Shown here piece by piece: positions 1-43,583 of a stretch of 43,583 nucleotides of DNA; the first letter of the stretch is position 1, and each line of letters begins with the position of its first letter. Where the stretch lies: positions 1 to 43,583 of the forward strand of contig JAENYD010000019.1 of NCBI GenBank assembly GCA_016842005.1, given 5' to 3'. The translations under genes and the position numbers were made by a program. This stretch comes from Clostridium thermobutyricum (lineage in GTDB: Bacteria > Bacillota > Clostridia > Ch29). The notes under the pieces are model-generated. The model made no database searches. It saw nothing but the letters and a program-made list of their open reading frames with translations, and was not told where the DNA came from.

Positions 1-109
1 AATTTGGGGCATTTAACACCGTCAATTTCCGGATATCATAGGCCAGCAGCAACATTATGCATCTAACGGGGGAAAATATATAAGGCTATCAAAAGTAGAA
101 CTTGATGCT

Positions 110-781
110 ATGCACCCAGATAAAAGGGTAGTAATAGAAAAAGCTCTAGAAGAAGGTAAAAAGCTTGTAAGTAGAACTACGCAAAAATATTATATATTCA
201 AAGACGAAACAGGTGAACCAATTATTAAAACCGAGGAAGAGTTGTTGCAAGAAGAGATTGAAGGTACTATATCTCCACGTGATATCAGTAAATCTGAATT
301 AACTTTAGAGTTATATATCTTTGATAATACTCAAGAAGGGTCAAGCTATCCCGTAGATTATAGTTTCATGGGCTGGTTTGATTGGGATTTACATGACATT
401 TCTCCAGGGATATATGATTATGCCGGGATTGTGTATGATGGTTCATTGGTACTATATGGAAGCGGAGAAGTAGCTTATAATGAAGATAACGAAAGTTATT
501 CGGGAGAAGACTATATAGGAACAGAAGATGTACATAATAGTGCTGGGTATGTTGCTTATTATAATAACCACTTCTCTGGTTATGATCTAGACCATGGTTG
601 GGTTTTTGCAGATGCAAGGCAAAACATAAAGCAAAATTTAGAAGGAAATGCTAACCTTTCATATTTCCATACTTACAGTGATGCTGAATATTCTATTACA
701 ATTTCTGTTCCACCTTCAATAACGATTACTCCAACAACAAGCCAATGGAAGAAACCAGTTTATGATATTTTTTGGTATTAA
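110..781 (+). CDS. Hypothetical protein, 5' end uncertain
   Basis: I do not recognise a family. The product from the first in-frame ATG is 223 residues, acidic, rich in Tyr, Asp and Gly after residue 80, with no signal peptide or membrane segment from this start. The residue 1-55 part is charged and helix-like (KALEEGKKL); the rest looks like a beta-rich secreted or surface domain. The frame stays open upstream to position 17, where a stop lies at 14-16, and there is no good ribosome site in front of the ATG. The real gene may therefore start in another frame further upstream and be frameshifted or truncated. Base composition is clearly AT-richer than the pyr operon downstream. A strong hairpin follows the stop. 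Confidence 0.55.
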   Translation: MHPDKRVVIEKALEEGKKLVSRTTQKYYIFKDETGEPIIKTEEELLQEEIEGTISPRDISKSELTLELYIFDNTQEGSSYPVDYSFMGWFDWDLHDISPGIYDYAGIVYDGSLVLYGSGEVAYNEDNESYSGEDYIGTEDVHNSAGYVAYYNNHFSGYDLDHGWVFADARQNIKQNLEGNANLSYFHTYSDAEYSITISVPPSITITPTTSQWKKPVYDIFWY

Positions 782-817
782 GATTCAAAAGAAAAGAATT
801 AATTATTAGTATTTATT

Positions 818-851
818 GACAAACAGAAACCTTAGAAGGTTTCTGTTTGTC
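818..851 (+). terminator. Hairpin terminator after the first gene
   Basis: A perfect 14-bp stem (818-831 with 838-851) closes a 6-nt loop. No long U-run follows, so termination is likely but not certain; the symmetric stem could act in either direction. Confidence 0.6.
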
Positions 852-879
852 ATGTAATATTTTAAATAACATGGTGAAA

Positions 880-908
880 TGGAGAAATGCCTGCTCTTAA
901 TATATAAT
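880..908 (+). promoter_or_regulatory. Possible sigma-A promoter for the lipoprotein gene
   Basis: TATAAT at 903-908 lies 17 bp after TGGAGA (880-885, 4 of 6 to TTGACA). The region is AT-rich, so chance matches are likely. Confidence 0.3.
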
Positions 909-970
909 AATATTACGAAATAATGCTAAAGCGATTATGGTGTCAATGTAAATATTTTAGGAGGGAAGCT

Positions 971-1543
971 ATGTTAAAGAGGATATGTGTTTTAATAACA
1001 ATTATTATGATTAGCTTTACAATAGGCTGTAACAGCTTGAAGGCACCAGTATATCAAGAAAAACTCTGGCTCGAATGTGAGGCGGATAACAGTTTTAGAT
1101 ATGAGTTTCTTAACATGACAAGAGAATTGATTAGTATCTTTAGATATGCGCATAATATTTATTCTGAGAAAGATGCCTATTATTTCATTGGTAGAATAGA
1201 TGGATTTTTGGCAAATTCCAATCATGAAATGATGAGAGTACTTCATACCAAAGAAAATATCAGCGATGAAATAATCGACCAGATTATTGATCCCTCTCTC
1301 AGAGAACCTTTACTGGATTTTATAATTAACATAAATAGCTATTTAGAAGTATTAAAGGAAGAGATTAAGGAAGGACAGAATGCTGATTATTTTAATGAAA
1401 TAAGTCTGGAAGTCTATAATTTGGAATGTCTAATGATGGAACTTGATGCTATCAGTAATAGTAGTAATCAATTTACTTCTGAAGAAACAGTAGAAAAATA
1501 TTTAGAAACTTTGAACAAAATAAATGCATTGCTGGAGAAATAA
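971..1543 (+). CDS. Putative lipoprotein of unknown function
   Basis: A 190-residue protein starting MLKRICVLITIIMI, with a short positively charged N-terminus, a hydrophobic core and a lipobox ending FTIGC (Cys20), so it is predicted to be exported and lipid-anchored. The mature part is acidic and mostly helical (long stretches with Leu/Ile heptad-like spacing), with no catalytic motif I can name. The start at 971 is chosen because AGGAGG at 959-964 sits 6 nt before it. A start 48 nt upstream would bury the signal peptide behind 16 extra residues that partly repeat its first residues (MLKRL). Appears monocistronic, AT-rich, function unknown. Confidence 0.75.
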   Translation: MLKRICVLITIIMISFTIGCNSLKAPVYQEKLWLECEADNSFRYEFLNMTRELISIFRYAHNIYSEKDAYYFIGRIDGFLANSNHEMMRVLHTKENISDEIIDQIIDPSLREPLLDFIININSYLEVLKEEIKEGQNADYFNEISLEVYNLECLMMELDAISNSSNQFTSEETVEKYLETLNKINALLEK

Positions 1544-1628
1544 CAGAGATTTTATAATCTTATATTACATCGACTATAGGTCTTTTATTTTTCAGCACTG
1601 AGACTGTATGTTTTATTTATATTTTTTA

Positions 1629-1657
1629 TAGACAACAGCAATTGTAAATGGTATAAT
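1629..1657 (+). promoter_or_regulatory. Sigma-A promoter of the pyr operon
   Basis: TAGACA (1629-1634) and TATAAT (1652-1657) are separated by exactly 17 bp. This places the transcription start just before the PyrR-binding leader, as in other Firmicutes pyr operons. Confidence 0.8.
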
Positions 1658-1679
1658 GAAAAAAATAAACATTGAGTGG

Positions 1680-1713
1680 TTCCTTTAAGCGGTACAGAGA
1701 GACCGGCAAGGAA
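1680..1713 (+). promoter_or_regulatory. PyrR-binding RNA element, attenuator 1
   Basis: The leader contains the conserved PyrR loop, GGTACAGAGAGACCG at 1691-1705, flanked by pairing arms TTCCTTT and AAGGAA. In the known PyrR mechanism, UMP-bound PyrR stabilises this anti-antiterminator and lets the terminator at 1756-1784 form. It therefore controls pyrR and the whole operon by pyrimidine supply. Confidence 0.85.
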
Positions 1714-1755
1714 GATATATTACGGGAGTACTATATCTATATGGCTGTGTAATTC

Positions 1756-1784
1756 AGCTTCCTGCCGGTGGCAGGAAGCTTTTT
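1756..1784 (+). terminator. Attenuator terminator upstream of pyrR
   Basis: A perfect 11-bp GC-rich stem (1756-1766 with 1770-1780), a 3-nt loop and a T-run to 1784 form a strong intrinsic terminator. It lies between the PyrR-binding element and pyrR. Confidence 0.9.
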
Positions 1785-1786
1785 GA

Positions 1787-2365
<579 letters not shown>

Positions 2366-2371
2366 GACATC

Positions 2372-2410
2372 TTACCTTTAATTTGGTCCGGCGAGACCGA
2401 AAAGGGGGAA
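2372..2410 (+). promoter_or_regulatory. PyrR-binding RNA element, attenuator 2
   Basis: CCTTTAATTT is followed by GGTCCGGCGAGACCG and AAAAGG, the same layout as attenuator 1 and closer to the published PyrR consensus GTCCNGNGAG. It lies between pyrR and pyrB and pairs functionally with the terminator at 2471-2517. Confidence 0.85.
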
Positions 2411-2415
2411 CCAGA

Positions 2416-2472
2416 ATGAATGCGAAGGCGTTGTGCAGCTTAACATCAATGGAATATGCGTGTTATGGATAA
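2416..2472 (+). CDS. Possible 18-residue leader peptide in the pyrB attenuator
   Basis: An ATG at 2416 lies 6 nt after GGGGGAA, a good ribosome site, and encodes MNAKALCSLTSMEYACYG before TAA at 2470-2472. It fills the space between the PyrR site and the terminator, with its stop at the base of the terminator stem. PyrR attenuation does not need a leader peptide, so this may be chance. Confidence 0.25.
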   Translation: MNAKALCSLTSMEYACYG

Positions 2473-2517
2473 AGAACAGTTGCGTACCTGCTATCGGGTA
2501 TGTGTAACTGTTCTTTT
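2471..2517 (+). terminator. Attenuator terminator upstream of pyrB
   Basis: AAAGAACAGTT (2471-2481) pairs with AACTGTTCTTT (2506-2516). Inside lies a second stem (TACCTG with CGGGTA), and a T-run follows. It is the second PyrR-controlled terminator. Confidence 0.85.
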
Positions 2518-2572
2518 TGCTGTCAGGATTTAATCCTATTCAAGAGCAAAATGCTTATACGGAGGTGTAAAC

Positions 2573-3493
2573 ATGAGAACAAAAAATGTTTTGGGTCTCA
2601 GGGAAATGAGCAGTGAAGACATACTGCAGATACTGGACACTGCAGTCCTCATGAAGCCCATTATGGAAACAAAGAACAAAAAGATAACCTACCTTCAGGG
2701 GAGGATTGTGACCACCCTGTTTTATGAGCCCAGCACCCGCACCAGGGTATCCTTTGAGCTGGCTGCCAAATACCTGGGGGCCACCACTACCAATATATCC
2801 ACCTCGAGCAGCAGTGTGGTTAAGGGAGAGACCCTTATAGACACAGCCAGGACACTGCAGGCCATGGGTATAGACATCCTGGTCATGAGACATCCCATGA
2901 CAGGGGCCCCCAGGCTGCTGGAGAAGCACCTGGATGCGATAATACTAAACGGCGGAGACGGCATCAACGAGCATCCCACCCAGGCTCTGCTGGACATTTT
3001 CACCATGAGGCGGCACAAAGGAAGAATAAAAGACCTGAAGGTGGTAATTACCGGAGATATACTTCACAGCAGGGTAGCCCGCAGTAATATATGGGGTCTT
3101 ACCAAACTGGGGGCCCGGGTGGCTGTGGCGGGACCGGCCACGCTGATACCCAGGGATATAGAAAAACTGGGTGTGGAAGTATATCATGACGCCCGGGAAG
3201 CGGCAGAAGATGCCGATGTGGTTATGGCACTGAGGATTCAGCTTGAGAGGCAGAAAAGCGGTCTGTTCCCCTCTTTGAGAGAATATAGTATGCTCTTCGG
3301 CGTCAATGAAAGGACCCTGGAAAAGGCAAAGGAGGATGTGCTGATAATGCACCCGGGCCCGGTCAACCGGGGGGTAGAACTGCCCAGTTCCCTGATTGAC
3401 GGTGTCAATTCGGTAATAGAAGAGCAGGTAACAAACGGGGTGCTGGTGAGAATGGCCCTGCTGTACCTGCTGACCAGGAAAGGAGAGGTATAA
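2573..3493 (+). CDS. pyrB: Aspartate carbamoyltransferase catalytic chain
   Basis: A 306-residue cytosolic enzyme that joins carbamoyl phosphate and aspartate, the first committed step of UMP synthesis. Visible motifs are the carbamoyl-phosphate loop STRTR (about residues 54-58), HPTQALLD near residue 132 and HPGPVNRG near residue 262. The length matches the unregulated Bacillus-type trimeric enzyme, and no pyrI regulatory chain is present in the window. Translation starts at ATG 2573 after GGAGGTG. Its stop overlaps the start of pyrC by one base (TAATG), so the two are translationally coupled. Confidence 0.97.
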   Translation: MRTKNVLGLREMSSEDILQILDTAVLMKPIMETKNKKITYLQGRIVTTLFYEPSTRTRVSFELAAKYLGATTTNISTSSSSVVKGETLIDTARTLQAMGIDILVMRHPMTGAPRLLEKHLDAIILNGGDGINEHPTQALLDIFTMRRHKGRIKDLKVVITGDILHSRVARSNIWGLTKLGARVAVAGPATLIPRDIEKLGVEVYHDAREAAEDADVVMALRIQLERQKSGLFPSLREYSMLFGVNERTLEKAKEDVLIMHPGPVNRGVELPSSLIDGVNSVIEEQVTNGVLVRMALLYLLTRKGEV

Positions 3494-4761
3494 TGAGCAA
3501 ACTGCTTATAAAAAACGGCAGGGTGATAGACCCTTTGAGCAATACCGACAGGGTTATGGACATACTGGTGGATGGAAACAGGATAATTAAAATGGAAGCC
3601 TCAATCCCGGGGAACGACTGTGAAGTGATTGATGCTAGAGACAAACTGGTTTTTCCCGGCCTTATTGATATGCACGTACATCTCAGGGAACCGGGGTATG
3701 AGCATAAGGAGACCATAGAAAGCGGGACCCGCAGCGCTGCGGCCGGCGGATTTACCACGGTGGTATGCATGCCCAATACCAATCCGGTTATAGATAACCC
3801 TGCCATGATGGAATATATTAAGCTGAAGGCGGAAAAAGAAGGCCACGTAAGAGTAAAGGTTGTGGCCGCCATAACCAAAGGCTCCAAGGGGGAAGAACTG
3901 TCTCCCATGGGTGAGATGGCAGGTTACGGGGCAGTGGCATTCTCTGACGACGGTAAACCGGTAACCAGCAGCATCCTCATGAAGCGGGCCATGGAATATG
4001 CTTCCATGTGGGATGTACCCATAATCTCCCACTGCGAAGACCTGGACCTCAGAGGGGATGGACTGATGAATGAAGGGGAAATGTCTACAATACTGGGGAT
4101 GAGGGGTATACCGTCTGCAGCAGAGGAGGTAATGGTGGCAAGGGACATTGCCCTGGCAAGGTATACGGGGTGCAGGCTGCATATAGCGCATATCAGCACC
4201 GGATATTCGGTGGAAATGGTAAGGCATGCCAAGGCGGAAGGGGTACAGGTTACTGCTGAAGCGACTCCCCATCACTTCAGCCTTTCTGACAGGGCGGTGG
4301 ACGGGTACAGCTCCATGACCAAGGTCAATCCTCCTTTGAGAACCGAAGCCGATGTGGAAGCCGTAAAAAAAGGTCTGGCTGACGGCACCATAGATGTGAT
4401 AGCCACCGACCATGCTCCCCATCACAGGGACGACAAGGAAGTGGAGTACAGCCTTGCAGCCTTTGGTATTTCCGGTCTGGAAACGGCAGTATCTCTGGCA
4501 GTGACCAACCTGCTCAAACCGGGAGTTCTGACACCACTCCAGATGGCGGAAAGAATGAGCCTGGCACCGGCACAGATTCTGAAGATTGACGGGGGATACC
4601 TGAAGGAAGGGGGACCGGCGGATATAACAATTATTGACCCGGACTGCGAAGTTGTGGTAGATGCAGAAAAATTCGCATCAAAAGGCAGAAATACACCCTT
4701 TGGCGGTATGAAGCTGTGGGGAAAGGTAACCCATACAATTGTTGACGGGAAGATAAAATAA
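3493..4761 (+). CDS. pyrC: Dihydroorotase
   Basis: A 422-residue type I dihydroorotase, the zinc amidohydrolase that closes carbamoyl-aspartate to dihydroorotate. The metal-binding HVH is at residues 61-63 followed by LREPG, and the late metal/catalytic site is ATDHAPHH near residue 304. Length and motifs fit the Bacillus PyrC family, and all expected ligands I can check are present, so it should be active rather than a PyrB-partner pseudo-dihydroorotase. Start is coupled to pyrB by a one-base overlap. A 149-bp gap with an inverted repeat separates it from pyrF. Confidence 0.96.
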   Translation: MSKLLIKNGRVIDPLSNTDRVMDILVDGNRIIKMEASIPGNDCEVIDARDKLVFPGLIDMHVHLREPGYEHKETIESGTRSAAAGGFTTVVCMPNTNPVIDNPAMMEYIKLKAEKEGHVRVKVVAAITKGSKGEELSPMGEMAGYGAVAFSDDGKPVTSSILMKRAMEYASMWDVPIISHCEDLDLRGDGLMNEGEMSTILGMRGIPSAAEEVMVARDIALARYTGCRLHIAHISTGYSVEMVRHAKAEGVQVTAEATPHHFSLSDRAVDGYSSMTKVNPPLRTEADVEAVKKGLADGTIDVIATDHAPHHRDDKEVEYSLAAFGISGLETAVSLAVTNLLKPGVLTPLQMAERMSLAPAQILKIDGGYLKEGGPADITIIDPDCEVVVDAEKFASKGRNTPFGGMKLWGKVTHTIVDGKIK

Positions 4762-4764
4762 ACG

Positions 4765-4833
4765 GTTGCATATATATACAATATAATGTATAATTATAAG
4801 AAATGAAATTGTATTCCCTCAGGTATATGCAAC
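4765..4833 (+). promoter_or_regulatory. Inverted repeat and possible internal promoter in the pyrC-pyrF gap
   Basis: GTTGCATATA (4765-4774) is the exact reverse complement of TATATGCAAC (4824-4833), with an AT-rich interior. A TATAAT at 4789-4794 lies 16 bp after TTGCAT, a weak -35. The 149-bp gap is by far the longest inside the operon after pyrB, so an RNA structure or extra promoter is plausible. No PyrR-type element is visible here. Confidence 0.3.
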
Positions 4834-4910
4834 TGCTTTACCGGCGGCACTATTACGAAGTTTATGCTCAGCCTGAATGAGGTAACATTTTATCAAGGCG
4901 GTGATGACAG

Positions 4911-5807
4911 TTGTTTGTTGACAGATTGATTGAGAAGATTAAAGACAGGGGAAATCCGTCGGTACTGGGGCTGGACCCGAGGATGGAACTGATACCTCCC
5001 TGTGTGAGGGATGGCCTGGGAAATAGCGAAGAGGACCTGGGAACGGCAGTTTTCCGGTTTAACAGGGCTTTGATAGACGCAGTGGTTGATGTTGTACCTG
5101 CCGTAAAACTGCAGATTGCCTTCTATGAAGCCATGGGTATAGAAGGACTGAAAGCGTACCGGAGGACCATAGAATATGCAAGAGGAAACGGGTTGCTTGC
5201 AATCGGCGATGTAAAGAGAGGGGATATTTCTTCCACCGCCCGGGCCTACAAACAGGCCCACCTTGACGGCCCCTTTGCCTGTGACGCTGTAACGCTCAAC
5301 CCCTTTATGGGATATGATGCCCTGGAGCCCTTCATAAAGGCATGTGAAGAAGAGGGCAAGGGAGTATTCATCCTGGTGAAGACATCTAACCCATCTTCGG
5401 GTGAGCTGCAAAACCTGGTGACAGAAAACGAATATTTATACATAAAACTTGCACGGAAGGTTGCCGGATGGGGCAGAGGTGCGGTAGGCAGATACGGGTA
5501 CAGTTCGGTCGGAGCGGTGGTAGGGGCGACATACCCGAAAGAACTGGCTGCCCTCCGAAAGGAGATGCCCGGGACCTTCTTCCTGGTACCCGGATACGGT
5601 GCCCAGGGAGGGGGCGGTAAAGAGGTGGTTAACGCCTTTAACCCTGACGGACTGGGGGCGGTGGTGAATTCATCCCGGGCAATTATGGGGGCCTATCTGA
5701 AAGACGGAAAAGGTGAAGGGGTAACCCTGGAGGAATTCAAGGACAGTGCCCGCAGGGAGGCAATCAGAATGAGGCAGGATATTATGAAAGAGTTGAAGGA
5801 GATATAA
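4911..5807 (+). CDS. pyrF: Orotidine 5'-phosphate decarboxylase (type 2)
   Basis: A 298-residue TIM-barrel decarboxylase that makes UMP from OMP. The catalytic Asp/Lys array appears as GDVKRGDISSTA around residues 99-110 (Lys102, Asp105), and the C-terminal phosphate-binding part as VPGYGAQGG. Its length and sequence fit the longer type 2 family rather than the 230-residue Bacillus type. Translation starts at TTG 4911, 7 nt after AAGGCGGTG; an ATG seven bases upstream leads to an immediate stop. The gene order with pyrF before carA differs from Bacillus, where pyrF lies near pyrE. Confidence 0.93.
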   Translation: MFVDRLIEKIKDRGNPSVLGLDPRMELIPPCVRDGLGNSEEDLGTAVFRFNRALIDAVVDVVPAVKLQIAFYEAMGIEGLKAYRRTIEYARGNGLLAIGDVKRGDISSTARAYKQAHLDGPFACDAVTLNPFMGYDALEPFIKACEEEGKGVFILVKTSNPSSGELQNLVTENEYLYIKLARKVAGWGRGAVGRYGYSSVGAVVGATYPKELAALRKEMPGTFFLVPGYGAQGGGGKEVVNAFNPDGLGAVVNSSRAIMGAYLKDGKGEGVTLEEFKDSARREAIRMRQDIMKELKEI

Positions 5808-5828
5808 ATTTCTGGGAGGATGATTTGA

Positions 5829-6923
5829 ATGAAAGCCTATCTGGTGCTGGAAGACGGTAATGTATTTGAAGGGAAGGCCTTTGGCGAAACCGGTGATACC
5901 CTGGGCGAAGTGGTATTCAACACAGGGATGACGGGATACCAGGAGATCCTCACCGACCCTTCCTATGAGGGTCAGATTGTGGTAATGACCTATCCCCTCA
6001 TCGGTAATTACGGTGTTTTTGCGGGGCATAACGAATCCGTAAAGCCCCGGGTCAAGGGATTTGTGGTGAGGGAGTTCTACAGGGATGTTACCGGCTGGCA
6101 GAACGGGGACAACATTGAAGAATATATGAAAAAACACGGCATAATGGGCATTGAAGATGTGGATACAAGGGCTCTTACCAGGATTATCAGGGAAAAGGGC
6201 ACCATGAAAGGGATAATAACAACAGCACAGGAATTCAGCAAAGAGAAGCTGATGAATAAAATAAAGGGTTTTGAGAACAAGGATGCGGTTATGAATGTTA
6301 CCACCGACGAAGTTTATCATATAAAGCCCAGGTGTCTGAACGTGGCGGTCCTTGATTTCGGAGTCAAGAAGAGCATACTTCATTCATTGACCAACAGGTT
6401 TTGTAATGTGAACGTATTCCCGGCCTTTGCGACTCCCCAGCAGATACTGAGCCTGGACCCCGACGGCATATTACTGTCCAACGGTCCGGGGGACCCCAAG
6501 GAAATGATGATGGCCGTTGACAATATAAAGGAACTTCTTTACAAAAAACCTATAATGGGTATCTGCCTGGGACATCAGATGCTGGCCCTGGCGCTGGGCG
6601 GGGACACCTATAAAATGAAGTACGGCCACAGGGGCTGCAATCATCCCGTGAAAGACCTGAACAAGGACAGGGTCTATATAACCTCCCAGAATCACGGGTA
6701 TGTAGTGGATGCCGGCAGTCTGAACCCGGAGAAGATAGAGATAACCCATACAAACATGAACGACGGTACGGTGGAAGGCTTCAGGCACAAGCAACTTCCC
6801 ATAATGAGTGTCCAGTTTCACCCCGAGGCGGCTCCGGGTCCGCAGGACACCCAGTACCTGTTCGACAGTTTTATGGATATGATGGCAGCACACAAGAGGG
6901 GGAAACAATACAATTATGCCTAA
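5829..6923 (+). CDS. carA: Carbamoyl phosphate synthase small (glutaminase) subunit
   Basis: A 364-residue subunit that hydrolyses glutamine and channels ammonia to the large subunit. The N-terminal CarA domain covers about residues 1-150 ([17 protein letters not shown]). The class I amidotransferase domain holds the nucleophile Cys246 in GICLGHQM and the His331/Glu333 pair in FHPEA. A GGGAGGATG site precedes ATG 5829. It overlaps carB by 8 bases. As the only carbamoyl phosphate synthase in the window, and PyrR-controlled, it probably serves pyrimidines; also known as pyrAA. Confidence 0.96.
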
Positions 6924-9900
6924 GAATAATAACATAAAAAAAGTACTGGTTATTGGTTCAGGGCCGATAATTATAGGTCAGGCTGCGGAGTTTGACTATT
7001 CAGGCACTCAGGCCTGCCAGGCTCTGAGAGAAGAGGGAATAGAGGTTGTACTGATAAACAGCAATCCTGCCACCATAATGACCGACAGGCAGGTGGCGGA
7101 CAAAGTATATATTGAACCCATTACACCGGAATTTGTGGAAAGGATAATAGAACGGGAGCGGCCGGACAGTCTTCTTCCCACCATGGGAGGGCAGACCGGC
7201 CTTAATATTGCCATGGAACTGGCGGAAAGAGGTGTGCTTTTCCGGTACGGGGTCAACCTTATCGGTACTGATATTCACTCCATCACCCAGGCCGAGGACA
7301 GGGAACAGTTCAAAAGGCTTATGGAAAGGATAAATCACCCCATAGTCGAAAGCCGTATAGTGACGAAGGTGGAAGAAGGGGTGGAGTTTGCGGAGCAGAT
7401 CGGATTTCCCGTTATTATACGCCCCGCCTATACCCTGGGGGGAACCGGCGGAGGCATAGCCCGGGACGTCAGACAACTGAAAGAGATCCTGAAGCTGGGA
7501 CTTAGCCTGAGCCGCGTTGGCCAGGCTATTGTTGAGAAGAGCATTATCGGATGGCGGGAAATAGAGTATGAAGTGATGAGGGACAGCAAGGGGAACTGCA
7601 TAACAGTGTGCAACATGGAGAACATAGACCCTGTGGGTATTCACACCGGGGATAGCATAGTAATAGCCCCTTCCCAGACCCTGAACGACAGGCAGTACCA
7701 GATGCTTAGATCGGTTTCCCTTGAGATAATATCCGCCCTGGGGATAGAGGGGGGCTGCAACATACAGTTCGCCCTTCACCCCACAACCGACCGGTATTAT
7801 GTAATAGAGGTAAACCCCAGGGTCAGCCGGTCCAGCGCCCTTGCTTCCAAGGCCACGGGGTATCCCATAGCCAAGGTGGCGGCAAAGATAGCCGTGGGGT
7901 ACAGCCTGGAGGAAATCGAGAACAGGGTTACCGGTAAAACCAAGGCCTGTTTCGAGCCTACCCTGGATTATGTGGTGATAAAGGTGCCCCGGTGGCCTTT
8001 TGACAAGTTTGTGGAAGGGGAAAGGAACCTGGGTACCAGAATGAAGGCCACCGGGGAGGTAATGGCCATATCCAACTCATTCCAGAGTGCGCTCCTAAAG
8101 GCTGTCCGTTCCCTGGACATCGGACTGGAGAGCCTGGACCTGGATAGAATAAAAGATATGGACCGGGATAACATAAGGAAGAGACTCCGGGAAGGGGACG
8201 ACGAAAGGCTTTTCGTCATATCCAGGGCACTGAAACTGGGAATGGATGTGGAAGAGGTCTGCAGTCTTACAGGCATACACCCTTTCTTCATATCCAAGAT
8301 ACAGCAGATCGCCCTGTATGAGGAATATCTCAAAGGTAAGGAGTTTTCGGACCTGTCAGAGGAAGAGATTATCAGGGCCAAGAGGATGGGGTTCTCGGAC
8401 AGGGCCATTGCCAGGTTTACATCCACCACACCGGGAGAAGTGTACAAATACAGGCTGGAACACGGTATATTGCCTGTATACAAGATGGTGGATACGTGCG
8501 GGGCCGAGTTCCAGGCCACATCCCCGTATTATTATTCTACCTATGACAGGGAGGATGAGGCGGAACCCACCGACAGCAGAAAGATAATGGTAATCGGCTC
8601 CGGACCCATCAGGATAGGACAGGGAATAGAGTTTGACTACTGCTCGGTACACTGTGTAAAGGCCCTGAACAGGATGGGGATTGAAACAATCATAGTGAAT
8701 AATAACCCCGAGACGGTGAGCACCGATTTTGACGTGTCCGACCGGCTGTATTTCGAGCCTATAACAGAAGAAGATATAATGGGTATAATCAGTAAGGAAA
8801 AGCCCGAAGGGGTAATCCTCCAGTTCGGGGGGCAGACTTCCATAAAGCTGGCCCGTTATATGGATGAAATGGGCGTAAAAGTACTGGGTACCCATCCCAG
8901 GTTTATCGATATGGCAGAAGACAGGAAAAAAATGGACCTACTTCTGGAGGAACTGGACATACCCAGGCCGAAGGGTACGGGAGTCAACAGTGTGGAGGAA
9001 GGTATAACCGAGGGTGAGAAGCTGGGATACCCGCTGCTCATAAGGCCTTCGTACGTCCTGGGGGGGCAGGGTATGGAGATAGTACACAACAGGCAGGACC
9101 TGGAGAGCTACCTCAAATTTGCCTACAGCTATCCCCAGGAGCATCCGGTACTCATCGACAGGTACCTGACAGGCAAAGAGGTGGAGGTTGATGCCATATG
9201 CGACGGGGAAAAAGTACTTATACCCGGGATAATGGAGCACCTGGAAAGGGCCGGGGTCCATTCGGGGGACAGCATATCCATATATCCTCCGGTGAGCCTG
9301 TCCGAAGATATAAAGGAAACCATTGTTGAGTACACCAGGAAACTGGCACTGGCTATGGAAGTAAAAGGTATAGTAAACATACAGTATGTAGTCTTTGAGG
9401 GTAATGTATACGTCATAGAGGTGAACCCCAGGTCCAGCCGTACTGTGCCTTATATAAGCAAGGTTACAGGGGTGCCCATGATAGACGTGGCCACCAGGGT
9501 GTCCCTGGGAGAGCGTCTTGACAGCATGGGATACGGAGACGGCCTTTACCCGGAAGCACCCGTATGGGCTGTAAAGGTACCGGTATTCTCCATGGACAAA
9601 CTGCCGGAAGTGGAAGTGGGCCTGGGCCCGGAAATGAAGTCCACCGGTGAAGTGCTGGGTATAGGGGAAAATGTTCACCAGGCGCTGTACAAAGGCCTTG
9701 TGGCTGCCGGCGTAAAAATACCTCGTGAAGGGCGGGTCCTTGTATCTCTTTCGGACATAAACAAAGAGGAGTTTCTCCCCACTGCCCGGGTCCTGTATGA
9801 CCAGGGATTTGAACTGACAGGGACCGAAGGCACCGCCAATTACCTTAACAGGCACGGTATATCCTGCAGTACTGTGAAGAAGCTGGGGGAAGGCACACCG

Positions 9901-10137
9901 GACATACTGGACCTGGTTTACAGCGGTGAGGTGGTAATGATCATAAATACCCCTACCCGGGGCAGGGGTTCCAGGAGTGACGGCTTCAAGATACGGAGGG
10001 CTGCCATAGAAACGGGCATAACCTGTTTTACATCCCTTGACACAGCTAGGGCTGTAACGGATATAATAAAAAGAGATATAAAGTCGGATAGCATGAGAAT
10101 ATTCAATCTGGAGGAATATACCGGTGAAATCGGTTAG
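6916..10137 (+). CDS. carB: Carbamoyl phosphate synthase large subunit
   Basis: A 1073-residue full-length synthase. Two homologous ATP-grasp halves are visible, each opening with a nucleotide/glycine motif ([17 protein letters not shown] near residue 14 and [16 protein letters not shown] near residue 561). An oligomerisation segment lies between them and a C-terminal allosteric MGS-like domain starts around residue 930 ([12 protein letters not shown]). It uses two ATP, bicarbonate and ammonia to make carbamoyl phosphate. The start overlaps carA and the stop overlaps pyrK by 14 bases, so the block is tightly coupled. No truncation is seen. Also known as pyrAB. Confidence 0.97.
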
Positions 10138-10903
10138 AATGCTGCCCGTAACAGAGAATATTGAAATCGCAGAGGGTATTTTCAGCATGAAACTGTACTC
10201 ACCCGAGTTCGCCGCCCGGGTGAAGCCGGGACAGTTTTTCCACATAAGGTGCGGCGGTGAAAAGTTTCCCCTCCTGCGGAGGCCCATAAGCCTTGCCTTC
10301 ACCATGCCTGAAGAAGAAAGTTTCGTTATGGTATACAGGGTGGAGGGACAGGGGACTGCATACCTTTCCGGGCTTGAACAGGGTGACAGGCTGGATGTTA
10401 TGGGGCCTTTGGGTAGGGGTTTCCATGTGGACAGAGGTCTCAGGAAGGTTGCAATGGTAGGGGGAGGTATGGGTATCGCTCCCCTTGTGGAACTGGCCGG
10501 GGTTTATGGTAACAGGGCAGAGGTTTTTCTGGGGTATCGGGATACCCCGTTTTTGTTGCAGGAAATGAGTCACAGAACAGGGAATATATATATTTCCACC
10601 GAAACCGGTACAGCCGGGCATAAGGGGTATATAACCGACCTTCTGCCCGGACAGCTGGGAAAAATGCAGCCGGATATGGTCTACTGCTGCGGACCCGGGC
10701 CCATGATGAAGAAAACGGTTGAAATATGCAGGCAGTTGGGTCTTAAGTGCCAGGTGTCCCTGGAAGAGAGAATGGGCTGCGGTATAGGGGCTTGTCTGGT
10801 GTGCAGCTGTGCTACCAGGGATGAAAAGGGCATGAAAACCTATTCCCGCGTATGCAGGGATGGCCCGGTTTTCTGGGCGGAGGAGGTGCTGATGGATGAC
10901 TGA
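10124..10903 (+). CDS. pyrK: Dihydroorotate dehydrogenase B electron transfer subunit PyrK
   Basis: A 259-residue flavin/iron-sulfur subunit that passes electrons from PyrD to NAD. The FAD-binding RPISL lies at residues 53-57, the NAD-binding region at GGGMGIAP (113-120), and the [2Fe-2S] ligands are Cys219, Cys224, Cys227 and Cys244, spaced as in Bacillus PyrK. It starts at GTG 10124, inside the end of carB, after GGAGG. Its stop overlaps pyrD by 8 bases. The presence of PyrK identifies the neighbouring PyrD as the NAD-linked class 1B enzyme, suited to anaerobic growth. Confidence 0.95.
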
Positions 10904-11810
10904 TGTGGATATGACGGTTAACATTGCGGGTATGGAGATGAAGAACCCTGTGATGACCGCATCCGGCACCTTCGGGTTCGGAGAGGAGTACGGGGAGTTT
11001 TATCCACTGGAAAAGCTGGGAGCTGTGGTTGTAAAGGGGCTTACCCTTAAGCCGCGCATAGGCAATCCCCCTCCCAGGATTGCCGAAACCCCGGCGGGAA
11101 TACTCAACAGTGTGGGACTGCAGAATCCCGGTATAGACCGGTTTCTGGAAGAAGAATTGCCCCGCCTCATGTCATCGGGAACCAACATAATAGCCAATAT
11201 ATCCGGGAACAGCGCCGAGGAATACTGTATACTGGCAGAGAAACTCAATATTTCGGGGGTGGCGGCAATAGAGCTGAACCTCTCCTGTCCCAATGTGAAG
11301 GAGGGAGGGATGGCCTTCGGACTGCAGGCCGATACCGTTTGCCGGGTAACCGGTGAAGTGCGGAAGGTCAGCGGGAAACCCCTGATTGTCAAGCTTTCTC
11401 CCAATGTCACCGATATAGTGGAAATAGCCCTGGCAGCCCGGGAAGGGGGGGCGGATGCCCTTTCTCTTATAAATACCCTCCTGGCCATGGACATTGATAT
11501 CAGGAGCCGGAAGCCTGTGCTGGCAAATATAATGGGGGGTCTTTCAGGGCCTGCCGTTAAGCCGGTAGCCCTGCGGATGGTATATCAGGTGTCCGGGGCT
11601 GTAGACATACCGGTCATAGGCATGGGCGGGATAACCGACTGGAAGGACGGGGTGCAGTTTCTGCTGGCGGGGGCCAGTGCCATAGCGGTGGGCACTGCCA
11701 GCTTTGTAAACCCGTACGCACCGGTGGAGATTGTGGAAGGCATAGAACGATACATCAGGGAGGCAGGATTTGATTCTGCACGGGATATTGTGGGAAAACT
11801 GGAATGCTGA
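10896..11810 (+). CDS. pyrD: Dihydroorotate dehydrogenase (class 1B) catalytic subunit
   Basis: A 304-residue FMN TIM-barrel that oxidises dihydroorotate to orotate. The catalytic base is Cys131 in LNLSCPNVK, the hallmark of class 1 enzymes, and the N-terminal TASGTFGFG and C-terminal GMGGI / GTASFVNP motifs bind FMN. Start ATG 10896 follows GGAGGAGG and overlaps pyrK. It works as a heterotetramer with PyrK. The next operon gene, the unknown kinase, begins 35 bp downstream. Confidence 0.96.
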   Translation: MTDVDMTVNIAGMEMKNPVMTASGTFGFGEEYGEFYPLEKLGAVVVKGLTLKPRIGNPPPRIAETPAGILNSVGLQNPGIDRFLEEELPRLMSSGTNIIANISGNSAEEYCILAEKLNISGVAAIELNLSCPNVKEGGMAFGLQADTVCRVTGEVRKVSGKPLIVKLSPNVTDIVEIALAAREGGADALSLINTLLAMDIDIRSRKPVLANIMGGLSGPAVKPVALRMVYQVSGAVDIPVIGMGGITDWKDGVQFLLAGASAIAVGTASFVNPYAPVEIVEGIERYIREAGFDSARDIVGKLEC

Positions 11811-11845
11811 CAGCGGACCAAATGTAAAAGCCGGGGTGGGATATT

Positions 11846-12775
11846 ATGTACGGCTATAATCACAGAAAAGTGAAGGAAACTGCAGAAAAAATACTGGGCA
11901 GGCGTCTGGATGCGGTGCCGGTGGGCAACCACCAGCTGGAGCGGCATCTGGTCTACCGCCTTGAAGATAAAGAGGGGACTTCCTTCATCTTCAAGCTGTA
12001 CTTCAGAAAGAACCGGTGGAACCGGGAAGTCGCCTCGTTGAAGCTGCTGTCGGGAAGCAACGTCAAATCACCCGGCCTGATAGATTACGGGGTGCTGAAA
12101 GATGGCACCGAGTGGCTGATTACAGAATTTGTAGAGGGGGAACCCTTTTTCAGGGTGCAGGATGTCATCGGCCGGGAAGGCCGGCTTTCCATATACGAGG
12201 ACATGGGCAGGGAAATAGGCAAAATCCACAGTTTCAGGGAATTCGACTTTTTCGGTAACTGGGATGAAGAGGGAAACAGCATTCAGGCGCAGACCGATTA
12301 CCCCTATGTTTTCATCAGAAGGGCTGAGATTACCATATCCAACCTCCTGGAACAGCACCTGCCCGAACATGCACTGCACAGGAAGGCTGCGGAGGTGCTG
12401 AGGGGGAAATATGACCTCATCAGGGATGTAACAACCGCCCGATTGTGTCACAATGATTACGATGAGAGGAATGTGCTGGTAAGGGAGGCTTCCGGCCGGT
12501 GGGAAGTGACGGCGGTGCTGGACTTCGAGCAGAGCCTGCCCTGGGATAAGGACAGGGATATAGCAGACCTGTACCATGCCCTCACCGTCAGGGGAGATGA
12601 ATACAGGGATGCCTTTCTGAAGGGATATGAGTGCTACAGTTCCCTGGAAGAGGGTTTTTACAGAAAACTGGACTTTTACCTGATTTATTCGGGTATTAAC
12701 ATATGCAGCTGGGCCTATGAACCGGCCCCGGATTATTACCGGCAGGGGCTGAAGCTCCTTGAAGAGTTTGTGTGA
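11846..12775 (+). CDS. APH-fold small-molecule kinase in the pyr operon
   Basis: A 309-residue protein of the aminoglycoside phosphotransferase / choline kinase fold. The ATP-binding lysine is likely Lys50 (FIFKLY), the catalytic loop is CHNDYDERN at residues 201-209 (His202, Asp204, Asn209) and the metal-binding DFE is at 226-228. All are intact, so it is probably an active kinase acting on a small hydroxylated compound. It sits in the same direction, 35 bp after pyrD and overlapping the pyrE upstream region, so it is presumably cotranscribed under PyrR control. I know no standard pyrimidine role for this fold. A nucleoside or pyrimidine-linked metabolite kinase is only a guess; antibiotic resistance is unlikely in this place. 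Confidence 0.8.
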   Translation: MYGYNHRKVKETAEKILGRRLDAVPVGNHQLERHLVYRLEDKEGTSFIFKLYFRKNRWNREVASLKLLSGSNVKSPGLIDYGVLKDGTEWLITEFVEGEPFFRVQDVIGREGRLSIYEDMGREIGKIHSFREFDFFGNWDEEGNSIQAQTDYPYVFIRRAEITISNLLEQHLPEHALHRKAAEVLRGKYDLIRDVTTARLCHNDYDERNVLVREASGRWEVTAVLDFEQSLPWDKDRDIADLYHALTVRGDEYRDAFLKGYECYSSLEEGFYRKLDFYLIYSGINICSWAYEPAPDYYRQGLKLLEEFV

Positions 12776-12789
12776 TGGAGGGGATTTAT

Positions 12790-13368
12790 ATGGACAAGAA
12801 AGATATAATGGAAATCTTCCAAAAAACGGGGGCTGTGATGAAAGGACATTTTCTCCTGACATCAGGCCTTCACAGCGATACATATATACAATGTGCCCGT
12901 GTACTGCAGTATCCTGAATACACGGGGCAGCTGGTGCAGAATATTGTCTCCGCCTTTGGGGGGGAAGCCGTCGACCTGGTTGTGGGACCGGCTGTGGGAG
13001 GTATCATCGTTGCCTATGAAACCGGGAGGCAGCTGGGAGTTCCCGCCCTTTTCACCGAGAGGGAGAACGGAAGGATGACCCTGAGAAGAGGGTTTGATAT
13101 TTCTCGAGGGGCCCGGGTACTGGTGGTTGAGGATGTTGTGACAACCGGGGGTTCTGTAAAGGAAGTAATCCAGGCGGTGGAGGATAAAGGAGGGAAAACC
13201 GTTGGTGTGGGGCTGCTTGTGGACAGGAGCGGCGGGAAAGTGGAATTCGGCGTAAGGAAGGAAGCTGTGCTCACTCTGGATGTAAAGACATACCAGCCGG
13301 GAGATGCCTGCCCTCTGTGCAGGGAAGGGACACCGGCGGTGAAGCCCGGCAGCCGGGGGCTGAAATAA
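12790..13368 (+). CDS. pyrE: Orotate phosphoribosyltransferase
   Basis: A 192-residue type I phosphoribosyltransferase that joins orotate to PRPP. The PRPP loop VVEDVVTTGGS is at residues 112-122 and the flexible-loop region ERENGRMTLRR at 90-100. The start at ATG 12790 is preferred because GGAGGGG lies 6 nt before it and the protein then begins MDKKDIMEIF as in relatives. A GTG at 12772 overlapping the kinase gene is possible but has no site of its own. Last gene of the operon. The C-terminus carries a short Cys/Gly-rich tail (CPLCREGTP) seen in the longer OPRTase subfamily. Confidence 0.95.
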   Translation: MDKKDIMEIFQKTGAVMKGHFLLTSGLHSDTYIQCARVLQYPEYTGQLVQNIVSAFGGEAVDLVVGPAVGGIIVAYETGRQLGVPALFTERENGRMTLRRGFDISRGARVLVVEDVVTTGGSVKEVIQAVEDKGGKTVGVGLLVDRSGGKVEFGVRKEAVLTLDVKTYQPGDACPLCREGTPAVKPGSRGLK

Positions 13369-13427
13369 CCGCAAACAGAGAGACAGGTTCCTTGTTTGAG
13401 TAATCGAAGGCCGAAATAATCGGACAA

Positions 13428-13458
13428 TGGGGCAAGGAGCTGACAGTTCTTTGCCCCA
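13428..13458 (+). terminator. Hairpin after pyrE, probable operon terminator
   Basis: A 14-bp stem with two G-U pairs (13428-13441 with 13445-13458) closes a 3-nt loop. It is followed by ATAAATATAG rather than a pure T-run. Confidence 0.55.
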
Positions 13459-13477
13459 ATAAATATAGTATTAGATT

Positions 13478-13504
13478 ATGGACAGGGAAAAGTTTCCTGT
13501 CCAT
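13478..13504. terminator. Second hairpin after pyrE
   Basis: A 12-bp stem with one G-U pair (13478-13489 with 13493-13504) encloses a 3-nt loop, 20 bp after the first hairpin. It may be a back-up terminator. The rest of 13369-13660 holds no gene I can support. Confidence 0.45.
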
Positions 13505-13660
13505 ATTAAGTTTCAATCGCAGATAAAAAATCAACGAACACAGGAAAATTCTATGCTTTCAAGGTAGAGAAAAAAGTTAGGAAAAAAATTTTCCACAAAA
13601 AGCAGGAAAAAGGAAAAATATGACGGAATATACCAATAGAATATATTGGAGTATTCCACA

Positions 13661-13756
13661 GATAAAGGCAAACCTGCCGAAAGGCAGGGGCGCAAAGCTG
13701 CGGGCCTGTGGCGGGGGAAGGGTACCCCGCTATGGCAGCCGGGCTGCCGGGGATCC
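13661..13756 (+). promoter_or_regulatory. Cyclic di-GMP-I (GEMM) riboswitch
   Basis: The sequence matches the GEMM-I aptamer block by block: GGCAAACC, then a stem capped by a CGAAAG tetraloop, then GGGGCGCAAAGC, then GGGCCT, a variable GC-rich stem (GCGGGG with CCCCGC), and the closing GGCAGCCGGGCTGCC. These are the same modules in the same order as in the Vibrio Vc2 riboswitch, including the tetraloop and its receptor strand. A terminator follows 17 nt later, so ligand binding probably decides between read-through and termination. The controlled gene is the Rhs/YD surface protein. Confidence 0.9.
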
Positions 13757-13772
13757 TTTCGTCCGACAACAT

Positions 13773-13812
13773 ACCTGCCTTAACCGGTTAGCTCCGGTGA
13801 GGGCAGGTTTTT
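13773..13812 (+). terminator. Expression-platform terminator of the c-di-GMP riboswitch
   Basis: ACCTGCC (13773-13779) pairs with GGCAGGT (13802-13808). An inner ACCGG/CCGGT stem lies within and a T-run to 13812 follows. Confidence 0.85.
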
Positions 13813-13900
13813 GTATCATACCAGGAGGTGCAGTACAGGGTTCAGTCTGACCAGTTCACCGGATATAAAGGGGTAATAAAAATTGGGAGGATTGAAGGAA

Positions 13901-14674
13901 ATGAAATCAAAAACCTTTAAAAAAACCGTATCCCTCATACTGGCATTACTCCTTGTGCTGGGCGGTTTTGACGGGCTGGCGGTCTCTTTAATCCGGAATA
14001 ATGCAGCCGGTACCGGTGCATACGCATCCCCGGCCGGCAGCACAGGGCCTACCGGCCGGCTTTCCGGGCCGGATGAAGAAGGCAAAACACCCCACCCCAC
14101 AAAGGATTTCGTAAAAGACATGGTGGAAGGCAGAAAAGAACTTAAGGAAAAGCGTACCCAAAACAGTAAAACCTTCATGGATAATAAGGGTAAGAAATCA
14201 CAGCTCATCTTTGCGGACAGGGTGCACTTCAAAGGCCAGAGCGGCCGGTGGGAAGACATAGACAACACCGTAACAGAGCTTAACCAGGGCAGCCCCCGTG
14301 CAGCAGGCATGTCAGCCTTTAAGTACATAAACAGTGCCAACGATTACAGTGCAATGTTTTCAGGAAACGGCACGCCTTCCGTAGCCTTCGGATACAAGGG
14401 TACCCGTATGACCTTCTCCCCCGAAGGTGCAAATGACAGTATCCCTCTGGTGGAAGGTAACGCCGTACTCTACCCCGGTATATTCGAAGGCACAGACCTG
14501 GAATACCGCGTCCTTAACAGCAGGCTCAAAGAAGACATAATACTCAATAAATATACCGGCAAAACCTCATTTGCATTCAGCATAAAAACAGAAGGCCTTA
14601 ACCTAGTACAGGAAGGCAGTGTAATCCCGGGCCCAGCTCAGCCTGTACAAGATAACCCGGTGGGACAGCAGTGA
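13901..14674 (+). CDS. Fragment 1: signal peptide and N-terminal domain of the Rhs protein
   Basis: The frame starts at ATG 13901, 10 nt after GGGAGG, and encodes a basic N-terminus (MKSKTFKKT) with a long hydrophobic core (SLILALLLVLGG), so the protein is exported. The following 200 residues match the N-terminal region common to clostridial Rhs wall proteins (RTQNSKTF, GRWEDIDNTV, LEYRVLNSRLKEDIIL). It ends abruptly in PVQDNPVGQQ where the correct frame is lost. Confidence 0.7.
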   Translation: MKSKTFKKTVSLILALLLVLGGFDGLAVSLIRNNAAGTGAYASPAGSTGPTGRLSGPDEEGKTPHPTKDFVKDMVEGRKELKEKRTQNSKTFMDNKGKKSQLIFADRVHFKGQSGRWEDIDNTVTELNQGSPRAAGMSAFKYINSANDYSAMFSGNGTPSVAFGYKGTRMTFSPEGANDSIPLVEGNAVLYPGIFEGTDLEYRVLNSRLKEDIILNKYTGKTSFAFSIKTEGLNLVQEGSVIPGPAQPVQDNPVGQQ

Positions 14675-14747
14675 AAAAACCGCATACCTATACAGCATAA
14701 CAGAGAACAAACCCCTGCACACCATCACATGGAACAACCGGCCCTCA

Positions 14748-15590
14748 TTGTCCGGTTCCATAAGCAGTACCACCATAAACCCCTCAAAGGGTACATACAC
14801 ATGGGACATAACATCTGCAGTGAAGAAATGGGTAACCGGTGAAGAGCCCAACTACGGCCTTGCCCTGAAATCCCATAACAACTCATCCACCCGTGCGGAA
14901 GTGTTCGCATCCAGTGAATCATCCTACCCCCAGCCGTATATATACGTAGAATACGACGACCAGGGCGGCGGGCAGGAGCCCCCTCCGGGTGATGACCCTT
15001 ATGTCACCCTGGAAAAAGTGGAAAAGGACAGTATGGAAGACAGAGAAATAACCGTAAAGGGCCGTGCCTACGATACGGAATATATAGAATATACACTGTA
15101 CAAAAACGGTAATGTGGACAAAGAAGGTACCATAAACCATGGCGGCAGCTGGTATAAACAGTTCACACTGCAAAAAGATACAATATACCGGGTAAAGGCA
15201 GTACCGGTAAGAATAGACGAGATAGAACACCAGGACGAGGAGAGCAATACCTGGACCGAGGAAATAGAGGTCCGGGGCGACAGCGAAAGGACAGACCCCT
15301 TCCTCATCTACCAGGCCCAGGACGGTGACAACATATTCAGCATAATATACCACTACTACCTGAAACAAAACCCCAATATCAGCCAGTGGGAGTACATGGA
15401 AAAGAGGGGCAAACTTCTGGATGCAAACAAAGACCTGCCCCAGGCATCCGACGGTGCACCCATAATAAAGGTGGGCCAGTATATTTTAATACCAGACCCT
15501 GACACCGACCGGCCCGCATCCGATGATAAGCCCATGACCATAACAGAAGCAATAGAAGAATACAGAAGAATACAGAAGAATACTGGGTGA
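14748..15590 (+). CDS. Fragment 2: DNRLRE-like domain and linker of the Rhs protein
   Basis: The meaningful frame is already open from about 14640 (LYKITRWDSSEKTAYLY). The first possible start codon, TTG 14748, has no ribosome site, so this piece is not translated on its own. DITSAVKKWVTGEEPNYGLA is a typical DNRLRE/carbohydrate-binding-type signature, then comes an Ig-like stretch, then a LysM-like segment (FLIYQAQDGDNIFSIIYHYY ... ILIPDPD). The frame ends in the 10-bp repeat at 15554-15583. Confidence 0.6.
   Translation: MSGSISSTTINPSKGTYTWDITSAVKKWVTGEEPNYGLALKSHNNSSTRAEVFASSESSYPQPYIYVEYDDQGGGQEPPPGDDPYVTLEKVEKDSMEDREITVKGRAYDTEYIEYTLYKNGNVDKEGTINHGGSWYKQFTLQKDTIYRVKAVPVRIDEIEHQDEESNTWTEEIEVRGDSERTDPFLIYQAQDGDNIFSIIYHYYLKQNPNISQWEYMEKRGKLLDANKDLPQASDGAPIIKVGQYILIPDPDTDRPASDDKPMTITEAIEEYRRIQKNTG
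15554..15583 (+). repeat. Three perfect copies of a 10-bp repeat causing a frameshift
   Basis: AGAAGAATAC occurs three times in tandem. With two copies the reading frame would run without a break from AIEEYRRI into LGDDVSIWPELEPINPHTG; with three it shifts by one base and stops at 15588. Confidence 0.9.
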
Positions 15591-15684
15591 CGATGTAAGC
15601 ATATGGCCCGAACTGGAGCCCATAAACCCCCATACGGGGAACTACTTCGCCATACAGACAGACCTGAGCCTTGACAGCCCGGGT

Positions 15685-16992
15685 ATGCCCTTATCCCTTA
15701 AGCGTACATACAACACCCAGGCGGACAGGGATTACATGGGCATCTTCGGCAGAAGATGGTCCTTCATATACGACAGGAAGCTCTCATTCTTCCCCGACGG
15801 ATGCATAGGCATGACCACAGGCGACGGCGACACCCTGTACTTCAGAGAGCAGGGCAGCGGCGGCTACAGCCTCCCCCACGGTATACAGGGCAGCTTTGAA
15901 AAGTATTCATCAGGGTATGTATACACAGACAAAAACGGTATAACATACCGCTTCAACGAGGCAGGGTTCTTGCAGGACATAACCGACAGGAACAATAACA
16001 CCATCAGCTTCACATACAACCAGGCAGGCCTCATAAACGTGATAACCGATACCGCCGGCAGGGACATTCTGCTTAACTACAACAGCAACAGGCTGGTAAC
16101 CGACATATTCCTCCCCGGAGACAAGTCCCTTCATTACAGCTACGACAGCAGTGGTAACCTCACAGAATTCACCAACCTGGACGGTAACACCACCCGGTAC
16201 ACATACGATACAAAAGACAGGCTGGTACACTTGATAGACCCCCGGGGCAGCAGCTGGGTGGAAAACACCTACGACAGCCAGGACAGGGTAATACGGCAGA
16301 AAGACCAGTTCGGCAACATATCATACATAGAATACAGTGACGGTTATACAGACATAACCGATGCCAGGGGCAATACAAAAACCATATACTATGACCAAAG
16401 ATACAGGCTGACAAAGACGGTACATCCCGAAGGAGAAATAGAACAGTACTCCTATGACAGCGACGACAACAGGAAAACATACACAGACCCCGAAGGTAAC
16501 CTGTACAGATACGAATATGACGGTCGGGGCAACCTTGTAAAAATGACAGACCCCGAGGGCAATACCGTAGAATATACATGCGACAACTTAAGCAACATAA
16601 CCCGGATAAAAGACCCCGAAGGTAATATCACAACCCTTGACTATGACAGCAAAGGAAACTTAAGGAAAATAACCGATCCCCAGGGTAATGAGGCCACCTA
16701 CTCATACAACAGCAAAGGCCAGGTAACATCAATAACCGACCCGGAGGGCGGTATAACCACATACCACTACGACAGCCAAGGCAACCTCACCCAGGTAACA
16801 AATCCCGATGGAAACAGTATAAAATACACCCGCGATGCCCTCGGCAGGGTAACAGGCCTTGAGGATGCCATGGGCAGCTTCACCCGTATAATAACCCGGG
16901 CATCAGGCCTTCCCCGGTACATACAGATGCCCGAGGGTGTTGCGGCGACTACCGGGCAGAGTACCGGTATGATGCAAACGGTAACAGGATAA
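15685..16992 (+). CDS. Fragment 3: RHS/YD-repeat shell
   Basis: The frame is open from 15556 through the 10-bp repeat. It carries the DUF6531-like entry (LSLDSPGMPLSLKRTYN, FGRRWSFIYD) and then about 20 repeats of the form YDxxGNLxxxTDPEGNxxxY that build the hollow Rhs cocoon. The ATG at 15685 lies inside conserved sequence and has no ribosome site. The last 40 residues (ITRASGLPRYIQMPEGV) lead into a frame loss around 16940. Confidence 0.7.
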   Translation: MPLSLKRTYNTQADRDYMGIFGRRWSFIYDRKLSFFPDGCIGMTTGDGDTLYFREQGSGGYSLPHGIQGSFEKYSSGYVYTDKNGITYRFNEAGFLQDITDRNNNTISFTYNQAGLINVITDTAGRDILLNYNSNRLVTDIFLPGDKSLHYSYDSSGNLTEFTNLDGNTTRYTYDTKDRLVHLIDPRGSSWVENTYDSQDRVIRQKDQFGNISYIEYSDGYTDITDARGNTKTIYYDQRYRLTKTVHPEGEIEQYSYDSDDNRKTYTDPEGNLYRYEYDGRGNLVKMTDPEGNTVEYTCDNLSNITRIKDPEGNITTLDYDSKGNLRKITDPQGNEATYSYNSKGQVTSITDPEGGITTYHYDSQGNLTQVTNPDGNSIKYTRDALGRVTGLEDAMGSFTRIITRASGLPRYIQMPEGVAATTGQSTGMMQTVTG

Positions 16993-17153
16993 AACTAACA
17001 GAACCCGGCCACAGAGAGACAATATATACCTACGACTATGAGGACAGGCTGCTTACCCTTTACCGGCACAGGATAAAACAGCCGGTAGAAGACAGCGGGA
17101 CACAGGATACCGGAGAAGATCAGGAAGATACTGAAGAACCTGCTGAGCCGGTA

Positions 17154-17843
17154 ATGCAGCCTGCTGTCAACAAGCCCGACAAGGTAAAGGGAAATGGTAA
17201 GGGCAATAACAACAATACAGGTAAAACAGATACATCCCCGGAAGAAGAGACAACCCTTCAAAACCAGGCCCTTTACGGGCTGCCGTGGGAAGGCAATGAA
17301 GACATATACCAGACCTTCGGCTATGACGGTGACGGTAACAGGCTGTTCTCCACCGTAACCATAACAAAATATGCACCGCCCTTTGAAGAGGACATGCCCC
17401 TGCCTCCCGGCAAAGAAAAGGACAATAACGGAAAAGGCAAGGGAAACAGCGGTAATAACGGTAAGGGTAACGATAAGAAGCAGCTTACCCTCATGTCGGT
17501 ACCCCAATTAATAATATACATGGCCAAATCGGACAACGGCAAAGGCAAGGGAGGAGGCGGCAATAACGGGAAAGGCAGTGACAACAGTAAGGGTAACAGC
17601 AGTGACAAAGGCAGTAACAACAACGGTAACGCTTACGGCAAGACAAAAGAAAAGACCAACAACGGCCTGCACCTGGGCTGGTACAATAGGCCTGACCACC
17701 CCCACTACCCCGGGGATATGCCTCCCGGCTGGCAGGTAGAAGAAGAATTCAGGGCAGCAAACTACGTAACCGACATAAACAGGGACTACCCTGAAGTGCT
17801 TATGGTATCCGATGAGGAAGAGAACCGGCCTCTTACTTCCTGA
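17154..17843 (+). CDS. Fragment 4: C-terminal YD repeats with a GKGN-rich insert
   Basis: The true frame is open from about 16945 (DYRAEYRYDANGNRIKLTE). Two low-complexity blocks rich in Gly, Lys and Asn (17180-17230 and 17405-17640) interrupt the repeat region. These are probably flexible, positively charged linkers that could touch wall polymers. The protein stops at 17843 after AANYVTDINRDYPEVLM, just where intact Rhs proteins continue into the core and toxin-like tip. Confidence 0.6.
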   Translation: MQPAVNKPDKVKGNGKGNNNNTGKTDTSPEEETTLQNQALYGLPWEGNEDIYQTFGYDGDGNRLFSTVTITKYAPPFEEDMPLPPGKEKDNNGKGKGNSGNNGKGNDKKQLTLMSVPQLIIYMAKSDNGKGKGGGGNNGKGSDNSKGNSSDKGSNNNGNAYGKTKEKTNNGLHLGWYNRPDHPHYPGDMPPGWQVEEEFRAANYVTDINRDYPEVLMVSDEEENRPLTS

Positions 17844-17850
17844 ATAACCA

Positions 17851-17879
17851 TTGACAACTGCATCAGACTGTGGTATATT
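17851..17879 (+). promoter_or_regulatory. Sigma-A promoter of the MarR gene
   Basis: A perfect TTGACA (17851-17856) lies 17 bp before TATATT (17874-17879). Confidence 0.75.
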
Positions 17880-17886
17880 TATATTA

Positions 17887-17913
17887 GAATAATACGTAAC
17901 ACGAAATATTCGT
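17887..17913 (+). promoter_or_regulatory. Possible MarR operator
   Basis: ACGAA-ATA-TTCGT (17901-17913) is a short perfect inverted repeat just downstream of the promoter, preceded by GAATAATACG and GTAAC. The same words GAATAATACG, GTAAC and CGAAATAT recur in order at 18452-18490, before the ArsA-type gene. This suggests one regulator binds both places. Confidence 0.45.
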
Positions 17914-17927
17914 CGGGGGAATAATAT

Positions 17928-18407
17928 ATGAAGAGTAATAACATATATGACTTTATTATTAGGAACATCAAAACCTTTTTTTATCCGGAGGACTGGCTGG
18001 AGCTTGATTTGAATTTTTCCAAAACCGAACTGATGACCCTGCTGGTGGTGGAACGGCAGGGGGAACTGAGTATGAGCCAGATCTGCGATGCTATGAATAT
18101 GCCTATGAGTACCGCCACCGGTATTGTGGACCGTATGGTGAAGAAGGGGATTTTGCAGAGGGAACGCAGTGAAACCGACCGGAGGATTGTTGTGGTCAAT
18201 ATGACCGAAAAGGGCAGGGAAATCATTGAGCATTATGTAGGAGTGTTAAACAGCTATCTTGAACAGATTGAAGCGTCTCTGACCGAGGAAGAACAGCAGC
18301 TTTTGTATAAGATTTTCCTGAAAATCGCTGATATTTTGAGCCGGAAAGGAAAGGCGGAAGATGAAACGGCATCAGTGCCGCTCATTAACAAGATAGAAAT
18401 CGAGTAA
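17928..18407 (+). CDS. MarR-family transcriptional regulator
   Basis: A 159-residue protein with the winged-helix DNA-binding fold: the recognition-helix region MSMSTATGIVDRMVKKG is close to residues 60-76 and the wing is RERSETDRRIVVV (about 80-92). Terminal helices at both ends form the usual dimer interface. MarR proteins mostly repress and are released by a small ligand or by oxidation; no cysteine suitable for redox sensing is obvious apart from one in the HTH region. A GGGGGA site precedes ATG 17928. Shared sequence words upstream of this gene and the next suggest it regulates itself and the ArsA-type gene. Confidence 0.88.
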   Translation: MKSNNIYDFIIRNIKTFFYPEDWLELDLNFSKTELMTLLVVERQGELSMSQICDAMNMPMSTATGIVDRMVKKGILQRERSETDRRIVVVNMTEKGREIIEHYVGVLNSYLEQIEASLTEEEQQLLYKIFLKIADILSRKGKAEDETASVPLINKIEIE

Positions 18408-18424
18408 ACTTTATCCGCTGAACA

Positions 18425-18447
18425 GCCCATTTTGTGGGCATTTCTTT
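18425..18447 (+). terminator. Weak hairpin terminator after the MarR gene
   Basis: GCCCA (18425-18429) pairs with TGGGC (18435-18439), followed by ATTTCTTT. The short stem suggests partial termination. Confidence 0.4.
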
Positions 18448-18521
18448 AACGGAATAATACGAGTAACGTAATATACATGATTCGAAATATATAAGCGAAA
18501 TTAAAACAGGGAGGAATCAGA

Positions 18522-19712
18522 ATGAGAATTATTTTGTATACCGGTAAAGGTGGAGTTGGCAAAACCAGCATTGCCGCCGCTACGGCATTAAAAAGCGCCC
18601 GGCAGGGGCTGAAGACCCTGGTGATAAGTACAGATGCGGCCCACAGCCTGGGAGACTGCCTGGACAGGAAGCTGTCCCCCGAGCCGGTGGAGATTGAGTC
18701 CAACCTCTGGGCCCAGGAGATTGATGCCATCCACGAGGTGGAAAAAGGTTGGGGGCTGGTGCAGGATTATTTCACCAGATTATTCACTTCAAAGGCGGTA
18801 AAGGATATCACCACTGAAGAGCTGACGGTGTTCCCGGGTATGGAGGACCTGTTAAGCCTGCTCAGGATTCTCAACTATTACAGGAACAAGACCTTTGATA
18901 TCATCATTATCGACTGTGCTCCCACGGGAGAAACCCTGGCACTGCTGAGTTTCCCGGATATGTTTCGCTGGTGGATGGAAAAACTGTTCCCCATAAAGCG
19001 TAAGGCTGCGAAGATTGCCAAACCTATAGTGGAGCCCCTGATGGGGATTCCGATGCCCGGAGACGATGTGATGGTGGAATTTGAGCGGATATACCATCAA
19101 CTGGATGAGATGAGGCAGATATTCACCGACCGGGAGACCACAAGCATACGGATTGTTGTGAACCCGGAAAAAATGGTGGTGAAGGAGGCCCAGCGCAGTT
19201 TTACCTATCTGAACCTGTACGACTACAAGGTGGATGCCGTTATAGTGAACCGGGTGTTTCCCGACAGGGTAACCGACTCATATTTCAGCCTCTGGAAGGA
19301 TATACAATCCAGGTATATGGATATGATCAGGGAGAGTTTCAGCCCGGTGCCCATCTTCAGTGCACCCTGGTTTGAGAAAGAGGTGGTTGGCCTGGAGATG
19401 CTGGCACGGATGGCGGAAACCATCTTTGCCAAAAAAGATCCGGTATCGTTGTTCTACCAGCAGCAGACCCAGCAGTACCAAAAAGAAGGCGACCATTATT
19501 TGCTGTCTATATACATGCCCTTTACCGACAAGGGGGATTTGTCCCTCAGCCAGAAGGGGGACGAACTGATTATCCGGGTGGGTCTGATAAAACGTACCCT
19601 CACCCTGCCGCGCACCCTGAGAAGTTATACGGTCCAGGGGGCAAAATTTGAAAAGGACCGGTTGAATATAATATTAAGGGGGGAAAAAGATGGAGAAGAA
19701 CCTGCTGAGTAG
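18522..19712 (+). CDS. ArsA/Get3-family ATPase
   Basis: A 396-residue deviant-Walker P-loop ATPase. The P-loop GKGGVGKTS is at residues 8-16, the switch I region is STDAAHSLGD near 41-50, and the switch II region IIDCAPTGETLALLSFPD is near residue 128. The last 75 residues form an HSP20-like beta domain (DLSLSQKGDELIIRVG) seen in bacterial ArsA homologues. The arsenite-binding cysteine triad of classical ArsA is not evident and no arsB, arsC or arsR lies nearby, so a role in arsenite export is unlikely. Targeting or handling of a membrane protein or metal cluster is more plausible. It overlaps a 70-residue gene by 23 bases. Confidence 0.85.
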   Translation: MRIILYTGKGGVGKTSIAAATALKSARQGLKTLVISTDAAHSLGDCLDRKLSPEPVEIESNLWAQEIDAIHEVEKGWGLVQDYFTRLFTSKAVKDITTEELTVFPGMEDLLSLLRILNYYRNKTFDIIIIDCAPTGETLALLSFPDMFRWWMEKLFPIKRKAAKIAKPIVEPLMGIPMPGDDVMVEFERIYHQLDEMRQIFTDRETTSIRIVVNPEKMVVKEAQRSFTYLNLYDYKVDAVIVNRVFPDRVTDSYFSLWKDIQSRYMDMIRESFSPVPIFSAPWFEKEVVGLEMLARMAETIFAKKDPVSLFYQQQTQQYQKEGDHYLLSIYMPFTDKGDLSLSQKGDELIIRVGLIKRTLTLPRTLRSYTVQGAKFEKDRLNIILRGEKDGEEPAE

Positions 19713-19902
19713 TTTAATAAGACTGAAGCTGGAAATGCTGGATGTTATTATGGATGCGCTGCCTGAGCATATACAGTCCCGGGCCGGCAAAATTCACAGG
19801 GAACTTATAGAGGCGATACATCAGGTTACAGGGGAATATCTGGCAGAGGAAAAGGCCGGGAAGGATGAGCAGAATACCGTACAGAAAGTGGACATTCAGT
19901 GA
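19690..19902 (+). CDS. Small helical protein paired with the ArsA-type ATPase
   Basis: A 70-residue, charged, predicted all-helical protein without signal or metal motif. It starts inside the end of the ATPase gene, with AAGGGGGGAAAA as ribosome site, so the two are translationally coupled and probably work together. No family recognised. Confidence 0.6.
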   Translation: MEKNLLSSLIRLKLEMLDVIMDALPEHIQSRAGKIHRELIEAIHQVTGEYLAEEKAGKDEQNTVQKVDIQ

Positions 19903-19928
19903 CAAGGGGGCGGATAACCTGTTCCCTT

Positions 19929-19961
19929 GCCCCATGATTAAGGGAGGAGATTTTTCACCTT
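19929..19961 (+). terminator. Hairpin after the ArsA-type operon
   Basis: GCCCC (19929-19933) pairs with GGGGC (19957-19961), with an inner AAGGGAGG/CCTTCCCTT stem and TATCTTT after it. The upstream CAAGGG (19903-19908) can instead pair with CCCTTG (19924-19929), so two exclusive folds are possible. Confidence 0.45.
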
Positions 19962-20080
19962 CCCTTGGGGCTATCTTTACATACGTGGGAAAATTCCACG
20001 CAGCTTGCAGCCGGAGAAGGAAAATCCCGAAGAATGGGGAATAACTATAGAGATAGTGAATGCAGAAAAGGAGCTGGCAT

Positions 20081-20980
20081 ATGAAATCCAAGACTGCAGT
20101 TGCTGTAATGGTAACTATCCTTTCAGTTCAATTGACTGCCTGTCAGCTTATCGGCAGGAATGACGATGGAAAGCATCAGCCGGTACCGGAGCAGGAGCCG
20201 ATTCGGGAGGAGGATGTCAGCATTATTGATGAGAGTAACAGGGCAGACCCGGTGGATACAGAAGCCCTGCGGGAGGAATTTGCCAGTAATGCCTTCAAGC
20301 GGGAGCAGCTAAGGTTTCCCAGAGTACGAACCGCGGTGGAAGAAAAATATCTTTTTATCAAAGAATTGTTCGGTCAGCATGGCATAAATTATCCGCCCAA
20401 AGGTATATTCCTCAGGGCTTTTAAAGAAGAAAAAGTTCTTGAGCTATGGGTAAAGCCGGATAATGCATCACCCTATGTTTTTCTGAAAAGTTACGATATC
20501 TGCCGGTCTTCAGGCGAACTGGGGCCCAAAAGGCAGGAAGGGGATATGCAGGTCCCGGAGGGGTTTTACCATATCAGGCATTTCAATCCCAGCAGCAATT
20601 TCTATCTATCCCTTGGGATAAACTACCCCAATGCATCCGATAGTATACTCGGTGTCCGGGGGGACCTGGGAGGAGATATCTATATTCACGGCGGCTGCGC
20701 CACCATAGGATGTATTCCCATAACCGACGATAAGATCAAGGAATTGTATCTGATTGCCGTTGAAGCGAAATCCGGCGGCCAGGAAAAAATCCCCGTACAT
20801 ATTTTCCCGGCAAGGATGGATGACGGGAACTTGGACCGTCTGCAGCGGGAGTACGGGGAAAATCAAGAACTAATGAAGTTCTGGAAGAACCTGAAGGAAG
20901 GATTTGACCTCTTCGAGGAGACCCGCCAAATACCTGTCTTTTCGGTAGACAGTCGGGGAAAGTATGTTTTTGCAGAGTAA
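20081..20980 (+). CDS. L,D-transpeptidase (YkuD/YafK-type) lipoprotein
   Basis: A 299-residue exported protein. The signal peptide ends in the lipobox LTAC with Cys21, so it is anchored outside the membrane. An acidic linker follows, then the catalytic domain with IHGGCATIGCIPI near residues 200-212; the second Cys in the HGGC...GC motif is the expected nucleophile. It resembles the YafK subgroup more than typical YkuD. Such enzymes form or cut 3-3 peptidoglycan links or attach proteins to the wall. The start at 20081 follows AAAAGGAG; an ATG 21 bases upstream would spoil the signal peptide. Confidence 0.85.
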   Translation: MKSKTAVAVMVTILSVQLTACQLIGRNDDGKHQPVPEQEPIREEDVSIIDESNRADPVDTEALREEFASNAFKREQLRFPRVRTAVEEKYLFIKELFGQHGINYPPKGIFLRAFKEEKVLELWVKPDNASPYVFLKSYDICRSSGELGPKRQEGDMQVPEGFYHIRHFNPSSNFYLSLGINYPNASDSILGVRGDLGGDIYIHGGCATIGCIPITDDKIKELYLIAVEAKSGGQEKIPVHIFPARMDDGNLDRLQREYGENQELMKFWKNLKEGFDLFEETRQIPVFSVDSRGKYVFAE

Positions 20981-21042
20981 GCCTCCCCGTCAAATCACAT
21001 TCATTGATAAATTTTGCCGTTTACCATCCGGCATGACATTTT

Positions 21043-21082
21043 ACACCACCCGCAGGAATAGATTCTTAGGGGTGGTGTTTTT
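21043..21082 (+). terminator. Terminator abutting the next start codon
   Basis: A 9-bp stem (21043-21051 with 21070-21078), an internal loop, a 6-bp upper stem (21054-21059 with 21062-21067, one G-U) and a T-run to 21082. The 3' arm, GGGGTGGTG, is also the only ribosome-site-like sequence in front of ATG 21083. Confidence 0.75.
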
Positions 21083-22084
21083 ATGTTTTTTTTGAGAAGG
21101 AATAAAAGAATGGTAGTGGTGCTGACTGCCGCTGCGTTATTGCTGGCAGCAGGCGTATATAATTCGTCCTTTTACTGGAAGGCCATCAATAATAAATGGC
21201 TGGACAAAGGGGAAATACCGCTGAGTATTGTCAGGAATGCAGGCAGCTTTATTGATTCTCTGTCCCGGAAAGCTGTTGAGGACATAGTGGATGTTACCCT
21301 GAAGAATACAGGATATATCAAATGGATGAAGTACAAGGATTCACTGGATGTTATTGTCGAAAAGATAGATATCCTTCCGGACGGGGGCAGGGAACTGGTG
21401 GTTGCCGTATCGCTGCCGCCCCAGGAGGGGCTGGTTGCCGTATACAGCAGGAAAGGCAGCATCATGACGTATATCTCAAGGATTGCCGCACTGCTGCCTG
21501 TAAAAGAGATCTCCGGTCTGAAAGCGGATTTTGCAGACAGAGAGCTGCTGATGGTGGACCAGCACCAGGACGAGATGCTGGGGGCATTTTTTAATGCGGA
21601 TTACAGGGATATTTTTCTGGTGGATAAGAAAAGAACCGACCGGGTACTGGGACTGGTCACCAATTACAATGCTTACTGGAATCAGGCCTGGGAGGGTACA
21701 GGCAAAGAAGCCTGCTGGCTGTGGTTGAGACAAAGGCTTCAGTTTGAGACTGCGGAGGGGGGAAATACCATCAGGTTGATTGAAGACCAGGCCCTTTTAA
21801 AGTCCGGGGATGCGGGCAGCCATGTTATACCTGCCGAAAAGAGTTTCAATGCAAGGTATAAACGGGTGGTATCCGAGGAATACAACTGGAGTCCTCAATG
21901 GGAAAGGTATATACTGGGAGAATTAACCGACCAGCATACAGGAGAAAAGGTAGCGCTGCTGGAGGACTACAGCAGGCATATATCCAATCTGATTAACAGC
22001 AAGCAGAGTCACATGATTAAAATAATGAACAGGAAAGGGGAAATAAAGATTATCACTGCTGAAAGCCTGCAGAAGGAGAATTAA
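21083..22084 (+). CDS. Membrane-anchored extracytoplasmic protein, unknown function
   Basis: A 333-residue protein with basic residues at 5-9 (RRNKR), one hydrophobic segment at about 10-26 and a long polar remainder, so it is predicted to face outside with an N-terminal anchor or signal. I do not recognise a domain. The body is mixed alpha/beta with several Trp-rich stretches (NAYWNQAWEG, CWLWLRQRL). ATG 21083 gives the better signal topology but its ribosome site lies in a terminator stem; ATG 21110, after GAGAAGG, is the alternative and would lack the basic residues. The nearby L,D-transpeptidase suggests an envelope role, weakly. Confidence 0.6.
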   Translation: MFFLRRNKRMVVVLTAAALLLAAGVYNSSFYWKAINNKWLDKGEIPLSIVRNAGSFIDSLSRKAVEDIVDVTLKNTGYIKWMKYKDSLDVIVEKIDILPDGGRELVVAVSLPPQEGLVAVYSRKGSIMTYISRIAALLPVKEISGLKADFADRELLMVDQHQDEMLGAFFNADYRDIFLVDKKRTDRVLGLVTNYNAYWNQAWEGTGKEACWLWLRQRLQFETAEGGNTIRLIEDQALLKSGDAGSHVIPAEKSFNARYKRVVSEEYNWSPQWERYILGELTDQHTGEKVALLEDYSRHISNLINSKQSHMIKIMNRKGEIKIITAESLQKEN

Positions 22085-22188
22085 AACCCGATCCCGCAAT
22101 ATTATTGTCAGAGCAGGAAGGTAAAAAGACTTGGGGATAGAAATAGTAATAGGTTGTGATACTATAAGATGCACCGGAGGAATGGAAC

Positions 22189-23136
22189 ATGAAGAACGTG
22201 AAAGAAAACTGCGGGAATATAGTTCCGGGCAATAGCAGAAGGATGGGAATTGTCCTGGTCCTTACAGGGGCTGTATGCTGGGGTTTCATAGGTATCTTTG
22301 TACAGGCCATAGGGCCGGCGGTGGACCCTTTCACATTATCCATAATACGCCTGGGTACTGCCAGCGTCCTTATGATGCCTGTTATTGCATTGCAGAGTGG
22401 TATAAAGGCCCTGCTCATTTCCAGGCGAACCCTGGCTTTTTTTGCCCTTTTCGGCCTGGGATACTGGACCATATACCAGATGCTGTACTTTTCGGCCATA
22501 CAGATGACTTCTGCCAGTGTAGCGGTGATAATGCTCTATACGGCACCTTTTTTCATAATAATACTGGCCAGAGTATTCCTGGGTGAACAAATTACCGGAA
22601 GAAAACTGGCAGCAGTTACACTGGGGGTTGCGGGAGTATGGCTGATGTTCAGGTCATGGGTCATAAATCCCTCCCCGGGGATGATGGCCGGGGGTCTTAT
22701 GGCCCTTGGTGCCGGATTTTGTTTTGCAACCTATTTTATTTATGTCAAGAAGGCTTTGTTGAAAACAGATCCTTTTGTAACAGCCTTTTATGCAATGTTT
22801 TTCGGGTTTATATTTCTGATACCCGCGAGCCTGCTCCTTTTCAGGGACAAGATGCATATCCAGTTGGACCTGAGGACAGCCTTGCTGATACTGGGTCTTG
22901 CGGCCGTTTCCACCACCCTGGGGGGTACCCTTAACATAATGGGGCTTAAAAGGATTGAAGCCGGGGAAGCCGGGGTGTTTTCCCTTGTGGAACCCATAAC
23001 CACCATCATAGTAAGCTGGTTTCTGTTCAGGAATGCCCTGCAGGGATGGCAGATAATCGGGGGAATACTTGTCCTCCTGGGGGGGTATCTGGTGTACAGG
23101 CAGCCCGAGGGGAGCAGGTCAAGGCAGCCTGAATGA
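22189..23136 (+). CDS. EamA/DMT-family transporter
   Basis: A 315-residue membrane protein with about ten hydrophobic segments in two repeated halves, each an EamA domain. The N-terminal GAVCWGFIGIFVQAIGP and the second-half start GLMALGAGFCFATYFIYVKK are the paired motifs; the end (ALQGWQIIGGILVLLGGYLV) is characteristic. DMT carriers export or import amino acids, nucleosides or other metabolites, and the substrate cannot be told. CGGAGG lies 9 nt before ATG 22189. It appears monocistronic and ends with a clear terminator. Confidence 0.88.
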   Translation: MKNVKENCGNIVPGNSRRMGIVLVLTGAVCWGFIGIFVQAIGPAVDPFTLSIIRLGTASVLMMPVIALQSGIKALLISRRTLAFFALFGLGYWTIYQMLYFSAIQMTSASVAVIMLYTAPFFIIILARVFLGEQITGRKLAAVTLGVAGVWLMFRSWVINPSPGMMAGGLMALGAGFCFATYFIYVKKALLKTDPFVTAFYAMFFGFIFLIPASLLLFRDKMHIQLDLRTALLILGLAAVSTTLGGTLNIMGLKRIEAGEAGVFSLVEPITTIIVSWFLFRNALQGWQIIGGILVLLGGYLVYRQPEGSRSRQPE

Positions 23137-23155
23137 TTGAGGAATGCCATCAATG

Positions 23156-23201
23156 ACATCAACGAGGGCCTGAACTACAGGTTCTTCGTTGGTGTTTTTT
23201 T
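23156..23201 (+). terminator. Terminator after the EamA gene
   Basis: ACATCAACGA (23156-23165) pairs with TCGTTGGTGT (23186-23195, one G-U), with an inner CCTG/CAGG stem and seven Ts ending at 23201. Confidence 0.85.
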
Positions 23202-23271
23202 GTTTTGGTGCAATTGCCCGAAAGACATGCGTTTCAGCATTTTTAAACTGAAGATTATTATCGTTTATATA

Positions 23272-23325
23272 TTGACAAAGGACGAATACTTATATATTAT
23301 ATAATCAATAATGATAATCATTATC
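23272..23325 (+). promoter_or_regulatory. Promoter and Fur box of the feo operon
   Basis: TTGACA (23272-23277) lies 17 bp before TATTAT (23295-23300). The 19-bp stretch 23307-23325 matches the Fur consensus GATAATGATAATCATTATC at 18 of 19 positions and sits over the transcription start. Iron-loaded Fur should repress the operon. Confidence 0.88.
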
Positions 23326-23391
23326 AATAACGTATGTGCAAATTCTACATAACAGAAGCATACAGAAATACGGAGCAGGGGGGCTGTAATC

Positions 23392-23697
23392 ATGATGCTT
23401 GCTATGGCACAATCAGGAGAAGAATTGGTAGTTCAGAAGATATTATGCGATTGTGGCCTCAGGAAGATGCTGCAGGAGAGAGGATTGACTGAAGGAGTAG
23501 GTATAAAGGTAATAAAAGGGCAGTCAAAAGGCCCCTTTATATTGGAGCTTCGCTCTTCCAGAATAATGCTGGATGCTGCGTGCGCTCAAAAGATTATAGT
23601 CAGTCAGGCAAAGGAGGGTGGAAATGAGAACTTTGAAAGACGTAAAGCCGGGAGAAACCGTCACCGTCACCAATGTCGAAGGGGATGGAGTGACTAA
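23392..23697 (+). CDS. feoA: FeoA-family protein, first copy, with read-through tail
   Basis: A 101-residue product. Residues 1-75 are a FeoA/SH3-like domain (KMLQERGLTEGVGIKVI, GPFILELRSSRIMLD), thought to bind and tune FeoB. The last 25 residues (RRKAGRNRHRHQCRRGWSD) are a basic tail that comes from reading the start of the second feoA in another frame. The two genes overlap by 74 bases, unusual for this operon, and the tail looks like loss of an earlier stop. First gene behind the Fur box; start ATG 23392 after CAGGGGGG. Confidence 0.85.
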   Translation: MMLAMAQSGEELVVQKILCDCGLRKMLQERGLTEGVGIKVIKGQSKGPFILELRSSRIMLDAACAQKIIVSQAKEGGNENFERRKAGRNRHRHQCRRGWSD

Positions 23698-23845
23698 GAG
23701 CCGTCTAATGGCTATGGGCATCATTAAGAATTCAAAAGTTACTGTAGAAAAAGTAGCGCCTCTGGGTGACCCTATTGATGTCATCATAAGGGGTTATCAC
23801 CTGTCATTCAGAAAATGTGAAGCAGAATTAATATCAGTTAAGTGA
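23624..23845 (+). CDS. feoA: FeoA-family protein, second copy
   Basis: A 73-residue FeoA domain (LKDVKPGETVTVTNVEGDG, GDPIDVIIRGYHLSFRK), full length for the family. ATG 23624 is chosen because AAGGAGG lies 7 nt before it; a GTG six bases upstream is too close. Two tandem FeoA genes before FeoB are common in Clostridia. It is probably a cytosolic partner of the FeoB G domain. Confidence 0.9.
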   Translation: MRTLKDVKPGETVTVTNVEGDGVTKSRLMAMGIIKNSKVTVEKVAPLGDPIDVIIRGYHLSFRKCEAELISVK

Positions 23846-23858
23846 AGGAGGGAAAGAT

Positions 23859-25745
23859 ATGTCAGGTTTAACGGTAGCGTTGGCCGGTAATCCCAACTCG
23901 GGCAAGACAACATTGTTTAATGCTCTTACAGGAGCCAGGCAGTATGTAGGTAACTGGCCGGGGGTTACGGTTGAAAAGAAAGAGGGCAAGTTAAAATACA
24001 AGGGATTGGATATTAAACTGGTGGACTTGCCGGGCACATACAGTTTAAACGCCTATTCAATAGAAGAAATCATAGCAAAGGATTTTATTGTTAAGGATAA
24101 CCCTGATGTAGTAATAAATATAGTAGACGGTACAAACCTTGAAAGAAACCTATACCTTACGGTACAATTGCTGGAACTGGGCGTGCCTGTGATTGTAGCA
24201 TTAAACATGATGGATGAGGTAGAGAAGAAAGGGTACAGAATTGATGTTGAAAAATTAAGCGGTTTACTGGGTATTCCTGTAATCCCCATTACAGCCACAA
24301 AAAAGACAGGTATATCAGCTTTAATTGAAAAAGCGGTATCATACAGCAAGGATGATTTAAAAGGAATATCTGCCTTTGATAAGTACTATAAGAACATTGG
24401 GGATGAAATCCAAAAGCAATCGGATGGTCAGGCATCAGATAAGCTTATAGAGGCGAGGTATGATTTTATCGGTGAGGTCTTAAGCCAGTGTTTTGTCAAG
24501 ACAAAAAAGGAAGAGTTAACTGTATCGGATAGAATAGACAAGGTTCTAACTAACAGAGTACTGGGTATTCCGTTGTTCTTGGGATTCATGTATATCATGT
24601 TCCAGTTTACCTTTGCATGGATAGGCCAGCCCATAGCAGACTGGCTGGATGGGTTTTTCGGAGACATATTGATACCCTGGGTGGAAGGAATCCTTGAATC
24701 AATAGCTGCTGCAGATTGGTTAAAGTCCCTGGTCCTTGACGGCATCATAGGAGGGGTAGGCGGAGTAGTGGTCTTTGTACCTCTAATCTTTGCACTGTTT
24801 TTGTTTATGGCTATTCTGGAAGACAGCGGATACATGGCAAGAGTTGCCTTTATAATGGACAGGGCAATGAGGAAAATCGGTCTATCCGGAAAAGCATTTA
24901 TCCCTATGATTATTGGTTTCGGCTGTACGGTGCCTGCAATAATGGGTACAAGAACCCTGGAAAATGACAAAGACAGAAAGATGACCATCCTTATAAGTCC
25001 GTTCATGTCATGCGGTGCAAGGCTGCCCGTATATGCTTTGTTTGCTGCGGTATTCTTCCCGGGCAGGGAGACAAATGTTGTATTCTCCCTGTATGTATTA
25101 GGGATAATCGTAGCCATAATAATGGGCCTCATCTTTAAAAAGACACTATTCAAAGGCGAAAGCACTCCGTTCATTATGGAATTGCCTCCGTACCGTATTC
25201 CCACACTTAAGAGCGTAGTACTCCGCATGTGGGACAGGGGCAAGCAGTACCTGGTAAAGGCCGGTACCATCATATTTGCCATGTCGGTAGTAGTATGGTC
25301 CTTATCCAGTTACAGCTTCAGCGGTCCTGCAGAAATCGCGGACAGTCTGTTAGCCGGTCTGGGAAGGATTATAGCTCCATTGTTCAGGGCAAATGGCTTT
25401 GGAAACTGGCAGGCTTCTGTAGCATTACTGACAGGCCTGGTTGCTAAAGAGGTTGTTGTTGCAACTATGGGAGTTATCTACGGTATAGGAGAATTAGCGG
25501 AAAAAGCTGCATCGGCTGCAGCACAGATGGGAGGAACCCTGTCACAATTCTTCTCCGCATTATCTGCCTATGCGTTTATGGTCTTCGTTTTACTGTATAC
25601 TCCGTGTCTTGCTGTTGTAGGGGTTATGAAAAGAGAGTTCAATTCATGGAAATGGACGCTTTTTGCAGTATTCTACCAGCTTGGAGTAGCATGGATTGTA
25701 TCCATGATAATCTACCAGGGAGGAAAGCTGCTTGGGCTGGGATAG
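23859..25745 (+). CDS. feoB: Ferrous iron transporter FeoB
   Basis: A 628-residue membrane GTPase for Fe(II) uptake. The cytosolic G domain shows G1 GNPNSGKTT (10-18), G3 DLPG (56-59) and G4 NMMD near 120. A short helical linker follows, then the membrane part with two Gate regions (GCTVPAIMGTRTLEND; SCGARLPVYALFAAVFF) containing the conserved Cys residues. It is shorter than E. coli FeoB but typical for Clostridia. AAGGAGGG precedes ATG 23859. Iron-controlled with the two feoA genes. Confidence 0.96.
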   Translation: MSGLTVALAGNPNSGKTTLFNALTGARQYVGNWPGVTVEKKEGKLKYKGLDIKLVDLPGTYSLNAYSIEEIIAKDFIVKDNPDVVINIVDGTNLERNLYLTVQLLELGVPVIVALNMMDEVEKKGYRIDVEKLSGLLGIPVIPITATKKTGISALIEKAVSYSKDDLKGISAFDKYYKNIGDEIQKQSDGQASDKLIEARYDFIGEVLSQCFVKTKKEELTVSDRIDKVLTNRVLGIPLFLGFMYIMFQFTFAWIGQPIADWLDGFFGDILIPWVEGILESIAAADWLKSLVLDGIIGGVGGVVVFVPLIFALFLFMAILEDSGYMARVAFIMDRAMRKIGLSGKAFIPMIIGFGCTVPAIMGTRTLENDKDRKMTILISPFMSCGARLPVYALFAAVFFPGRETNVVFSLYVLGIIVAIIMGLIFKKTLFKGESTPFIMELPPYRIPTLKSVVLRMWDRGKQYLVKAGTIIFAMSVVVWSLSSYSFSGPAEIADSLLAGLGRIIAPLFRANGFGNWQASVALLTGLVAKEVVVATMGVIYGIGELAEKAASAAAQMGGTLSQFFSALSAYAFMVFVLLYTPCLAVVGVMKREFNSWKWTLFAVFYQLGVAWIVSMIIYQGGKLLGLG

Positions 25746-25760
25746 AAAGGGTGTTACAGG

Positions 25761-25913
25761 ATGGCAGGAAAAATAATAAGCATAGCCATAGGGCTTGTAA
25801 TAGTATATTTTACGGTAAGGGTATTATTCAAGAGCTTTAAAGATGCAGGAGAAGGGAAATGCACGGGCTGCAACCGAGACTGCAGTTCCTGCAGTATTGA
25901 AGTTAGTAGATAA
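25761..25913 (+). CDS. FeoB-associated Cys-rich membrane protein
   Basis: A 50-residue protein with one membrane helix (residues 5-22, IISIAIGLVIVYFTVRVL) and a cytosolic tail with four cysteines, CTGCNRDCSSC at 34-44. Small proteins of this design regularly follow feoB and may hold Fe(II) or an Fe-S centre during transport. It starts 15 bp after feoB. Its stop codon lies inside the large palindrome at 25906-25959. Confidence 0.8.
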   Translation: MAGKIISIAIGLVIVYFTVRVLFKSFKDAGEGKCTGCNRDCSSCSIEVSR

Positions 25914-25959
25914 AAGCAATGCAGCAGAGTTATAACTCTGCTGCATTGCTTTTATCTAC
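25906..25959. terminator. 54-bp perfect palindrome ending the feo operon
   Basis: The 27 bases 25906-25932 are exactly the reverse complement of 25933-25959. The DNA can form a cruciform and the RNA a 25-bp or longer stem with TTTTATCTA on the 3' side. It should terminate feo transcripts and, being symmetric, also transcripts arriving from the LysM gene on the other strand. Confidence 0.8.
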
Positions 25960-26079
25960 ACTGTTTATCAGGTCTCCCGGTCTGACCATTATGGCCATGG
26001 CCAGGAGGGTGGTCAGGCTGTGTATACAGAAGTTTATGGGTGAGGTCGTATAATATGCAAGAAAAAGAGACATGAAGAC

Positions 26080-26129
26080 AGGCCCGGGTAATGAATGGAG
26101 AGGATATCAGCCATTTTTTTCCCGGGCCT
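26080..26129 (-). terminator. Hairpin downstream of the LysM gene
   Basis: AGGCCCGGG (26080-26088) pairs with CCCGGGCCT (26121-26129) around a 32-nt loop, 27 bp beyond the LysM stop. No T-run follows on the minus strand. The remaining 25960-26155 shows no gene; a single CGGTCTGACCA at 25978-25988 resembles the FadR-type sites further right. Confidence 0.4.
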
Positions 26130-26155
26130 TATTACATCTTTGTCGGTAACCGGCT

Positions 26156-27046
26156 CTATTCAGCCTCCGGCACGCAGATCTGCTGTCCTATCTGAAGGCT
26201 GTCGGGGTCCATATCAGGGTTATAGTCTATTAGGGCCTCCACTGTGGTATTGTATTGCTGAGCGATGGAATAAAAGGTGTCTCCTGTTTTGATGGTATAG
26301 GAGAAGGTCCCTTCGGGGCATTCGGATGGAGCCGGAGCTGTCGGTATGCAAATCTGCTGTCCTACCCGCAGGTTGTTGGGATTCACACCCGGGTTGGCCT
26401 GGATCAGGGCCTCCACCGTGGTGTTGTATTCCCGGGCAATGGCATAGAAGGTGTCGCCGGTCTGGATGCTATAAGCCTCGGTCCCCTCAGGGCATTCCGC
26501 CGGGGGTAAAGGAGCAGGTATGCAAATCTGCTGCCCTATCAGCAGTCTTTCAGGGTCAATCCCGGGATTCGCTTCCACCAGGGCATCATAGGGGACGTTA
26601 AACCTCCGTGCAATGGCGTAAAGAGTGTCTCCCGCTACAACAGTATAAGGTGTTGTCCCTTCGGGGCATGTTACCGGCGGTACTGCCAGGGGTATACAGA
26701 TGACCTGACCCACGAACAGACGGCGGGGGTCTATCTGCGGATTTGCCTCTATCAGGTCATCCAGCGATATATTGTAGGACCGGGCAATGGAATACAGCGT
26801 ATCGCCGGCCTTTATGGTGTAGTAATTACCTTCGGGGCATGCAGGGAAAATGGGTTGCCGCGGTATGCATATCTGTTGTCCTATCTGCAGGGAATTCGGG
26901 TTAACAAGGGGATTGGCGGAAATAATCGCTGCAACAGTGGTATTAAACTGCTGGGCGAGCCTGTAGAAGTTGTCACCGGCTCTGATTGTATACGGTCTTG
27001 TTCCCGGTGGGCACTGCCGGTAGAAATAATAGTAGGGATAAAACAT
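26156..27046 (-). CDS. Five-LysM protein, probably spore-coat associated
   Basis: A 296-residue protein made of five LysM domains of about 55 residues, each of the form YTIxxGDTFYxIAxxYNTTVEALIxANPxxxPxxLxxGQxICIP, joined by Pro-rich linkers containing CPEG. LysM binds GlcNAc-containing glycan such as peptidoglycan or cortex. There is no signal peptide; the N-terminus is Tyr-rich (MFYPYYYFYRQ), as in proteins made in the mother cell and laid on the spore. GAGGTGAT precedes the ATG. A sigma-K-like promoter about 135 bp upstream agrees with this. The only gene on the minus strand in the window. Confidence 0.88.
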   Translation of the reverse strand: MFYPYYYFYRQCPPGTRPYTIRAGDNFYRLAQQFNTTVAAIISANPLVNPNSLQIGQQICIPRQPIFPACPEGNYYTIKAGDTLYSIARSYNISLDDLIEANPQIDPRRLFVGQVICIPLAVPPVTCPEGTTPYTVVAGDTLYAIARRFNVPYDALVEANPGIDPERLLIGQQICIPAPLPPAECPEGTEAYSIQTGDTFYAIAREYNTTVEALIQANPGVNPNNLRVGQQICIPTAPAPSECPEGTFSYTIKTGDTFYSIAQQYNTTVEALIDYNPDMDPDSLQIGQQICVPEAE

Positions 27047-27182
27047 TAAAGTATCACCTCGCTTAACAATGGATATAATAATATGCTGCTTTCTCAGGGT
27101 GTTTGATAAAATTGTTTTTTCAAACCCGGTTGAGAAAGCATTGCTTTGTCTGAAAGATTAAAGGGGTTGATGTTTTCTAGTG

Positions 27183-27210
27183 TATAGTATGACAGTCCCG
27201 GAGATTTGGT
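27183..27210 (-). promoter_or_regulatory. Possible sigma-K-type promoter for the LysM gene
   Basis: On the minus strand an AC (27210-27209), 17 bp, then CATACTATA (27191-27183) fits the published sigma-K pattern AC-N16/17-CATANNNTA. The pattern is loose, so chance is possible. Confidence 0.35.
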
Positions 27211-27326
27211 ACAGAAGGATTAAAGTTTTTTATTTAATCTCTTGTTTGACTCCTCCAAAAAAATTTTTTTCGTTAACAAGAAGGGATTTGATTTTACATG
27301 TCGAATATGGTTATATGGATATAATA

Positions 27327-27337
27327 TGGTCTGACCA
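27327..27337. promoter_or_regulatory. FadR-type operator 1
   Basis: TGGTCTGACCA, a perfect inverted repeat around one base, lies just after a TATAAT (27320-27325). It matches the TGGTCNGACCA type bound by GntR/FadR-family repressors, one of which is encoded at 34874. Confidence 0.7.
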
Positions 27338-27444
27338 TTAATGGGTTTTATAATAATCTTTCTCTTTAAATAAAGTATAGTTCCTAATAATTCATTCCAG
27401 ACTCAGATACCTGCCGTAGACCGGAAATTTTCTGCACTATTATT

Positions 27445-27474
27445 ATGACATGATTGGTCTGACCATAATACTAT
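27445..27474 (+). promoter_or_regulatory. Promoter with embedded FadR-type operator 2
   Basis: ATGACA (27445-27450), 18 bp and TACTAT (27469-27474) form a candidate promoter. A second identical TGGTCTGACCA (27455-27465) fills the spacer, where a bound repressor would block RNA polymerase. Apart from this, the operators and the LysM promoter, I see nothing in 27047-27583 but an A7T7 tract at 27257-27270. Confidence 0.6.
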
Positions 27475-27583
27475 CATAAAAAAAGACTATATTACGTTGT
27501 GAAGGAGGGATGAAGGGGGAGAATTGATTGCTTTACATCTGCACAGATGATCGGACAGAACAAATTTACAAGGGGGTTAGTTA

Positions 27584-28765
27584 ATGAGAAACAGAAAAAT
27601 TATCGCATTACTGGTTCTTATGTCAATGACGGTCTTCCTATTTGCAGGCTGTAGCTCAGACAAGGGCGCTGATACAGGGGATACACAAGTGTTGAGAATA
27701 GCGCACCTTGCTCCATTGACAGGTGGAGCCGCATCTTACGGTTTCTATATGATACAGGCTGCTTCCATGGCGGTTGAAGAGATTAATGCCGCGGGCGGAA
27801 TAGTGGGTCCCAACGGAGAAAAGATCATGATTGAATACACAGAAGTTGATGAAACCTCCAACTCGGCCGGTGCTATTGATGCTACTAAAAAAGCCATATC
27901 CCTGGAACCCCATGTAATCCTGGGTCCCAATCGCAGCGGTGGCGTTCTGGCTGCTGAAAAGCTCTGGAAGGAAGCCAAAATCCCTGCCATTACAGATGCT
28001 ACAAGCGCCCTGACAACTCAACAGGGAAATCCGTATACATTCAGGATGCAGATTTCATCGGAATACTGGATTCCATTACTTGTTAGGACAGCAGTTGAAA
28101 AATATAACGTAAAGAAGCCGGCTGTAATCTATGGATTGAATGACTACTCAAAGGCAAACTGGGCTGCTACCGAGCCTTCGATGACCAAGTATGGTTTGGA
28201 GCCGGTTACGGTTCAGACTTTCAACGATGGTGACCAGGACTTCTCGGCTCAGCTGCTGGAGATCAAAAATAGCGGGGCGGATGCCATATTCATATATGGT
28301 TATACTCCTGAGGTGGGTAAAATCACACGCCAGCGTTCAGAACTGGGGATGGCCGACATCCCGGTATTCAGTGAGAGGGCTGCCAGCGTTCCATCAGTTA
28401 TTGAACTGGCCGGTGAAGAGAATTACGAAGGTATGGTTACAACTACCACCCTTTGTACCGGTGACCCTGATGAAAGTGTTCAGGCATTCCTGAAGAAATA
28501 CAATGACAAGTATGATGATATTATTTCAGCAACTCATATCAACCACTATGACAGTGTTTACATTGTTAAAAGCATAGTTGAAAAAGTAGGACTGGACCGG
28601 GAAAAAATCAGGGAAGAGCTTTCCAAACTGGACGGTTACAAAGGTGCTGTTGGAACTTATACAGCAGACAAAGAAGGAAACCTGGTACATCACATGTTTA
28701 CACAGGTTTACGAAGACGGACAATGGAAACTCCTGCTGAAAGAAGAATATCCGGTGGATAAATAA
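27584..28765 (+). CDS. livJ: Branched-chain-amino-acid-type ABC transporter substrate-binding lipoprotein
   Basis: A 393-residue binding protein of the Liv/Leu periplasmic-binding type. The signal peptide ends in the lipobox LFAGC (Cys23), so it is anchored outside the membrane. RIAHLAPLTGGAASYGFYM opens the first lobe and the Ser/Thr-rich pocket segment GPNRSGG is near residue 115. The family binds Leu/Ile/Val but also amides, urea, aromatic and other organic acids. Its place ahead of hydroxy-acid enzymes points to an organic acid. AAGGGGG precedes ATG 27584. First gene of the island, behind two regulator sites. Confidence 0.9.
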   Translation: MRNRKIIALLVLMSMTVFLFAGCSSDKGADTGDTQVLRIAHLAPLTGGAASYGFYMIQAASMAVEEINAAGGIVGPNGEKIMIEYTEVDETSNSAGAIDATKKAISLEPHVILGPNRSGGVLAAEKLWKEAKIPAITDATSALTTQQGNPYTFRMQISSEYWIPLLVRTAVEKYNVKKPAVIYGLNDYSKANWAATEPSMTKYGLEPVTVQTFNDGDQDFSAQLLEIKNSGADAIFIYGYTPEVGKITRQRSELGMADIPVFSERAASVPSVIELAGEENYEGMVTTTTLCTGDPDESVQAFLKKYNDKYDDIISATHINHYDSVYIVKSIVEKVGLDREKIREELSKLDGYKGAVGTYTADKEGNLVHHMFTQVYEDGQWKLLLKEEYPVDK

Positions 28766-28780
28766 ACAGATGACTGAACA

Positions 28781-28803
28781 GGGGAGGATTTCATCTCCTC
28801 CCC
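28781..28803 (+). terminator. Hairpin between binding protein and permease genes
   Basis: GGGGAGGA (28781-28788) pairs with TCCTCCCC (28796-28803), followed by TTATT. Such attenuating or RNA-stabilising hairpins commonly keep the binding protein in excess over the membrane subunits. Confidence 0.55.
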
Positions 28804-28830
28804 TTATTCATAACAAAAGGGGTGAATCGG

Positions 28831-29718
28831 GTGTCACTTGTAACATTAATCCAGTTAATCATACAGGGGCTAAACATGGGTCTGATATATGCGCTGGCAG
28901 CTCTGGGTATTTCCCTGATCTGGAATGCATCCGGCCTGTTCAACTTTTCGCAGGGGGATTTGCTGACAATAGGCGGTTATATAATGCTGACTGTCTTTTC
29001 ATACTGGGCTCTGCCCTATCCTCTGGCCTTCGCAGTAACAGTGGTGGTGCTGGGGATTTTAGGCTATTTGCTGAGTAAAGGCTATTTTTATCCGATGTTC
29101 AATCAGAATTTTCACCCGCAAATCATATTGATAGGTACCGTGGCATTATCGGTTTTTATAAGAAACGGCGTACTCTTGGTCTGGGGACCCCATGCACAGT
29201 GTTATACCAACCCCTTCGGAAGTAAACCTATAGAAATTTTAGGCCTTAATATAATGCCCCATTATATATGGAACATTGTAATAGTTGCCGCTTTAGTCGC
29301 AGCGCTGCAGGTATTTCTGAGGAGAACAGTAATCGGTATAGCTATGAGGGCGGTTGCGCAGAAACCTGTAGCTGCATCTTTGATGGGAGTAAAGGTGGAA
29401 CAGATGATATCAATGACTTTCCTCCTGGCCACCGGTTTGGCAGCTATTTCCGGGATATTGATTGCTCCGATAATACCTCTGATTCCGGAGATGGGAGGCC
29501 TTATTGCCATTAAAGCTTTTGCAGCGGTATTGATAGGCGGACTGGGCAGTTTTGCAGGTGCCCTGGCTGGAGGGGCGATTGTGGGAATTATTGAGGTGCT
29601 CTTTGCTACCCTGGTAGTATCGACATATAAAGATGTATTTATCTTTATTGTTCTGATCGTGTTTCTTTTAGTTCGCCCCGGAGGCATCTTCAAAGCTGAC
29701 ATTTCAGAAAAGGTATAG
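28831..29718 (+). CDS. livH: ABC transporter permease, LivH type
   Basis: A 295-residue inner-membrane subunit with about eight hydrophobic segments. The family motif GLIYALAALGISLIWNASGLFNFSQGD (residues 17 onward; core FNFSQGD) and the late GGLGSFAGALAGGAIVGIIE are clear. It pairs with the LivM-type permease to form the channel. GTG 28831 is preferred since AAGGGGTGA lies just ahead of it; a GTG nine bases earlier would leave no room for the ribosome site. Confidence 0.92.
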   Translation: MSLVTLIQLIIQGLNMGLIYALAALGISLIWNASGLFNFSQGDLLTIGGYIMLTVFSYWALPYPLAFAVTVVVLGILGYLLSKGYFYPMFNQNFHPQIILIGTVALSVFIRNGVLLVWGPHAQCYTNPFGSKPIEILGLNIMPHYIWNIVIVAALVAALQVFLRRTVIGIAMRAVAQKPVAASLMGVKVEQMISMTFLLATGLAAISGILIAPIIPLIPEMGGLIAIKAFAAVLIGGLGSFAGALAGGAIVGIIEVLFATLVVSTYKDVFIFIVLIVFLLVRPGGIFKADISEKV

Positions 29719-29729
29719 GGGGGATAAAG

Positions 29730-30683
29730 GTGCAAAAAATGCTTGGGCTTCTAAAGAATAATATACTGCTTATTATTGTGCTGGCCTTGGTTCTGGTTCC
29801 CCTTTTAGGAGTGCCATCATACCAGTTCTACATTATCGAGAGGGGATTGCAGAATGCGATAATTGTCATCAGTCTTGTAATACTGCTGGGGTATACGGGT
29901 TTGCTGTCACTGGGTCATGCAGGGCTTCTTGCAGTGGGAGCATACACTTATGGCCTTCTGGTAGTTTCTGCGGGGGTCAGTCCGTGGCTGGCAATAATTG
30001 CTGCCCCTGTACTGACAGCTATTATGGGGGCCTTGCTGGGAATCCCGTCCTTCAAATTAACGGGGCCATTCCTTGTTGTTACAACCATTGCATTCGGAGA
30101 GATAGCCAGGATACTGATTTTGAACTGGGATACCTTTACCGGAGGGCCTTATGGGTTGAACGGAATTGATGCATTGATCCCCAATTCAAAAGGGATGTAT
30201 TTCTTTATGCTGGCCCTGGTCTACTGTGTGGCAGTTGCAACGCAAAGGCTGAGCAAGTCCAGAATCGGGCTGGCCTTTAAAGCCATAAAAGAAGATGAGA
30301 TTGCTGCCGAGGTTATGGGTGTCAATGTAAGAAGGCACAAGTTGCTTGCCTTTTCCATATCCTCTTTTCTTGCAGGACTGTCAGGAGGACTTTTTGCCAG
30401 TCTTACAGGCTATTTAAATCCGGATTCCTTTACATTTGCCGAGAGTGCCACTTATTTGCTGATGGTGGTTCTGGGCGGGATGTCAAATGTGACCGGCGCT
30501 GTTGCAAGTGCCCTTGCAGTAACAGGACTTCCCGAAGTTCTGAGGTTTATGGCAAGGAGCAGGATGGTTGTTTATTCACTGGTTTTACTGCTGGTTATAA
30601 GATTTTCCGGACGACTCAATGTGGAAACATTTAAAAAAGTATTTGGAAAGAAAAATGAAGCATCGTTGGGCGGGGGTGAATAA
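29730..30683 (+). CDS. livM: ABC transporter permease, LivM type
   Basis: A 317-residue inner-membrane subunit. The family marks GYTGLLSLGHAGLLAVGAYTYG near residue 55 (core SLGHAG) and VVLGGMSNVTGAV near 250 are present, with eight to ten membrane segments. It starts at GTG 29730 after AGGGGGG, 11 bp after the LivH-type gene. It forms the second half of the transport channel. Confidence 0.92.
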   Translation: MQKMLGLLKNNILLIIVLALVLVPLLGVPSYQFYIIERGLQNAIIVISLVILLGYTGLLSLGHAGLLAVGAYTYGLLVVSAGVSPWLAIIAAPVLTAIMGALLGIPSFKLTGPFLVVTTIAFGEIARILILNWDTFTGGPYGLNGIDALIPNSKGMYFFMLALVYCVAVATQRLSKSRIGLAFKAIKEDEIAAEVMGVNVRRHKLLAFSISSFLAGLSGGLFASLTGYLNPDSFTFAESATYLLMVVLGGMSNVTGAVASALAVTGLPEVLRFMARSRMVVYSLVLLLVIRFSGRLNVETFKKVFGKKNEASLGGGE

Positions 30684-30684
30684 T

Positions 30685-31452
30685 ATGGCTTTGCTGCGAA
30701 CAGACCAACTGGTTAAAAGATTCGGGGGACTGACTGCGGTAGACCACCTTGACCTGGAGGTAAGCGAAGGCGAGATATGCGGTCTGATAGGGCCCAACGG
30801 GTCAGGGAAAACGACAGTGCTGAATGTAATAACAGGTATATACAAAGACGATGGAGGCAAGGTGCTCTTTGACGGTAAAGAAATTCAGGGGTTGATGCCT
30901 CATACGGTTTGTGAAATGGGTATAGCCAGGACATTTCAGAATATAAGGATTTTGGGTTCGCAGACGGTTTACGATAACGTGAGGCTGGGACTGCACATCC
31001 AGACAAAGGCTGATTTGTTTAATATTATCTTTAATACCAGGAAGGTAAAGAATGAGAACCAGAGGATAAAAAAGGAGATAGAAGAGGCCCTGGATTTTGT
31101 TGGAATGCTGCAGTATAAGGATGAATTAATAAAGAACCTGCCGTACGGTAAGCAGAAGGTATTGGAAATAGCAAGGGCCATTGTGGCCAGACCCAAGCTG
31201 TTGCTCCTGGACGAGCCTGCAGCAGGATTGAATACGGCGGAAACCGAGAACCTTATGGAGCTTGTAAGGAGCATCAGTCAACGTGGCATATCAATATTGC
31301 TGATAGAACATGAAATGGCTTTTGTAGAAGGCCTGACAGACAAGGTTTATGTGATAAACTACGGCAGAAAAATCGCTGAAGGTACCTTTAACGAGATTAA
31401 GAACGACCCGGGCGTAATAGAAGCATATTTAGGAACGAGGGGGGACGAATAA
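30685..31452 (+). CDS. livG: ABC transporter ATP-binding protein, LivG type
   Basis: A 255-residue ATPase with Walker A GPNGSGKTT near residues 37-45, a Liv-type insertion around NTRKVKNENQR, the signature region LPYGKQKVLEIARA and Walker B LLLLDEPAAGLN. ATG 30685 is chosen, as it follows GGGGGTGA and the LivM stop directly; a start 66 bases upstream would add residues inside the permease gene that do not belong to the family. It powers the importer with LivF. The last base overlaps the next gene. Confidence 0.93.
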   Translation: MALLRTDQLVKRFGGLTAVDHLDLEVSEGEICGLIGPNGSGKTTVLNVITGIYKDDGGKVLFDGKEIQGLMPHTVCEMGIARTFQNIRILGSQTVYDNVRLGLHIQTKADLFNIIFNTRKVKNENQRIKKEIEEALDFVGMLQYKDELIKNLPYGKQKVLEIARAIVARPKLLLLDEPAAGLNTAETENLMELVRSISQRGISILLIEHEMAFVEGLTDKVYVINYGRKIAEGTFNEIKNDPGVIEAYLGTRGDE

Positions 31453-32162
31453 TGCTGGAGATTACCAATCTTGTCGTATCTTATGGTGTTGCCCCTGTTC
31501 TCCATGAAATAAATCTGGAAGTTCCCGAGGGGAAAGTAGTTACACTGTTAGGTGCCAACGGAGCGGGAAAATCTACAACGCTGAAAACAATATCAGGTCT
31601 TCTGACACCTATATCGGGGGACATTACTTTAAACGGTGAGAAAATTTCAGGTTTGAGCCCTGAAAAGATAGTGAGGATGGGGATTTCCCATGTTCCTGAA
31701 GGGAGACAGGTGTTTCCCGGGTTGACTGTTGAAGAAAATCTCAAGATGGGTGCTTACGTTTGCTATAAACCCAAATATGTAAACCAGAGGATTGATATGG
31801 TTTATGAATTATTCCCCAGACTGAGGGAAAGGAAAAAGCAACTGGCGGGCACCATGAGCGGCGGTGAGCAGCAGATGCTGTCAATAGGAAGGGGATTGAT
31901 GAACGAGCCAAAGCTGCTGATGCTGGACGAACCGTCCCTGGGGCTTGCGCCAATAATAATAGACGACATTTTTGCGAAAATCAAAGAGATTAACGCACTG
32001 GGGACTACCATTCTCCTGATCGAACAGAACGCCAACCTTGCTCTTTCGGTAAGTGACTATGCCTATATGCTGTCGGTAGGCAAGATCGTAATGGAAGGCG
32101 AAACCAGTGAGATAAGGGAAAACAAAAATCTTCTTGATGTTTATCTGGGAGGAAGTCATTAA
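31452..32162 (+). CDS. livF: ABC transporter ATP-binding protein, LivF type
   Basis: A 236-residue ATPase: Walker A GANGAGKSTT near 34-43, VPEGRQVFPGLTVEENL typical of LivF, signature MSGGEQQMLSIGRGL, Walker B LLMLDEPSLGLAP. Its start overlaps the LivG stop by one base (TAATG). It completes a five-gene importer. Confidence 0.94.
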   Translation: MLEITNLVVSYGVAPVLHEINLEVPEGKVVTLLGANGAGKSTTLKTISGLLTPISGDITLNGEKISGLSPEKIVRMGISHVPEGRQVFPGLTVEENLKMGAYVCYKPKYVNQRIDMVYELFPRLRERKKQLAGTMSGGEQQMLSIGRGLMNEPKLLMLDEPSLGLAPIIIDDIFAKIKEINALGTTILLIEQNANLALSVSDYAYMLSVGKIVMEGETSEIRENKNLLDVYLGGSH

Positions 32163-32164
32163 AG

Positions 32165-33355
32165 ATGAAAATTCTTGTATGCAATGTGGGCAGTACTTCG
32201 CTCAAATACAGGCTGATAGATATGGGGGGGGAAGAGGCCCTGGCCTGGGGACGGATAGAAAGGGTAGGGTCCCATAACAGCACCTATTGTCACAAAGATG
32301 CGGTGGGTACCGAATTTGAAATGGATGTTCATATACCCGATTATAAAACAGGTATAGGCCTGATGATTAATAACCTTATCAATGATGGCAAAGGTGTTGT
32401 AGGCAGTCTGAAAGAAATATCGGCAGTAGGTTTCAAGGTGGTTCACGCCAGGGGCGTTTCGGGGACACAACTGTTAAATGAAGAAATTTTACAGGCCATG
32501 GAAGATTACAATGGCATAGCCCCTGCCCATAATCCTCCCTATATAAGTGCTATAAAGCAGTTTCGGGAAATAATGCCCGATATACCCCTGGTGGGGTCCT
32601 TCGAGACAGCTTTCCACAGGAGTATTCCGGCCCATGCATATTTATATGGTATCCCGTATGAACTGTATGAAAAATACGGTATAAGGAAATACGGTTTTCA
32701 TGGTGCCTCTCATGAATATGTATCTGCCAGGGTTTGTGAACTGTTAAAGAGAAAAGACCTCCGAATTGTTACATGCCATCTGGGAGGTAGCGGTTCTCTC
32801 TGTGCTGTGAAGAACGGAGTATCAGTTGATACCACCATGGGATTCTCGTTACAGAGCGGCATCCTCAACAACAACAGATGCGGGGATATTGATCCTTTTA
32901 TCCCGATCTATCTCATGGAAGACCTGGGATACAGCCTGGAAGAAGTAAAGCAGTTGCTGACAAAACAAAGCGGGCTTTTAGGTCTCTCGGGAGTAAGCAA
33001 TGATGTAAGGGATATTGAAGAAGCCGCTGAGAAGGGTGACGAGAGAGCCTTGAAATGTATTGATACGTATTGTTATAACATTAAAAAATATATTGGCTCT
33101 TATGCCTCCGCTATGGGAGGGCTGGATGTTATAGCTTTTGCAGGGGGTATCGGAGAAAACGGAGTCAGAATCAGGGAACGGGTCTGCCAGGGGCTGGAAT
33201 TTATGGGGGTTTACCTTGATAGGGAACGCAATAATGTAAGGGGCAGAGAGACCGTAATTTCCACCGATGGTTCACCCGTCAAGGTGATGGTAATTCCAAC
33301 AAACGAAGAAATAATCGTGGCACGGAAAACCAAGAAATATCTGGAGGAATCTTAA
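32165..33355 (+). CDS. Divergent acetate-kinase-family acyl kinase
   Basis: A 396-residue ASKHA-fold kinase colinear with acetate kinase. Kept residues, by Methanosarcina numbering: Asn7, His123 (here 122), His180 (179), His208, Arg241, GGIGEN and the Asn-Glu-Glu near the end. Changed: Arg91 is Lys91, catalytic Asp148 is Glu147 (SFETAFH instead of FDTAFH), the HLGNGSS loop reads HLGGSGS, and the pocket Leu122 and Pro232 equivalents are Ala and Leu. The substrate is therefore probably not acetate. It may make ATP from an acyl phosphate or phosphorylate an organic acid. It starts 3 bp after livF and lies directly before the dehydratase genes, so it belongs to the operon. Confidence 0.85.
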   Translation: MKILVCNVGSTSLKYRLIDMGGEEALAWGRIERVGSHNSTYCHKDAVGTEFEMDVHIPDYKTGIGLMINNLINDGKGVVGSLKEISAVGFKVVHARGVSGTQLLNEEILQAMEDYNGIAPAHNPPYISAIKQFREIMPDIPLVGSFETAFHRSIPAHAYLYGIPYELYEKYGIRKYGFHGASHEYVSARVCELLKRKDLRIVTCHLGGSGSLCAVKNGVSVDTTMGFSLQSGILNNNRCGDIDPFIPIYLMEDLGYSLEEVKQLLTKQSGLLGLSGVSNDVRDIEEAAEKGDERALKCIDTYCYNIKKYIGSYASAMGGLDVIAFAGGIGENGVRIRERVCQGLEFMGVYLDRERNNVRGRETVISTDGSPVKVMVIPTNEEIIVARKTKKYLEES

Positions 33356-33628
33356 ATGGTACTGGTTATTAATAATAGGGATAACGTTGGGATTGCTTTA
33401 GAGGATATATCTTCCGGTATGGAAGTGAAAGCCGGCGGAAAATCAATAATAGCCCTGGACAGCATTATGTTCGGACACAAGCTGGCCCTTACGGATATCC
33501 GAAAAGGTGAGAGTATCATAAAATACGGAGAAGTCATTGGAGTTGCTGTAATGGACATTAAAAAAGGGGCCCATGTTCATGTCCATAATATTGTGGGATT
33601 AAGGGGCAGGGGGGACAGGACCACATGA
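33356..33628 (+). CDS. SAF-domain small subunit of a UxaA/SuyA-type hydro-lyase
   Basis: A 90-residue SAF (antifreeze-like) domain with the HVHVHN motif at about residues 76-81 and a terminal GLRGRGD. In altronate and galactarate dehydratases this domain is fused to the large domain; in (2R)-sulfolactate sulfo-lyase (SuyA) it is a separate subunit, as here. GGAGGA lies 7 nt before ATG 33356. It overlaps the large-subunit gene by four bases (ATGA). Confidence 0.88.
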   Translation: MVLVINNRDNVGIALEDISSGMEVKAGGKSIIALDSIMFGHKLALTDIRKGESIIKYGEVIGVAVMDIKKGAHVHVHNIVGLRGRGDRTT

Positions 33629-34785
33629 AACTAACCGGGTATAGACGCGAGAACGGGAGAGCAGGCATCAGGAATCACATTCTTGTTTTACCTACGGTGG
33701 TATGCGCCAATGAAGTTGCCAGGGCGATAGCGGATAGAATACCGGATGCCGTGTCGGTTAATCATCAGCATGGCTGTGCCCAGTTGGGACCTGACGGCGA
33801 CCGGACCAGGGATACTCTGGTCGGGTTTGGCTCTAACCCGAATGTAGGCGGTGTTATAGTAGTAGGATTAGGATGTGAGACAGTCCTTGCACCTCCGGTG
33901 GCGGAGGAAATAAGAAGAAGGACCGGAAAACCGGTAGAATATCTTGTTATTCAGGAAATGGGAGGAACCGACGAAACCATAGAAGCAGGCATTGGATACG
34001 GAATGGCCATCTATAAAAAAATATCCGCATGCAGCAGAGAGGAGATTGGGTTTGATGAACTTATTATAGCTCTGGAATGCGGTGGTTCGGATGTTACATC
34101 AGGTATTGCGGCAAATCCTGCGGTAGGGGCAGTCAGCGATATGCTGGTAGAAAAAGGTGCAACAGTTATTCTATCCGAGACTTCAGAACTAATTGGCGCA
34201 GAGCATATCATAGCAGCCAGAGCCATTAACGATACCGTAAAGAACAAGCTGCTGGCCGCGGTACGACGAATGGAAGAAAAAGCTCTTGAGATGGGGGTTT
34301 CAATGACAGGAGCCAATCCTTCTCCGGGGAATATAGAAGGCGGTCTATCCACTATAGAAGAGAAATCACTGGGATGTGTATATAAAGGCGGTACATCCCC
34401 GGTCATGGAAGTTATTGAATATGCCCGCACACCTGCACAAAAAGGCCTTGTTATCATGGATACACCCGGTCATGATATAGAATCGATAACCGGCATGGCA
34501 GCAGGAGGTGCCCAGCTCTGCCTTTTTACGACAGGAAGAGGAACACCCATGGGGTCGCCTGTTATGCCGGTGATAAAGATATGTGGCAACCCTAGTACAT
34601 TCAAAAAAATGGAAAGCAACCTGGATATAAATGTTGGAACCATAATGAAACATGAAGAGACAATAGATGAAGCTGCTGGTAGGATTCTCCAAGAAATTGT
34701 CGAAGTAATAAACGGAAAAATAACCAAAGCAGAATTGAGGAAGATGTTTGGTTTTGCCATTAATAGGATTGGACCGACAATGTAA
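33625..34785 (+). CDS. UxaA/SuyB-type hydro-lyase large subunit
   Basis: A 386-residue catalytic subunit of the altronate/galactarate dehydratase and sulfolactate sulfo-lyase family, iron-dependent in characterised members. Motifs: GYRRENGRAGIRNHILVLPT at the start, NHQHGCAQLGPD near residue 45, GLGCET near 89, ECGGSD near 149 and CGNPSTF near 320, with conserved Cys residues that can bind iron. The reaction removes water (or sulfite) from the beta position of a 2-hydroxy acid. Sequence alone does not separate sugar-acid dehydratase from sulfo-lyase. Translation is coupled to the SAF subunit. Confidence 0.88.
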   Translation: MKLTGYRRENGRAGIRNHILVLPTVVCANEVARAIADRIPDAVSVNHQHGCAQLGPDGDRTRDTLVGFGSNPNVGGVIVVGLGCETVLAPPVAEEIRRRTGKPVEYLVIQEMGGTDETIEAGIGYGMAIYKKISACSREEIGFDELIIALECGGSDVTSGIAANPAVGAVSDMLVEKGATVILSETSELIGAEHIIAARAINDTVKNKLLAAVRRMEEKALEMGVSMTGANPSPGNIEGGLSTIEEKSLGCVYKGGTSPVMEVIEYARTPAQKGLVIMDTPGHDIESITGMAAGGAQLCLFTTGRGTPMGSPVMPVIKICGNPSTFKKMESNLDINVGTIMKHEETIDEAAGRILQEIVEVINGKITKAELRKMFGFAINRIGPTM

Positions 34786-34823
34786 TACATGAATACATGT
34801 ATATGTCTATGGTCTGACAACCA
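34785..34823 (+). promoter_or_regulatory. Inverted repeat and degenerate FadR-type operator before the regulator gene
   Basis: ATACATG-AATA-CATGTAT (34785-34802) is a perfect 7-bp inverted repeat right after the dehydratase stop. Then TGGTCTGACAACCA (34810-34823) carries the same half-site as the two operators before the transporter. Self-regulation of the GntR gene is likely. Confidence 0.5.
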
Positions 34824-34873
34824 TACATCCAAACAAACTGCTAAATATGATAGTAATTGTGGAGGGATAGCTA

Positions 34874-35578
34874 ATGTTAAAACCAGTTAAAAAAAGGACA
34901 CTTTCTGAAGAAATAATACAGCAATTCCAGCAGCAGATATTGTCTGGAAATTGGAAACCGGGTGATAAACTACCGCCTGAGAGGGAATTGTCACAGGTAC
35001 TTGGAGTGAGCCGGACCAGTGTCAGGGAAGCCATAAGCGCTCTGGCGGCCATGGGTCTGGTCGATGTGAGGGTGGGGGAAGGAACTTTTTTGGCTTCTGA
35101 TATAGCACCCCTTTATAAAGGGAATCTTTCCTCCAAATTTCTGGTAAGGAGGAGCAGTTTACTTGAGGTCGTGGAAGCGAGAAAAATAATTGAAACCCAG
35201 CTGGCCTGTCTGGCGTCACAGAGAGCAACCAAGGAGGACCTGGAGGATATGGAAAGGATACTGGAAAATATGGGAAAAAGAATAAAAAGCCAGAGTTCTT
35301 TTACCGAGTATGACATTGCATTCCATTTTGCAATAGCAAAAGCCGCCAGAAATACAATTCTTTATGAAACACTTGCCGCTATAAGGGAACTGCTCAGGTC
35401 TATCCACAGGGAAGTTGTTGAAATACCCCGGATGCCCGAAATTTCATATGAGCATCACAATGAGATTTATGAAGGGATACGTAAAGGTTCATGCGAACTG
35501 GCGCAGCAAGCTATGTTAAACCATTTATCGGTTGTAGAAAACAAAATGAAACACATGCCATTTCCTGATAACGAATAA
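34874..35578 (+). CDS. GntR-family regulator, FadR subfamily
   Basis: A 234-residue regulator. The N-terminal winged helix-turn-helix (about residues 10-72) shows WKPGDKLPPERELSQVLGVS and TSVREAISALAAMGLVDVR. The C-terminal FCD domain is all-helical with likely metal/ligand residues in EYDIAFHFAIAK, EHHNEIYEGI and AMLNHL. FCD regulators sense organic acids such as lactate, pyruvate, gluconate or glycolate. Sites of the FadR type lie upstream of the transporter and of this gene. GGAGGG precedes ATG 34874. Confidence 0.92.
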   Translation: MLKPVKKRTLSEEIIQQFQQQILSGNWKPGDKLPPERELSQVLGVSRTSVREAISALAAMGLVDVRVGEGTFLASDIAPLYKGNLSSKFLVRRSSLLEVVEARKIIETQLACLASQRATKEDLEDMERILENMGKRIKSQSSFTEYDIAFHFAIAKAARNTILYETLAAIRELLRSIHREVVEIPRMPEISYEHHNEIYEGIRKGSCELAQQAMLNHLSVVENKMKHMPFPDNE

Positions 35579-35594
35579 GAAAGGAGAAACAGCT

Positions 35595-36572
35595 ATGGCC
35601 AAGTTTAAAGTAGCCTTGGTTCATACAATCTTTCCCAAACTGGACATTGAGCATGAAGAAGTGGAAAAAGCCGGCGGGGAACTGGTTGTAGCCAGGGACC
35701 AGACAGAAGAAGAAATGATCAAGGCGGTAAAGGATGCCGATGCGGTTGTAACCACCTACGCAGAGGTAACCGAGAATATAATCAATGCTGCCGGGAAATG
35801 CAGGATTATAGTCAGGATGGGTATCGGAGTAAACAACATTGATATCCAGGCGGCAACAAAAAGGGGAATATATGTGGCCAATGTTCCAGACTATTGTTTT
35901 GATGAAGTATCTGACCACACCCTTGCTTTGGCATTGGCATTGTCAAGAAAAATAGTTGTGTTTAATAGAAAAGTCAGGAATAATGAATGGAACTTTGAAG
36001 GGGCAACCCCCATCCTGGCCATGAGGGAACAGACCTTCGGCCTGGTTGGATTTGGGAACATACCCAAGGTGGTTGCAAATAAGGTGAAGGTATTCGGTTT
36101 CAACGTGCTGGCATATGACCCGTATGTGAAACTTGAGACAGCAGAGGAGATGGGGGTTAAACTGGTGGACCTAGAAACACTGCTCAAAGAATCCGATTTC
36201 GTTTCACTGCATGCCCCCCTGACAGCAGAGACAGAGCATATCATAAATGAGAGAACCCTGAAACTGATGAAACCCACAGCGTTTTTGATTAATACCGCCA
36301 GAGGCCCTCTGGTTGACGAAAAAGCATTGTATAGGGCATTAAAGGAGAAATGGATAGCGGGGGCCGGCCTGGATGTTTTGGAGCAGGAGCCCCCTGCCGG
36401 TGACAACCCGTTGCTGACCCTTGATAATATAATTATTACTCCCCATGCCGCATTCACCTCGGATAAAGCCGAAGTTGAACTGAGGAGAAAGGCGATGCAG
36501 GAAGCCGTAAGGGGTGCCCTGGGAGACAAACCCAGGAACTGGGTCAATAGAAAAGCCATGGAATCAAAATAA
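35595..36572 (+). CDS. D-isomer-specific 2-hydroxyacid dehydrogenase
   Basis: A 325-residue NAD(P)-dependent dehydrogenase of the SerA/CtBP type. The nucleotide loop is GFGNIP (152-157), with Pro where most members have Gly; the NAD-ribose acid is Asp175 (AYDPY). The catalytic triad is Arg236 (NTARGP), Glu265 (EQEPP) and His284 (TPHAAF). It interconverts a 2-hydroxy acid and a 2-oxo acid. The (S)-sulfolactate dehydrogenase SlcC belongs to the same wide family, as do glycerate and lactate dehydrogenases. AAGGAGA precedes ATG 35595; 16 bp after the regulator gene. Confidence 0.9.
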   Translation: MAKFKVALVHTIFPKLDIEHEEVEKAGGELVVARDQTEEEMIKAVKDADAVVTTYAEVTENIINAAGKCRIIVRMGIGVNNIDIQAATKRGIYVANVPDYCFDEVSDHTLALALALSRKIVVFNRKVRNNEWNFEGATPILAMREQTFGLVGFGNIPKVVANKVKVFGFNVLAYDPYVKLETAEEMGVKLVDLETLLKESDFVSLHAPLTAETEHIINERTLKLMKPTAFLINTARGPLVDEKALYRALKEKWIAGAGLDVLEQEPPAGDNPLLTLDNIIITPHAAFTSDKAEVELRRKAMQEAVRGALGDKPRNWVNRKAMESK

Positions 36573-36583
36573 GGAAGTGATTT

Positions 36584-37870
36584 TTGGTGTTGATACCATT
36601 GAATTATGACAGCCGGGTATTGCGTCTAGAGGTGCCGGATGAAAATACAGCGTGGGTTATTTCCCCGCAGAGGCTGGTGCCTCTGGAAAACGAGGAAGAA
36701 GAAATAAGAAAGTCCATACGCCATCCTATCGGCATGGAGGATATCCGGGCTCTGGTAAAGAGAAAAGGGAAAAACACGGTTATTCTTGTGGACGACATAA
36801 CGAGGCCTACACCTCACAGGAAAATACTGCCTGTGCTGCTTGAAGAGCTGAATGTTGCCGGAGTGAAGGACACTGATATCACTTTGCTGGTTGCCCTGGG
36901 AACCCACAGGCCGATGACACGGGAGGAATGTGAGAAAACTTACGGCAAAGATGTTCGGAACAGGATAAGCATCATTAATCATGCATGGGACAATCCCGAT
37001 GAATTGATTACAATGGGAGAAACGCCATCCGGTATACCCATAAGCGTCAACAGACATTACTATAACAGCGATATCAGCATAGCAGTCGGGAATATCATTC
37101 CCCATATATATGCCGGTTGGAGCGGCGGCGCAAAAATGGTGCAGCCGGGGGTGTGCGGGGCAGCGACAACGGCGAGGACGCACCTTATAGCCACAAAGTA
37201 TCTGGATACCGTGCTGGGCAACCCCGATAATATTGTCCGGCGGGAGATAGAGGCGATAGCCGAAGAGACGGGGCTTTCCATGATAGTAAATACCGTTATG
37301 AACAGTGACGGTACTCTTGCACGGGTGGTGGCGGGAGACCCTGTTAAAGCACACAGAGAAGGGGTAAAAACCGCTCAAAAGATATATACATCAACGGTTG
37401 ACGAGACCCCGGATATTGTGGTGGTCAACGCCTATCCCGGGAACCTGGACTTATGGCAGAGCACAAAAGCACTGACAGCCGGTACTTTGCTGGTCAAACC
37501 GGGAGGAGACGTTATCCTGGTTACACCGGCTCCTGAAGGGATTCCTTCCTCCCATCCCCTGCTGTCTGAACTGGGGGATTTGAGCAGCGACGCTGTCTGG
37601 GCAATGATAGAAAAGGGAGAGATTGAGGATGAAGTTGCGGCTTCGGTGCATATCACCATGAGTTTCTGCAAGGAAAAGGCCAGTGTGCATATAGTTTCCG
37701 AAAAATATAACGAAGAGATTATCCGGAAACTCGGTTTTAATTTTTCTTGCGACTTAAATAAAACCCTTGCCGAATGTATGGAAAGACAAGGGAGAAAAAC
37801 ATGCAGGATAGGTATTGCTACCCATGGAGCTGACCTTGCTCCTGAGTATACACAGGATTCTTATCGTTAG
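36584..37870 (+). CDS. larA: LarA-type nickel-pincer 2-hydroxyacid racemase/epimerase
   Basis: A 428-residue protein of the lactate racemase family. The residues that hold the nickel-pincer nucleotide in Lactobacillus LarA are all present at the same numbers: Lys184 in GGAKMVQPG (pincer attachment), His108 (LGTHRP), His174 (PHIYAG) and His200 (RTHL). It should interconvert the two forms of a 2-hydroxy acid. LarA relatives act on lactate, malate, 2-hydroxyglutarate, gluconate and others. The cofactor-making LarB, LarC and LarE are not in the window. TTG 36584 (8 nt after AAGGA) is used; GTG 36587 is equally possible. Confidence 0.88.
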   Translation: MVLIPLNYDSRVLRLEVPDENTAWVISPQRLVPLENEEEEIRKSIRHPIGMEDIRALVKRKGKNTVILVDDITRPTPHRKILPVLLEELNVAGVKDTDITLLVALGTHRPMTREECEKTYGKDVRNRISIINHAWDNPDELITMGETPSGIPISVNRHYYNSDISIAVGNIIPHIYAGWSGGAKMVQPGVCGAATTARTHLIATKYLDTVLGNPDNIVRREIEAIAEETGLSMIVNTVMNSDGTLARVVAGDPVKAHREGVKTAQKIYTSTVDETPDIVVVNAYPGNLDLWQSTKALTAGTLLVKPGGDVILVTPAPEGIPSSHPLLSELGDLSSDAVWAMIEKGEIEDEVAASVHITMSFCKEKASVHIVSEKYNEEIIRKLGFNFSCDLNKTLAECMERQGRKTCRIGIATHGADLAPEYTQDSYR

Positions 37871-37875
37871 GAGGG

Positions 37876-37975
37876 GGGTTTACCCTGACTGAAGGTTAGA
37901 ACCCGTTATCCAGGGACGTAGCGTCGCTTGACTGGTGTCCTGGGGGGACGGGAGTGTTAGCGGCGGTAGTCATCG
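37876..37975 (+). ncRNA. Possible structured leader RNA between larA and the DRE-TIM gene
   Basis: The 148-bp gap holds nested complementary segments: CCCGT (37902-37906) with ACGGG (37948-37952), CCAGG (37910-37914) with CCTGG (37939-37943) and an inner GACG-TAG-CGTC (37915-37925). GGGTT (37876-37880) can instead pair with AACCC (37900-37904), which would compete with the outer stem. It is much more GC-rich than the AT-rich stretch that follows. I cannot assign it to a riboswitch class. Confidence 0.4.
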
Positions 37976-38018
37976 GATAAATAACCAAATTAATTTTAAA
38001 ACATAGGAGGTAATAGAC

Positions 38019-39239
38019 GTGAAAACACCTTGGAAAAGTGACAAGTGGTTTACCAGTCCATGGAACTTTTTGGACGAGACAACAAAGGATTGGAACTTTG
38101 CTTCAAAGATCAAACTCCATGATGTGTCTCTGAGGGATGGAGAGCAGCAGGCGGGCCTGATATTCAACAAGGATGAAAAAATAGCGCTGGCCGAGAAGCT
38201 TGCCGAAGTGGGGATCCACAGGATAGAAGCAGGTATGCCTGCTGTTTCTAAACAGGACGAGGAAGCAATCAAGGAGATTGTAAAAAGAAATCTGGGCCCC
38301 GAGATCTTTGCTTTTGCCCGATGCATGAAGGAAGACGTTAAAAAAGCAGCAGATACGGGGGTGAAAGGCATTATTGTGGAAATACCCTCAAGTGAACATA
38401 TTATAAAATACGCTTATCAATGGCCCCTGGAAAAGGCAATAGAACTTTCCATAGAAGCCACTCAGTATGCAAAAGAACTGGGCCTGTACACGGTATTTTT
38501 CCCCATAGATATGAGCAGGGCGGATATGAACTGGGTTCTGGACCTGGTTGAGAGGGTTGCCACCGAAGGACATATGGATGCCCTTGCTGTGGTGGATACC
38601 TTTGGAGGTCTGAATCCCCATGCAATTCCGTATCTGATCAAGAAAACCAAGGAAAGGATCGACAAGCCCATAGAGGTTCACTTCCATGACGATTACGGCC
38701 TGGGTGCAGCCAATACCCTGATGGCCCTTGCAGCCGGGGCGGATGTTGCCCATACAACCATTTCCGCCATAGGTGAAAGAGCAGGAAATGCAGCCTATGA
38801 GGATGTGGCAATGGCATTATTGACCATGTATGGTATAGACATTGGCCTTAATTATGAGAAGATATACGGAACCGCAAAATTCCTGAGAGATATTTCCGGA
38901 CTGCAGATAAGACAAAACAGAGGTATAACCGGTGATAATCTGAATGATATAGAATCGGGCATTGTATCGGCATGGTACTATAATGTAAAAGATGTAGCAC
39001 CGCTGGAGCTTGTTCCTTATCTTCCCTCCCTCACCGGTCATCCGGACAGTGACGTGGTAATAGGTAAGTTCAGCGGGGTGCCCACAGTAGATATATGGGC
39101 AGAAAGGCTGGGCCTTAAGGTAGACAACGATGAACAGAAAATGGAAATTGTTCAGAAAATAAAAGATAAGGCATATGAAAAGAAAGGCTTGCTTACACCG
39201 GAAGAATTTGCCGAAATAGTAAAAGAAGTTGTAAGATAA
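38019..39239 (+). CDS. DRE-TIM metallolyase-family enzyme (homocitrate/isopropylmalate synthase-like)
   Basis: A 406-residue TIM-barrel enzyme. The DRE motif appears as LHDVSLRDGEQ (33-43), the metal-binding HxH as VHFHDDYGLGAAN near residue 225, and ISAIGERAGNA follows. The C-terminal GKFSG region resembles the synthase branch, but the long allosteric domain of LeuA is absent. Such enzymes condense acetyl-CoA with a 2-oxo acid, or split the reverse product. The N-terminus has an unusual Trp-rich extension (WKSDKWFTSPWNFLD). GTG 38019 follows AGGAGG by 8 nt. It may act on the 2-oxo acid made by the dehydrogenase. Confidence 0.85.
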   Translation: MKTPWKSDKWFTSPWNFLDETTKDWNFASKIKLHDVSLRDGEQQAGLIFNKDEKIALAEKLAEVGIHRIEAGMPAVSKQDEEAIKEIVKRNLGPEIFAFARCMKEDVKKAADTGVKGIIVEIPSSEHIIKYAYQWPLEKAIELSIEATQYAKELGLYTVFFPIDMSRADMNWVLDLVERVATEGHMDALAVVDTFGGLNPHAIPYLIKKTKERIDKPIEVHFHDDYGLGAANTLMALAAGADVAHTTISAIGERAGNAAYEDVAMALLTMYGIDIGLNYEKIYGTAKFLRDISGLQIRQNRGITGDNLNDIESGIVSAWYYNVKDVAPLELVPYLPSLTGHPDSDVVIGKFSGVPTVDIWAERLGLKVDNDEQKMEIVQKIKDKAYEKKGLLTPEEFAEIVKEVVR

Positions 39240-39254
39240 TTACCATCCTTTTAC

Positions 39255-39296
39255 ATTGAAGCAGCCGTTCGTTGAACAAAGAGCGGCTGCTTCAAT
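39255..39296 (+). terminator. Hairpin ending the hydroxy-acid island
   Basis: A perfect 13-bp stem (39255-39267 with 39284-39296) encloses a 16-nt loop. The sequence after it, ATCGG, lacks a T-run. Confidence 0.6.
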
Positions 39297-39362
39297 ATCG
39301 GTATGGTATAACGCTATCTTAGGAGAATAAAAAAATCTGAATGTCTGTAGGGGGAAAAGGGG

Positions 39363-39719
39363 ATGAGAAATAACGCGGGCAATCCTGACCAATTAATAGT
39401 CTTATGGACAAGCGGTGATAAGGCGGTTGCAGAAAACATGGTTTTTATGTATACGCTGAATGCCAAAATGAAAGGGTGGTGGAAGGAGGTCTGTCTTATT
39501 GTCTGGGGACCTTCTTCCAGGCTTCTTGCGGAGGATGCGGAGCTGCAGGAATATATAAAAGTCATGAAAGAGAACGGTGTCGTTCTCAAGGCATGCAAGG
39601 CGTGTGCCGACAGATACGGAGTTACCAAAAATTTGGAAAATATGGGCATAAATGTTATATATATAGGAGAACTTTTTACCCGGTATTTGAAGAAAGACTA
39701 TAAAGTAATCACTATCTGA
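39363..39719 (+). CDS. DsrE-family protein
   Basis: A 118-residue protein with the alternating beta/alpha DsrE/F fold (LIVLWTSGD, VCLIVWGPSSRLLAED, GVVLKACKACADRYG, INVIYIGE). The CKAC cysteines near residues 77-80 are placed as in family members that carry persulfide or sense thiols. Start ATG 39363 follows GGGGGAAAAGGGG. It lies downstream of the hairpin that ends the hydroxy-acid island and 52 bp before the Cys-rich protein, so those two likely form a pair. A link to sulfite or sulfide from the island is possible but unproven. Confidence 0.8.
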   Translation: MRNNAGNPDQLIVLWTSGDKAVAENMVFMYTLNAKMKGWWKEVCLIVWGPSSRLLAEDAELQEYIKVMKENGVVLKACKACADRYGVTKNLENMGINVIYIGELFTRYLKKDYKVITI

Positions 39720-39771
39720 TAGAGTGCCAATCGAATATCATGTGAATGAACGTGAGAGAAAGGAGTCCGAT

Positions 39772-40272
39772 ATGCAAAGGCAAGAAATTTTGGAAGAGGT
39801 TGAAAAACTGGCATATAAGTATGAGCAGCTGTACGGTGGATGCTCTCAATGTGTCGTAGGGGCGGTAAAGGAAGTTCTGGGAGGTATAAGTGACGATGTC
39901 TTCAAATCGGCAACCGGATTAGCCGGCGGCGTAGGCCTCACCGGGAATACCTGCGGAGCTCTCACAGGGGGGGTGATGGTCCTCAGCGTATTTCTGGGGA
40001 GAGACTATGATAATTTCGCAGACCCGGAAAGAATACGGTTTGAGACTTTCAGGCTAGCAAAAGAACTGGTTGAGCGTTATGAAAAGGAATATGGTACTGT
40101 AGTTTGCGATGAAATAAAGGAAAAAATAATGGGAAGAACTTATGACCTGTGGGATGAAAAGGAGTATCAAGAATTCCTGGCCGCAGGCGGACATGACGAC
40201 AAATGCCCGTCAGTATGCGGTAAGGCAGCAAGGTGGGCTGTGGAAATCCTGATGGATGCACATCTCATATAG
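39772..40272 (+). CDS. C_GCAxxG_C_C-family redox protein
   Basis: A 166-residue cytosolic protein with the family's spaced cysteines: YGGCSQCVVGAV near residue 24, NTCGALTGG near 64, VVCDEI near 110 and KCPSVCGKAARWA near 145. Members often accompany anaerobic redox enzymes and are thought to bind a metal centre; no firm activity is established. ATG 39772 is chosen because AAGGAG precedes it; a GTG 48 bases upstream has no site. Confidence 0.85.
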   Translation: MQRQEILEEVEKLAYKYEQLYGGCSQCVVGAVKEVLGGISDDVFKSATGLAGGVGLTGNTCGALTGGVMVLSVFLGRDYDNFADPERIRFETFRLAKELVERYEKEYGTVVCDEIKEKIMGRTYDLWDEKEYQEFLAAGGHDDKCPSVCGKAARWAVEILMDAHLI

Positions 40273-40451
40273 CTTGAGCCGGTCCGGGAGTTCAGAGTCA
40301 CTTGCTATCCCATCCCCGTTGAAAGGTATATCTGTGCCGTAGAGAGTATCTTTAAGTATCCGCTTAAGATATTTACTGCGGCATTCGTTATTTACATATG
40401 ACATCGGTAAATAGAGACGGAAAATGAAAATACCGGCTGCTGTGAAGCATA

Positions 40452-40664
40452 AACCGGGATGAAGAAAAAGAAAATCTATGGGTGGCTGAAGCAGACGGGA
40501 AACCTGTAGGAATGATTGCAATGGTCAGGGCGGATGATGAAACAGCTCAGCTCCGGTGGTTTCTTGTTGACCCTGAGATGAGGGGCAGGGGACTGGGACA
40601 CAAGCTTAGAGGAACGCTGGGATTTATCCTTGGAACAGGAATAAATGACATATTGATATACTAA
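40452..40664 (+). pseudogene. GNAT acetyltransferase remnant
   Basis: About 70 codons read as the middle of a GNAT acetyltransferase: LWVAEADGKPVGMIAMV, then the acetyl-CoA loop RGRGLGHKL. The frame begins after a stop at 40443 and the C-terminal third (GTLGFILGTGINDILIY) no longer matches the fold. It resembles the acetyltransferase half of MarR-GNAT fusions. The flanks 40273-40450 and 40665-40690 hold no gene I can support. Confidence 0.6.
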
Positions 40665-40694
40665 GAATGGGGAATCGTAAAGGGGCATAAGATC

Positions 40695-40739
40695 TTGATT
40701 TATGTGTAAAAGAATAATATAATGTAATTACTAAGTAAT
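40695..40739 (+). promoter_or_regulatory. Promoter and putative operator of the mazEF pair
   Basis: TTGATT (40695-40700), 17 bp, TATAAT (40718-40723) is a strong sigma-A promoter. The inverted repeat ATTACT-A-AGTAAT (40727-40739) right after it is a likely site for antitoxin autorepression. Confidence 0.7.
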
Positions 40740-40762
40740 CACATAGGTGAGGAGGTGTTTCC

Positions 40763-41008
40763 ATGCTCTCCAAGGTTATTAAAATTGGCAATTCAAAAGG
40801 AGTTAGAATTCCAGCATATATATTGAAAGAATGCAACATAGATAATAAAATCGAAATGGAAGTTAAAGATGGAAAACTTATTATTTGTGCGGCGGATAAA
40901 CCGAGAAAGAACTGGAATGAAAAGTTCCGGGAAATGCATAGAAGTGAACATGACATACTGCTCATAAATGAGAATGTTGGGATTGAGGCGGAGGATTGGG
41001 AATGGTAG
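40763..41008 (+). CDS. mazE: MazE-type antitoxin (AbrB-like)
   Basis: An 81-residue antitoxin. Residues 1-45 form the swapped-hairpin DNA-binding fold (VIKIGNSKGVRIPAYIL), and the acidic C-terminal tail (NENVGIEAEDWEW) is the part that wraps the toxin. GAGGAGG precedes ATG 40763. The stop overlaps the toxin start, as usual in type II toxin-antitoxin operons. Confidence 0.9.
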   Translation: MLSKVIKIGNSKGVRIPAYILKECNIDNKIEMEVKDGKLIICAADKPRKNWNEKFREMHRSEHDILLINENVGIEAEDWEW

Positions 41009-41325
41009 TAAATCAATATGAAATTTACTGGACTGACCTTGACCCAACAAGAGGTTCCGAGATTAAAAAGACAAGACCATGCGTAGTCATATCACCTAAC
41101 GAGATGAATCATAACATTAATACTGTAATAGTTGCACCATTAACATCGACTTCGAAGAATTACCCGACAAGAGTAAGGATTAAGTTCGGGAATAAAATTG
41201 GTTGGATAGTGCTGGACCAAATAAGATGTATTGATAAACTGCGGTTGATAAAAAAAGCGGGAAAGCTGGGCAAGGATGATATAGATGAAGTTAAGAATAT
41301 TATAAGGGAAATGCTGGTTGACTAA
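41002..41325 (+). CDS. mazF: MazF-type endoribonuclease toxin
   Basis: A 107-residue toxin with the PemK/MazF barrel: YEIYWTDLDPTRGSEIKKTR, PCVVISP, and VIVAPLTS. Arg25 and Thr48 are at the same numbers as the catalytic residues of Bacillus MazF, so it should cut mRNA at short sites. ATG 41002 follows GGAGGA by 6 nt; a TTG six bases earlier is less likely. An IS256-type element begins about 30 bp downstream. Confidence 0.92.
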   Translation: MVVNQYEIYWTDLDPTRGSEIKKTRPCVVISPNEMNHNINTVIVAPLTSTSKNYPTRVRIKFGNKIGWIVLDQIRCIDKLRLIKKAGKLGKDDIDEVKNIIREMLVD

Positions 41326-41870
41326 TTGGCAGATATACATGGATGGTAGATTTGGGAGTGTCCATAACTTTGTGTAGTGCGGCCGGGCAAGGTCGCTAAT
41401 TCTAGTGGGTGCAAGCCCCACCAGGGTAATGCTTAACCAGCAGCCCTGTAGCCAGTTCTTGGAGGCTTTCAGGTAACTGAAAGTTTTAAGCGTAGAACGG
41501 CAAAATAGCGGGCCGAAAGCGTAAGCTGAAGTGATTGAGCCTCGAAATGTTAGTCGAGAATGGCCGATGTGGTTACACACACAGAAGGCAATATCAGTGC
41601 AGACGATATGGTGAGTCTTTACTGACGCTCCGGGGTCTAAGAGCTCGGCACGCTAACATCGAGAATTGGCGGTAACCCGGGAGACCCTGTCTTTTCCTGA
41701 TAACGGGTATGCCCTACAAGCGATAATCAAGCAAGGAAGGCAAAAGAGAGGCAGGGAGTCGGATGGCTGAATAGTATCGATGAAGCGGCGTAATGGCTGT
41801 GGAGAAAAGGCAGTCACACAAGGAGACCTTTGCAAAGGACACAATTACCATACACAGAGGTGGAAGCTAA

Positions 41871-42563
41871 TTGGAAACAAAACTTGCAAGGATAGCACAA
41901 GTAGCAAAAGAACGACCCGGGGAAAAGTTTACAAGTCTGGTCCATTTAATTGATGTGGATATGCTGCTGAAATGCCATCATGAGCTTAATGGGAACAAAG
42001 CATCCGGCATAGACGAAGTAACTAAAGCCGAATACGAGGAAAACCTTTTAGAGAATATCAAAATGCTGCATGCATCCCTAAAGAAGATGGCATATAAACC
42101 GCAAGCAGTCAGACGTGTATACATTCCTAAACCAGGAAGTAACAAGAAACGGCCTCTTGGCATTCCGGCCTATGAAGACAAAATAGTCCAGTTAGCGGTT
42201 AGCAAAATATTGTCGGCCATATATGAACAGGATTTTCTTGATAATTCATATGGATTTCGCCCCGGTCGGAGCTGTCATGATGCCTTGCGCAGACTGAATA
42301 ACATCATAATGACAAAGAAAATCAATTGGGTGGTAGACGCCGACATAAGCGGGTTTTTCGACCACGTTGACCATGACTGGATGATGAAATGCCTTGAAGT
42401 CAGGATAAAGGACAGCAAGCTACTCAGGATTATCGCAAGGATGCTTAAAGCAGGTATCATCGAAGAGGGGAAATTCATGTGGGAAAAGTTTCTGTTGCTA
42501 CTCAAAGTCAAGCCACTGCCCACACCGAAAATATACGTCAGTATATTTTACGGTCAGCAGTGA
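41871..42563 (+). CDS. ltrA: Truncated group II intron reverse transcriptase/maturase
   Basis: A 230-residue remnant of an LtrA-type protein (intact ones are 420-600). It keeps reverse transcriptase blocks 0 to about 4: NKASGIDEVT, KPGSNKKRPLGIPAYEDK, NSYGFRPGRSCHDAL and the first catalytic aspartates in DADISGFFDHVDH. After IIEEGKFM (about 42478) the normal continuation to the YADD block, the X/maturase and endonuclease domains is missing, replaced by 25 unrelated residues. It therefore cannot polymerise DNA. TTG 41871 follows AGAGGTGG. Confidence 0.8.
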   Translation: METKLARIAQVAKERPGEKFTSLVHLIDVDMLLKCHHELNGNKASGIDEVTKAEYEENLLENIKMLHASLKKMAYKPQAVRRVYIPKPGSNKKRPLGIPAYEDKIVQLAVSKILSAIYEQDFLDNSYGFRPGRSCHDALRRLNNIIMTKKINWVVDADISGFFDHVDHDWMMKCLEVRIKDSKLLRIIARMLKAGIIEEGKFMWEKFLLLLKVKPLPTPKIYVSIFYGQQ

Positions 42564-42591
42564 CCGGCATAAGTGTGAAACTCCAAGTGAG

Positions 42592-42624
42592 GAGCCGTGT
42601 GCGTGAATAGCGCAAGCACGGTTC
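42592..42624 (+). ncRNA. Group II intron domain V
   Basis: GAGCCGTG (42592-42599) pairs with CACGGTTC (42617-42624, one G-U), with the upper TGCG...CGCA stem and a GAATA-type loop. This is the most conserved, catalytic hairpin of group II introns. Confidence 0.8.
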
Positions 42625-42781
42625 TGAGAGGGTTGTGTGTTCAATTTAGCCATGGAGCAAATATTGTGGCACTCCCAGAGGAAACGGGGAGAAACGGTGA
42701 AAACAAACCTGTTCCTAAAGTTAGAGAGGCGCACTTCTACTCGACAATGGATAAAATCACCAATAAAAGAGATGAACATTT

Positions 42782-43583
42782 ATGCAAAACTTTCAAGACA
42801 AAACCATCAGGGAACTGGCAAAAGACTGCCGTACTGTAGAGGATGTACATGAAATGCTGAAAGACCTTTTCAGTGATACTCTGCAGCAAATATTCGAGGC
42901 AGAAATGGAGGATCATCTGGGGTATCAGAAACACAGCGTCAAGGGCAACAACTCGGGCAACAGCAGGAATGGCTACAGTAAGAAAAATATAAAGACCAGG
43001 TTTGGCGATACAGAGATCCAGGTTCCCCGTGACCGTAACGGGGAATTCGAACCCCAGATTGTGAAGAAATACGAGAAAACATCTAACGAATTGGAAGACC
43101 GAATAATAGCCATGTACGCTAAAGGCATGTCCACACGGGATATTGAAGACCATATGCAGGACATATACGGCGTTGACGTATCCTCCTCCATGGTAAGTAA
43201 GGTAACGGATAAGATACTCCCCATGATAAAGGAATGGCAATCAAGGCCGCTGGAGAAGGTATACCCAATAGTGTACCTTGATGCTATACATTTCAAGGTG
43301 CGTAAAGAGAACAGGATCGTAAACAAGGCAGCCTACAGTGTAATGGGAATTAATATGGACGGCTTGAAAGAAATACTGGGTATATGGATAGGCGAAAGTG
43401 AAAGTGCAAGCTTCTGGTTGGGGGTGTGTAATGACCTGAAAAGCCGGGGTGTAGAGGATATCCTCATTGCTTGTAAAGACGGGCTTTCCGGGTTTTCAGA
43501 TGCCATAAACACAGTCTTTCCCAAGACCGAGATACAGCTTTGTGTAATACACCAGATAAGGAATTCCCTTAAATATGTATCAT
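42782..43583 (+). CDS. IS256-family transposase, runs off the window
   Basis: 267 codons are present without a stop. It is a Mutator-type DDE transposase: the N-terminal helical region includes MEDHLGYQKHS and NSRNGYSKKNIKTRFG, VPRDRNGEFEPQIV follows, and the catalytic domain shows the first Asp at 167 (IVYLDAIHFKVR), the second at 233 (ACKDGLSGF) and the CVIHQIRNSLKYV segment. The third catalytic acid lies beyond the window. The frame is intact, so the enzyme may be active. ATG 42782 lies 36 bp after the intron's 3' end. Confidence 0.9.
   Translation, partial: MQNFQDKTIRELAKDCRTVEDVHEMLKDLFSDTLQQIFEAEMEDHLGYQKHSVKGNNSGNSRNGYSKKNIKTRFGDTEIQVPRDRNGEFEPQIVKKYEKTSNELEDRIIAMYAKGMSTRDIEDHMQDIYGVDVSSSMVSKVTDKILPMIKEWQSRPLEKVYPIVYLDAIHFKVRKENRIVNKAAYSVMGINMDGLKEILGIWIGESESASFWLGVCNDLKSRGVEDILIACKDGLSGFSDAINTVFPKTEIQLCVIHQIRNSLKYVS

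Follow-up and report, generated by a model that had tools for sequence, protein, structure and literature searches.

Locus and aptamer

The window, which is the whole stretch of 43,583 bp that was analyzed, carries a c-di-GMP-I (GEMM-I) riboswitch aptamer at 13657-13752 on the forward strand, followed by an intrinsic terminator and the remains of an Rhs gene. The region at 2573-13368 holds pyrimidine biosynthesis genes, namely those for a carbamoyltransferase, a dihydroorotase-like protein, the small and large chains of carbamoyl-phosphate synthase, and a dihydroorotate dehydrogenase, and a phosphotransferase-family (APH) gene at 11846-12775 adjoins a phosphoribosyltransferase gene. Directly after the Rhs relic, a MarR-family regulator is followed by an ArsA-type anion-transporting ATPase (17928-19712). 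A group II intron occupies 41411-42745, with matches to RF02005 at 41411-41645 and to RF00029 at 42590-42745; the ORFs between and after these matches possibly represent a reverse transcriptase in pieces.

A separate covariance model search of the genome with RF01051 (gathering cut-off of 35 bits) revealed a match of 79.7 bits at 13657-13751 (E 4.6e-16), which covered the full length of the model (positions 1–87 of 87). The earlier note had read all modules of the GEMM-I aptamer from the letters and had proposed a search with the GEMM-I model; the score lies above the threshold, and P2, P3, and the pocket residues could all be located. P2 (13668-13693) consists of six standard pairs and two closing pairs capped by a GAAA tetraloop, every pair being standard and the loop being of the GNRA type. 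P3, with an extra GC-rich inner hairpin, extends over 13696-13745, and all 10 of its 10 model pairs are standard. According to the Rfam alignment and the sequence, the residues G13667, A13694, and C13747 are the G, A, and C of the canonical class, and we take these three to be the pocket positions of the crystal structure. P1 is unusual. Its 5' strand (13653-13661) forms an outer helix of five pairs between AUUCC and GGGAU (13750-13754), while an A.G mismatch lies between this helix and the closing pair G13661-C13748. In a crude fixed-register count, such a mismatch near the pocket was absent from nearly all aptamers of the same register, although the duplex energy of P1 overall was no outlier among 71.

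The Rfam gathering search of the window also returned RF03167 (c-di-GMP-I-GGC; cut-off of 59 bits) with 68.5 bits at 13658-13752 (E 2.9e-14), and the Rfam clan competition label would make the aptamer a GGC variant with altered ligand recognition. Passing the RF03167 cut-off is the likeness to that class; however, in separate genome searches with each model RF01051 outscored RF03167 (again 68.5 bits) by 11 bits, and the pocket residue A13694 stands where the RF03167 consensus has G. Moreover, all six c-di-GMP-I aptamers of the genome reach the RF03167 cut-off, which thus fails to tell the classes apart. The GGC identity, which we regard as extremely improbable, was dropped on the lower score and on A13694; this residue assigns the aptamer to the canonical c-di-GMP-I class, in which it is ordinary in itself and presumably binds c-di-GMP. 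As a side observation, clan competition gives the GGC label to some of the six canonical aptamers of the genome, and GGC annotations elsewhere may likewise be wrong since canonical aptamers pass the RF03167 cut-off.

The six riboswitches above the RF01051 threshold in the genome include the window copy, and the five other aptamers (L014–L018) scored 81–91 bits. Their targets are an M23 peptidase, a flagellar (flgB-type) operon, a PA14/fibronectin-III exported protein, a PAS-GGDEF-EAL protein, and an SLH/fibronectin-III protein, so that the c-di-GMP-I set of the genome is an ordinary, compact motility and surface regulon. A further RF01051 match on contig C24, which lies within a coding region or immediately ahead of it, was rejected as it scored 22.7 bits, below the threshold. 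The window aptamer shares with its class the full-length match, the P2/P3 architecture, the GAAA loop, the pocket residues, and the downstream terminator, and the regulon in this genome likewise covers motility, surface genes, and the turnover of c-di-GMP. The window differs by the A.G mismatch in P1 and by its target, an Rhs gene that is broken here.

Leader architecture and the direction of the switch

A possible sigma-70-type promoter (ATGACG, a 16 nt spacer, and TATATT; 13620-13647, forward strand) could be read upstream of the aptamer, which would place the transcription start near 13653. The intrinsic terminator lies at 13773-13812 on the same strand and consists of a stem at 13773-13808 with 14 pairs and about -24 kcal/mol, and a T-run at 13808-13812. 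The strong terminator pointed out earlier is thus present, but its stem begins approximately 20 nt past the aptamer and not within 17 nt; the two elements do not overlap. A ribosome-binding site (GGGAGG, 13885-13890) precedes the ATG start codon of the Rhs relic at 13901. The terminators of all six riboswitches of the genome, including the flagellar one, start 16–32 nt past the aptamer.

Since aptamer and terminator do not overlap, the ligand could affect termination only by removing an antiterminator, and the placement of the terminator therefore suggests an OFF switch. Transcript folding predicted a candidate antiterminator in which AAGGCA at 13665-13670 of the aptamer pairs with UGCCUU at 13776-13781 of the terminator; this pairing appeared in transcripts ending at 13780-13798 and is incompatible with the folded aptamer. 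A shuffle test on a slightly longer segment gave p = 0.04 for the window locus and p = 0.02 for the locus of a relative (G377). When the same kind of test was applied to the aptamer 5' segment against the terminator 5' arm across 102 loci, p < 0.05 was obtained in only 12 of them, and this argues only weakly for a general antiterminator rule. According to the folding model, AAGGCA would pair with the 5' arm of the terminator in the ligand-free transcript and RNA polymerase would read through, whereas binding of c-di-GMP would keep the aptamer folded, the separate downstream terminator would form, and the Rhs gene would remain untranscribed.

The opposite direction has a precedent. In Bacillus thuringiensis, the class I switch Bc2 precedes a collagen adhesion gene, has an intrinsic terminator, and is ON (PMC4933901). 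The class I switches of Clostridioides difficile, by contrast, are all OFF (PMC6366702), so that the direction of the window switch remains one that we infer. An ON switch in the window would let c-di-GMP favor read-through, and sessile cells would then produce the Rhs protein as a surface protein resembling an adhesin. In addition to Bc2, this reading draws on some class-level relatives (G031 and G053) in which the terminators overlap the aptamer, which is the ON layout. However, the terminator is clear of the aptamer in the window as well as in the five other riboswitches of the genome, and the alternative structure predicted here is an antiterminator in competition with aptamer folding; an ON switch is accordingly considered unlikely. 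We hold it to be quite probable that the locus is a canonical c-di-GMP-I riboswitch acting as a termination-type OFF switch in the leader of a gene for an exported Rhs protein; in this strain, that gene has decayed.

The decayed Rhs gene

The Rhs gene downstream of the leader could be followed only by translation in three frames, all on the forward strand: the product runs in the first frame to about 14640, in the second to 15590, and in the third to about 16940, after which it returns to the second frame until 17843. The first open segment (13901-14674) encodes the leader and the N-terminal domain and is homologous to intact genes of relatives; this N-terminal part looks exported. Homology and domain searches placed the final third of a DNRLRE domain, with the region that comes after it, in the second segment (14625-15590), which lies in another frame. 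The third segment (15599-16992), in the third frame, contains DUF6531 and RHS/YD repeats (PF05593, E 4.1e-61; TIGR01643). The last segment (16962-17843) adds more YD-like sequence and a Gly/Lys/Asn-rich linker and stops before the RHS core end motif. Compared with the intact homologues, the last third of the DNRLRE domain is all that is kept, hundreds of residues have been lost internally, and the alignment shows no C-terminal domain. Homology to the G377 protein (2479 residues) extends no further than residue 2068, short of the RHS core end motif at residue 2161 of that protein, and the pattern of this motif is absent from the window. Thus, the exported Rhs-type product with a DNRLRE domain proposed earlier holds as to type, by the partial DNRLRE domain and PF05593, but not as a product of an open gene, as the frames are broken.

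These breaks would be assembly errors if the gene were intact in the organism. The assembly is indeed a draft of 55 contigs, and one break, near 15570, coincides with a short direct repeat. Yet several breaks occur within one gene while its neighbours are open, such as the one at 6916-10137 (1073 aa); relative to the homologues, the gene lacks its C-terminus and stretches of hundreds of residues; and the genome contains the YD part only once. Assembly errors are therefore very unlikely, and the Rhs gene of the window is a decayed relic, unable to make the full protein. Because the gene has decayed, control by the riboswitch in this strain is probably vestigial, with nothing useful now controlled.

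The RNA itself may have decayed along with the gene and lost its switching ability, as the relic downstream and the A.G mismatch by the pocket could indicate. The score of 79.7 bits is, however, close to that of the five other aptamers of the genome, P2, P3, and the pocket positions are intact, and P1 as a whole is energetically unexceptional. A dead riboswitch thus appears somewhat doubtful.

Rhs genes behind c-di-GMP riboswitches in relatives

The window aptamer belongs to a well-known class, and the interest of the locus lies in its target association. Among closer relatives, YD repeats were found downstream of the riboswitch in none of 70 other riboswitch loci, and no riboswitch was present at the leader homologues of the tested set (drawn from the same class and from three named genomes), within which L016 was the own-genome control. 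This apparent absence of the pairing was overturned by a phylum-wide sample, in which c-di-GMP-I riboswitches occurred in 297 of 398 genomes and YD/RHS genes lay downstream in 5 of 59 riboswitch loci drawn from the top-scoring list.

A protein-first survey of homologues of the window N-terminal domain and of the G377 leader, checked with Rfam, revealed a c-di-GMP-I riboswitch on the same strand, no more than a few hundred bases upstream, at all 10 of the 10 closest leader homologues. These loci belong to six genomes: G377, G206 (four copies), G471, G252, G290, and G283 (two copies). The genomes span three families (f80, f122, and f133), the window adding a fourth, and the Rhs genes at the ten loci are mostly long and open. 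The count does not include L242, a riboswitch that lies by the Rhs gene of G339 on the opposite strand. More distant homologues had no same-strand upstream riboswitch except in G363; some of the negative loci are close to contig ends, so that little sequence is available upstream of them. In G363, a c-di-GMP-II riboswitch (L258; contig C46, 2642-2723, reverse strand; RF01786, 70.7 bits) stands immediately upstream of an Rhs N-terminal domain homologue. Here, an unrelated riboswitch class with the same ligand is found with the same protein family.

With genomes of 2.7 Mb holding about four riboswitches each, accidental placement of a riboswitch was estimated to be on the order of 5e-4 per gene, which argues that the coupling is not chance, although the sampled loci are non-random and related copies are not independent. 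The pairing of a c-di-GMP-I riboswitch with an Rhs gene is real and recurrent, and the recurrence with intact genes that the earlier note had looked for in relatives was found.

The intact proteins of the relatives are 2,325–2,486 residues long, and the three checked with Pfam have a signal-peptide-like leader, DUF6531, and 21–24 RHS repeats. Comparison of four intact proteins in blocks of 100 columns revealed 53–92% identity up to the RHS core end and 13–38% thereafter. A conserved core followed by divergent C-termini characterizes Rhs polymorphic toxins, with which the intact relatives share the leader, the RHS/YD core with its conserved end motif, and the variable C-terminal domain. They therefore look like such toxins, and a toxin function may be proposed from this architecture; the leader riboswitch sets them apart. 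The plain wall protein suggested earlier as the target does not agree with these variable C-termini. The window copy retains the RHS/YD repeats but has lost the core end and the C-terminus. In one intact relative the C-terminus is a VanY/M15 peptidase domain, and in two relatives lipoprotein-like ORFs lie directly downstream of the intact Rhs gene. Split Rhs copies also occur, one in G283 and one in G206.

In the intact relatives, c-di-GMP would have direct control over a probable contact weapon, namely an exported Rhs protein whose C-terminal domain is exchangeable. In Vibrio, c-di-GMP controls TfoY and the type VI secretion system, and the contact weapon is made at low c-di-GMP (PMC6618264). 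Both cases tie the c-di-GMP level to a contact weapon; in Vibrio the signal reaches the weapon through a regulator (PMC6618264), whereas the Rhs gene has the switch in its own leader. Bc2 and the class I switches of C. difficile combine the same class I aptamer with an intrinsic terminator before genes for exported proteins or flagella, but no Rhs gene is among the targets named there for either the ON switch or the OFF switches (PMC4933901, PMC6366702). In the open-access library that was searched, no paper on a c-di-GMP riboswitch paired with an RHS/YD gene could be found; subscription papers, among them the first GEMM gene lists, lay outside the search, and the association may therefore be known already.

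The chances seem evenly balanced that c-di-GMP directly gates exported Rhs polymorphic toxins in several families of the phylum, through class I and at least one class II riboswitch, tying weaponry to the motile-sessile decision without a protein regulator, with the window as a decayed member. Rhs proteins with exchangeable C-termini are coupled to c-di-GMP repeatedly, apparently through both of its riboswitch classes, and c-di-GMP would thereby control the transcription of probable contact toxins directly in Gram-positive-type bacteria. The proposal predicts that read-through of the Rhs leader tracks the c-di-GMP level.

Two of the G206 leaders, L256 and L257, were also found to contain extra sequence between the terminator and the Rhs start codon, which resembles an inserted repeat and is partly common to both copies.
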